This document shows, one piece after another, positions 1-47,009 of a stretch of DNA of 47,009 nucleotides. The position numbers were made by a program, and so were the translations under genes. This stretch comes from JBBIPZ01 sp037442505 [NCBI: Deltaproteobacteria bacterium] (GTDB lineage: Bacteria; CALINM01): the NCBI GenBank assembly GCA_037442505.1, contig JBBIPZ010000018.1, positions 1 to 47,009 on the forward strand, given 5' to 3'. The notes beneath the pieces are model-generated. The model searched no databases. It saw only the letters and a list, made by a program, of their open reading frames with translations, and had not been told where the DNA came from. Positions within the stretch are counted from its first letter, which is position 1. Each line of letters starts with the position of its first letter.

Positions 1-42
1 GTTTACGTGGGGCTTCTTCCTCTCATATTTTGCCTTTGCCAT
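1..42 (-). CDS. tuf: Elongation factor Tu, N-terminal fragment (cut by window edge)
   Basis: Fourteen codons are visible on the minus strand, reading MAKAKYERKKPHVN, which is the signature N-terminus of bacterial EF-Tu. The rest lies outside the window. A strong ribosome binding site (AGGAGG) sits about 6 bases before the ATG, at 48-53. EF-Tu is the GTPase that delivers aminoacyl-tRNA to the ribosome. It is the last visible gene of a unit that begins with four tRNA genes, an arrangement known from E. coli thrU-tyrU-glyT-thrT-tufB. The short fragment limits certainty, but sequence and context agree. Confidence 0.9.
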   Translation of the reverse strand, partial: MAKAKYERKKPHVN

Positions 43-102
43 ATCTTGCCTCCTAAAATTATAATAATTTTATTTTGCCACAATCACCTTAACTACCTTT
101 CA

Positions 103-175
<73 letters not shown>

Positions 176-183
176 GGCTAAAA

Positions 184-255
184 AGCGGGAAACGGGATTT
201 GAACCCGCGACCCCCAGCTTGGAAGGCTGAAGCTCTACCACTGAGCTATTCCCGC
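184..255 (-). tRNA. tRNA-Gly (anticodon TCC)
   Basis: Minus-strand cloverleaf with acceptor GCGGGA pairing with TCCCGC and anticodon loop centred on TCC (glycine GGA/GGG). The discriminator base is T, as is usual for bacterial tRNA-Gly. The T-loop GTTCAAAT is intact and CCA is not encoded. It lies 8 bases upstream of tRNA-Thr(GGT). Confidence 0.95.
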
Positions 256-266
256 ATATTTGTCAA

Positions 267-349
267 TGGAGAGGGGAGGATTCGAACCTCCGAAGGCATC
301 CGCCGACAGATTTACAGTCTGTTCCCTTTGGCCACTCGGGAACCTCTCC
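267..349 (-). tRNA. tRNA-Tyr (anticodon GTA)
   Basis: An 83-base class II tRNA on the minus strand. Acceptor GGAGAGG (343-349) pairs with CCTCTCC (268-274), the anticodon loop holds GTA, and there is a long variable arm, as expected for tyrosine tRNA in bacteria. The T-loop GTTCGAAT is intact and CCA is not encoded. Confidence 0.95.
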
Positions 350-366
350 CTAAAAAATATATCTTA

Positions 367-438
367 AGCTGGCGATGGGATTCGAACCCGCAACCTGCTG
401 ATTACAAATCAGCTGCTCTGCCGTTGAGCTACGCCAGC
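367..438 (-). tRNA. tRNA-Thr (anticodon TGT)
   Basis: Minus-strand cloverleaf with acceptor GCTGGCG (432-438) and anticodon loop TTTGTAA, giving TGT (threonine ACA/ACG). T-loop GTTCGAAT intact, CCA not encoded. It is the first gene of the tRNA-tuf unit and lies about 35 bases after the predicted transcription start. Confidence 0.95.
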
Positions 439-478
439 AAAAAAACACACACTTCTCCAAAAAAGAAGTTGAATATTT

Positions 479-507
479 AATATATTTTACAAAATAAACT
501 TTGTCAA
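479..507 (-). promoter_or_regulatory. Sigma-70-type promoter of the tRNA-tuf operon
   Basis: On the minus strand TTGACA (502-507) is followed after exactly 17 bases by TATATT (479-484). The -35 is a perfect consensus with ideal spacing, as expected for a strongly expressed stable-RNA operon. The predicted start is near 472, just before tRNA-Thr(TGT). It lies between the end of dgt (527) and the tRNAs, so the tRNA-tuf unit need not depend on dgt transcription. Confidence 0.75.
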
Positions 508-526
508 CAATTTTTTGTATTTTTTG

Positions 527-1567
527 TTAAAAAATTTCCCAGGGTGTCGGTATAAAATACTTTTCAAAAAGCGTTAAGAGGTATCTGTCTGTCATCCCTG
601 ATATAAAATCAGCCACTTTTTCTTCTTTAGTCCCTTTATAGCGGTTTTCAGATTCCTGTTTGAAAATTTTTGGATTATTTAAGAAAAAATGAAAAATTTG
701 TTCTAAGATTTTCTCTGCCTTGTAAAACTCGGCATGAACTTTATCAGACTCATAAACATTTTTATACATAAATTCACGCAACATAATGACATTTTCGTAA
801 ATTTCATTGCTAAATGCTATTTCCAATGTACTACTTTTTCTTGCAAAATTAATCACATCCTTAACCATAGTGTTTATTCTTATGCTATGCGTTTCTCCAA
901 TATATTTCTTTATAGCTCCGGGCAAATCTGTGTCTTTAATGACTTTTGCCCTTAAGGCATCATCTAAATCATGACTAAGATAAGCTATTAAGTCTGATAC
1001 TCTAACAACCTCACCTTCTTTTGTAGCAGGTACTGTCTTTTTGTCTTTAACAAGAATTTCTCCTTTACCTTTTGAATGTCTCAAAATTCCATCTCTTACT
1101 TCGAAAGTTAGGTTTAATCCCTTGCCCTCTTTCTCTATATAATCAACAACTCTAAGACTTTGTTCGTTATGTCTGAATCCCTTTTTAAGCAACCTATTAA
1201 GGACTGTTTCTCCAGCATGTCCAAAAGGTGTATGTCCAAGATCATGTCCTAAGGCAATAGCCTCTGTAAGGTCTTCGTTTAGCCTTAATGCTCGCGCGAT
1301 AACACGAGATATTTGTGACACCTCAAGCGTATGCGTGAGTCTTGTGCGGTAGTGGTCTCCTTTGGGTGCTAAAAATACCTGTGTTTTGTATCTTAATCTA
1401 CGAAAAGACTTTGCGTGAATAATTCTATCTCTATCTCGCTGAAACTCAGTTCTTAAATCGCATTTTTCTTCTTTTTTTAAGCGTCCTCTCGATTTACTGC
1501 TTAATGCAGCAAAGGGAGACAAAACCTTTGTTTCAAGTAGTTCGTTTTCTTCTCTGACTGTACTCAT
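527..1567 (-). CDS. dgt: dGTPase-like HD-domain triphosphohydrolase
   Basis: A 346-residue HD-superfamily protein similar to bacterial deoxyguanosinetriphosphate triphosphohydrolase-like proteins, which hydrolyse dNTPs to deoxynucleoside plus triphosphate and so adjust dNTP pools. The N-terminus has the family segment RRLRYKTQVF. Metal-binding residues are visible: H79 (LTHTLEV), H108-D109 in GHDLGHTPFGH, and a later Asp in DLIAYLSHDLDD. Length fits the shorter Dgt-like subgroup, which usually has broader dNTP specificity than E. coli Dgt; specificity here is unknown. The radical SAM gene ends only 4 bases upstream, so the two probably share a transcript. Confidence 0.88.
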   Translation of the reverse strand: MSTVREENELLETKVLSPFAALSSKSRGRLKKEEKCDLRTEFQRDRDRIIHAKSFRRLRYKTQVFLAPKGDHYRTRLTHTLEVSQISRVIARALRLNEDLTEAIALGHDLGHTPFGHAGETVLNRLLKKGFRHNEQSLRVVDYIEKEGKGLNLTFEVRDGILRHSKGKGEILVKDKKTVPATKEGEVVRVSDLIAYLSHDLDDALRAKVIKDTDLPGAIKKYIGETHSIRINTMVKDVINFARKSSTLEIAFSNEIYENVIMLREFMYKNVYESDKVHAEFYKAEKILEQIFHFFLNNPKIFKQESENRYKGTKEEKVADFISGMTDRYLLTLFEKYFIPTPWEIF

Positions 1568-1571
1568 AAGC

Positions 1572-2882
1572 TTAGGTAAAAAGTTTTCTCTTTTGTCGAT
1601 TATACATCTTTAACTCTAAAAAATCACTATAACTAAAATTCTCTGATTCTAATGGCAGTATAGAATTGTTATGGTACAGAGGTTCTGAGAGGTCATATTT
1701 ACACTTTGATTTAATTTTTTCATAAAGTTTTGATCCCGGGACGGGTGAATATTCTGATAAATAAGGATAACCGCCAACATCATAAACATAATCTATCGCC
1801 TGTTTTAGTTCTTCTTTAGTTTGTCCAGCCACCCCACACAAAAGATAAACTCCAAGTTGATGTTGTTTGAACCCAACCTTGTGGAGCCTTTTCATTGCAG
1901 TTTCAAACTCTTTAAGACTAGTTTTCGAATCATAACGGTTGTTTTGAGTAAACTCTAAACTTAACCTTAATTTCTGAAAACCAGAATACATTAGAAGCTC
2001 TGCACACCTATCATCAATAAACCTGATATGAAGTCCATTTGGCGTGTAAAACCTTAACTTTATACCAGTTTCTATAACACTCCGCAACAATTTAAAAATG
2101 TGATTTTCTTTATTATAAAGCAGGGCATCGTCATAAAAGGCAACAATATCTGTTTTATAGAGTTCAGTATATTTTGTGATATACTGCAAACATTCTGCAG
2201 TATCGCCATACGCTATATTACCACCATAAATTGATTTAGATGCGCAATAATCACAACTAAAAGGACAACCATACGATGTTAATATCGGAATATAGTTAAG
2301 TTTTTTGTAAAAAAGTTCCAGTCTGGGCAGGATAAATGTTTTGTTAAGTTTTTTTCCTAAAACCCTGTCAAAAAAATTACTGGCATTGCCTGTTATCACT
2401 ACGTCAGCGCCGCTATTTTGTTGTGCATGTTCGGGCAGTAACGTTGCATAAATGCCGCCAAGATAGCATGACACATCCGGGAACACTTGTTTTATGAGTT
2501 TTATCGTCGCATTAACCCCAAGGTACCAATAGGTCATAACGGACGTGATGATAACTATATCGGGCTTTTCACATTTTCCCAGAATATTTCTAAAGACATC
2601 CACGGGAAGCCCGAATCTATGATATCCTTTGTCAAACATTGAATACTGATGTGGAGTATCTACCAACTCTTTGTAAAAACTACCTGTCCCATCACTTTTT
2701 CTTTTCGTAGCAAACTGCTCCCCAAAGTTCTCAGCATTGCATAAATCGATAAATTTAACATCATGACCAGTTTCTGCGAGTAAAGATGCTAATATTAATA
2801 AACCATAGGGCTTTGCATAAAGATCGTAATAAGTAAAATCATACACCCATGGGTTAACTGCAAGGATCTTCATGATTAGCAT
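1572..2882 (-). CDS. B12-binding domain radical SAM protein
   Basis: A 436-residue protein. Residues about 1-175 look like a cobalamin-binding Rossmann domain (YGLLILASLLAETGHDVKFID near the start, then VVITGNAS). The radical SAM cluster motif CPFSCDYC follows, with C206, C210 and C213 as 4Fe-4S ligands. This is the BchE/P-methylase-type architecture, in which S-adenosylmethionine and often cobalamin act in methylation or ring chemistry. The substrate cannot be read from sequence. An internal ATG three codons in (MKILAVNP) is an alternative start; neither start has a clear ribosome binding site. It is divergent from the AcsE-like methyltransferase at 2935 and lies just upstream of dgt. Confidence 0.8.
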   Translation of the reverse strand: MLIMKILAVNPWVYDFTYYDLYAKPYGLLILASLLAETGHDVKFIDLCNAENFGEQFATKRKSDGTGSFYKELVDTPHQYSMFDKGYHRFGLPVDVFRNILGKCEKPDIVIITSVMTYWYLGVNATIKLIKQVFPDVSCYLGGIYATLLPEHAQQNSGADVVITGNASNFFDRVLGKKLNKTFILPRLELFYKKLNYIPILTSYGCPFSCDYCASKSIYGGNIAYGDTAECLQYITKYTELYKTDIVAFYDDALLYNKENHIFKLLRSVIETGIKLRFYTPNGLHIRFIDDRCAELLMYSGFQKLRLSLEFTQNNRYDSKTSLKEFETAMKRLHKVGFKQHQLGVYLLCGVAGQTKEELKQAIDYVYDVGGYPYLSEYSPVPGSKLYEKIKSKCKYDLSEPLYHNNSILPLESENFSYSDFLELKMYNRQKRKLFT

Positions 2883-2887
2883 ATTTT

Positions 2888-2899
2888 ACAAAATTTTGT
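2888..2899. promoter_or_regulatory. 12-bp perfect palindrome between divergent genes
   Basis: ACAAAATTTTGT is a perfect palindrome in the 52-base gap between the radical SAM gene and the divergent methyltransferase gene. A looser pair, TTGTT and AACAA, lies next to it at about 2898-2917. It could be an operator controlling both genes, but AT-rich palindromes of this size also arise by chance. Confidence 0.25.
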
Positions 2900-2934
2900 T
2901 GTTCTTGTGTTAACAAATATGTGAAAATCATACT

Positions 2935-3726
2935 ATGTTAGAAATCGTTTCAGAAAACCTGCAACCTTTTGATAAAAGGGCAAAAGATGTTTTCTCTTTA
3001 AACGAAAATGCTTTGGCAAATTTCGTTACAAAAGTAGAAAAGTTTGGAGTAAAATTTATCGATGTAAACTTAGGACATTTAAATAAAAACAAAGAGAAAA
3101 TCGTTTCGTTTTTCATAAAAAATATCGAAAAATACTCATCATTAAATATTTTGATAGACAGCACAGATAGTGAAGTGATAGAAATTGCAATAAATACCGC
3201 ATCAAAAAAGCCCATCATCAACGCATTCTCTTACGAAGAGAAAAAGCTTGTTAATATCCTTCCACTTGCTAAAAAATATGACTGCAAAATCATTGGTCTG
3301 GTGATGGCTGACGGATATATTCCCACAGAGTTAGATGACAAACTCTATCTTGCGGAAAAGATGGTGAATGAAGCTGAAAAATTAGGGATTGATAGAGACA
3401 AAATAATATTAGATCCAATTATTGCACCACTTGGCTGGACTGATGGTGTTATTCATAACAAATCAAATCTCGAGTTTATAAAATTTGTCCAACAGGTTTT
3501 TGGAGAAGAAGTGAAAACTATCTGTGGTTTATCAAATCTAACGACAAGGGCAGCCAGTATGGGGACTAACTTTCCCTTTCAAAGCATTTACTTATCTATG
3601 CTTTATACTGCGGGGATAAGTATGGTGATGATTGATATATTTAACAAAACTTTGTTTAATACAGCTAAATTTATTAACACCTTGGACGAAAAACGCGTCT
3701 TTTCATTCGGTGATTTTATCCCTTAA
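2935..3726 (+). CDS. AcsE-like methyltetrahydrofolate:corrinoid methyltransferase (pterin-binding TIM barrel)
   Basis: A 263-residue single-domain protein that follows the AcsE/MeTr pattern throughout. Its length is almost identical to that of the acetogen enzyme. Residues recalled as important in Moorella MeTr are present at matching positions: D75 (in LIDST), N96 (in IINAF), D160 (in ILDPII), and N201 (in CGLSNL, equivalent to N199). AcsE moves the methyl group from methyltetrahydrofolate to a corrinoid protein; the same fold forms the folate domain of MetH and is related to dihydropteroate synthase. No acsABCD or metH gene is in the window, so the acceptor is unknown. It is divergent from a B12-binding radical SAM gene and its 3' end overlaps the convergent gene at 3703 by 24 bases. 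Confidence 0.78.
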   Translation: MLEIVSENLQPFDKRAKDVFSLNENALANFVTKVEKFGVKFIDVNLGHLNKNKEKIVSFFIKNIEKYSSLNILIDSTDSEVIEIAINTASKKPIINAFSYEEKKLVNILPLAKKYDCKIIGLVMADGYIPTELDDKLYLAEKMVNEAEKLGIDRDKIILDPIIAPLGWTDGVIHNKSNLEFIKFVQQVFGEEVKTICGLSNLTTRAASMGTNFPFQSIYLSMLYTAGISMVMIDIFNKTLFNTAKFINTLDEKRVFSFGDFIP

Positions 3727-4098
3727 TTTTCTGATCTCTGCCTTACGTTGTTCTTCTTTAAACCTTTTTAAAATAAATTTTTTCAAAAATTGGTCTTTGT
3801 TCAAATAAGGCAGGCTGTTTTCCTCAAAATATCTTATGGTCACATCAAAAACATTGCTTATATCTTCTTCATAAACACCATGCCTTTTTATTTCTTTAAA
3901 ATAAATCTGCTTTTCTCCCAGTAGGGATAAAGCATTTTCAAAATCTTCATCTGAAGCAAAATATTCCCTTTTTACCGGGATTTCTGAGATTAATTCAAGA
4001 AACACAGTAAAATAGCCACCAAAATAACGATAGGTTTTGTTAATTATATTTACGGCCAAGCCGTTATCCAAACTGTAAGAACGCAAGCAGTCCATCAT
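3703..4098 (-). CDS. Conserved-looking protein of unknown function
   Basis: A 131-residue soluble protein with no signal peptide or membrane segment. I do not recognise the family. The first half is mixed alpha/beta, containing GLAVNIINKTYRYFGG. The C-terminus is basic and probably helical (FILKRFKEEQRKAEIRKLRDK). Its start overlaps the stop of the upstream CoA-disulfide reductase gene by 4 bases (ATGA-type coupling), which supports it as real and co-translated. Its tail overlaps the convergent methyltransferase gene by 24 bases. Function is unknown; context suggests a link to the reductase. Confidence 0.65.
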   Translation of the reverse strand: MMDCLRSYSLDNGLAVNIINKTYRYFGGYFTVFLELISEIPVKREYFASDEDFENALSLLGEKQIYFKEIKRHGVYEEDISNVFDVTIRYFEENSLPYLNKDQFLKKFILKRFKEEQRKAEIRKLRDKITE

Positions 4099-5717
4099 CT
4101 ATTTCCGTTAAAAAAGTAGCCACCGGATAGGTTATAAACATGCTTAAATCCAATATTTTGCAAAAACTTTGTCACTATGTAACTCCTGTAACCTGTCGCA
4201 CAATAAACAATTATCTTTTTCTCTTTCAACGTCTCAAGCTCATTTACCCTGGCTCTTATCTCGTCAATCGGAATGTTAATGGCATTCTTTAGCGCCCCTC
4301 TTCTATTTTCGGCAATGCTACGAACATCAAGTAAGACAAAATCATTAATATTTTCAGGAAGCTTAAAGACAGAACGGACTTCTTTTTTCACAATGTTATT
4401 ACCAATCATTCCAGCTACAATAACAGGATCTTTTGCTGATGAAAAAGGAGGTGCATACGCCAGATCAAGAGACTCAAGATCCTCGTAAGTCAAGCCAGCA
4501 TATATAGCTGTTGCAATTACATCAACTCTTTTATCAACCCCCTCATAACCGATAACTTGCCCCCCTAACACCTTGCCACTGAGGTCAGCCAACAGTTTAA
4601 TATATAACGGTTGTCCTCCAGGATAATAGCCTGCGTGGTGTTCTGAAGTCAAAAAATGTGCTGAATAGCCAATCCCTCTTTCCTGAAGCTGCTTTTCATT
4701 AAAACCTGTTACTCCAAAAACAATATTATGGAACTTTGCTATCGCAGTACCAAGTGTGCCTTTATAACGTTTCTTTTCACCTTCACACACCGCATTAAAT
4801 CCGGCAATCCTTCCCTGTTTGTTTGCGGAACCAGCTAAAGGTATCCAACACACTTCCCCATTAATCCTATAGAAGTTTTCCGTCACATCGCCACATGCAA
4901 ATATATCCTTTATTGAAGTTTCCATAAACTCATTAACTTTTACTGCACCTCTTAACCCACATTCGATACCGGCATTTTTTGCTAAAGCAGAATTGGGCCT
5001 CACTCCCAGGGAAGACAGTGCTATATCAAACTCGATAACCTGACCATTTTCAAGATATGCTGCGTCACCTTCAATCTTAGATACACCAACACCAGTAATA
5101 ACGTTTATTCCTTTATTTTTAATATATCTTTCAACTATCTTTGACATTTCAGTGTCAAAAGGCAACAATATCTGCGGCACCTTCTCAACAATAACAACGT
5201 CCATATTTAAGTTTTGAAAATTTTCTGCCATCTCTATTCCGATAAAACCAGCCCCCATTATCAGAGCCTTTTTTGGACATTTATTTTCTATAAATGATTT
5301 GATCCTGTCCATGTCCCCCAAAGTATATAATTGAAAAACCTTTTCTCCTTTTAATGGAGCAGGTGTTATTGGTTCTGCACCAGTAGCCAATATTAACCTG
5401 TCATAATTGTCTTCAAAGACTAACCCTGTTAATCTGTCTTCTATGACAATTTTTTTCTTTTCAGGCAACACCTGTTTTACTAATGAGTTGCATTTAACTT
5501 CTATATTAAACCTTCTCTTTAGATACTCCTTTGTAACAACCAATAGTTCGTCTCTTTCCTTAATAGTCCCACCTATGTAGTAAGGCATTCCACAGTTGGC
5601 ATAAGAAATATTTGCACCTTTTTCGTAAATGACAATTTCACAATTTTCCGAAGTTCTTCTCGCTTTTACTGCAGCGCTTGCACCAGCAGCAACACCTCCA
5701 ACTACTACCAGCTTCAT
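4095..5717 (-). CDS. CoA-disulfide reductase family flavoprotein with C-terminal rhodanese domain
   Basis: From the chosen start the protein has 540 residues. The N-terminal FAD motif is GGVAAGASAA, followed by the CoA-disulfide reductase active-site Cys42 in SYANCGMPYY. A second Rossmann motif (GAGFIGIEMAEN) binds NAD(P)H. A dimerisation domain follows and then a rhodanese domain (about residues 450-540) with active loop CATGYRS, Cys506. This CoADR-Rhd architecture reduces CoA disulfides, persulfides or polysulfide with NAD(P)H; Npsr-type homologues act in sulfur respiration. An in-frame ATG at 5756 exists, but the 5717 start directly precedes the FAD motif and has an AAGGGG ribosome binding site, and it avoids overlap with the diguanylate cyclase gene. 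Confidence 0.87.
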   Translation of the reverse strand: MKLVVVGGVAAGASAAVKARRTSENCEIVIYEKGANISYANCGMPYYIGGTIKERDELLVVTKEYLKRRFNIEVKCNSLVKQVLPEKKKIVIEDRLTGLVFEDNYDRLILATGAEPITPAPLKGEKVFQLYTLGDMDRIKSFIENKCPKKALIMGAGFIGIEMAENFQNLNMDVVIVEKVPQILLPFDTEMSKIVERYIKNKGINVITGVGVSKIEGDAAYLENGQVIEFDIALSSLGVRPNSALAKNAGIECGLRGAVKVNEFMETSIKDIFACGDVTENFYRINGEVCWIPLAGSANKQGRIAGFNAVCEGEKKRYKGTLGTAIAKFHNIVFGVTGFNEKQLQERGIGYSAHFLTSEHHAGYYPGGQPLYIKLLADLSGKVLGGQVIGYEGVDKRVDVIATAIYAGLTYEDLESLDLAYAPPFSSAKDPVIVAGMIGNNIVKKEVRSVFKLPENINDFVLLDVRSIAENRRGALKNAINIPIDEIRARVNELETLKEKKIIVYCATGYRSYIVTKFLQNIGFKHVYNLSGGYFFNGNR

Positions 5718-5743
5718 CGCTTTTCCCCTTTCTTTAATAAGAA

Positions 5744-7165
5744 TTAATTCTTCCACCTAACACAATTTTTTCCACTCTTTTTCGCCACATATAAAGCCTC
5801 ATCAGCCTCATTAACGAGCCTGTCAATGTCCAACGATTGTCTAAAGTGGCTAACACCAAAGCTTAAAGTCAAACTTTTATTTAAGCCTTCTATTTTCATA
5901 CTTTCTACAATATTTCTTATACGCTCTGCTAACTTAACCGCATTCTCAAGTGTCGTTTGAGGGGAGACAATTAGAAACTCTTCCCCCCCAAATCTCCCAA
6001 CATAATCGACCTTTCTAACGGAAGTCTTTAATATTGTTGAAACCCTTTTTAATACTTCATCACCTTTCTTATGTCCCAAATTATCATTTATCTGTTTAAA
6101 ATCATCTATATCAGCAATTATTAAAGAAAGATCATAACCATATCGTTCGCTTCTTTCAATCTCAGTTCTGAGTATATCCATTATTTTGCGTCTATTAAAG
6201 AGAGTTGTTAACTCATCAATCATCGATAAGTCAAGAACTTTCTGATAAAGCATTCCATTACGTAGAACAAGAAGTACAGTGTTTAACAAAAAATTTATCT
6301 TTTTGATCTGGCTCACATCTTCTCGCTTTAATGATATAAAAACCCCTCCAGATAAATGCTGAAGGTTCTCAGAGGTAGCTACATTTTCAATAAAGAACAT
6401 CTCCTGTTTATCCGGGTAAGACAGAGGTAAAATTTCAGTCCCCACATTGTAAACAAACTCAACAGATGTTATACCTTTATCAAGAAATGTTTGTCTGGTA
6501 TAACTTATCATATCTTCAAATGGTTTGCCATATTCGTAGTTGCTATATAAATAAACTTTAAAACGCCCCTCATACTCAAGTGCAAAGCCGATACAATAAA
6601 AGTTCGCTATCTTATAAAGATACTGAGAACAGGCTGTAACAAGTTCAGTTATATTGTTTGTCCTGAATGATAACTCGGTTATGTCATTTATTAAAGTTAA
6701 CTCAAATAGTCTATTATCAAGGATTTCGTTTAAAAAGCTTAATATATCAACTTCGGTAATCTCCAGCTCTTCCTTAGGAAAATTGATATGGCTTTCCTTC
6801 ACAAATTTTTTTACATCCTCAATGAGTAAATCAATTCTGGTGCTTTTAGAACGGTATATATCTGCCCCTGTCTCATACCCCCAAAGTTCATCTATAGGTT
6901 TATCAAGTGCTGTTAAAAGCATAACAGGGATTGCAGATGTTTTGGAATGGTTTTTAATAAATCTGCAAGCTTGATAACCAGTAATGTTTGGCATTTTGAC
7001 ATCAAGAATTACAAAGGATGGGAAATACTTGAACACCTTTTTTATACAGTCAATACCATCGATAGCGTCTATAACATCAAAGCCATTTTCGGTGAAAGAA
7101 TCCTTAAGCTTCGCTCTTATAGATGGGCTATCATCAGCAATTAAAATCAAAGGCCTGTTTTTCAT
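5744..7165 (-). CDS. Response regulator with GGDEF domain (diguanylate cyclase)
   Basis: A 473-residue protein. An N-terminal receiver domain carries D11-D12 and phospho-acceptor D55 (FVILDVKMP). A middle region of about residues 130-330 may be a degenerate GAF-like sensor. The C-terminal GGDEF domain has the active signature GGEEF (393-397). An inhibitory-site RxxD motif (R384-D387) lies exactly five residues upstream, so product inhibition by c-di-GMP is likely. It should make c-di-GMP from two GTP when phosphorylated. It lies 26 bases upstream of the CoADR gene and just downstream of a REC-HD-GYP gene. A TATACT box at 7174-7179 ends 8 bases before the ATG, so its transcript may have almost no leader. 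Confidence 0.9.
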   Translation of the reverse strand: MKNRPLILIADDSPSIRAKLKDSFTENGFDVIDAIDGIDCIKKVFKYFPSFVILDVKMPNITGYQACRFIKNHSKTSAIPVMLLTALDKPIDELWGYETGADIYRSKSTRIDLLIEDVKKFVKESHINFPKEELEITEVDILSFLNEILDNRLFELTLINDITELSFRTNNITELVTACSQYLYKIANFYCIGFALEYEGRFKVYLYSNYEYGKPFEDMISYTRQTFLDKGITSVEFVYNVGTEILPLSYPDKQEMFFIENVATSENLQHLSGGVFISLKREDVSQIKKINFLLNTVLLVLRNGMLYQKVLDLSMIDELTTLFNRRKIMDILRTEIERSERYGYDLSLIIADIDDFKQINDNLGHKKGDEVLKRVSTILKTSVRKVDYVGRFGGEEFLIVSPQTTLENAVKLAERIRNIVESMKIEGLNKSLTLSFGVSHFRQSLDIDRLVNEADEALYVAKKSGKNCVRWKN

Positions 7166-7236
7166 AGTACCTTAGTATACTTTAGTTTTGATGTTTTAAA
7201 AATTATTTTTTACCTACGGTATTTTTTCACGATATT

Positions 7237-8280
7237 TTACTCACAATAACTATTGAAAATCTCTTCAAAAAAATGATTAAATTCAACAAATAGAGACAAA
7301 ACCTCTGGGTCAAAATGCTCTGGAAGTGTTCTGCCATCACCATTTTTTATTATATTTAAAGCCATCTTGTGATCAAAGGCTGGCTTGTATGGTCTTTTCA
7401 TTCTCAACGCATCATACTGGTCAGCTAACATTAGTATTCTTCCTTCAAATGGTATTTCTTTACCCCTCAATCCAAATGGGTAGCCCGTGCCATCCCACCT
7501 CTCGTGATGGTATAGAGTAAACTTTTCTGCTGCCTTTAGAATAGGAGAATTTGAACCAGATAATATTTTAGCACCAATTAACGGGTGAGACTGCATAATT
7601 TGTAACTCAGCACCAGTAAGTTTGTCTTCTTTGAGTAATATATAGTCAGGCACACCAATCTTGCCTATATCGTGCATTGGTGCGGCATAATACATAATTT
7701 CTGCCTCTTCGTCAGAATAGTCAAACATTTTTGCGATGAAATGCACATAGTGGCTGATCCTTTTTATGTGCATTGCAGTATTGGGGTCTTTATATTCTGC
7801 AGCGATAGTTAGTCTTTCAATAGTTTCAATATAAGAATTTTTTAAAGCCTTTGTTCTTTCGTTAACCTTTTCTTCGAGAATTTTGTTGTGATGCAACAAA
7901 AAATCTTCATAATCTTTTATTTTCAACAAATTTTTAGTTCTTACGAGGAGTTCAGTTTTATTAACAGGTTTTATTAAAAACTCATTCGCCCCATTTTTAA
8001 GTCCACGAATTCTGCTTTCCTCATCAGAGAGAGATGTAACCATTACGACAGGAATTCGGCAGGTTTCTGGATCCTCTTTAAGTATTTTACAAACCTGAAA
8101 GCCGTCCATACCGGGCATTACCACATCCAAAAAAATAAGGTCAGGGTTAAACTCTTTTGCCTTTTTTATCCCTTCTACACCATTTTTAGCTGTTTCACAT
8201 AGATATTCTTCAAGATACGAAACCATTATCTCAATGATAAGTTCCGTGTCGTCTATTATAAGAATTTTCGATTTTTTCAT
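7237..8280 (-). CDS. Response regulator with HD-GYP domain (c-di-GMP phosphodiesterase)
   Basis: A 347-residue two-domain protein. The receiver domain spans about residues 1-120 with D10-D11 and phospho-acceptor D52 ([10 protein letters not shown]). A coiled-coil linker (about 130-150) joins it to an HD-GYP domain with HDIGK (H203-D204), [11 protein letters not shown] (H258-H259, GYP 266-268) and DQYDAL. All hallmark residues for a metal-dependent c-di-GMP phosphodiesterase are present, so activity is likely. The neighbouring REC-GGDEF gene forms a make/degrade pair with it. No partner histidine kinase lies next to either gene. Confidence 0.9.
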
Positions 8281-8407
8281 ATTATTTTTTTAGCTTAAAA
8301 GAAAAAAGTTTTCAACAGTAACTTTTTTTAATAAAGCAAAAAAATTTACCACAATTGTTCTAAAAATATGTTATTATAGAAAGCTTAAATAAATTAGGAA
8401 GGTTGAA

Positions 8408-10213
8408 ATGAAAACTGAACTTTTCAGAAATATAGCCATAATAGCTCATGTTGACCATGGCAAAACAACGCTTGTAGATGCGATGCTCAAACAAAGCGGG
8501 ATATTTAGAGCCAATCAAAATGTTCAGGAAAGGGTGATGGACAAGATTGATTTAGAGCGCGAAAAAGGCATAACTATAATGGCTAAAAATACTGCAGTTA
8601 CTTATGGCAACTACAAGATTAACATTGTTGATACACCCGGGCACGCTGATTTTGGCGGAGAAGTTGAAAGGACATTGAAACTTGTTGACGGGGCGCTTTT
8701 GCTTGTGGATGCATCTGAAGGACCTCTACCACAAACCCGCTTTGTTTTAAAAAAGGCTCTGGAACTTAAGCTCCCCATAATTGTCGTTATTAACAAAATA
8801 GACAGAAAAGATGCACGCATTAAAGAAGTAATAGATGAGGTTTATTATCTTTTTATTGACCTTGAAGCAGACGAAGCACAATTAGAGTTTCCTATACTAT
8901 ACACAAATGCAAGGGATGGCGTTGCAAAAAAATCTCTTGATGAAGAGTCTAACAATCTTAAACATCTTTTTGATACAATAGTAACACATATTCCTGCACC
9001 AAAAGGTTCTTCTGAAAAACCTTTGCAAATACTTATCGCGCATATAGATTATGACGACTATGTAGGACGTATCTGTATTGGCAGAATTTTCAATGGAACA
9101 ATAAAATCTAACGACCAGATTAGTTATGGTAACAACAAAGATTCTTTAAAACGAGGCAAGATAACAACAATATTTACGTTTGAAGGTTTAGAGAAAAAGT
9201 CTGTTGATATTGCAGCGACGGGGGACATCGTCGCTATCGCTGGAATACCTGATATTTCGATTGGAGATACAATAACAAACACCGAATCGCCAGCAATCTT
9301 GCCTACAATAAAAGTAGATGAGCCAACTATTGCAATGTTGTTTTCTGTCAACACAGCGCCATTTGCTGGTAAAGAGGGTAAATATGTCACCTCAAGAAAT
9401 CTTAAAGAAAGGCTTTTTAAAGAAGCGCTTCACAACGTTAGCATACGTGTTGAAGAGACAGATTCAAGTGACAGCTTTAAAGTGATGGGCAGAGGTGAAC
9501 TTCAACTGGCTATTTTAATTGAAATGATGCGAAGAGAGGGATATGCATTTTCAGTCTCAAAGCCTGAAATAATTCTTAAAGAAATTGATGGGAAGGTTTA
9601 CGAACCATTTGAGTATGTAGTTATTGACTGCCCTGGAGACTTTATGGGCACAATCAACCAGAAGATGGGAATCCGGCGTGGGATTTTGATGAAGGTGGTC
9701 AACCATGAACAAGGAAGGGTGAGAATGGAGTTTCGTGTTCCAGCGAGAGGGCTGATTGGTTTTAGAAGTGAGTTTTTAACAGACACAAGAGGAACTGGTA
9801 TAATGCATCATGTATTTGATGGATATGAGCCTTTTTCTGGCAATATCACTTCCAGACAAACAGGCGCATTGGTTGCAGATAGACCTGGCAAAGCGACGAC
9901 TTATGCGTTATTCCATCTACAACCAAGAGGCATACTTTTTATTTCTGAAAACACAGAGGTTTACGAAGGCATGATTGTTGGCGAAAATTCGAGAGAAGTT
10001 GATCTTTATGTCAATGTAACAAAAGAGAAAAAGCTTACAAATATGAGGGCTTCTGGTTCCGATGAGGCATTAAAGCTGATTCCACCTGCTTTAATGAGCT
10101 TAGAAAAATGTATAGAATTTATAAAAGAGGACGAACTTGTAGAAGTTACACCAGTCTCCATCAGGATGTGTAAGAAGTTGCTTGATAAATCAAAGATTAA
10201 ACGTGGTGAATAG
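8408..10213 (+). CDS. typA: Ribosome-associated translational GTPase BipA/TypA
   Basis: A 601-residue protein of normal BipA length. G1 is AHVDHGKT (13-20), G3 is [14 protein letters not shown], and G4 is NKIDR. EF-G-like domains follow, then the BipA-specific C-terminus (including [18 protein letters not shown] and [11 protein letters not shown]). BipA binds the 70S ribosome and helps 50S assembly and stress or cold adaptation. The ribosome binding site AGGAAGG precedes the ATG. It is divergent from the HD-GYP gene, with a 127-base gap that I could not assign a convincing promoter, and convergent with the SprT-like gene, with one base between stops and no visible terminator hairpin. Confidence 0.96.
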
Positions 10214-10214
10214 A

Positions 10215-10904
10215 CTAAAGTTTGTTACTCTTTTCCCAGCTTATCGCTTCTTTATAAAACCTGAATTGGCGTTCTTTTTCTTTAAATTCTTTGTTGTGTA
10301 TCTGCCTTCGACCGTTTACATTCTTAATGCCAATATATGCGTGAAGCATCTCGTGATAAACAACGTATTCAAGATAAAAAAGCGGAACCATTTCATTATC
10401 AAGAACAGGACTAATCCTTATTAACTTATAATTTTCGTTGTAGTTACCTAACTGCCTTGTTCTTACCCTTCGTCTATTAGAACTCTTACCCCAGCTTATT
10501 TTTACATTCAATCCGTTGTCAAAATATTCACGATTAAGCCGATTATAAATTTCTAAAAGGTCGTAATGCCTTCCTCCATGTTTAATGTTAATGTGCTTAT
10601 CAATTTTTCTTTGGGAGGGTGTTTGTTTTTTTAAAAAAAATCTTACATTTTTAGAGATAGGTTGTCTGTTTAAGGCAAAAAGTGCCAATTCTTTAATAAT
10701 ACCATCATCGGCAGTAAGAAAAATGCTTGAAAGTCTGACAATTATTTTTTTATCAATTCTTTTAACTGAAAAAAGAGAAAAAACGTTTCTGGTAATCACA
10801 ACTTCTACAGGCTTTCTCAGAATGGTCTGAAATATATGTTTGAACCGTTCACTCGGTTCAAGAGGCAAAAGCAGCATCTGAGATGATAAAATTTTTTCGC
10901 TCAC
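10215..10904 (-). CDS. SprT-like zinc metallopeptidase domain protein
   Basis: A 229-residue protein. The C-terminal half has the zinc motif HEMLH (H184, H188) with a probable third ligand H203 in the segment IHNKEFKEKE, which is the SprT/SprT-like pattern. The N-terminal half is basic and unassigned. It has no signal peptide, so it is probably cytoplasmic. Relatives include Spartan-type DNA-protein crosslink proteases, but the substrate here is unknown. The start used is GTG at 10902-10904, only 7 bases after a TATAAT box, so the mRNA may be leaderless. An internal ATG (codon 10, about 10877) is an alternative but has no ribosome binding site either. Confidence 0.7.
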   Translation of the reverse strand: MSEKILSSQMLLLPLEPSERFKHIFQTILRKPVEVVITRNVFSLFSVKRIDKKIIVRLSSIFLTADDGIIKELALFALNRQPISKNVRFFLKKQTPSQRKIDKHINIKHGGRHYDLLEIYNRLNREYFDNGLNVKISWGKSSNRRRVRTRQLGNYNENYKLIRISPVLDNEMVPLFYLEYVVYHEMLHAYIGIKNVNGRRQIHNKEFKEKERQFRFYKEAISWEKSNKL

Positions 10905-10911
10905 AGTAGGG

Positions 10912-10940
10912 ATTATACTATATGTTAGGATAAAAATTAA
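10912..10940 (-). promoter_or_regulatory. Probable promoter of the SprT-like gene
   Basis: On the minus strand a perfect TATAAT (912-917 of this kilobase) lies 17 bases from a weak -35 TTAATT (935-940). The -10 ends 7 bases before the GTG start, predicting a leader of only one or two bases. Confidence 0.4.
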
Positions 10941-10967
10941 GTGAGAACGTTTGTGATCTTTTAATAA

Positions 10968-11041
10968 CGCGCCCGAGAGGATTCGAACCTCTGACCCACA
11001 GATTAGAAGTCTGTTGCTCTATCCTACTGAGCTACGGGCGC
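10968..11041 (-). tRNA. tRNA-Arg (anticodon TCT)
   Basis: Minus-strand cloverleaf with acceptor GCGCCCG (11035-11041) pairing with CGGGCGC (10969-10975). The anticodon loop CTTCTAA gives TCT (arginine AGA/AGG), fitting an AT-rich genome. T-loop GTTCGAAT intact, CCA not encoded. It follows tRNA-Pro by 20 bases. Confidence 0.95.
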
Positions 11042-11055
11042 AACTGTTGGCTTAA

Positions 11056-11135
<80 letters not shown>

Positions 11136-11153
11136 AATAGACAACAGATAAAT

Positions 11154-11183
11154 ATTATAAGCAAATAACACTGGTTTTGGCAA
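11154..11183 (-). promoter_or_regulatory. Promoter of the tRNA-Pro/tRNA-Arg pair
   Basis: On the minus strand TTGCCA (11178-11183) is followed after 18 bases by a perfect TATAAT (11154-11159). The predicted start near 11147 is about 12 bases before tRNA-Pro. The pair can therefore be transcribed apart from lgt, which ends at 11193. Confidence 0.6.
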
Positions 11184-11192
11184 TAAAAAAGT

Positions 11193-11939
11193 TTAATATT
11201 TCTTTTTAAAGATAAAAATTAACCCGGTAATGACAAAAGCTATACTTATCCACTGTGCGGTAGAGAGGTTTAGATAAATGCCACGTGGGTCACCTCTAAA
11301 AATCTCTACAAAGAATCTAATTAAACCATAACCAAGAATATAACTGCCAAACATTAAACCTTGCCTGAACAACTTTTTCCTCGAAAAATATAAGACAAAA
11401 AAAAGCGTCAGGTTCAATAAAGCTTCGTAAAGCTGTGTTGGATGAACAGGAATATTAGGTGGGGCTATAGTCAAAGGATGTGTAAACCTGACTGCCCAAG
11501 GCAAATCACAAACTTGACCATAACAACAACCTGCAGAAAAACACCCCAATCTCCCAAAAAAATGTGCAAGGGGAACACCAAGAGCGACAGCATCAAGTGT
11601 CTTTATAACTGGTATCTTATTTTTTCTCAACAAATAGACAACAAGTGGGACAGCAGCAAGTAAGCCGCCATGGAAAACTAATCCACCTTTCCAGATTTTA
11701 AACACATCTATAAAGTTATTTTTAAACTCTTCTGGAAAATATGCAACGTAAAAAACCCTACTACCAATTATTCCCGCCCAAATCCCCCAAAAAAGTATGT
11801 CAACAACCTTATTGCCATCAATATTAAGCCTATTGCACTCCCTTTTAACTATATACATCGCAGCTATAATACCGATGGCAATCAATAAACCATAAGTATG
11901 AACTGCAAATTCGCCAATTTTAAAAAGTTCCGGAAACAA
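11193..11939 (-). CDS. lgt: Prolipoprotein diacylglyceryl transferase
   Basis: A 248-residue polytopic inner-membrane protein of the usual Lgt length, with about seven hydrophobic segments. Visible family motifs are HGGLL, the signature stretch GRLGCFSAGCCYG, and HPTQLYEALL. Lgt transfers a diacylglyceryl group from phosphatidylglycerol to the lipobox cysteine of prolipoproteins, the step before LspA. It starts directly after the lspA stop, so the two steps of lipoprotein maturation are encoded side by side. Likely clients in this window are the NHL lipoprotein and the lipoprotein secretin. Confidence 0.95.
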   Translation of the reverse strand: MFPELFKIGEFAVHTYGLLIAIGIIAAMYIVKRECNRLNIDGNKVVDILFWGIWAGIIGSRVFYVAYFPEEFKNNFIDVFKIWKGGLVFHGGLLAAVPLVVYLLRKNKIPVIKTLDAVALGVPLAHFFGRLGCFSAGCCYGQVCDLPWAVRFTHPLTIAPPNIPVHPTQLYEALLNLTLFFVLYFSRKKLFRQGLMFGSYILGYGLIRFFVEIFRGDPRGIYLNLSTAQWISIAFVITGLIFIFKKKY

Positions 11940-12419
11940 TTATAGAATGTCCTCCTTTTTTACAATCTGTCTGTAAAAAATCATCAATATTCCAACAGTT
12001 ATGAAGCTATCCGCCACATTGAAAACTGGCCAGTGATGATCACCCAGATGAAAATCAAAGAAATCAATAACAAATCCCCTTACAACCCTGTCATAAAAGT
12101 TACCAGCAGCGCCTCCAATTATCATGCCAAAAATTGATGCTTTCAAAATACCACCATTTTTATCTTTGTAAAATAGATAGAGTATGGTTAATATCGCAAT
12201 TACTGTGGAAACAAGCAAAAGATAGTGCTTGATATCTCCACCGTTATGAAACATGCCAAATGCTATTCCCTTGTTCTCCACATAAGATAGATTGAAAAAG
12301 GGCAAAATCCTCTTGCTTTCGTATAGGGCAAACTTACTCTTTACGACCAATTTAGATGTCTGATCTAATATGAAGACAAGAATAGCAACGCAAAAAAAGG
12401 TAAACTTATACTTAACCAT
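11940..12419 (-). CDS. lspA: Lipoprotein signal peptidase (signal peptidase II)
   Basis: From the chosen ATG at 12419 (MVKYKFTFF) the protein has 159 residues. It has four hydrophobic segments and the LspA motifs DQTSK, ENKGIAFG, GAAGNFYDRVVRGFVIDF and FNVADSFI; the Asp residues of the last two motifs form the catalytic dyad. It cleaves the signal peptide of lipid-modified prolipoproteins in the inner membrane. An ATG five codons further upstream (12434) is possible but adds only MLRLL. The chosen start overlaps the end of ileS by 8 bases, so translation is probably coupled. The ileS-lspA pairing is common in bacteria. Confidence 0.94.
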   Translation of the reverse strand: MVKYKFTFFCVAILVFILDQTSKLVVKSKFALYESKRILPFFNLSYVENKGIAFGMFHNGGDIKHYLLLVSTVIAILTILYLFYKDKNGGILKASIFGMIIGGAAGNFYDRVVRGFVIDFFDFHLGDHHWPVFNVADSFITVGILMIFYRQIVKKEDIL

Positions 12420-15180
12420 TAACAATCTCAACACATCTTTTGCATAATGTAGGGTGTTGTTCTGTCAACCCTACCGTTTGATCATAAACCCAACAACGCT
12501 CACATTTTTTGCCTTCTGCGTTATCGATATCGAAACTTAAAACTCTTTCTGTAGATTTATATTTGCCTTCGCCTTCTTTGTTCACATATATCTGAGAAAC
12601 AATAAAAATTTCTCTTATTTCCTCAAAAAAAGTTGCTACAGAAGGCAAATCAGCTTCACTTAAGTATATGGTGAGTTTGGCATCTAATGAGTGCCCAATT
12701 ATCTTGTTTCTCCTTGCTTCCTCCAGTGCCTTTTGTGCCTCCTGTCTTATTACTAACAGTTTGTCAAACATCTCACTTAAGCTATTATTTTCCCAGAATT
12801 GCGGCAGACTGTTAAACGTCTCAAGAAGCACTGATGCCATTTTATCCTTCATATTGAGGTGTTCCCAAACCTCATCACATGTAAATGAAAGTATCGGTGA
12901 TAGCAAAAGTGCCAGATTTTTGCAAATCTCAAAAACAACCGTCTGAGAAGCCCTTCTTTTCACATCATTTTTGTTAAGCACATAGGTACGATATTTCAAA
13001 ATATCAAGATAAAGTGAACTCAAATCTACAATACAAAAATTATGGATAGAGTGAAAAACCTGATGAAAATCGTAATTTTCATAGGCATTTATTACTTTTT
13101 CGTTTAACTTATAAAACCTGTGAAGGATAGCCTTGTCGAGATTCGACATCTTTTCATAAGGCACGTAATCCTTTTCTGTATCAAAATCTCCCAATACACC
13201 GAGCATATACTTAAAGGTATTTCTAACCCTTCGGTAGGCATCTACCAATCGATTCAATATTTCTTGAGAGATTCGGATATCTTCCTTGTAGTCTTCAGAA
13301 GCCACCCATATTCTTAATATCTCTGCACCATATTTATCAATTACTTCCTGTGGCGAGATTACGTTACCCAATGATTTAGACATTTTTCTACCATTTGCAT
13401 CGACTACAAAACCGTGTGTTAGCACCTCTTTGTATGGTGCTTTTTTATATGCTGCACAGCTTGCAAGTAGAGAACTGTGAAACCAACCTCTATGTTGATC
13501 TGATCCTTCTAAATACATATCAACGGGAAGGTCATAATTGTACTTGCTCTTCAGGTAAGAATAACTCACTCCCGAATCAAACCATACGTCTAGGATATCT
13601 TCCTCTTTTTTAAATTCCTTTGAGCCACATTTTTTGCAAGCAACCTCACCATTTAAAAAGTAGTCTGCCTCTTTCTCAAACCAAACATCAGCCCCATATT
13701 TTTCAAAAATATCCGCAACTTTTCTAATTATCCCTTCATCAAGGATTATTTCTCCACACTCTTTACAAACAAAGGCAACTATTGGCACGCCCCATGCCCT
13801 CTGTCTCGAGATACACCAGTCAGGTCTGTTTTCAACCATGTTATAAATCCTATCTCTGCCCCACTTCGGTATCCATTTCACTTTTTCTATCTCTTGTAAG
13901 GCTATCTTGCGCAAACTGCCTTTTTCCATTGATACAAACCACTGTTCTTCAGCCCTGAAGATAACAGGTTTTTTGCAACGCCAACAATGTGGATAAGAAT
14001 GGGTAATTTCTCTGCTACCTATCAACTTGTTCAACTCTTTTAATTTATCAATAATTTCAGGATTAACTTTGCCAACATTTTTCCCTGCAAAATAATTGAC
14101 ATTTTTTTCAAAGTTTCCATGACTATCTACAGGGGCATAAACCTCAATATTATACTTAAGCCCTAATTCATAGTCTTCCTGACCGTGCCCTGGAGCAATA
14201 TGTACACAACCTGTTCCGGTATCAAGTGCAACAAAATCAGCCATTCTTACAACAGAGTGCCAGTTTTCAAAAGGATGTTCACATTTAACACCATCTAAAT
14301 TAATTCCTTTAAACTCACTGATAACTTTACATTCTTTGCCAAGAACGTTTTCAAAATTTGAAAGCAGCTCTTTTGCTACAACAAACACTTCTCCCTCTGC
14401 CTCCACTGCCACATAATCGTAATCAGGATGTAACGCAACCGCCTTATTTGCTGGTAAAGTCCATGGAGTGGTAGTCCAGATAACAATGGAAACAGGTTTA
14501 CCAGATACGGGTATGATATCTGACACATCATCTTTTACAGGAAATTTGACATAAATAGATGGTGAAACATGATCTTCATATTCTACCTCGGCTTCAGCCA
14601 GAGCAGTTACACACGATATGCACCAGTAAACGGGCTTTTTACCTTTGTAAACTATACCTTCTTTAACGAAGTTGGCAAATTCTCTAACAATATTTGCCTG
14701 ATAATCATAATTCATCGTTATGTAAGGTTCGTGCCACTCACCTAAAACTCCTAATCTTTTAAACTCTTCAGCCTGAATCCTGACAAACTTTTCTGCATAG
14801 CTACGGCAATATTTTCTAATCTCAAGCTTGCCAAGTTCTTTTTTTGATTTACTCAAATCTTTTTCTGCCTGTAATTCGATAGGTAAGCCATGACAATCCC
14901 ATCCAGGAATGTAAGGTGTATCGAAGCCTTTTTTAAAATAGTACTTGACAACGATATCTTTCAATATCTTGTTTACAGCATGTCCAATATGTATATGCCC
15001 GTTTGCATAAGGAGGTCCATCGTGCAGGTGGTAAATCTTTTTCCCCTTTTTTAACTCCCTCATCTTCTCGTAAATTTTAATATCTTCCCACTTTTTTAGC
15101 CTTTCTGGCTCATTCTTTGTGAGATTAGCCTTCATAGGAAAAGATGTTTCAGGAAGGTTTAACGTTCCCTTATAATCCAT
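12412..15180 (-). CDS. ileS: Isoleucyl-tRNA synthetase
   Basis: A 922-residue class I aminoacyl-tRNA synthetase. The HIGH motif is in the stretch NGHIHIGHAVNK, the KMSKS motif is in GRKMSKSLGN, and GSDQHRGWFHSS lies near the active site. An editing (CP1) domain separates them. The C-terminus has a four-cysteine zinc site (CERCW and CKRC), as in the E. coli-type, typically mupirocin-sensitive enzyme. It charges tRNA-Ile. It lies 13 bases downstream of queC and overlaps lspA, giving a probable queC-ileS-lspA-lgt transcript. I see no T-box leader upstream. Confidence 0.97.
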   Translation of the reverse strand: MDYKGTLNLPETSFPMKANLTKNEPERLKKWEDIKIYEKMRELKKGKKIYHLHDGPPYANGHIHIGHAVNKILKDIVVKYYFKKGFDTPYIPGWDCHGLPIELQAEKDLSKSKKELGKLEIRKYCRSYAEKFVRIQAEEFKRLGVLGEWHEPYITMNYDYQANIVREFANFVKEGIVYKGKKPVYWCISCVTALAEAEVEYEDHVSPSIYVKFPVKDDVSDIIPVSGKPVSIVIWTTTPWTLPANKAVALHPDYDYVAVEAEGEVFVVAKELLSNFENVLGKECKVISEFKGINLDGVKCEHPFENWHSVVRMADFVALDTGTGCVHIAPGHGQEDYELGLKYNIEVYAPVDSHGNFEKNVNYFAGKNVGKVNPEIIDKLKELNKLIGSREITHSYPHCWRCKKPVIFRAEEQWFVSMEKGSLRKIALQEIEKVKWIPKWGRDRIYNMVENRPDWCISRQRAWGVPIVAFVCKECGEIILDEGIIRKVADIFEKYGADVWFEKEADYFLNGEVACKKCGSKEFKKEEDILDVWFDSGVSYSYLKSKYNYDLPVDMYLEGSDQHRGWFHSSLLASCAAYKKAPYKEVLTHGFVVDANGRKMSKSLGNVISPQEVIDKYGAEILRIWVASEDYKEDIRISQEILNRLVDAYRRVRNTFKYMLGVLGDFDTEKDYVPYEKMSNLDKAILHRFYKLNEKVINAYENYDFHQVFHSIHNFCIVDLSSLYLDILKYRTYVLNKNDVKRRASQTVVFEICKNLALLLSPILSFTCDEVWEHLNMKDKMASVLLETFNSLPQFWENNSLSEMFDKLLVIRQEAQKALEEARRNKIIGHSLDAKLTIYLSEADLPSVATFFEEIREIFIVSQIYVNKEGEGKYKSTERVLSFDIDNAEGKKCERCWVYDQTVGLTEQHPTLCKRCVEIVNG

Positions 15181-15193
15181 TTTTATATCCTCT

Positions 15194-15874
15194 CTATGAC
15201 TTTATTTTATAAGGTAAGGGGTCTTTTATCCCTGCCTCTTCAAAGCCTTTTAATCTCAACCTGCAGCTATCACAAACACCACATGCCTCATATTCTTCTT
15301 TGTAACATGACCACGTGAGTTGAAACGGAACACCAAGATGATTGCCAATTTTTACTATTTCTGCTTTCGATTTATGAATAATCGGTGTTACAATTTTTAT
15401 ACAGCCTTCTTTAGTACCTTTATCCACAGCTGTCTGAAATGCGGCATAAAACTCTTCTCTACAATCCGGATAACCAGAGCTGTCTTCTTCAACTGCACCA
15501 ATAAAGACCTTGCTTGCTCCGATCACTTCTGCCCATGAAACGGCCATAGCTAAAAAATGTGCATTTCTAAAAGGCACATAAGTAACGGGGATACCGTTTT
15601 TATCTAAAGATGTTGCAACTGGAACATCAATATTTTTATCCGTCAAAGCAGAACCACCAATCTTTTCCAGATAAGAAATATCAACAACAAGCCTTTTCAC
15701 AGGCTGAAAATATTCACACAGCGAATTGAATGCTGCTTCTTCTTTTCTTTGTGTTCGTTGCCCATAATTTACATGCAAAAAACAGACCGCATGATCAATC
15801 GCAGCTATCGCCGCAGTAACACTGCTATCCATCCCTCCTGAAACGAGAACAATTGCCAAATCACGTCTACACAT
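15194..15874 (-). CDS. queC: 7-cyano-7-deazaguanine (preQ0) synthase
   Basis: A 226-residue ATP-dependent enzyme that converts 7-carboxy-7-deazaguanine and ammonia to preQ0 in queuosine biosynthesis. The N-terminal PP-loop is SGGMDS. The C-terminal zinc site is formed by the cysteines in CYKEEYEACGVCDSC. The final segment GFEEAGIKDPLPY is typical of QueC. The tRNA-Tyr(GTA) in this window is a natural queuosine target. No preQ1 riboswitch-like structure is evident in the short upstream gap, and no other que gene is in the window. Confidence 0.95.
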   Translation of the reverse strand: MCRRDLAIVLVSGGMDSSVTAAIAAIDHAVCFLHVNYGQRTQRKEEAAFNSLCEYFQPVKRLVVDISYLEKIGGSALTDKNIDVPVATSLDKNGIPVTYVPFRNAHFLAMAVSWAEVIGASKVFIGAVEEDSSGYPDCREEFYAAFQTAVDKGTKEGCIKIVTPIIHKSKAEIVKIGNHLGVPFQLTWSCYKEEYEACGVCDSCRLRLKGFEEAGIKDPLPYKIKS

Positions 15875-15931
15875 AATAAGATTGTTATTTTACAATATTT
15901 GGATGTAAAAAAGAAATATTTTTTGATTAAG

Positions 15932-17344
15932 TTAGGCTGCTTTAGGCAACCAGACAATAAATTTTGAGCCTTTGCCGAATTGACTTTCTACATCTATGTA
16001 ACCACCATGGGCTTCTATAATAGATTTACAAATGCTTAAACCAAGTCCAGCACTACCAGTTTCACGTTTTCTTGACTTATCTGCCCTGTAAAAGCGATCG
16101 AAAATTTTCTTTATTTCCTCTTCCTTGATACCTATACCTGTATCCTCCACAACAATTGAAACACCTTTTGTAGAATTGACAATACTTATGATAACTTTTC
16201 CACCTGAGACGTTATACTTTATAGCATTGACAATTAGATTGGTAAAAACCTGTCTTAGTCGAAGTCTGTCACCAATAATGTTTGCATCTTCGAGCCCATC
16301 ATAAATAAGAGAAACATTCCTTTCGGTCGCAAACATCTCCAGTTGATCGCAAAGTTCCAGTATGATATCTTTTACGTTGACATCTCTTTTGTCTATCAGA
16401 ATATCACCCGACTCACTTTTAGCAAGCAACAACAGATTTTCTACTATATTTGTCATCCTTTCTATCTCTTCTAATATGCTTACAAGAATTTCTTGATACT
16501 CTTCTTTACTCCTTTCACTCCTTAAAGCCAGTTCAACTTCGCCTTTCATGATAGTTAAAGGCGTCCTTAATTCGTGAGAGGCATCGCCACTGAACTGCTT
16601 GATCTGTTCAAAAGATTTTTCGAGACGCGCAATCATGTCGTTAATGGATTTAAACAGTGTAGCTATTTCATCGTCTCCCTCCAGTTCTGGCAATCTTTTG
16701 TAAAGATGATGTGCGGTTATGTTTTTCATTTCGTTGCTCAATAAAATTATAGGGCTGAAACTTTTGTTAAAGATGATAAAACCACCTATATTAGCCACCG
16801 CAAGGATTACTGGAATAACAATGATAAATATATGCAAAAGCGACCTTTTCATGTTTTCCAGTTTTGATAAAGAGCTGCCAATTTCAAGGTAGCCAATATA
16901 CTTATCATGATGGAACATGGGATGAAACAGTACTCTAACTTTCCTATCCTTAATCTCTTTTGCAGTTAGGTAATCTCTAATTATTTTGCTGCCTTCTCTT
17001 AGCTTCTTAAAATCAGCATCTGATAACAAAATTTTATCTGCAAGAATATGTGCTGTGCATGAGATAACCTTATTTTCACTATCCACTATCTTTACATAAC
17101 CTTCTGTGTCTTTATACCCAAGAAAAGCCTCTAACATTTCCCCAAACTCTTTTGAACCACATGAGATAGGCATATCAGACCTTTGAATTATATAAGACGT
17201 AGCCTCTGCCACAGAAGTTAATCTATTGTTAATACCTTCTTCAATGCTATGGACAACACTCAAAAAAGTGATGGTAGAAAAAAGTAGAATAATAACTATG
17301 CTTGCAATATTAAACCAGATAAGAAATTTAATTCTTATATTCAT
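15932..17344 (-). CDS. Membrane sensor histidine kinase
   Basis: A 470-residue inner-membrane kinase. Transmembrane segments lie at about 8-32 and 169-192, enclosing a periplasmic sensor of about 135 residues with two cysteines (C62, C96). A HAMP domain follows, then HisKA with phospho-acceptor H257 in DASHELRTPL, and an HATPase domain (NLIVNAIKY, DTGIGI, GSAGLGLS). It is encoded 51 bases downstream of its likely partner, the OmpR-type regulator at 17396. The architecture resembles CusS/ArlS-type kinases, but the signal cannot be read from sequence. Confidence 0.9.
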   Translation of the reverse strand: MNIRIKFLIWFNIASIVIILLFSTITFLSVVHSIEEGINNRLTSVAEATSYIIQRSDMPISCGSKEFGEMLEAFLGYKDTEGYVKIVDSENKVISCTAHILADKILLSDADFKKLREGSKIIRDYLTAKEIKDRKVRVLFHPMFHHDKYIGYLEIGSSLSKLENMKRSLLHIFIIVIPVILAVANIGGFIIFNKSFSPIILLSNEMKNITAHHLYKRLPELEGDDEIATLFKSINDMIARLEKSFEQIKQFSGDASHELRTPLTIMKGEVELALRSERSKEEYQEILVSILEEIERMTNIVENLLLLAKSESGDILIDKRDVNVKDIILELCDQLEMFATERNVSLIYDGLEDANIIGDRLRLRQVFTNLIVNAIKYNVSGGKVIISIVNSTKGVSIVVEDTGIGIKEEEIKKIFDRFYRADKSRKRETGSAGLGLSICKSIIEAHGGYIDVESQFGKGSKFIVWLPKAA

Positions 17345-17395
17345 TTCGGTAGAATGAGCGTCTTTAAGGAAACGGTCCTGAAAGATGCCCTAAAA

Positions 17396-18073
17396 TTATT
17401 CTTTAATCATATAGCCAACACCACGAACAGTGTGAATAAGCTTTTTAGACTGATCCTTATCAATTTTTCTTCTAAGATAGTTTATATAAACATCGATAAT
17501 GTTTGTTAAACTGTCAAACTGGTACTCCCATACGTTTTCAGCAATCATCGTTCTTGTAAGGATTCTGTTTTTGTTCCTTGCCATATACTCAAGCAGACTA
17601 TACTCTTTTGTTGTCAACTCAATTTCATTGCCACCCCTTGTAACCTTTCTCGTAACAGGATCTATAACAAGATCGTGAATCTGAATAGGCAAAGCCTTTT
17701 CAAGTGCATGGCCTCTTCTCATAAGTGCCCTTACTCTTGCAAGCAACTCTTCAAAAGCAAATGGTTTGGTAATGTAATCATCTGCTCCAGAATCAAGTCC
17801 TTGAACCTTATCAGTAGTAGAATCTTTGGCTGTCAACATCATTACAGGCCGTCCAATACCGCGTGACCTTATTTCTTTTAACACTTCAATACCATCTTTC
17901 CCCGGCAACATAATATCAAGTATTATCAAATCATAGTCGTGACCCTCTAACATCTCAAGAGCCTTTTCACCATCATACGCGATATCAACTATAAGTCCAT
18001 CTTCTTCAAACCCCCTCTTGATAAGATTTGCCACCTTTTTCTCATCTTCAACCAATAATATTTTCATCTCCAC
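17396..18073 (-). CDS. OmpR/PhoB-family response regulator
   Basis: A 225-residue transcription factor. The receiver domain has acidic pocket E9-D10-E11, phospho-acceptor D53 (LIILDIMLPG), and K in ITKPF. A winged-helix DNA-binding domain follows (LTTKEYSLLEYMARN, then NIIDVYINYLRRK and HTVRGVGYMI). The strong ribosome binding site AGGAGG is 7 bases before the ATG. Its promoter region holds an inverted repeat (18086-18118) that may be its own target. It pairs with the downstream histidine kinase. Confidence 0.93.
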   Translation of the reverse strand: MEMKILLVEDEKKVANLIKRGFEEDGLIVDIAYDGEKALEMLEGHDYDLIILDIMLPGKDGIEVLKEIRSRGIGRPVMMLTAKDSTTDKVQGLDSGADDYITKPFAFEELLARVRALMRRGHALEKALPIQIHDLVIDPVTRKVTRGGNEIELTTKEYSLLEYMARNKNRILTRTMIAENVWEYQFDSLTNIIDVYINYLRRKIDKDQSKKLIHTVRGVGYMIKE

Positions 18074-18085
18074 TCCTCCTTTTTC

Positions 18086-18118
18086 TAATCTTATTGTTAA
18101 TTTATCACAATTAGATTA
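18086..18118. promoter_or_regulatory. Inverted repeat upstream of the response regulator (possible operator)
   Basis: Arms TAATCTTATTGT (18086-18097) and ACAATTAGATTA (18107-18118) are complementary at 11 of 12 positions, with a 9-base spacer. It lies in the 62-base gap between tyrA and the regulator gene, directly before the ribosome binding site. There is no U-run after it on the transcribed strand, so it does not look like a terminator. Confidence 0.4.
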
Positions 18119-18135
18119 AAAAAGAAATATTTTTT

Positions 18136-18999
18136 TTAATTTTCTAATAAAATTTTTCTGGCAGCACTTATAAAACCTTCCAGCGATTCTCTGTCATTGT
18201 TTTTTAAAAGATTACAAAAATTATCAATTTCCCTTTTAAAATCTTCAATTGAAGCCAAAAGATGTTTTTTGTTCGACATAAATATATCAGCCCACATTGT
18301 AACATCACTTTTTGCTATTCTGGTAAAGTCTCTGAAACCACCACCAGCAAAAGATGTCACACTTCTTTCCTGAAAAAACTTATCTTTTACAGCAGAAACG
18401 AGAGAAAATGCTACAGCATGAGGCATATGACTTACTTCCGCCATTACTGTGTCGTGTTCCTCCGGAGACATTGTAACTACATTCATCCCTAAAACTTCCC
18501 ATACCCTTTTGACAAGGCTAACATGCTTTTCAGAACTCGTTTTTAAGGGTGTTACGATACACATTCCTCCATCAAAAAGGCTTGAAAACCCAGCTTCTGG
18601 ACCAGACTTTTCCGTTCCAGCAATTGGGTGCGAACCGACAAAGTTGTTGTATTTAAAATAATTTGAACATTCTTCTACAAAGTTTTTTACACTGCCGCCA
18701 TCAGTGACTATAACATTTTCATCAACGTCTTTGCTTAAAGCCTCTAAAATTTTAGGAATAGAAAGTACAGGTGCAGCCACAAGTATAAGGTTACACTCCC
18801 TGGCTAATAGCGACAAATCAGATATATGCCTGTCTATAATACCCAATTCAAACGCCTTCTTTGCTGAGCGACCTGATAAAGAGTATCCCCAAACTTCTTT
18901 GACACATTTACGTTCTTTCATTGCAAGAGCGAACGATGAGCCTATAAGCCCAACGCCTGCTATCCCTATTCGTTCGAAAAAAAACGGTTCTAAATTCAT
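18136..18999 (-). CDS. tyrA: Prephenate dehydrogenase
   Basis: A 287-residue NAD(P)-dependent enzyme that oxidatively decarboxylates prephenate to 4-hydroxyphenylpyruvate for tyrosine synthesis. The dinucleotide motif is [13 protein letters not shown]. Family segments visible are [12 protein letters not shown] and [11 protein letters not shown], then FRDFTRIA. Cyclohexadienyl or arogenate specificity cannot be separated from prephenate here. It overlaps aroF by 4 bases and ends the aromatic amino acid run aroF/hisC/pheA. Confidence 0.93.
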
Positions 19000-20009
19000 A
19001 CCTCGCGTCCAACCACTTCTGCAATCTTTCTCATCTTTTCCATCAAGTTTGCAAACTTAGATGGTTTTAGGGATTGAGAACCGTCGCTCAAAGCCTTTTC
19101 TGGATGGGGATGTACTTCGACCATTATTCCGTCGGCACCAGCTGCAATAGCTGCAAGTGACATTGGCGTTACAAGGTCCCAGTGTCCCGTGCCATGACTG
19201 GGGTCAACAATAACAGGCAAGTGGCTCAACTGCTTCAATAGCGGCACGGCAGAAAGATCAAGTGTGTTTCTTGTAGCGGTTTCAAACGTTCTTATTCCCC
19301 TCTCACATAAGATTATCTTTTGATTGCCTTGTGAAGCGATATATTCTGCTGACATAAGGAGTTCATTTATTGTAGAACTAAGTCCTCTTTTTAGAATAAC
19401 AGGTTTATTAGTTGTCCCTACTTCCAGCAATAGCCTGAAATTTTGCATGTTTCTTGCACCTATCTGAATTATATCTGCATATTTACAAACCAGCTCAGTA
19501 TCTCTCGGATCCATTATCTCTGTCACAATTGGCATTCCTGTAAGTTCTTTTGCCTCTTTTAAAAGCTTAAGTCCGATCTCGCCTAATCCCTGAAATGTGT
19601 AAGGCGAAGTTCTTGGCTTATAAGCGCCACCTCTAAGAAAGGTAGCACCAAAATTTTTCACCTCTATGGCTGTTGAAAAAAGACAGTCCTTGTTTTCAAC
19701 TGCACAAGGTCCCGCAATGACCGCTATTTTTTTCCCGCCAATTCGAAAACCATCCACATCTATGACTGTATCTTCTCTCTTGAACTCTCTGCTAACAAGT
19801 TTATATGGTTTTAAAATAGGAACAGCATTTTCTACGCCTGGATAAGAATCAAAAGGAATATTTCTAATTATTGATTCGTCACCAATAGCCCCAATAATAG
19901 TTCTTTCCTTACCTTTAGAAAGATGAGGTTTTAAACCATGTTCTTCAATAAGCTTAATAACCTGCTCTATTTCTTTATCTGTCACATCTGGTTTCATTAT
20001 TAATATCAT
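18996..20009 (-). CDS. aroF: 3-deoxy-7-phosphoheptulonate (DAHP) synthase, type I-beta
   Basis: A 337-residue enzyme that condenses phosphoenolpyruvate and erythrose 4-phosphate, the first step of the shikimate pathway. Residues about 1-70 form a ferredoxin-like regulatory domain as in Thermotoga DAHP synthase, which is known to mediate Tyr/Phe inhibition. The catalytic barrel has [29 protein letters not shown] and DPSHGTGH. It sits 12 bases downstream of hisC and overlaps tyrA by 4 bases, placing the entry and branch steps in one operon. Confidence 0.95.
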
Positions 20010-20021
20010 AAAAATCTCCCC

Positions 20022-21116
20022 TCAAGTCTTTTTCAAAATTTTCTTTACTGCTTTTATAAATTTTTGATTTTCTCTGTCTGTCCCAACACTAATCCTAACA
20101 TATTGTGGTAGTCCATATCCTCCAACAGGTCTTACAATGACGCCCTCTCTCAAAAGCGCATTGTAAAAATCCATTCCACCATTTGGAATTTTTACAAGGA
20201 CAAAATTGCCATAAGATTTTTCGTAATCCAGTCCTATCTCATCAAAAAATTTATAAAAAGAATCTAACCCTTTTTTTGTAACTTCTTTTGTCTTTCTAAC
20301 ATGCTCCTCGTCGTCTAAGGCACCTAATGCGGCAAACTGTCCTAATGTGTTTACGTTAAAAGGTTCTCTTACCCTGTTCATATAGTCGGCAAGTTGTTTA
20401 TCCATAACCGCATAGCCCACCCTCAGTCCTGCAAGACCATATATCTTAGAAAAAGTCCTTGTAACGATGAGATTTTTATAATTTTTAAGATATGCAATTC
20501 CTGATGGATAATCGTCTTCAGTTACATATTCTGCATACGCTTCATCAAGCACAACAAGACAGGTTGACGGCACATTAGACATAAATTTTTCAAAAGCCTT
20601 TTTGCCAAACATAGTCCCGGTTGGATTATTAGGATTAGCAAGATAAATAATTTTTGTTTTAGGTGTGATAGCCTTAATAAACGCATCCAGGTCGTGACAA
20701 AGCCCTTTAGCTTTAACCTCTGTGAATTTTGCGCCCAAAGACTGCGCTACAAGCTTATAGACAATAAAGGCATATTCTGAAAAAAGTATTTCATCACCTG
20801 TTTTATAGAAGGTCCTTCCAACCAGTTCTAACACTTCATTTGAACCATTTCCAAAAACAATATTTTCCATATGTACCTTTAGTTTTTTAGCCAATTTTTC
20901 TGCAAGATAGTAACATCCCCCTTCGGGGTATCGATGTAAATTCTTGATATATTTTTTCATCATTTCTATTCCCCTTGGTGATGGTCCTAAAGGGTTTTCG
21001 TTGCTTGCTAATTTCACGGCATTTTTAATCCCGAGCTCTCTTTCAAGCTCTTCAACAGGTTTTCCCGGCACGTAAGGGATTAATTTTTCAATGTTTTCTG
21101 GAACTAACTTCATCAT
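20022..21116 (-). CDS. hisC: Histidinol-phosphate/aromatic aminotransferase (PLP, class I/II)
   Basis: A 364-residue PLP-dependent aminotransferase of the HisC family. Visible signatures are the N-terminal KLASNENPLGPSP, FGNGSNEVL, YLANPNNPTG, DEAYAEYV and the PLP-lysine segment TRTFSKIYGLAGLRVGY. HisC enzymes convert imidazole acetol-phosphate and often also transaminate phenylpyruvate and 4-hydroxyphenylpyruvate. Its place between pheA and aroF/tyrA suggests the aromatic aminotransferase role here. It overlaps pheA by 4 bases. No other his gene is in the window. Confidence 0.9.
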   Translation of the reverse strand: MMKLVPENIEKLIPYVPGKPVEELERELGIKNAVKLASNENPLGPSPRGIEMMKKYIKNLHRYPEGGCYYLAEKLAKKLKVHMENIVFGNGSNEVLELVGRTFYKTGDEILFSEYAFIVYKLVAQSLGAKFTEVKAKGLCHDLDAFIKAITPKTKIIYLANPNNPTGTMFGKKAFEKFMSNVPSTCLVVLDEAYAEYVTEDDYPSGIAYLKNYKNLIVTRTFSKIYGLAGLRVGYAVMDKQLADYMNRVREPFNVNTLGQFAALGALDDEEHVRKTKEVTKKGLDSFYKFFDEIGLDYEKSYGNFVLVKIPNGGMDFYNALLREGVIVRPVGGYGLPQYVRISVGTDRENQKFIKAVKKILKKT

Positions 21117-22207
21117 TTTTCCCCCCTGAATTTTGGATAAGAACCTATTACTTTAAGAAAGATACACATATCTTTCAGTTCGTTTACCGCATCAAAAACC
21201 TTCTTATCACTAATGTGTCCATCTAAATCAATGAAAAAGACATATTCCCATGCCTTAGTCTTCATAGGCCTTGATTCTATCTTTGTTAAGTTAATTCCTC
21301 TTTTCGCAAAAGGAGATAGCATATTGTATAAAGCACCTGGTTGATCTTTTATCGAAAAAAGAACCGATGTCTTATCATCACCACTCTTTTTCTGTTCTAT
21401 CTTGCCGATCACAAGAAAACGCGTTGAATTTTCTGTCATATCCTGAATGTTCTTTTCTATCACTTTTAAGTCATAGATTTTTGCTGTTGTTTCTCCCGCT
21501 ATAGCGGCAGAAGTTTTATCCTTTTTTGCCATTTCTGCAGCCTCTGCCGTGCTTACCACATCTAACAACACTGCGTTGGGCAGATTTTTCTCTATCCAGT
21601 TTCTACATTGTGCAAATGCCTGTGGATGAGAATAAATCTTCTTTATATCCTCTTTTCGAGTCTGGGAAGAAAGCAGGCAATGAGTTATGGGCAGAATCAT
21701 CTCTCCACATACCTTCAAGTCATACTTTAAAAACATATCAAGCGTGTATGAAACTACGCCTTCAGTAGAATTTTCTACGGGAACGACGCCCAGATCAGCC
21801 CGCCCTTTATAAACTTCGTCAAAGATCTCCTGGATACTTCTTACAGGAATATATTGTGCATTTAAACCAAAATACTTAATTGCAGCTTCGTGAGTAAACG
21901 TCGCGATGGGTCCTAAAAATGTTACTTTTAAATTCTTTTCGAGAGAAAGACAGGCAGATATAATTTCTCTGAACACTGGTCGTATCGCCTTTTTTGGAAA
22001 AACACCTTTAGCATTCCTAGTAAGTCTTTTAACAATCGCTTCTTCTCTGTATGGCACATAAAAACCACTTTTTAACTTCTTTTTTACCTCACCAACCTGC
22101 TTAACAATAGCAGCTCTTTTTTCAAGTAGTTCCAATATTCCATCATCTATCTCATCGATTTTTAGTCTTAACTTAGCAAGCATTATATTGTATTTATCAT
22201 CAGACAT
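21113..22207 (-). CDS. pheA: Bifunctional chorismate mutase/prephenate dehydratase (P-protein)
   Basis: A 364-residue protein. Residues about 8-90 form an AroQ chorismate mutase (KLRLKIDEIDDGILELLEKR). Residues about 95-270 form prephenate dehydratase (VTFLGPIATFTHEAA, GVVPVENSTEGVV, DMTENSTRFLVI). The C-terminus is an ACT domain with SIKDQPGALYNML and the ESRP segment (KIESRPMK) that binds phenylalanine for feedback inhibition. It makes phenylpyruvate from chorismate. The start overlaps dnaE by 8 bases and has a GAGG ribosome binding site inside the dnaE end. Confidence 0.95.
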   Translation of the reverse strand: MSDDKYNIMLAKLRLKIDEIDDGILELLEKRAAIVKQVGEVKKKLKSGFYVPYREEAIVKRLTRNAKGVFPKKAIRPVFREIISACLSLEKNLKVTFLGPIATFTHEAAIKYFGLNAQYIPVRSIQEIFDEVYKGRADLGVVPVENSTEGVVSYTLDMFLKYDLKVCGEMILPITHCLLSSQTRKEDIKKIYSHPQAFAQCRNWIEKNLPNAVLLDVVSTAEAAEMAKKDKTSAAIAGETTAKIYDLKVIEKNIQDMTENSTRFLVIGKIEQKKSGDDKTSVLFSIKDQPGALYNMLSPFAKRGINLTKIESRPMKTKAWEYVFFIDLDGHISDKKVFDAVNELKDMCIFLKVIGSYPKFRGEK

Positions 22208-25200
22208 AAGAAAATTCCTCTTTTGTAAGTTTTACAGTACAACCTGGAAAAAGGTTACGTATATTTTTTCCAAACACAACCGTAGGCTCTACCCAGTATT
22301 TCCTTGATACAGCAATAATAGTTTCTACTTTGTCTAAGTTGACTTTAAAATATACCGGTACATTTTTACTCCCTCTATAACTTTTTAAGTAAGTTTTTAA
22401 TTCCGTGAGCAGTTCTTTTGATATTACATACTCTTCAACAACAATCGACACGCCTTTAACTTCTTTACTCCATGCCTGTTCAAGCGGCAACACTTCTTTT
22501 ACGTATAACTTCAACTCATTACCATCTTTTTTTATATTTCCTTTCACATAGCAGGGTGTATCTGAAGTCAAATTAGATTCAAATTTATTCAACACCTCTT
22601 CATACACAATTAGTTCTACAGAACCAGTCAAATCCTCTAATTTAGCGGAAGCCCATTTTTTACCTGCTTTAGACCGCTTAATCTTAACATCGGTAATGAT
22701 GCCACCAAGATGAACAAGTTCGTTATCAACCTTATTAATCAGTTTGTCACACTTATCATTATCATCAATAAGCTGTTTTAACTCTTCTTCATACTCTTCA
22801 AGTGGATGTCCTGATAGATATATACCCAACGTTTCTTTTTCGAAAGCAAGTATTTGAGAAATTGAAAAAGGTTCAACCTGTGGCAAATCAACCAAATTAT
22901 CAACATTCTTTTCTTCTTCAAACATAGAGACCATAAAATCTTTCTTTTTTGCTTTATTTTCATTAACTTTTTGAATAATCACATCGTAGAACTCTAAATA
23001 CTGCCTTCTGTGTCCACCCAGTGAATCTAAAGCCCCACACTTAATCAGACTTTCCACAACCTTTTTATTAATCTTTGCTCCACTCAATCTCTCTAAAAAA
23101 TTATAAAAACTACTGAAACTCCCATTACCTTTTCTTTCTTTAATAATCTCCTCTACGGCTTTAATTCCAACATTTTTAATGGCAGACAGCCCGAATCTTA
23201 TCTGCTTTCGTTTATCAACGGTAAAATCAACGTCACTTTCGTTTATATCAGGCGGCAATATTTTTATTCCTCTCTCTTTACATTCAGCTATATGTGCATT
23301 AAACTTATCGGGATCGCCTATCTCCGTATTTAAAAGCGCTGCAAAAAACTCCTCAGGATAGTAAGCCTTTATATAAGCAGTATGATAAGCTACAAACGCA
23401 TACGCAACAGAGTGAGATTTATTAAAACCATACGAGCCAAACTTTTCTATCTGGTCAAACAACTTTTCTACCTTTTGACGGTCATACCCCCTATCCACAG
23501 CTCTTGCAACAAACTCCTCACCCAACTTCCTCAACTGCTCTGCATTTTTTTTAGCCATAGCCTTTCTTAACAGGTCTGCCTCACCCCTTGTGAAACCCGC
23601 TATCACCATCGAAATCTGCATGACGTGTTCCTGGTAAATCATAACACCGTATGTTTCTTTAAGAATATCTTCTAACTCAGGAAAGATGTACTCTACCTTT
23701 TTTAGACCATTTTTCCTCTCGATAAAATCAGGAATCAGATCCATAGGCCCAGGTCTGTAAAGTGCATTCATTGCGACAATCTCTTCAAACTTCGTAGGCT
23801 TAAGCTTTGTTAGCCAGCTTTTCATTCCAGTGCTTTCAAACTGGAAAATTCCGGTCGTATCGCCTCTTGAAAAAAGTTCATAGACCTTCGGATCATTCAG
23901 TTTTATTTCATCAAAATTTATTTTTATTCCGTAGTTTTGCTCTATCTTTTTTAAGGCCTGTTCAATCATCGTTAAGGTTTTCAACCCGAGTAGATCAAAC
24001 TTAATCAAACCAAACTCTTCTAATATCTTCATCGGAAACTGTGTAAGTGCTTCACCTTCTTTACCTTTGTGGAGTGGCATATATTCAACAAGGGGTTTAT
24101 CTGCGATGACTACCCCCGCTGCATGTGTTGAGGCATGTCTTGGAAACTGCTCCAATGAGATTGAAAAATCAATTAGTTCCTTTATCTGAGGATCATCCTG
24201 ATATATTTTACTAAGACTCGGTTCTGCCTTTAGCGCATCTTTTATTGTCTTTGCATCGCCAATCATCTTTGCTATTCTATCTGCTTCAGAAAGTGGTAAC
24301 GCCATAGCCCTTGCCACATCTCTCACGACCATCTTTGCCTTCATCGAACCAAAGGTTATTATCTGAGACACCATATCTTTACCATACTTCTGAACAATAT
24401 AATCAATAACCTCTCCACGTCTATCCTGACTGAAATCAACATCAACATCAGGCATGGTTGCCCTATCAGGATTTAAAAAACGTTCAAAAAGCAGATTGTA
24501 TCTCATCGGATCGATACGCGTTATCCCCAAACAATATGCCACGAGACTTCCTGCTGCAGAACCTCTACCCGGACCTACAGGTATTCCTTTGCTTCTTGCA
24601 TAAGCAATAAAGTCGTGAACAATCAAAAAGTAACCAGTAAAACCCATCTTTTTGATTGTATCAATTTCAAACTGTAAACGATTTTCATAATCTTTTCTTG
24701 TGAATCTGCCAGATGTCTCTGCAAGAAGTCTGTCTATCTCTTTTTCAAAACCTTCATATACCTTCTTTTCAAAAGTTGTTACAACTTCAGATTCTGGTAT
24801 GCCCAGATTCGGAAAGTGATACGGCTGTTCCTTAAAACCAAAACTACAACGTTGTGCTATCTTTATTGTGTTTTCTACTGCCTCTGGTATGTAAGCAAAT
24901 CGTTCCTTCATCTCTTCAGGCGTTTTCAGATAAAACTCGTTTACCGTCATTTTCAGACGGTTTTCGTCTTTCACAGTTTTTCCTGTCTGAATACATAGCA
25001 GTATATCGTGAAAACGATGGTCCTCTTTTTTCAAATAATGGCAATCATTAGTGGCTACCAGAGGAATATTCAATTCTTTTGAAAAGGCAAGCAAGCCTTC
25101 ATTAACTATTTTTTGCTCTGGCAAACCATTTTCTTGTATCTCAAAGAAAAAGTCTTCACCAAAGACATTTTTATACCACAATGCAGCTTCTCTGGCTTTA

Positions 25201-25676
25201 TCATATCTATCTTTCAAAATGTGATATGAGATTTCCCCCTTTAAACATGCAGTTAGACATATTAGCCCTTCGCAATGCTTAGCCAAAACTTCTTTGTCTA
25301 TTCTTGGCTTGTAATAAAATCCCTCGAAGTTCGCAATAGTTATAAGTTTACAAAGGTTTTTATAACCTGTTTCATCTTTTACGATAAGCACAAGATGATA
25401 ATTAGTTGCTTCATTATCAGCATTATCAACTTTAGACTGCTTAAATCTGCTCTCTGGTGCAATATACATCTCACAACCAATTATGGGTTTTATCCCTTCT
25501 TTTGATGCCTTTTTGTAAAAATCAAAAGCGCCAAAAATATTACCGTGATCTGTTATCGCCACCGCAGGCATTTTAAGTTCTCTTGCCCTTGCCACAAGTT
25601 CTTCTATTCTTATCGCCCCATCGAGCAAACTATATTCTGTATGCAGATGAAGATGAACAAAATCGGCGTGGATCAT
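22200..25676 (-). CDS. dnaE: DNA polymerase III alpha subunit
   Basis: A 1158-residue replicative polymerase of normal DnaE1 length. The N-terminal PHP domain begins with HLHLHTEYSLLDG (about 8-20). The catalytic aspartates lie in MPDVDVDFSQDRR, preceded by VGPGRGSAAGSLVAYCLG. Further family segments are RPGPMDLIPDF, YQEHVMQI and GSYGFNKSHSVAYA. A C-terminal OB-fold domain follows (LGGIITDVK...). It is the main chromosomal polymerase. It is encoded between guaA (40-base gap) and pheA (8-base overlap). Confidence 0.97.
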   Translation of the reverse strand: MIHADFVHLHLHTEYSLLDGAIRIEELVARARELKMPAVAITDHGNIFGAFDFYKKASKEGIKPIIGCEMYIAPESRFKQSKVDNADNEATNYHLVLIVKDETGYKNLCKLITIANFEGFYYKPRIDKEVLAKHCEGLICLTACLKGEISYHILKDRYDKAREAALWYKNVFGEDFFFEIQENGLPEQKIVNEGLLAFSKELNIPLVATNDCHYLKKEDHRFHDILLCIQTGKTVKDENRLKMTVNEFYLKTPEEMKERFAYIPEAVENTIKIAQRCSFGFKEQPYHFPNLGIPESEVVTTFEKKVYEGFEKEIDRLLAETSGRFTRKDYENRLQFEIDTIKKMGFTGYFLIVHDFIAYARSKGIPVGPGRGSAAGSLVAYCLGITRIDPMRYNLLFERFLNPDRATMPDVDVDFSQDRRGEVIDYIVQKYGKDMVSQIITFGSMKAKMVVRDVARAMALPLSEADRIAKMIGDAKTIKDALKAEPSLSKIYQDDPQIKELIDFSISLEQFPRHASTHAAGVVIADKPLVEYMPLHKGKEGEALTQFPMKILEEFGLIKFDLLGLKTLTMIEQALKKIEQNYGIKINFDEIKLNDPKVYELFSRGDTTGIFQFESTGMKSWLTKLKPTKFEEIVAMNALYRPGPMDLIPDFIERKNGLKKVEYIFPELEDILKETYGVMIYQEHVMQISMVIAGFTRGEADLLRKAMAKKNAEQLRKLGEEFVARAVDRGYDRQKVEKLFDQIEKFGSYGFNKSHSVAYAFVAYHTAYIKAYYPEEFFAALLNTEIGDPDKFNAHIAECKERGIKILPPDINESDVDFTVDKRKQIRFGLSAIKNVGIKAVEEIIKERKGNGSFSSFYNFLERLSGAKINKKVVESLIKCGALDSLGGHRRQYLEFYDVIIQKVNENKAKKKDFMVSMFEEEKNVDNLVDLPQVEPFSISQILAFEKETLGIYLSGHPLEEYEEELKQLIDDNDKCDKLINKVDNELVHLGGIITDVKIKRSKAGKKWASAKLEDLTGSVELIVYEEVLNKFESNLTSDTPCYVKGNIKKDGNELKLYVKEVLPLEQAWSKEVKGVSIVVEEYVISKELLTELKTYLKSYRGSKNVPVYFKVNLDKVETIIAVSRKYWVEPTVVFGKNIRNLFPGCTVKLTKEEFSYV

Positions 25677-25716
25677 TTGTGCTCCTTAAAACATAGGTTA
25701 ATAGGCTATTTTCTAA

Positions 25717-27270
25717 CTACTCCCACTCAATTGTGCTTGGAGGTTTAGAACTTATATCGTAAACAACTCTATTTACCCCTTTTACTTCGTTAATTATCCT
25801 ACGCGAGATTTCACCTAAAAGCTCGTAGGGCAGCTTTACCCAATCAGCAGTCATTCCATCCATACTTTCAACTACTCTAAGAGCTATTACATTATCATAG
25901 GTGCGCTCATCTCCCATTACTCCAACAGTTTTTATAGGCAAAAGCACAGGAAAAGACTGCCACACCTTCCAGTAATATCCGCTTTTTTTCATTTCTTCTT
26001 CTACTATAACGTCAACATTTTGAAGAATATTTACCCTTTCTTTTGTAACTTCACCCAAGATTCTAACTGCCAGCCCTGGCCCAGGAAAAGGCTGTCTATA
26101 TATAATATCATCAGAAATACCGAGTTCTTTGCCCACCTCTCTAACTTCATCCTTGAACAACTCTCTTAAAGGCTCTATCAACTCAAGCTGCATCTTTTCC
26201 GGCAGTCCCCCAACATTATGATGACTTTTTATCACTGCAGATGGACCTTTAAAAGATACGCTTTCAATCACATCAGGATAAAGGGTCCCCTGCGCCAGAA
26301 ACTTTACATCACCTATACGTTTCGCCTCTTCTTCAAAAATTTCTATAAATGTATGACCTATAATCTTTCTCTTTTTCTCAGGATCAACCACACCTTTAAG
26401 CCTGTCCAGGAACAGATTTGAAGCATCCACTACATTTAAATTAATTTTAAAATTATCCTGAAACGTCCGTTCTACCTGTATTCTCTCGTTTTTTCTCAAA
26501 ACACCATTGTCAACAAAAATGCAGTGAAGATTCTTTCCTATCGCCTTGTTAATTAAAACTGCAACAACCGAAGAATCTACCCCACCACTTAAAGCACAGA
26601 TAACTTTACTTTCTCCAACCTTTTTTTTGATATCATTAATCGTCATTTCAACAAAAGAGTGCATATTCCATAACCCTTTACAGCCACATATACGATAAGT
26701 AAATGCCCTTAAGATATCCTTGCCAAGAGGTGTGTGATACACTTCCGGATGGAACTGAACACCAAATATACTTGAATCCTTGTTTTTTATAGCTGCATAA
26801 GGTGAGTTTGCTGTTTTTGCGATTGAATGGAAGTTTTCTGGCAGTTTTTCTATCCTGTCACCGTGACTCATCCAAACAGGGATCTCCGATTCCGCTATAA
26901 AAGAAAATAAATCCTTTGTACTTAAAATGGTAAGGAAGGCATGACCATATTCCCTTTCTCTGGCTCTCGCAACCTTACCGCCAAACATCTCCGTTATAAG
27001 CTGCATACCATAACATATACCAAGCACTGGAACACCCAGATTAAAAATTTCCCTGGACACCTTTGGCGCATCCGTATCATAAACACTTTTGGGCCCACCA
27101 GAAAGTATTATGCCTTTTGGTGCGAACTCTTTGATTTTTTCAATCTCCATCGAATAAGGATGTATCTCACAATACACATTTGCCTCTCGAACCCTTCTTG
27201 CAATCAGCTGAGTATATTGAGAGCCAAAATCAAGAATTAATATCCTTTCTTTATGTAGTCTATCAAACAT
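25717..27270 (-). CDS. guaA: GMP synthase (glutamine-hydrolysing)
   Basis: A 517-residue enzyme that converts XMP to GMP using glutamine and ATP. The N-terminal class I glutaminase has [18 protein letters not shown] and the nucleophile Cys in GICYGMQ, with the His-Glu pair in QFHPEVYHT. The ATP pyrophosphatase domain has SGGVDSSV. The C-terminal dimer domain ends with [13 protein letters not shown], the conserved GuaA end. It starts 12 bases after guaB, the preceding pathway step. Confidence 0.98.
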
Positions 27271-27282
27271 TAAAATATCCCC

Positions 27283-29636
<2,354 letters not shown>

Positions 29637-29654
29637 AAAAACTTTAATTAAATG

Positions 29655-29683
29655 ATTTTATCTAAAGTCTCAAGAAAAATCAA
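29655..29683 (-). promoter_or_regulatory. Promoter of the unknown gene-guaB-guaA unit
   Basis: On the minus strand TTGATT (29678-29683) is followed after 17 bases by TAAAAT (29655-29660). The predicted start near 29648 is about 12 bases before the ATG at 29636. Downstream spacing suggests that transcription could run on through guaB, guaA, dnaE and the aromatic genes. Confidence 0.5.
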
Positions 29684-29707
29684 ACCGTTTTAAAATTCGA
29701 AAAAATG

Positions 29708-29717
29708 TGGCGCGCCA
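29708..29717. promoter_or_regulatory. GGCGCGCC-cored palindrome between two divergent promoters (possible operator)
   Basis: TGGCGCGCCA is a perfect 10-bp palindrome of nearly pure G+C inside a very AT-rich 136-base gap. It sits close to midway between the -35 boxes of the two divergent promoters (29683 and 29732). That position suits a shared regulator, although none can be named. Confidence 0.45.
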
Positions 29718-29731
29718 TGATTCAAAAAATA

Positions 29732-29760
29732 TTGTTTTTTTTTAACTTTTTAGGTAAAAT
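29732..29760 (+). promoter_or_regulatory. Candidate promoter of the NHL-cytochrome-secretion operon
   Basis: TTGTTT (29732-29737) is followed after 17 bases by TAAAAT (29755-29760). The start would be near 29767, about 6 bases before the ATG at 29773, and no ribosome binding site is present, so the first gene may be translated from a nearly leaderless mRNA. Confidence 0.4.
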
Positions 29761-29772
29761 TAGATAAAATTT

Positions 29773-30837
29773 ATGGTTTTTCGAGCGATATCTTTCTTAA
29801 TCTTATTCAGTATTTTAGCTGGTTGTAGCTATAAACATTTTGAAGCAAAAGCAGAACCTCTTCTGTTTTTTAAAGAGGAAGTTGGGCTTACATGGCCTGC
29901 TCCACCAGATAAGCCACGTCTAAAACTAATAAAAATTATTGATTCTCCAGCGACATTTAAAAAATCTGTGCGAATCGATACTAAAACATCTGCCTTTATC
30001 AAGTGGTTAATTGGTGAAGAGGAAGAGCCTTATAACAGTTTTGAGCGTCCTTATTTTGTTCTTTACAAAAATGATCGAATTTACATCGTTGATCAGGGAT
30101 TTTTCACTGTAATAGTTCTTGATTTAAAAGAGGCAGAAACACTTTATCTACAAAAAACTGCTGAGGGTGATATTTTGTTTTACCCCACCTCTGTAGCCGT
30201 TGATGAAGATGGCAAAATTTATGTGTGTGATCCTGAAAAAAATAGAATTGTAATTTATGACAAAAATGGTTATCCTGTAGGTAATTTTGTAGGAAATTTT
30301 GGAAACTGGAGGCCATGTAGCATCGCTTATTCGGAGAACAAAAAACGTTTTTACGTAGTAGATTCAGTTAACCACAATGTGAAAATTTTTAATAAAAATT
30401 TTGAATTGTTAAAAGTAGTGGGTGAAAGGGGAGAAGAAAAAGGGCAGTTTAGCTTTCCATCACATATAACGCTTGATAAGGATGGAAACTTTTATGTAAC
30501 GGATAGTATGAATTTTAGGGTGCAGGTTTTTTCTCCAGATGGGAGATATAAATATAAGGTGGGAGAGATTGGAAAAGGCGAAGGTTACTTTGAAAGACCA
30601 AAAGGGGTTGCTGTAGATAGTTATGGGCACTTATATATAGTTGATTCGCTCAAAGATGCTATACAGGTGTTTGATAATAATGAGAAATTCCTCATGATAG
30701 TAGGAGAAGAGGGTAGATATCCTGGGCAGTTCAACTTGCCATCGGGAATATATTGCGATGAGCAAAATTATATTTACGTTGCTGATACATTAAACAAACG
30801 GGTTCAGATTCTAAAATATATAGGGGATGGCAGTTGA
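29773..30837 (+). CDS. NHL-repeat beta-propeller lipoprotein
   Basis: A 354-residue lipoprotein. The signal peptide ends in the lipobox LAGC, with C18 as the lipidated residue. From about residue 90 to the end, repeated NHL units occur, each with a pattern like GIAVDxxGxxYVxDxxNxRVQVF (for example HITLDKDGNFYVTDSMNFRVQVF split over two strands, and GVAVDSYGHLYIVDS). They suggest a six-bladed beta-propeller used for binding. No catalytic residues are evident. Its stop overlaps the TTG start of the first cytochrome gene (TTGA), so it is probably co-translated with the cytochromes and may bind or anchor them in the periplasm or at the outer membrane. Confidence 0.85.
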   Translation: MVFRAISFLILFSILAGCSYKHFEAKAEPLLFFKEEVGLTWPAPPDKPRLKLIKIIDSPATFKKSVRIDTKTSAFIKWLIGEEEEPYNSFERPYFVLYKNDRIYIVDQGFFTVIVLDLKEAETLYLQKTAEGDILFYPTSVAVDEDGKIYVCDPEKNRIVIYDKNGYPVGNFVGNFGNWRPCSIAYSENKKRFYVVDSVNHNVKIFNKNFELLKVVGERGEEKGQFSFPSHITLDKDGNFYVTDSMNFRVQVFSPDGRYKYKVGEIGKGEGYFERPKGVAVDSYGHLYIVDSLKDAIQVFDNNEKFLMIVGEEGRYPGQFNLPSGIYCDEQNYIYVADTLNKRVQILKYIGDGS

Positions 30838-31703
30838 GGAAGTTTATTTTTTATCTCTGTTTTGTGGCTATCATAACTGTTATAAAAGGGCTATATGCTC
30901 AGGTGCCTGTTGGTGATCCTGCAAGTGTGGTTTCTTCAAAACATAATCTTTCTAAATGGGGGCCAGGGGATATCAAAGCCACAACAGAATCTCAGGTATG
31001 TAAATTCTGCCACGCGGTACATGCCGCTTCCGTCTGGCCTCTTTGGGGACACAGACTCTCTACAGCAACATACACACTTTACAGTTCTCAATCTATGAGG
31101 AGCCCAAAAACGAATCAACCCGACAAAGCTTCAAAACTATGTTTATCCTGTCACGATGGCACAATTGCTATAGGCGGGACTTTGAAAGGTGACATAACAA
31201 TGACAGACTCTGGCACAGGCAAATTAAGTGCTGGAAAACTCACTTCTACCTCTACAGCATACTTTGGAACAAATTTAAGGTCACCACAGAGTCATATAAG
31301 ACATCCTATTTCAATTGGAGTTAATCAGGACTTGATTGATGCCACAAGAAGTTATGGTGCAGCGTACATGCTAAAAACACCACTTTTAGACGTAGGTGGT
31401 AAGAAGTGTCTGGACAGGAACGCAAGTGGAACATGCACAAATCTATATCCTTTACAGCCAACTGGATACAGCTATCCAACGGGAACTGATCACGGCGTAG
31501 GTATACAATGTACAACCTGTCATGATGCGCACAATAACCAGTATGGCATGTTTATTAGAGAAACAATCTCTTTTAGTAATTTTTCCTGTGCACATTACAA
31601 TGCAACATCTGGAGGCTTTTGTGCGCATTGCCATGAACAAAGACCTCCCACCACTTTATATAACCAACCCGGAAATCCTTACAATCAGGGGAACCCATGG
31701 TAA
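30834..31703 (+). CDS. Multiheme c-type cytochrome with four CXXCH sites
   Basis: A 289-residue secreted protein. The start is TTG (30834-30836) with an AGGGGA ribosome binding site, overlapping the previous stop by 4 bases. A signal peptide ends at about LYA (22). Four canonical heme motifs are visible: CKFCH (56-60), CLSCH (103-107), CTTCH (226-230) and CAHCH (263-267). CHDAH and CHAVH match the doubled CXXCH style in which the second His can be a neighbouring axial ligand. The long gap between hemes 2 and 3 is Ser/Thr/Gly-rich. It is likely periplasmic or surface-exposed. The stop overlaps the next cytochrome start. Confidence 0.88.
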   Translation: MRKFIFYLCFVAIITVIKGLYAQVPVGDPASVVSSKHNLSKWGPGDIKATTESQVCKFCHAVHAASVWPLWGHRLSTATYTLYSSQSMRSPKTNQPDKASKLCLSCHDGTIAIGGTLKGDITMTDSGTGKLSAGKLTSTSTAYFGTNLRSPQSHIRHPISIGVNQDLIDATRSYGAAYMLKTPLLDVGGKKCLDRNASGTCTNLYPLQPTGYSYPTGTDHGVGIQCTTCHDAHNNQYGMFIRETISFSNFSCAHYNATSGGFCAHCHEQRPPTTLYNQPGNPYNQGNPW

Positions 31704-32782
31704 AAATAAAAAATATCTTGGGATGCTTATATCTTTTTTTCTTTGCTATCTCTTATGCATACACTCCAGATGAATTTCAAAGACTTTTAACAAAACTGCC
31801 TTCCCATAACCTCACCCAAAACAACCCGAATGGATGCAAAACCTGCCACGGCGGGTTAGCATATACAGGCGGAGAAGAGGAAGAACTCTGCTACACCTGT
31901 CATGGCAAAGAAGCCAAGGTGACCCATAAACATAGAAAGGCAAAATTAAAAAGACAGGAAGGCATAGATGTAAGATCAGACTTTGAGAAACCATACCATC
32001 ATCCGGTAGAAAAAACTGGCTTACATAGGGATAAAGAGAACTACCCCGTTCTTGACCCAAATGTACCAAGACATTCGGAGTGCCTTGACTGTCACGATCC
32101 ACATTATTCTATACCTGAGCTTCCTTTGCTTGGCGTAAGTGGCATTTCTGCTGATGGGAAATTTAACACTGTAAATTATGGCGAATATGAAGTTTGCTTT
32201 AAATGTCATGGTGCTGATGCAAATAAACCATTCTATCAAAAAAACAAGGTGAAAGAATTTTCTCCCGATAACCCATCGTTTCATCCAGTCGTAGCTCAGG
32301 GAAAAAACAACTACCTGCCAAGCCTGAAAAAAGGGATAACTTACGAAACAATAATATCCTGCACGAGCTGTCATGGAAGTGATACAATAGGCAGAGGATT
32401 TGTACGGGGAGTTCACGGATCTACTAACGAATACATCCTTGTCCTGCCATACACAAAAACCGAAGAAAGCCTTTCACCTCGCTATGACCTGTGCTATAAA
32501 TGTCACAGAGAGAACAGTATCCTTGGTAATCAGAGCTTTCCATATCACAGACAACATATAGAAGGTGTTAAAGCAAAAAACTGGAAAGGCACTTCCTGCA
32601 GTACATGTCATAACTCTCACGGTTCAACAAACTACAAGTTTTTAATCGATTTTAATCCCGATTATGTAAAAAAAGACGAAATAACACAAAGACTGGAGTT
32701 TAAGTCTGATGGTTTATTTAAAGGCAGTTGTTATTTAAAATGTCACAATATCAACCATAGTCCAAAGACATATGGACAATAA
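31697..32782 (+). CDS. Multiheme c-type cytochrome, seven CXXCH plus one CX3CH
   Basis: A 361-residue protein with a signal peptide ending at about SYA (21). Heme motifs are CKTCH (47), CYTCH (65), CLDCH (129), CFKCH (167), CTSCH (222), CYKCH (266), CSTCH (301) and an atypical CYLKCH (345-350), a CX3CH spacing. Paired motifs such as CHDPH and CHNSH match the doubled CXXCH group. Eight hemes in about 340 residues is a dense packing typical of electron-conducting cytochromes. AGGGG lies 5 bases before the ATG, and the start overlaps the previous stop by 7 bases. Confidence 0.88.
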   Translation: MVKIKNILGCLYLFFFAISYAYTPDEFQRLLTKLPSHNLTQNNPNGCKTCHGGLAYTGGEEEELCYTCHGKEAKVTHKHRKAKLKRQEGIDVRSDFEKPYHHPVEKTGLHRDKENYPVLDPNVPRHSECLDCHDPHYSIPELPLLGVSGISADGKFNTVNYGEYEVCFKCHGADANKPFYQKNKVKEFSPDNPSFHPVVAQGKNNYLPSLKKGITYETIISCTSCHGSDTIGRGFVRGVHGSTNEYILVLPYTKTEESLSPRYDLCYKCHRENSILGNQSFPYHRQHIEGVKAKNWKGTSCSTCHNSHGSTNYKFLIDFNPDYVKKDEITQRLEFKSDGLFKGSCYLKCHNINHSPKTYGQ

Positions 32783-32793
32783 GGGGGTGGAAG

Positions 32794-33180
32794 ATGGCAA
32801 AAATAGTTGCTGTTATTCTGCCTATCATTTTAGTCATTTTAAATGTTTTTTTAGTTTACGCAGAAAGTGATAGTGTTAAACCTTTCTCTCATTTTTCTAG
32901 CGATAATTGCAGCGTATGTCATTTAAGCCACAGTGCAAAGTCACTTACCAAAGACCCAAATTCAATTTGTAAAGGTTGTCATCCCATGTCTCACGAAAAA
33001 GATCATAAGGTGGGCATAAAGACAAAGCTTAACCGTGCAAATCTTCCTCTTGATAGCGAAGGCAGGATTGTGTGTGCTTATACCTGTCATAATATGCACC
33101 CAGAAAAAGGCTCTACTTTTGAAAAAAATCTTTTGAGGACAGACCCAGATACACTCTGTCTTTCATGTCACGAAAAATAG
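32794..33180 (+). CDS. Small tetraheme c-type cytochrome, three CXXCH plus one CX3CH
   Basis: A 128-residue protein with a signal peptide ending at about VYA (23). Heme motifs are CSVCH (39-43), CKGCH (59-63), CAYTCH (94-99, CX3CH) and CLSCH (122-126). CHLSH and CHNMH give close second histidines. The ribosome binding site AGGGGGTGG precedes the ATG. It is the last cytochrome of the set; the next gene encodes the GspF-like membrane protein, whose start is 2 bases after this stop or inside this gene. A periplasmic electron shuttle role is plausible. Confidence 0.86.
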   Translation: MAKIVAVILPIILVILNVFLVYAESDSVKPFSHFSSDNCSVCHLSHSAKSLTKDPNSICKGCHPMSHEKDHKVGIKTKLNRANLPLDSEGRIVCAYTCHNMHPEKGSTFEKNLLRTDPDTLCLSCHEK

Positions 33181-33182
33181 CT

Positions 33183-34385
33183 ATGCCTTACTACAACTGT
33201 AAAGTTGCAGATACAAAAGGAAAAGTAAGCATTATTAAATATCATGCAAACTCTATTGAAGATGTAAAAACTCTTGTCCAGAGAGATAACTACCTGTTAC
33301 TTGAATGTAACGAGGTGTACAACTTTTCCCCCAGATCGCGAAAAAAGCTTGATATAAGAGATTTTATAACGTTCAATCAGGAATTGTTTGTATTAATTAA
33401 GTCGGGCCAATCACTTGTCAAGTCACTCGAAATCATTCTCGAAAAGCTGGAAAACAAAAACAAGTTTTACAAAGTTTTAGAGATAGTAAAAAAAGACGTT
33501 CAACAGGGAAACTCTCTTTCAGACGCTTTAGAAAGGCACACAGACTATTTCCCTACACTTTATATTGCTAATGTAAGAGCCGGAGAAAAAGGCGGCAACT
33601 TAGTAGAGAGATTAAAAGATTACCAGATATACATAAAAAAAATGGATGAACTTCAAAGAAAGATTGTGTCTTCTGCAGTTTATCCAATCGTTATACTTAT
33701 TGTGATTATTATAGCAGTGACATTTTTATTTACCTACGTAATACCAAATTTTAGCAAAATTTATTTAGACGCTAAAGTAGAATTACCACTAATAACAAAA
33801 ACAATGCTTCTAATAACAGATATGTTTCGTTATTTGCTGCCATTTTTCATATTTTCTGGCTTTCTGTTATTTTTTGGCTATCGTAGTTACACAAAAAAAA
33901 CTGAAGGTCGTTTACTTATTGACCGTTTAAAACTAAACATTCCCTTTGTATCTCCAATATACAAAAACTACTTATTGTCAAACTTTTCAAGAACTTTATC
34001 AGCTATTCTGAAAGGTGGAATACCACTGGTTGCCGCATTAAAAACAGCAACTGGTGTTATAGACAATGCCTATTATGCAGCCAAACTCAACGAAGCAACA
34101 AAAAAGGTTGAAGAGGGAAATTCACTTTCATCATCACTGGAAGAGACAGGACTGTTCCCTTCCATTGCCGTAAGGCTTGTAAAGGCAGGCGAAGGCACCG
34201 GTGAATTATGGACAATGCTTGACGAAGTATCTGATTATTATGATACACTTGTTAATGATGCTTTAACAACTTTGACGACGCTGGTTGAACCAGCTCTTAT
34301 GATAGTGATGGGAGTTTTGGTTGGCACTATAGTTATTGCGATGTATTTACCCATTTTCAGTCTTGCAACAGCGGTAGGAGGCTAA
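33183..34385 (+). CDS. gspF: GspF/PilC-like inner-membrane platform protein
   Basis: From the chosen ATG at 33183 (MPYYNCKVAD, the usual GspF-type opening) the protein has 400 residues. An ATG at 33165 inside the cytochrome gene would add six residues. There are two T2SSF domains: the first contains GQSLVKSLEIILEKL and NVRAGEKGGNLVERL, the second GGIPLVAALKTATG and KAGEGTGELWTML. Three membrane segments are visible, including VYPIVILIVIIIAVTFLFTYV and the C-terminal MIVMGVLVGTIVIAMYLPIF. It forms the inner-membrane platform that the GspE ATPase works on. Confidence 0.93.
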   Translation: MPYYNCKVADTKGKVSIIKYHANSIEDVKTLVQRDNYLLLECNEVYNFSPRSRKKLDIRDFITFNQELFVLIKSGQSLVKSLEIILEKLENKNKFYKVLEIVKKDVQQGNSLSDALERHTDYFPTLYIANVRAGEKGGNLVERLKDYQIYIKKMDELQRKIVSSAVYPIVILIVIIIAVTFLFTYVIPNFSKIYLDAKVELPLITKTMLLITDMFRYLLPFFIFSGFLLFFGYRSYTKKTEGRLLIDRLKLNIPFVSPIYKNYLLSNFSRTLSAILKGGIPLVAALKTATGVIDNAYYAAKLNEATKKVEEGNSLSSSLEETGLFPSIAVRLVKAGEGTGELWTMLDEVSDYYDTLVNDALTTLTTLVEPALMIVMGVLVGTIVIAMYLPIFSLATAVGG

Positions 34386-34386
34386 T

Positions 34387-36096
34387 TTGAGAAAAAGAAT
34401 TGGGGAAATGCTGGTAGAAAAAGGATTGCTTAACGAGACATTATTAAAAAAAGCGCTCGAAGAGGCTCAAAGTAGTAAAGAAAAATTAGGCACAATTCTG
34501 ATAAAAAATGGCTATCTTAGTGAGCCTGACTTTTACAAAACACTTTCTGAGCAGCTTCAGATACCCTATGTTGACCTCACAAATTATGTGATTCCAGAAA
34601 GTTTGCCAAAAGAGATAGATTTTGAGCTGTTCCAGAAATATCACTGTGTATTTCTTTATGAGAAAGATAAAAAATACTATTTTGCCTTTGTTGATCCAAC
34701 AAGGGTGATGGATTTTGACGAAATTTATCTGATTCTGGGTAAACCAATAGAGCCTGTCGCTGCACCAAAGTCACAAATAGATAAAATTCTAAAACGCCTC
34801 GAAGGCACATCAAGGGTGCTGGAAGAAATTACAGAAGACTTTAGAGTTCTGCTTGTAAAAGAGACTGACGAGGGCGAACAAATACTATCGTTGGAAAAAC
34901 TATCTGAAGACTCGAGTCCTGTTGTAAAACTTGTTGATACTGCAATTTACGATGCTTTAAGAAAAAGGGCAAGTGATATCCACATAGAGTCATCTCAGGA
35001 TGGTGTTGTGATTAAATTTAGAATAGATGGCATTTTACAAAAGGCGGTCGGTCCTATAGACTTAAAATACCAAAACAATATTATCTCAAGAATAAAGGTA
35101 ATGTCTGACCTTGATATTGCGGAACAAAGAATTCCACAGGATGGAAGATTTAAACTGCGTATAGGCTCAAAATCTGTTGACTTCAGGGTGTCTATACTAC
35201 CCACCATCTTTGGTGAAGATGCTGTGATAAGGGTGCTGGATAAAGAAAGCATTATGTTAGACTTAAAAAGCTTAAGTTTAGATTTGCTGGGATTTGACAA
35301 TGACCTGATAACAACATTTCGCAAAAAGATTAGAGAACCTTACGGAATGATACTTGTGACGGGTCCCACTGGTTCCGGAAAAACAACCACACTTTACGCT
35401 GCAATTAGCGAAATAAATACGGGTGAAGACAAGATTGTTACCATAGAAGACCCTGTAGAATATCAGTTAAGAGGCGTAGTCCAGATACCTGTAAATGAGA
35501 AGAAAGGCTTAACATTTGCAAGAGGATTGCGTTCAATACTTAGACATGACCCCGACAAAATAATGGTTGGAGAAATACGTGATGCTGAAACAGCTCAAAT
35601 TGCTATACAATCCGCACTCACAGGACATTTAGTCTTCACAACTGTTCATGCAAACAATATCTTTGATGTTCTGGCAAGATTCCTGAATATGGGCATAAGT
35701 ACTTATAACTTTGTTTCGTCATTAAACTGTGTTCTTGCACAAAGGCTAATTAGAAGTATTTGTAAAAATTGTAAAAAACCTGTAAATTATATCAAAGATT
35801 ATTTAGAATATTCAGGCATTGATCCCGATAAATTTAAAGATTTTGTGTTTTACGAGGGTGAAGGTTGTGAAGAATGTTCTCAAACAGGTTATAAAGGAAG
35901 AATAGCAATAGGCGAGCTGCTTGTGCTTAACGATGAGATAAAAGAGATGATTATAGACAAAGCTCCCATTCAGGTTCTGAAAAAAAAGGCGGCCCAGATG
36001 GGGACGATATTTTTAAGAGAGGCTGCTAAAAAGAAGGTTTTTGAGGGATTAACGACACTCAAAGAAATTAATAGAGTAACTTTTTCGGAGCAGTAA
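34387..36096 (+). CDS. gspE: GspE/PilB-like assembly ATPase with MshEN-type N-terminus
   Basis: A 569-residue ATPase. The start is TTG (34387-34389) with GGAGG about 5 bases before. Two N-terminal MshEN-like motifs occur (RIGEMLVEKGLL at about 4-15 and KLGTILIKNGYL at about 33-44, each followed by spaced Leu/Phe and Gln), a pattern known to bind c-di-GMP in MshE. Walker A is GPTGSGKT (326-333). The Walker B region includes IMVGEIRDAETA, with an Asp box and His box (TTVHANN). A four-cysteine zinc site lies near the end (CKNC, CEEC). It powers pseudopilus assembly at the inner membrane. Confidence 0.95.
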   Translation: MRKRIGEMLVEKGLLNETLLKKALEEAQSSKEKLGTILIKNGYLSEPDFYKTLSEQLQIPYVDLTNYVIPESLPKEIDFELFQKYHCVFLYEKDKKYYFAFVDPTRVMDFDEIYLILGKPIEPVAAPKSQIDKILKRLEGTSRVLEEITEDFRVLLVKETDEGEQILSLEKLSEDSSPVVKLVDTAIYDALRKRASDIHIESSQDGVVIKFRIDGILQKAVGPIDLKYQNNIISRIKVMSDLDIAEQRIPQDGRFKLRIGSKSVDFRVSILPTIFGEDAVIRVLDKESIMLDLKSLSLDLLGFDNDLITTFRKKIREPYGMILVTGPTGSGKTTTLYAAISEINTGEDKIVTIEDPVEYQLRGVVQIPVNEKKGLTFARGLRSILRHDPDKIMVGEIRDAETAQIAIQSALTGHLVFTTVHANNIFDVLARFLNMGISTYNFVSSLNCVLAQRLIRSICKNCKKPVNYIKDYLEYSGIDPDKFKDFVFYEGEGCEECSQTGYKGRIAIGELLVLNDEIKEMIIDKAPIQVLKKKAAQMGTIFLREAAKKKVFEGLTTLKEINRVTFSEQ

Positions 36097-36956
36097 TGCA
36101 AAATGTTATCATAATAGACAAAGAAAACATTTACTTTTTACGGGGTGAAAAAAAACAATCACTTTATAGCATCTTAGCACTTCACACTCTAAAGTGCCAG
36201 GACGCCCATATATATAGTAGAGAGGGTAATGAGCTAATCCTCTCTGAGGACTGTTTTGGTGCAGCTATAAAACTCTTTCAGAAAAAGCTGGGGATAACTT
36301 TAAACGAGTTTAAGATAGTTTTACCTCATGCGATAACATGGTTTAGTTTACTGGATGTAGAAGAAATACCAAAAGAACAAAATGAGGCAGAAGAATTCAT
36401 AATATGGAAAGCACAAAAGATAATTCCGATATCACCAGAACAGGTGATAATCAGACACCAGATTCTGTCAAAAAACAAAACAAATACCAAACTATTGATC
36501 ACTGCAACATTCAGAAGTTTTATAAAATCCATAGAGACATACTTGAAAAAAATTGGAATACTTCCAACGTTCATCACCCCACCAACTATCGCTTTTTTAA
36601 ATATATTTGAAAACAGCCTCCCAGTAGAAGGCATTATATGTTGGTTAAGAGAAACTGCTTACTCTATGATTTGTTTCCACGAAGGAATACCTGTAGTTAT
36701 TAGAGAAGTTGACAGAGAAATCAACTTAAACAGAATAGAAGGCGAGCTTTACAGCTTTGCACAGTCTATAAAAGATTCTTACCCCGAGTATAACAGTGAA
36801 ACAGTACTATACTTCGACGAACTGCAAAGAAATGAACTAAAAACTACCTTTGGGCTAATCGCAAAAGAGTTGGACTACAAAAAACTTGTTCAAAAGATAG
36901 ACAGCAATATTGTAGATTTACCGATGTATATTTCTGCCTTAGGATTGTTAGAATGA
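36096..36956 (+). CDS. PilM/GspL-like cytoplasmic assembly protein
   Basis: A 286-residue protein without membrane segments. The pattern KIVLPHAITWFSLLDVEEIP followed by a glutamate-rich helix and WKAQKIIPISPEQVIIRHQIL matches the actin-like PilM/GspL-cyto family, although similarity is weak and nucleotide motifs are not obvious. It would link the GspE ATPase to the PilN/PilO-like membrane proteins encoded next. Start and previous stop overlap by one base (TAATG), with GGAG before it, and the next gene overlaps by 4 bases. Confidence 0.72.
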   Translation: MQNVIIIDKENIYFLRGEKKQSLYSILALHTLKCQDAHIYSREGNELILSEDCFGAAIKLFQKKLGITLNEFKIVLPHAITWFSLLDVEEIPKEQNEAEEFIIWKAQKIIPISPEQVIIRHQILSKNKTNTKLLITATFRSFIKSIETYLKKIGILPTFITPPTIAFLNIFENSLPVEGIICWLRETAYSMICFHEGIPVVIREVDREINLNRIEGELYSFAQSIKDSYPEYNSETVLYFDELQRNELKTTFGLIAKELDYKKLVQKIDSNIVDLPMYISALGLLE

Positions 36957-37507
36957 AATACAGGATCAATTTTGCTACCTACGACAGAGAAAAGGTTCTA
37001 CGTGCACGAAAAATAAAACTGCTATTGTTTGCATGTATCTTTGTGCTGTTTATCACCTTTATAATGGGGCTAAAAAGGACAACAGAAACAAATACTGAGC
37101 TAAACAATGTAAAAAAGAGAAAAGAAGAACTAATTGAAAAAAAGGAACGACTGCTAACAGAAAGACGCAAACTTTTAAGCGACACAGAGGTGCAGTTACT
37201 TGATGCAAAGCTAAGCTTTTATACAAACACATTTCTAAATAGACTTTATGTTAGCTCTTACCTTAACTACTTGGAGGATAAAACGCCTTCAAATATATTT
37301 TTAAAATCTGTTGACTTTGATGCCAATAGAAAAAGTTTTATTATAACTGGAGAATGTTTAAATCCAGAAGCTGTAGCAAACTACATAACGTCACTACAGT
37401 CAGTTAACTTTATTAAAAAGGTTCAAATTACAAAACAGACCTTTCAGAGATTGGGTGAAAAGAAGTTACTTGTTTCAGAATTTGAGTTGAGGGGAGATGT
37501 TTTTTGA
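36953..37507 (+). CDS. PilN-like inner-membrane assembly protein
   Basis: A 184-residue bitopic protein. A short cytoplasmic N-terminus (RINFATYDREKVL) resembles the INLLP-type PilN start that docks on PilM. A transmembrane segment spans about 21-39, followed by a Lys/Glu-rich coiled coil (about 45-85) and a small periplasmic alpha/beta domain. Order PilM-PilN-PilO-PilP matches type IV pilus and T2SS alignment complexes. Overlaps the PilM-like gene by 4 bases (ATGA) and the next by 4 (TTGA). Confidence 0.75.
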   Translation: MKYRINFATYDREKVLRARKIKLLLFACIFVLFITFIMGLKRTTETNTELNNVKKRKEELIEKKERLLTERRKLLSDTEVQLLDAKLSFYTNTFLNRLYVSSYLNYLEDKTPSNIFLKSVDFDANRKSFIITGECLNPEAVANYITSLQSVNFIKKVQITKQTFQRLGEKKLLVSEFELRGDVF

Positions 37508-38007
37508 AAAAGATACTTACTGTTCTGGCGATTTTAGTTTTAATCAATATTTTTGTGTGGTTTATCTATTTACCACATAACGAGAATAAATTAGGTGACG
37601 AACTTGTTTTATACAAAAATTTACGGCAGGAACTCGTCTCAAGTAAATTACTTACATTTGAAGACATTTATCGTATGCGGGACAAGCTGGGTGATATCGA
37701 AAAAAGGTTGCGTTCTCAAAAAGATTTTTCAAAACTTATCACATATATATTTGAGCAATCAATGTCTGCAAATGTAGATATCAAAGATGTAAACTATAAT
37801 TTTGAAGAAAAGAAAGAACTAAAAATATCCAAACTCACACTTCAGCTAAATACAGAGGGCAGTTATAATAATTTAAGAAGGTTCATTTACAAAATAGAAA
37901 CTGGAACACACCTATTTCAGGTTGAAAACGTTAAAATAACAAGAGGATTACAAAACGTAACGGCTTATATAACACTTACTTCTTACTTAAAGGCAGAACA
38001 ACAATGA
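37504..38007 (+). CDS. PilO/GspM-like inner-membrane assembly protein
   Basis: A 167-residue bitopic protein. The start is TTG (37504-37506) with a GAGGGGAG ribosome binding site about 9 bases before, overlapping the PilN-like stop. A transmembrane segment lies at about 4-20, then a coiled-coil stretch, then a ferredoxin-like periplasmic domain (about 80-165) containing ADIKDVNYN-type beta strands. Size and position fit PilO/GspM, the partner of PilN in the inner-membrane ring. Confidence 0.72.
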   Translation: MKKILTVLAILVLINIFVWFIYLPHNENKLGDELVLYKNLRQELVSSKLLTFEDIYRMRDKLGDIEKRLRSQKDFSKLITYIFEQSMSANVDIKDVNYNFEEKKELKISKLTLQLNTEGSYNNLRRFIYKIETGTHLFQVENVKITRGLQNVTAYITLTSYLKAEQQ

Positions 38008-38582
38008 ACAAAAAGAAACTGGTTGCCATACTACTTGGTGTTATATGGTTGATTCTATTGATAGATAGATTCTTGCTTTCGGATCAAAAAAATAGATCAA
38101 TTGAGCTCACCTCAAGCCAGCGTGAGACATCGATAAAAAAAGATAAAGAACTTCACACTCTTAAAAACCTTCAGTATCCAGAGCTTAAGCTCGCTATAAT
38201 CAGGAAAGACCTTTTTGATTCCCCGTTCCAATCTATGGCAGATAATAAGGAAGAAAAAGAGACAAAAAAGGTAATTACATTGCCAGCTCCCCCATTACCT
38301 ATACTTCCAGAGCCAAAAAAACCTGAGATTCAAAAACAATCTGAAGACATAAACGATCCTTCAAAAGAACTTGTGTTACTTGGCGTGCTCGAAAAACGAG
38401 GCAAAACTTTAGCTTTCATTAAGTACCAGAAAGAGATCAAGCCTTTTAATATTGGTCAAGAGGTGTTTGACACAAACTTTTTTGTTGAAAAAATTGGTGT
38501 TAAAGTTGTTATACTAAGAAATAAAGCAAACGAAGAACTAAAACTCGAACTTGAAAAAGAGGAAAACGATGGCAAAAAATAA
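38004..38582 (+). CDS. PilP/GspC-like periplasmic connector
   Basis: A 192-residue protein with an N-terminal transmembrane anchor (about 4-22), a flexible Lys/Pro-rich linker around residues 85-115 (PAPPLPILPEPKKPE), and a C-terminal small beta domain (about 125-185: LVLLGVLEKRGKTLAFI, then KPFNIGQEVFDTNFFVEKIG). This is the layout of the homology region of GspC/PilP, which binds the secretin N0 domain. No PDZ domain is present. It overlaps the PilO-like gene by 4 bases and the secretin gene by 14. Confidence 0.78.
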   Translation: MNKKKLVAILLGVIWLILLIDRFLLSDQKNRSIELTSSQRETSIKKDKELHTLKNLQYPELKLAIIRKDLFDSPFQSMADNKEEKETKKVITLPAPPLPILPEPKKPEIQKQSEDINDPSKELVLLGVLEKRGKTLAFIKYQKEIKPFNIGQEVFDTNFFVEKIGVKVVILRNKANEELKLELEKEENDGKK

Positions 38583-40863
38583 ACTTATTCTGCTAAGCCT
38601 GTTAGTTTTAACATTGTTAATATCTGCTGGATGCTCTTCATATCAAGCATATAAAAAGGCAGAGAGCTTGATGCTGGAAGGCAAGTATGATGAAGCCATA
38701 ACCTACTATAATAAAGCACTCTCACAAAAACCGGGCGAGTTAGAATACTCGATAAAGCTATCTCGTGCAAAAGATGCAGCTGCTCAACAACATTTTCAAA
38801 AAGGGAAAAAATTCTTTGATGAAAATAACTTAGATGAGGCTGAAAAAGAGCTCAATCTAACTCTTGTTCTTGACCCGACCTTCAAAAGGGCCGTTCAGAT
38901 GTTGCAGGAAATAAAAATAAAAAAGGAGGCTACAGAAAGTTTGGCAAGAGCAAAGACATTTGCTGCTGGTAATAAAGTTAAAGAGGCTATAGAAGAGGCG
39001 AAAAAGGCTTATTCCCTCAATCCTCAATTAGAAGAAGCGAAAAAACTCATGGATAGTTTGTCAAAAAGTGGTGCAAAAAGTCCACTTGAATATGAGTTGA
39101 ACATAAAATCCTCAAAACCTGTCACACTCAAATTTAAAGATGCAAACCTTAAAGAAGTCTTTGAAGTTCTTTCAAAACTCTCTGGTATCAATTTCGTTTT
39201 TGACGATTCTGTAAAAGATACGAAAATCACATTTTTCATAGAAGACGCATCTTTTGTCCAAACATTAGAACTTCTTCTTTTTACAAACAAATTGGCGCTA
39301 AAGATAATAAACCCCAAAAACGTCATTGTTTATCCCGACAATAAACAGAAGAGAAAAGAGTATGAAGAATACTACATAAAAACCTTCTTTTTAAAGTTTG
39401 CTGATGCGAAAAAAATTATAAACACCATACGCAATCTTGTTGAAGCAAAACAAATATTTGTCAATGAGGAGCTAAACGCTATAGTATTAAGGGCAGATGC
39501 AGACTCAATCGCATTGGCAGAAAAAATAATAGAGGCAAATGACATTCCAAAGCCAGAGGTTGTGATGGATTTAGAATTTATAGAAGTAAACAGAAACGAC
39601 CTCCAACGTTTAGGACTCGATTTCTCTCCCAACCAGATGCAGTTTGGTTTTGGCAAAGGTAGTAAACCAACTACAATTGTAGCTTCGGGATTTGAAGGCA
39701 CTCCAGATCTTGTCAATATAAGAGATTTAGAAGTTGCTAAACTTAATAGAAATATACTCTTTACACTCCCCACTATCACACTTAACTTCCTCAAGCAAAA
39801 TGGTGTTACAAAAAGTTTGGCAAATCCACAGTTAAGGGCGCTTGATGGTGCAAAGGCTCAGGTACATGTCGGTGACAGGGTTCCAGTGATAACAGTCACT
39901 GTGAGTGGAGCTGATCAACGCTCAGAAAATGTCCAGTACGTGGATGTAGGCGTCAAATTTAATGCTGAACCAAAAATTATATCTAACGACGAGATAGAGT
40001 TAAAGATAGAGGCAGAGGTAAGTAACATCATCAGTAAAGAAACAACACAGGGTGGAAAAGGAAGCACCGTTTACAGAATAGGTACAAGAAACGCAAAGAC
40101 TGTACTAAGACTTAAAGATGGCGAATCCACGGTTCTTGGTGGCCTTATCCAGAACAGAATAGAAAAAACAAAAAAAGGTATAGCATTTTTAAGCGACATA
40201 CCAATAATAGGAAACCTGTTCACATACTATGCCGACAGCACAGACCAGTCAGACATTTTTATATCAATTACTCCACGCATTTCAAAGGGTATAGTTTATC
40301 CATCAAGAGACGCTGCCTATATCTGGTCTGGCACAGAAGAAAGATTAGCCTCCAAACCAGTCTTCCAGTCTTTTACAGAAGGGCAAACACAACAGATAAC
40401 AGACAAGCCCAAAGAAACAACCGGTATAAAAGAAAAACCCGAAGGCGAATTTAAATCTGAAAACGCATTTTTGGCAACAATATCACCAGAATCAATAAAA
40501 GTAGGGGAGACAGCTGATATAGATATAGTTATGAATGGTTTACCTTCGGTAGTTGAATTCGAAGTTGCTGGAAATGTAAATTTTGCGTTCGTTGAACCGG
40601 TTAAGTTTACAGAAGCCTCCATTGCTACAAGCGACGAAGATATATACAAAGCTAACTTTGACAACAAATCTGGCTCTTTCTCTATATTTGCTAAACTTTC
40701 AAAAGAGATAACAGGAAGTATATCTATTGGCAAAATAACAATTAAAGGTAAAAACAAGGTTGCGGGTGCAGAACTAATAAATTTAGGACAGTGTAAAATT
40801 AAGACTTCTGATGGTAAGGTTTACTATCTAAAGAGTTATAATGCGTTTATGGAAGTAAAATGA
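38569..40863 (+). CDS. gspD: Lipoprotein secretin (GspD/PilQ family) with TPR repeats and extra C-terminal beta domain
   Basis: A 764-residue protein from the ATG at 38569, chosen because AGAGG precedes it and MAKNKL begins the signal peptide; a TTG at 38551 would add six residues. The lipobox SAGC gives C22. TPR-like helices span about 25-160 (for example LMLEGKYDEAITYYNKAL). Secretin N0/N1 domains follow (LKFKDANLKEVFEVLSKLSG, FFLKFADAKKIINTI), then the secretin core (VHVGDRVPVI, DVGVKFNAEP, LRLKDGESTVLGGLI, PIIGNLF). The last 130 or so residues after a linker look like a cohesin/Ig-type beta sandwich. It forms the outer-membrane pore. Confidence 0.92.
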   Translation: MAKNKLILLSLLVLTLLISAGCSSYQAYKKAESLMLEGKYDEAITYYNKALSQKPGELEYSIKLSRAKDAAAQQHFQKGKKFFDENNLDEAEKELNLTLVLDPTFKRAVQMLQEIKIKKEATESLARAKTFAAGNKVKEAIEEAKKAYSLNPQLEEAKKLMDSLSKSGAKSPLEYELNIKSSKPVTLKFKDANLKEVFEVLSKLSGINFVFDDSVKDTKITFFIEDASFVQTLELLLFTNKLALKIINPKNVIVYPDNKQKRKEYEEYYIKTFFLKFADAKKIINTIRNLVEAKQIFVNEELNAIVLRADADSIALAEKIIEANDIPKPEVVMDLEFIEVNRNDLQRLGLDFSPNQMQFGFGKGSKPTTIVASGFEGTPDLVNIRDLEVAKLNRNILFTLPTITLNFLKQNGVTKSLANPQLRALDGAKAQVHVGDRVPVITVTVSGADQRSENVQYVDVGVKFNAEPKIISNDEIELKIEAEVSNIISKETTQGGKGSTVYRIGTRNAKTVLRLKDGESTVLGGLIQNRIEKTKKGIAFLSDIPIIGNLFTYYADSTDQSDIFISITPRISKGIVYPSRDAAYIWSGTEERLASKPVFQSFTEGQTQQITDKPKETTGIKEKPEGEFKSENAFLATISPESIKVGETADIDIVMNGLPSVVEFEVAGNVNFAFVEPVKFTEASIATSDEDIYKANFDNKSGSFSIFAKLSKEITGSISIGKITIKGKNKVAGAELINLGQCKIKTSDGKVYYLKSYNAFMEVK

Positions 40864-41333
40864 GATGCAAGGGGATCACCTTAATAGAGCTTGTGGTAGC
40901 CGTAGCAGTGCTTGCAATTTTAGCATCTGCGGTTTTTCCTGTAGTCAAAATGACTGTCAAGAGACAAAAGGAGCTTGAACTAAGAAACAATTTAAGAATT
41001 ATCAGAAAAGCAATAGATGACTATAAAAAGGCTTATGATGAAAAAAAGATACAACAAAAATTAGGGGCATCGGGCTATCCGTCGTCGTTAAGGGAACTGG
41101 TAGAAGGGGTTGACGATTTAACATCTCCAGAATATGGTAAAAAATTAGTGTTTTTACGGAGGATACCTCGAGACCCTTTTAACGACAACAAAGATTTAAA
41201 ACCTGAGGAGACGTGGGGAATAAGAAGCTATGGCAGCCCTCCTGATGACCCAAAAGAAGGTGAAGACGTTTACGATGTGTATTCTTTAAGTGAGGAGAAA
41301 GCGATTGACGGCACATACTATAAAGATTGGTAA
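40860..41333 (+). CDS. Type II pseudopilin (GspG-like)
   Basis: A 157-residue pseudopilin. A very short leader MRCKG is followed by the prepilin peptidase site G/ITLIELVVAV, with the conserved Glu at position 5 of the mature protein. A hydrophobic helix and then an amphipathic helix follow, and the C-terminal domain has PRDPFNDNKD and ends in YYKDW, a GspG-like pattern. No prepilin peptidase gene is in the window. It overlaps the secretin gene by 4 bases and the next pseudopilin gene by 29. Confidence 0.88.
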   Translation: MRCKGITLIELVVAVAVLAILASAVFPVVKMTVKRQKELELRNNLRIIRKAIDDYKKAYDEKKIQQKLGASGYPSSLRELVEGVDDLTSPEYGKKLVFLRRIPRDPFNDNKDLKPEETWGIRSYGSPPDDPKEGEDVYDVYSLSEEKAIDGTYYKDW

Positions 41334-41703
41334 AAACCAGAAAGGTTTTACACTAATAGAGTTAATCATAGTTATGACTATCATAGGGATATTACTAACT
41401 ATTGCCCAGCCAACGTATAAAAGTTCGATAATCAGGGCAAAAGAAACCGTTCTTAAAGAAAACCTATTTGCAATGCGTAGTGCAATAGACCAGTATTATG
41501 CTGATAATGGTATTTACCCACCTACTCTTGACGAACTTGTCACAAAAGGTTATCTCCGTAACATCCCTAAGGATCCTTTTACAAACTCAAACACCACCTG
41601 GATTTTAGTAACACCACCTCGTCCTGAAGAAACTGGCATTTACGATATAAAAAGTGGTAGCAACGAACGAAGTTTAACAGGTACACCTTACAGTGACTGG
41701 TGA
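41305..41703 (+). CDS. Type II pseudopilin (GspG-like), second copy
   Basis: A 132-residue pseudopilin from a TTG start at 41305-41307, chosen because GAGGAG (about 41292-41297) lies at good distance; a GTG at 41290 would add five residues. Leader of about 11 residues, then cleavage site G/FTLIELIIVMTIIGIL with Glu5. The C-terminal domain shows the GspG features YYADNGIYPPTLDEL, IPKDPFT and the ending YSDW. The two adjacent GspG-like genes probably arose by duplication and divergence. One may be the major pseudopilin. Confidence 0.87.
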   Translation: MTAHTIKIGKNQKGFTLIELIIVMTIIGILLTIAQPTYKSSIIRAKETVLKENLFAMRSAIDQYYADNGIYPPTLDELVTKGYLRNIPKDPFTNSNTTWILVTPPRPEETGIYDIKSGSNERSLTGTPYSDW

Positions 41704-42151
41704 GCGAGGCTTTACTTATATTTTTGTTTTGATAATACTCATTTTCATTGGAGTAGGTCTTGCTACAACTGGAAAAGTTTGGTCTGTAGTAGTTCAGCGT
41801 AATAAGGAAGAAGAATTGCTGTTCCGTGGTGATCAGATTGTAAAAGGTATAGAGAGTTATTACAAAAGCTCACATGGTGGAGGTAATTTTTTGCCACGCA
41901 AATTAGAGGATTTGATAAAAGACAATCGCTTTTTGACAGTTAAGCGGCATCTAAGAAAACTCTACAAAGACCCAATGACGGAAGATGGTGAATGGGATAT
42001 TATCAGAGACGAACAGGGTAGAATAAAAGGTGTAAGAAGTAAAAGCGAAAGAGAGCCTTTAAAGAAAAAATTTTTTCCGTTAGAATATAAACATTTTGAG
42101 GACAAAATGAGATACAAAGATTGGGAGTTTGTATTTGTAATCAAAAAATAG
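41693..42151 (+). CDS. Atypical minor pseudopilin-like protein lacking Glu5
   Basis: A 152-residue protein from a GTG start (41693-41695) that overlaps the previous gene by 11 bases. The N-terminus MTGERG/FTYIFVLIILIFIGVGL resembles a prepilin signal and helix, but position 5 after the expected cleavage is Phe, not Glu. The rest is basic and contains SYYKSSHGGGNFLPRKLEDLI and a C-terminal YKDWEFVFVIKK. Lack of Glu5 is known in tip pseudopilins such as GspK, so it could cap the pseudopilus; it might also be an inner-membrane anchored accessory protein. Confidence 0.7.
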   Translation: MTGERGFTYIFVLIILIFIGVGLATTGKVWSVVVQRNKEEELLFRGDQIVKGIESYYKSSHGGGNFLPRKLEDLIKDNRFLTVKRHLRKLYKDPMTEDGEWDIIRDEQGRIKGVRSKSEREPLKKKFFPLEYKHFEDKMRYKDWEFVFVIKK

Positions 42152-42161
42152 AGAGGTAATT

Positions 42162-43538
42162 ATGCAAAGAGTGTTAGTAATTGATGATGAAAAGCTTATA
42201 CTCGATATGATAAAATCAAAGTTAGAAAAATCCAACTTCGACGTGACAGCTACAAACAGTTCAAAAGACGCCATAAAACTCTTAGATTTAATGGACTTCG
42301 AAGTTATACTTCTCGATTTAATGATGCCAAACATCACCGGACTTGAACTGCTTCAGATGATAAAAGAAAAAAAGAGTGACATTCCTGTGATTATGATAAC
42401 AGCACACGGTAGTATAGATACAGCTGTTAAAGCTATGAAATTAGGGGCTTATGACTATCTAACAAAACCATTTTCAATGGAAGAATTAATATTAGTTGTA
42501 AGCAACGCTATTAAATATAAACTGACATCAGAGGAACTTAAGTTTTACAAAAAAGAGTTCAAATGCAATTATGGTCTACAGATGATAATAGGCAAAAGCA
42601 AAGCAATTACAGAGTTAAAATCACTCATCAAAAAAGTGGCAGAAGCAGACGTTAAAGTAATTCTTATAGAAGGCGAAAGCGGTACCGGAAAAGAGCTTGT
42701 AGCTCGGGCAATTCATGCAGAAGGCGAAAGATGCAAACACCCATTTGTTGCGATAAACTGTGCATCTTTGCCAGAAAATTTACTTGAGAGCGAGCTTTTT
42801 GGTCACGAAAAAGGCGCATTTACAGACGCAAAGACTGCAAAAAAAGGTTTGATAGAGTTTGCCGATAAAGGCACATTATTTTTAGATGAAATTGGCGATA
42901 TGCCATTAAACTTACAGGCAAAGATACTAAGATTTTTAGAAGAACGAACAGTTAGAAAGTTAGGTGGACTTGTGGATTTAAACGTAGATGTTCAGGTAAT
43001 AGCCGCCACAAATAAAAATCTAAAAAAACTTGTTGCCGAAGGAAAGTTCAGGGAAGACCTTTTTTACAGGATACAGGTTGTTCCTATCGTTGTGCCGCCA
43101 TTGAGAGAAAGGAAGGAAGACATCTTAGAAATTGCAAGATTTTTTATTGGTGCCTTCAATAACGAGTTTAAAAAAAGCATCAAAGGTTTTTCTCCTATTG
43201 CCGAAAAACTAATGGTTCAATATGACTGGCCCGGCAATGTTCGTGAATTAAGAAATTCTGTTGAACGTGCAATGATATTTGAAGATTCAGATATGATAAA
43301 AGTGGAAAGACTTCCAGTTGAAATAATAACCATTTCCTCCAGGCAACCATCACCAACTGCAAAAAACATTGATTTTAAAATTCCACCAAACGGTTTAGAT
43401 ATAGAAGAAGTAGAAAAGGAACTGATTAAACAAGCTTTATCCATCACAAAAGGTAATCAGTCAAAGGCAGCAAGGTTATTAAACATTGGGGTAGATGCGA
43501 TGCGCTATCGGATGAAAAAGTTTGGGCTTTTAAACTAA
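42162..43538 (+). CDS. Sigma-54-dependent response regulator (NtrC family)
   Basis: A 458-residue three-domain regulator. The receiver has D8-D9 and phospho-acceptor D52 (VILLDLMMP). The AAA+ domain has Walker A GESGTGKE (171-178), the sigma-54 contact loop as GAFTDA (218-223, a common variant of GAFTGA), LFLDEIGD and the arginine-rich end (NVRELRNSVERA). The C-terminal Fis-type helix-turn-helix is QSKAARLLNIGVDAMRYRMKK. It begins 10 bases after the last pseudopilin gene with GAGAGG before the ATG, so it is likely part of the operon. I found no convincing -24/-12 promoter in the nearby gaps. No partner kinase is adjacent. Confidence 0.92.
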   Translation: MQRVLVIDDEKLILDMIKSKLEKSNFDVTATNSSKDAIKLLDLMDFEVILLDLMMPNITGLELLQMIKEKKSDIPVIMITAHGSIDTAVKAMKLGAYDYLTKPFSMEELILVVSNAIKYKLTSEELKFYKKEFKCNYGLQMIIGKSKAITELKSLIKKVAEADVKVILIEGESGTGKELVARAIHAEGERCKHPFVAINCASLPENLLESELFGHEKGAFTDAKTAKKGLIEFADKGTLFLDEIGDMPLNLQAKILRFLEERTVRKLGGLVDLNVDVQVIAATNKNLKKLVAEGKFREDLFYRIQVVPIVVPPLRERKEDILEIARFFIGAFNNEFKKSIKGFSPIAEKLMVQYDWPGNVRELRNSVERAMIFEDSDMIKVERLPVEIITISSRQPSPTAKNIDFKIPPNGLDIEEVEKELIKQALSITKGNQSKAARLLNIGVDAMRYRMKKFGLLN

Positions 43539-43558
43539 ACTTTTACTCCATGGCGTCT

Positions 43559-43622
43559 ACCTTTTAAAAAGGTGGGACATAACCTTTACACTTCCCCCTT
43601 TGGGAAAGGGGGATTGAGGGGG
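43559..43622. repeat. Paired intergenic hairpins (possible repeated element)
   Basis: In the 118-base gap after the NtrC-type regulator lie two hairpins: ACCTTTTAAAAAGGT (43559-43573, 7-bp stem) and CCCCCTTT-GGG-AAAGGGGG (43594-43612, 8-bp perfect stem), followed by ATTGAGGGGGAA. No U-run follows either, so they do not look like standard terminators. The G/C-run pattern stands out in this AT-rich DNA and resembles dispersed intergenic repeats; copy number cannot be tested here. Confidence 0.4.
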
Positions 43623-43656
43623 AACTAAAAAAACTTTACTTCAAACAGGAGGACAT

Positions 43657-44532
43657 ATGAAAAAACTTGTCATTATCCTATCTTTACTGCTCTTACCATC
43701 ACTAACATTGGCATCCACAGAAAAGTTTGACGAAGCCTTCAAAAAGGCAGAAGCGGCTATAGCATCAGAACAAAACAAAGGTTTAAAAAGCTACATCTGC
43801 GACATAAAGACAACACAATTTGACACAATGATGAAAAAAATGACCTCAGCCATGCCAGAAAACCTGCCCCGTCCTGAAAAACCATCGATAAAAAAATACT
43901 GGGACAAAAACAAAGGAATGATTATCAGATTAGAAGGCAAAAATTTATTTCCATACATGCAACAGGTGTCACAAAAAATGTCAGAACAGTTTGCATTAGA
44001 CCTTTATGGTTACTTTTTACCTTCTCAAACAAAAAAACTCCGTCACAAACTCCTTAAAGATGCTGACAAACAGTTAAAGATTATAAGTGGCTATCATCGT
44101 TTCACAATTACATTCAAAGCAAAGACAGACATAAAGATGGCTTTCTTCAAAGGAGGTCTACCTATCCCAACAAATGACGTAAAATCAATAACGATAAGCG
44201 TTGACATGGAAAGAAAGCTTGTTAAAGACATCTACATCAAATACGACAAAACAGAAGGTTACCAGGAATATAAACTACTTGCAGAATACAAAAAAATTGA
44301 GGACAAATACTTTCTTTACAATCTCTACATGATGTCAGACGACCACTCAGTAATGATTGGATTTAGAACCGATTTTGACAAAATTGATGGCTACATCCTG
44401 CCTGTTAAACAGATACGCACAGGTGAAGGTTCGGAAATACCCGAAGAAGAAAAAAGGATAGAAGTAGAGTTTACCAACTATAAAATTAACGCTAATATTC
44501 CTGCTGCAATGTTTGGGAAAAAGAAAAAATAA
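43657..44532 (+). CDS. Secreted protein of unknown function, possibly LolA-like fold
   Basis: A 291-residue protein with a clear signal peptide (KKLVIILSLLLLPSLTLAS, cleavage after about 20). No cysteine cluster except one Cys near residue 48. The C-terminal two-thirds alternates beta strands (HRFTITFKAKTDIKMAFF, SITISVDMERKLVKDIYI, EYKLLAEYKKIEDKYFL), which suggests an outer-membrane lipoprotein-sorting-like fold; this is inference from pattern only. The end is basic (GKKKK). A strong AGGAGG precedes the ATG. fdhD starts 2 bases after its stop. Confidence 0.72.
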   Translation: MKKLVIILSLLLLPSLTLASTEKFDEAFKKAEAAIASEQNKGLKSYICDIKTTQFDTMMKKMTSAMPENLPRPEKPSIKKYWDKNKGMIIRLEGKNLFPYMQQVSQKMSEQFALDLYGYFLPSQTKKLRHKLLKDADKQLKIISGYHRFTITFKAKTDIKMAFFKGGLPIPTNDVKSITISVDMERKLVKDIYIKYDKTEGYQEYKLLAEYKKIEDKYFLYNLYMMSDDHSVMIGFRTDFDKIDGYILPVKQIRTGEGSEIPEEEKRIEVEFTNYKINANIPAAMFGKKKK

Positions 44533-44534
44533 CT

Positions 44535-45314
44535 ATGACAGAAGGCGATAAGATATCCAAAAAAGTTCTACACTTTGATGGCAAAAACTTCAACGAAGAA
44601 ACTGTTGAACTAATTAGAGAAGAACCATTTACGATATATCTAAATGACGAAGAATTCATTACGCTTTTATGTTATCCCGACAACCTTGATGAGCTTGCGG
44701 TTGGCTTTCTAAAGTCAGAAGGATTAATTACAGAAAAAAAAGATATCAAAAAACTCAAGATTTCCCGAGACAATAAAAATATTAACATCGTTGCAGACAT
44801 TGGCAATCTTGAAAAAAGGCTTCACGAAAAACGCATTGTTACAACAGGCTGTGGAAAGGGCAGCATATTCTATTTTGCATTAGACTCGTTAAAATGCGAT
44901 GTTAAAGAAATCAATAAAACCTGGCATTATCAGGTGATTATTGACAAAATGCGTGAAATCAATTTAACAAGAGGCACTAAAAAACTTGGCGGACTTCATG
45001 TTTGCGGTCTATACGATGGAACAAATTTTATCATAAGAGAAGACATCGGCAGACATAACGCCCTCGATAAGATAGTTGGATACTGTTTACTCAACAATAT
45101 TTCACTCGATGATGAAATAATATTCACTACAGGAAGAATTTCATCCGAAATACTTTTAAAGGCTGCAAAGGTTAATACAGGCGTAATAGTTTCTCGTTCT
45201 ACACCAACCGCACTCGCATTTGAAATTGCACAAAAGCTAAATATCACACTAATTGGTTATGTCAGAGGCAACCAGATGTCTATATACACTGCTAAAGGGA
45301 GGATAATAATTTAA
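44535..45314 (+). CDS. fdhD: FdhD formate dehydrogenase sulfur-carrier protein
   Basis: A 259-residue protein of the FdhD family, which carries sulfur from IscS to the molybdenum/tungsten cofactor of formate dehydrogenase. Visible are NLDELAVGFLKSEGLI near the N-terminus, TTGCGKGS with a single Cys (C106) where E. coli FdhD has a two-cysteine loop, and the C-terminal EDIGRHNALDKIVG, TGRISSEILLKAA and SRSTPTALAFEIA. The single-Cys form suggests that one cysteine is enough for persulfide transfer here. No formate dehydrogenase gene is in the window. It follows the secreted unknown gene by 2 bases. Confidence 0.94.
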   Translation: MTEGDKISKKVLHFDGKNFNEETVELIREEPFTIYLNDEEFITLLCYPDNLDELAVGFLKSEGLITEKKDIKKLKISRDNKNINIVADIGNLEKRLHEKRIVTTGCGKGSIFYFALDSLKCDVKEINKTWHYQVIIDKMREINLTRGTKKLGGLHVCGLYDGTNFIIREDIGRHNALDKIVGYCLLNNISLDDEIIFTTGRISSEILLKAAKVNTGVIVSRSTPTALAFEIAQKLNITLIGYVRGNQMSIYTAKGRIII

Positions 45315-45371
45315 ATCAACTCTTAATGATTGATAAATTTTTTATTAAAAACAAAAAAATTAGATTTTTAC

Positions 45372-45401
45372 TTGACAAGGTGTTTAACAGTTTGCTATAA
45401 A
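45372..45401 (+). promoter_or_regulatory. Strong promoter of the porin gene, extended -10
   Basis: TTGACA (45372-45377) is followed after 18 bases by TATAAA (45396-45401), preceded by TGC, an extended -10. The predicted start near 45408 leaves a leader of about 100 bases before the ATG. The leader holds a second purine-rich run AAGGGGGG at about 45432-45439 with no convincing reading frame behind it. Confidence 0.7.
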
Positions 45402-45509
45402 TTTAGTAAGCTAAAACAGCATTTTAAAAACAAGGGGGGTGATAGACCAAAATTAAGTAGTTTCAAAGTCAGGCTTCATACTTAAAAAAATTAAACAGGA
45501 GGGTAAATA

Positions 45510-46868
45510 ATGAGAAAGTTCAGGGTATTTTTAGCAGTTTTAGCAGTTCTTTTAGTGGCAGGTGTAGCATCAGCACAGACAACCTTAGACCTAAAAGGTA
45601 TTATAAGGGTGTATCCAGAAATGAACAACTATGGTTATAGTACAGTTGGCTACTCTGCAGATTCTAAATCTTCAGCCTTTGTTGACCAGAGGGCAAGACT
45701 ATTTTTCAATTTAAAAAGCGGTGATAATGTAGGCGGTACAGTGGCTTTAGAAATCGATTCAAGATGGGGTGATGCAATATATGATAACGGAAGAAACAAG
45801 GGTGCTGCTTTAGAAGCTGATACTATAAACGCCGAAACAAAAAATGCATATTTATGGTTTAAACCAAATAACGATCTTAAGTTAACATTAGGTATTCAGG
45901 GATATACAGACGATTTTAAAGGCGTTTTTCTTGGTGGTGCCGATGCAGCAGGTATCAGGGCAGACTATACTTTAAGCAAAGATAGCTCTCTCATGGTTGG
46001 TTGGTATCTCTTCTACCAGGATCCACTGGAGAAAGATGGTGCTTTATCTAAATATGGTAGAGGAGACACATGGGGTTCAGTATGGTTCTTGCCTATATCT
46101 TATAAGATGAGCCTTGGTAATGGAAAATTAGGTCTTGCTTATTACAGATTACAGGATGGTGGTGCTGGCACATCATCTACACCAGCCGGAAATAAATCTG
46201 TCAGAACGGCTTCATCCAACGGTGCTCAGATAAACTACCTTGGAGCAAATTATGCTGGCAAAGCTGGAGACCTTAGCTATTCTGCTTTCTTGGTTTACAA
46301 CTTTGGAACAATCGATAACTATAAATCTGGCAAAGATGCAGACATTAGTGCTTTTGTATTCAACGCAGACGCAGCCATGAAGCTTGGAAGTGGCAAAATA
46401 AAAGCAGCCCTTCTATATGCTTCTGGTGATAACTCCACCACAGATTATAATGGTTTTGTAACTGGCAACCAATATGCAGCGGGTGCTGACCTTCCGTTAA
46501 TGCAAAATGACCTTTATCTCATCTTAAGGACACTCGACGATATTTCACACTCTGTTGCTTTCGTTACAGACCTTAATAACGGTGGTTCAGGTGCAACAGT
46601 AGCTTATGTTACTTACGACCAGAACGTTTCTGACAAGCTAAATGTTCAGGCTGCCTTAGGATACGCAAAGGCAAACGAAGATACAGCAGGTTTAACACCT
46701 TCAATTACAGAAATAAATGCACAGGCTGCATACAAGTTTGACAAGGCACTCACAATCAAAGCTGCTGCAGCTTATGGTATCTTAAGCGATAAAAAGGATG
46801 AAAAGGATGGCACTCAAGACGCCGATAATCTTTACAGACTTATGATGAAGTTCCAGTACGCATTCTAA
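45510..46868 (+). CDS. Outer-membrane porin-like beta-barrel protein
   Basis: A 452-residue protein with a signal peptide ending in ASA/QT (about 23). The mature part shows alternating beta-strand segments with acidic and aromatic residues throughout (for example RARLFFNLKSG, NAYLWFKPNNDLKLTLGIQGY), many Gly/Ala/Ser turns and no internal cysteine. It ends in FQYAF; the C-terminal Phe is the recognition signal for outer-membrane barrel assembly. This is typical of a general diffusion porin, though I cannot name the family or substrate. A strong promoter, AGGAGGG ribosome binding site and terminator mark it as a highly expressed single-gene unit. Confidence 0.85.
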   Translation: MRKFRVFLAVLAVLLVAGVASAQTTLDLKGIIRVYPEMNNYGYSTVGYSADSKSSAFVDQRARLFFNLKSGDNVGGTVALEIDSRWGDAIYDNGRNKGAALEADTINAETKNAYLWFKPNNDLKLTLGIQGYTDDFKGVFLGGADAAGIRADYTLSKDSSLMVGWYLFYQDPLEKDGALSKYGRGDTWGSVWFLPISYKMSLGNGKLGLAYYRLQDGGAGTSSTPAGNKSVRTASSNGAQINYLGANYAGKAGDLSYSAFLVYNFGTIDNYKSGKDADISAFVFNADAAMKLGSGKIKAALLYASGDNSTTDYNGFVTGNQYAAGADLPLMQNDLYLILRTLDDISHSVAFVTDLNNGGSGATVAYVTYDQNVSDKLNVQAALGYAKANEDTAGLTPSITEINAQAAYKFDKALTIKAAAAYGILSDKKDEKDGTQDADNLYRLMMKFQYAF

Positions 46869-46908
46869 AATAGCTATCCGTATTTACTTTTAACAAGTAT
46901 AAACAAGT

Positions 46909-46935
46909 AAAAAGCCCCGTTCATCGGGGCTTTTT
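46909..46935 (+). terminator. Intrinsic terminator after the porin gene
   Basis: AAAAAGCCCCG (46909-46919), a five-base loop TTCAT, and CGGGGCTTTTT (46925-46935) form a perfect 11-bp stem with a GC-rich upper part and a T-run on the descending side. The A-run before the stem makes it able to act in both directions. Confidence 0.92.
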
Positions 46936-46950
46936 CTTCCCCCCTCCTTC

Positions 46951-46967
46951 ATAGGGGACAGGCACTT
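46951..46967. repeat. REP-like intergenic motif (GGGGACAGGCAC core)
   Basis: ATAGGGGACAGGCACTT lies just after the porin terminator. I recall a GGGGACAGGCAC core from dispersed REP-type elements in diverse bacteria, often linked to Y1/TnpA-REP transposases. No transposase is visible here, and only one copy lies in the window, so this is a weak call. Confidence 0.3.
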
Positions 46968-47009
46968 AATCCAAATTTATCTTGACATTTTCCCCACCAT
47001 CCCATACAA

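Follow-up and report, generated by a model that had tools for sequence, protein, structure and literature searches.

The passage of multiheme cytochromes and nanowires across the outer membrane is called an open question in the accessible text of a 2025 review (PMC12307469). According to the accessible parts of two papers, MtrC disappears from the surface of Shewanella T2SS mutants, and it reached the surface of E. coli once the Shewanella T2SS had been introduced there (PMC1974784, PMC12175506). In Geobacter, a Pul/Oxp T2SS has already been published (Mehta, 2006, as cited in PMC3543383), and OmpB is its reported substrate in the available portions of PMC3543383 and PMC10599522. The available text on D. 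ferrophilus reports that deletion of putative surface cytochromes from NHL-gene clusters left Fe(III) oxide reduction unimpaired (PMC9769857), and OmcS is said, in the part of the source at hand, to be without sequence homology to OmcE (PMC12954529). Here, we describe one operon that joins a secretion machine with its likely cytochrome passengers; many Desulfuromonas/Geobacter relatives, including cultured ones, keep the pairing, which opens the exit of surface electron carriers from the cell to direct testing.

Gene Content and Layout of the Operon

The window, i.e., the whole stretch of 47,009 nucleotides analyzed, encodes a GuaB that shares 63–73% identity with its counterparts in 12 genomes belonging to three other phyla, a range compatible with a separate phylum. 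The operon was originally predicted as a same-strand run of 14 genes; its order, strand, and coordinates (29773–43538) hold, while the count is 15, namely an NHL gene, three cytochrome genes, GspF, GspE, four PilM/N/O/P-like genes, a secretin, three pseudopilins, and an NtrC-type regulator:

29773..30837, +, NHL beta-propeller, predicted lipoprotein (Pfam NHL 97.5 bits, cut-off 20; LAGC at residues 15–18)
30834..31703, +, cytA, tetraheme OmcE-family cytochrome (PDB 7tfs, OmcE, E = 2.1e-18, residues 17–250)
31697..32782, +, cytB, octaheme cytochrome (PF22113 MtrC/MtrF-like, 49.5 bits, cut-off 30)
32794..33180, +, cytC, small tetraheme cytochrome (3 CXXCH and 1 CX3CH)
33165..34385, +, GspF platform protein (PF00482 179.5 bits; best NCBIfam TIGR02120 297.6 bits, below the cut-off of 424)
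34387..36096, +, GspE/PilB-type assembly ATPase with N-terminal MshEN (PF00437, PF05157; NF053729 57.7 bits, cut-off 38)
36096..36956, +, PilM-like (GspL cytoplasmic part), weak call (TIGR01175 E = 0.012, cut-off missed; homologues at the same place in relatives)
36953..37507, +, PilN-like (PF05137 29.4 bits, cut-off 22.8)
37504..38007, +, PilO/GspM-like (PF04350 28.7 bits, cut-off 22)
38004..38582, +, PilP/GspC-like connector, weak call (PF11356 25.8 bits, cut-off 27)
38551..40863, +, secretin with N-terminal TPR, predicted lipoprotein (LISAGC, read from the sequence; PF00263 139.2 bits; TPR_2 38.1 bits)
40860..41333, +, pseudopilin A (GITLIE; PF07963 29.9 bits, cut-off 21.2)
41290..41703, +, pseudopilin B, GspG-like (GFTLIE; PF07963 42.4 bits; PF08334 at cut-off)
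41693..42151, +, pseudopilin C (GFTYIF), without Glu at +5 (motif reading)
42162..43538, +, NtrC-type response regulator (sigma-54 activator domain, Pfam)

The spacing is tight as described, although the junctions span a wider range than the overlaps of mostly 1–14 bases or small gaps first given, with overlaps of up to 44 bases and gaps of up to 11 under first-start calls; GspF starts at 33165 (overlap of 16) or possibly at 33183 (gap of 2). The predicted 4, 8, and 4 hemes agree with the motifs, cytA having four CXXCH, cytB seven CXXCH and one CX3CH, and cytC three CXXCH and one CX3CH. Among all stop-to-stop frames of at least 80 aa in the window, CXXCH occurs in these three only, which argues that the heme motifs are not chance occurrences. 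Pfam cut-offs were passed for NHL, T2SSF, T2SSE and MshEN, PilN, PilO, Secretin, N_methyl (two pseudopilins), and the sigma-54 activator domain. A scan of 29500–44600 for terminator-like sites gave none between cytC and GspF; it returned 7 sites against 9.2 in shuffles and has little power. A sigma-54 promoter ahead of the NHL gene was considered and dropped, as positions 29637–29772 contain none at two or fewer mismatches and the window as a whole has 24 matches where 19.5 are expected. Outside the operon, a Porin_4-like frame (26.1 bits, cut-off 27) lies at 45510–46868.

Identity and Descent of the Secretion Machine

The original prediction pointed to Oxp-type clusters near cytochrome genes, and this was right in kind; as judged from its predicted proteins, the machine is of the Geobacter Pul/Oxp (“atypical” T2SS) type (available text of PMC3543383; GspE tree). 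The T2SS hallmarks are present above Pfam cut-offs (GspE-type ATPase, GspF, secretin, and pseudopilins with a prepilin motif), and the NCBIfam equivalog cut-offs were missed for GspE, GspF, GspD, and GspG. Within the PilM/N/O/P-like platform, PilN and PilO lie above the Pfam cut-off and the PilM-like and PilP/GspC-like proteins below. Pseudopilin C matched no Pfam or NCBIfam family, and the Glu at position +5 is also absent in two relatives read (GFTYIL). No PilT retraction ATPase is found among the 15 operon genes, and an NtrC-type regulator was not seen behind the pseudopilins in the regions of relatives. The MshEN domain of GspE is predicted to bind c-di-GMP, which may place the machine under c-di-GMP control.

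In a GspE tree built by a quick method, in which the window branch is long, the window GspE forms a clade with 39 GspE of Desulfuromonas/Geobacter-type genomes or others of that phylum (SH-aLRT 97), a placement that supports common descent with the Desulfuromonas/Geobacter machine. GSU1785 and GSU1787 presumably adjoin pulF in G. sulfurreducens. Both are named as cytochromes in the literature available.

The Cytochromes and the NHL Protein

The four CXXCH of cytA and its further His residues H37, H63, H157, and H233 are invariant across 12 sequences, and its N-terminal KHNLS is common to OmcE. All heme motifs of cytB are invariant across 13 sequences. The MtrC/MtrF-like family PF22113 recognizes cytB (49.5 against 30 bits), and cytA falls below at 21.3 bits. 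Signal peptides are recognizable by eye in cytA and cytB, and none of the three cytochromes has a lipobox, in contrast to MtrC. A cytC-type gene (3+1 hemes) follows cytB in 22 of 80 relatives. The NHL protein contains a WPAPPDKPR stretch resembling one in relatives, as read in the N-termini of 59 NHL proteins of the module, with that of the window among them. AlphaFold models were too poor for use (pLDDT of 42.3 for cytA and 39.8 for cytB), and the Deferribacter plasmid NC_013940 yielded no cytA match.

Orthology of cytA with OmcE was rejected, since the tree places cytA with T2SS-linked and fused 12-heme proteins (SH-aLRT 96), outside the OmcE clade; on this phylogeny, cytA is a homologue and not an orthologue of OmcE, an assignment new here. 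The tree, which excluded L013 and two partial proteins and skipped loci L081–L118 as second copies, does not resolve the place of cytA inside the T2SS-linked and fused set. Because the window cytA and cytB (the cytB tree likewise excluding L013) stand on long, unresolved branches, shared descent of the coupling can be put forward for the window only tentatively.

Conservation of the Pairing With the T2SS

The pairing was followed in 244 genomes from the class of a Geobacter-type relative, of which at least 80 contain the cytB gene (one match each among the best 8 candidates scored per genome, hence a lower bound). The adjacency proposed originally is far from rare: GspF is the next gene after the cytochromes in 66 of the 76 loci that could be assessed, including one with fused cytA–cytB (L266) and one with cytB in two frames (L279), while 4 of the 80 loci have fewer than 600 bases behind cytB and are not assessable. 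The module lies away from the T2SS in the other 10 loci, so that the rule “always beside the T2SS”, which held for all of the first 12 loci, had to be abandoned. Eight of these 10 genomes hold this GspF–GspE pair elsewhere, and in two no such GspE was found at E ≤ 1e-150. Across 17 chosen genomes, cytB (E < 1e-165) occurs in 10 of 10 with cytochromes at the T2SS locus and in none of the 7 others, three of which hold distant cytB relatives (E of 1e-11 to 3e-45).

The reverse count was taken from a GspE search, as genomes picked by cytB cannot provide it; among the matches listed, 14 of 27 assessable T2SS loci are without the cytochromes (with the rearranged or partial loci L028, L031, L032, and L033 counted as such) and 13 have them. 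Where the module is present the machine mostly is too, whereas the machine often stands alone, a pattern that would be expected of a passenger (or partner) and its machine. Both the window and L148, which branch deepest in the GspE clade, carry the module, which is therefore probably old there and was repeatedly lost. The GspE tree took in 29 of 67 loci without cytB among the matches listed, with the other 38 left out on the basis of their record titles, and its 10 label changes are too many because L002 and L026 were labelled “without” although GspF lies at a contig edge. Of 22 distinct T2SS loci scanned, 11 have a gene for a SurA/PPIC-type isomerase ahead of NHL; the window has none.

The Module Outside T2SS Operons

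Homology searches indicate that NHL–cytA–cytB is a module, new here, that is found elsewhere in T2SS-free clusters; a literature search, with most subscription papers beyond its reach, found no paper on the module or its swap. Regions of 12–20 kb were fetched for 21 of at least 29 Desulfobacterota non-T2SS matches (20 regions; best 5 candidates per genome scored) and for 20 of at least 33 Nitrospirota matches (best 10 candidates per genome scored), and no T2SS gene was found in any of the 40 (phmmer with window proteins, E ≤ 1e-3). In Nitrospirota, cytA and cytB are split, and in other Desulfobacterota they are fused into one 12-heme protein (9 of 9 read).

All 7 regions inspected, of the 40 fetched, have a barrel-like frame of 593–697 aa upstream of NHL. 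The call rests on length, position, and alternating-strand counts (5 of 7 frames), and the candidates matched no family in Pfam (3 of the 7 searched) or NCBIfam (4 of the 7). The five candidates counted have 2.4–3.2 alternating strands per 100 aa against 0.6–1.7 in six window proteins, and two have 19 and 17 such strands against shuffle means of 8.0 and 8.4 (maxima of 14 and 16). This putative partner suggests that, where inspected, the module belongs at the outer membrane, and the barrel clusters may be porin conduits. None of the 15 operon genes matches a barrel family in Pfam.

Proposed Export of the Cytochromes by the T2SS and Alternatives

We consider it reasonably probable that the operon encodes a cytochrome module for extracellular electron transfer carried to the cell surface by a dedicated Pul/Oxp T2SS in the same operon. 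Shewanella sets the precedent with its T2SS export of MtrC and OmcA, and the match of cytB to the MtrC/MtrF-like family is in keeping with this reading. The cytochromes would be exported by Sec, with hemes attached in the periplasm. The pseudopilus would then drive the folded cytA–cytB, taken as one unit because the two are fused in relatives, out through the TPR-secretin, perhaps together with the NHL lipoprotein, which may anchor or seat it at the cell surface. What the sequences show is the conservation and fusion of the module, the genes of the operon, their synteny with the T2SS, and the alternative type of cluster; that the module proteins are secreted, surface-located, anchored, and active in electron transfer is our inference. 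That the machine may move the cytochromes is the best supported of the options originally offered. Other lineages would instead use the same module in clusters with a putative outer-membrane barrel. In Nitrospirota and other Desulfobacterota no T2SS lies near the module, which can thus do without one in some lineages; this natural swap of delivery route, with a putative barrel where read, is testable by single gene deletions.

The module is missing from about half of these machines, and OmpB has been reported as another substrate; both points count against cargo status. The missing lipoboxes, the 10 of 76 loci with the module away from the T2SS, and the unimpaired Fe(III) oxide reduction of the D. 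ferrophilus deletion strains (PMC9769857, available text) weigh in the same direction. The cytochromes might form a cytA–cytB–cytC relay from periplasm to surface that shares only regulation with the T2SS, whose cargo would be other enzymes, e.g., a multicopper oxidase, with co-transcription reflecting a joint need in metal respiration. Machines without the module (14 of 27 loci among the matches listed), the module without a T2SS nearby (all 40 regions fetched from other clusters), the missing lipoboxes, and OmpB secretion in Geobacter, as far as the available text of PMC3543383 and PMC10599522 goes, all fit such a relay. We nevertheless judge it unlikely, given that divergent genomes nearly always keep the order immediately ahead of GspF (66 of 76) and that, elsewhere, a putative outer-membrane barrel stands beside the module where inspected.

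Still less probable in our view is that the T2SS extrudes a conductive filament built from cytA with or without cytB. The homology to OmcE (E = 2.1e-18), with heme motifs, further His residues, and N-terminal KHNLS kept, would suit a filament, as would the isomerase gene in 11 of 22 T2SS loci, with OmcS folding assigned to an osc gene in the available part of PMC13194489; the window lacks this isomerase. Pseudopilin deletions in D. ferrophilus are reported to abolish short straight filaments earlier found conductive, but the make-up of these filaments is unknown according to the same authors, and the pseudopilins are likened here by name only (PMC9769857, available text). Moreover, the tree puts cytA beside the fused 12-heme proteins (SH-aLRT 96) and not beside OmcE, and the fusion points to cytA and cytB as a 1:1 unit, not to a homopolymer of cytA. 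If true, a filament would make this a secretion system for nanowires, separate from the barrel-type clusters, with NHL as the outer-membrane seat, common to the window lineage and its Desulfuromonas/Geobacter relatives, and with an isomerase for folding in half of the relatives scanned. The original suggestion that the pseudopilus holds the cytochromes found no specific support; a standing scaffold providing an electron path across the envelope would agree with the physical coupling of the genes, yet no specific sequence feature favors it and pseudopili are normally short and dynamic, which makes it very improbable.

Comparison With Known Systems

In the available text, the osc operon for OmcS nanowires likewise encodes cytochrome genes with proposed export and folding helpers but is not described as a T2SS (PMC12977616, PMC13194489, citing Shen, 2025). 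By gene content alone, the barrel clusters of the module resemble Oet-type porin–cytochrome conduits in combining multiheme cytochromes with an outer-membrane barrel (PMC10553843, available text), and the D. ferrophilus clusters share multiheme cytochromes and NHL genes (PMC9769857, available text), whereas the window operon has a T2SS and no barrel gene. The nanowire cytochrome OmcE (PDB 7tfs) is homologous to cytA over nearly the whole protein, with four hemes and the further His residues kept, although cytA stands on a separate branch, has a partner in cytB, and is only a hypothetical polymer. The Geobacter Pul/Oxp T2SS has the same GspF, GspE, PilM–P-like proteins, secretin, and three pseudopilins in one run, while its reported cargo is OmpB and no NHL–cytA–cytB module is described ahead of it in the available literature. 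As in the export of MtrC/OmcA in Shewanella, multiheme cytochromes would be put on the surface by a T2SS, which is proposed here from genes. The Shewanella T2SS and MtrC/OmcA genes stand apart and encode decaheme cytochromes, of which MtrC is lipid-anchored, whereas cytA and cytB have no lipobox and are encoded with the machine in one operon.

Operon Structure

In the window and its Desulfuromonas/Geobacter relatives, a T2SS is encoded together with a module that elsewhere sits in non-T2SS clusters, with a putative outer-membrane barrel in those read for it. The module consists of an NHL lipoprotein and the multiheme cytochromes cytA and cytB, with or without the small cytochrome cytC. The same-strand run of the original prediction holds, although it comprises 15 genes rather than 14, and with first-start calls the junctions have overlaps of at most 44 bases and gaps of at most 11.

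28761-29636 (-), flanking gene, no Pfam family above cut-off
29773-43538 (+), 15-gene run: NHL lipoprotein, cytA, cytB, cytC, secretion machine, NtrC-type regulator
34387-36096 (+), assembly ATPase with an MshEN part
41693-42151 (+), third pseudopilin
43580-43630, inverted-repeat-like stretch, CCCCCTTT...AAAGGGGG
43657-44532 (+), flanking gene, no Pfam family above cut-off

The heme motifs number four CXXCH in cytA, seven CXXCH and one CX3CH in cytB, and three CXXCH and one CX3CH in cytC; CXXCH is absent from all other window frames of at least 80 aa. For GspF, the start predicted at 33183 is possible, as is the alternative start, and a scan with little power listed no terminator-like site at the cytC/GspF junction. 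The inverted-repeat-like stretch in the intergenic gap that follows the NtrC gene, not listed by that scan, possibly marks the operon end.

Secretion Machine

Pfam supports GspF, a GspE/PilB ATPase with MshEN, PilN, PilO, a secretin with N-terminal TPR, and two pseudopilins, while the PilM-like, PilP/GspC-like, and third pseudopilin proteins are tentatively named from weak matches or position. The window proteins score below the NCBIfam equivalog cut-offs for T2SS parts, as expected because the system is atypical. The MshEN part scores 57.7 bits against the NCBIfam c-di-GMP cut-off of 38, and the machine may thus be switched by cyclic di-GMP. The third pseudopilin reads GFTYIF and lacks Glu at +5, as do the two relatives read (L018 and L025, GFTYIL), which suggests a special subunit, perhaps at the tip.

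The GspE search returned at least 593 relatives, and the 80 best were taken further. A tree of 53 GspE sequences places the window with 39 from Desulfuromonas/Geobacter-type or other genomes of that phylum (support 97), separate from Nitrospirota and Acidobacteriota GspE.

Conservation of the Pairing

Among the best 80 GspE loci, 29 fall in the window's clade, 27 with enough upstream DNA; cytochromes lie directly before GspF in 13 of these 27. No cytB was found at the 51 remaining loci (13 included in the GspE tree, 38 left out on the basis of their record titles). Across 17 hand-chosen genomes, cytB gave one match at E<1e-165 in 10/10 genomes with a coupled locus vs 0/7 others, three of which have distant cytB relatives. 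In the phylum Desulfobacterota, at least 38 of 395 genomes carry a cytB relative (E<=1e-30, best 5 candidates scored per genome), and the 12 best matches all show the order NHL-cytA-cytB-[cytC]-GspF.

In the class of a Geobacter-type relative, at least 80 of 244 genomes carry cytB (E<=1e-80, best 8 candidates scored per genome). NHL-cytA-cytB is in order at 73 of these 80 loci and a 3+1-heme cytC is present at 22; GspF follows directly in 66, four are cut by a contig end, and at the other 10 it does not follow. Eight of the 10 exception genomes encode GspE of this type elsewhere (67-73% identity), each with GspF directly before, and in the other two it was not found at E<=1e-150. One exception (contig C93 of the relative G758, locus L278) has cytB interrupted by six stop codons; G758 still has two GspE genes of this type. 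The loci L238, L242, and L254 have prolyl isomerase-NHL-cytA-cytB runs with no adjoining T2SS and a GspF-GspE pair elsewhere in the genome.

Since the window and locus L148 are the two deepest lineages of the GspE clade and both have cytochromes, and the tree requires up to 10 changes in the "with cytochromes" label (two "without" rows not being assessable), the simplest reading would be an old pairing followed by repeated loss.

Identity of cytA and cytB

The protein cytA matches OmcE (PDB 7tfs; E=2.1e-18, residues 17-250), and a profile built from T2SS-linked cytA recovers OmcE at 4e-35. Twelve aligned cytA share four CXXCH and invariant H37, H63, H157, and H233, which would suffice for four bis-histidine hemes. 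Both OmcE and OmcS reportedly have an interface heme with a ligand from the adjacent subunit (PMC12954529). A tree of 76 OmcE-family domains unites the fused and the T2SS-linked forms in one set (support 96), along with one standalone row, and places OmcE in a different set; cytA is thus a paralogue. For cytB, no noteworthy relative was found in the PDB (best E=0.21).

The Module in Other Lineages

Other Desulfobacterota have cytA and cytB joined in a single protein, mostly with 11+1 hemes. In all nine fused proteins examined, the N-terminal part resembles cytA (i-E 1.9e-42 to 2.5e-49) and the remainder cytB (8.7e-53 to 4.9e-107), and NHL lies just upstream of the fused gene at 17 of 18 loci. 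The 20 fused-form regions hold additional cytochromes, with a separate OmcE-like gene in 18, and phmmer with the window's proteins as queries found no T2SS genes in them. At least 29 of 198 Nitrospirota genomes carry cytB relatives (best 10 candidates scored per genome); 20 regions show NHL-cytA-cytB (17), NHL-cytB-cytA (2), or the fused form (1), and none has T2SS genes. Nine Nitrospirota regions with NHL-cytA-cytB clusters (L199-L202 and L205-L209) have NHL-matching proteins of ~800-1060 aa and frames with up to 34 CXXCH. A cytB relative also occurs in 12 of 149 Acidobacteriota genomes, and no T2SS gene was found in the three regions read.

Frames of 593-697 aa lie upstream of NHL in 7 of 40 Desulfobacterota/Nitrospirota regions (the seven inspected), and all five scored show barrel-like strand alternation; the putative-barrel frames searched had no Pfam/NCBIfam match. 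A scan of 22 distinct T2SS loci found a SurA/PPIC-type isomerase before NHL in 11, with some of the contigs too short upstream to judge. Such an isomerase is also present in 15 of 40 non-T2SS regions; none was found in the window.

Proposed Export and Comparison With Known Systems

In the Desulfuromonas/Geobacter relatives, the module usually accompanies the machine, which can itself occur without the module; this asymmetry fits a passenger and its carrier. The Shewanella T2SS exports MtrC and OmcA, and E. coli given this system exports MtrC (PMC1974784, PMC12175506, as far as their available text goes), which shows that a T2SS can export such cytochromes. From this asymmetry and precedent, we therefore propose that the T2SS secretes cytA-cytB. 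The cytochromes would be exported by Sec, followed by heme attachment and folding; the pseudopilus would drive cytA-cytB through the secretin, and the NHL lipoprotein would be their surface partner. We infer everything in this mechanism beyond gene content.

Against the cargo reading, the cytochromes lack a lipobox, the module is missing from 14 of 27 machines and lies apart from the machine in 10 of 76 cases, and other lineages have the module without a nearby T2SS; moreover, the window proteins sit on long, poorly placed branches and their structure models are poor. The available text on D. ferrophilus also counts against it, as Fe(III) oxide reduction was kept after putative surface cytochromes were deleted (PMC9769857). 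In the same report, short straight filaments that had been conductive in earlier work were lost when pseudopilin genes were deleted, which keeps a filament reading alive, without a tie to this family.

In the literature that could be searched, we found no account of a coupling between NHL-cytA-cytB and a Pul/Oxp T2SS, nor of its exchange between T2SS and barrel-type clusters. The published machine, T2SS export of cytochromes in Shewanella, and OmcE are already known. The window's machine belongs to the type known as Pul in Geobacteraceae, which has the pseudopilins PulG, OxpG, and TklG and for which the available text reports the multicopper oxidase OmpB as secreted (PMC3543383, PMC10599522).
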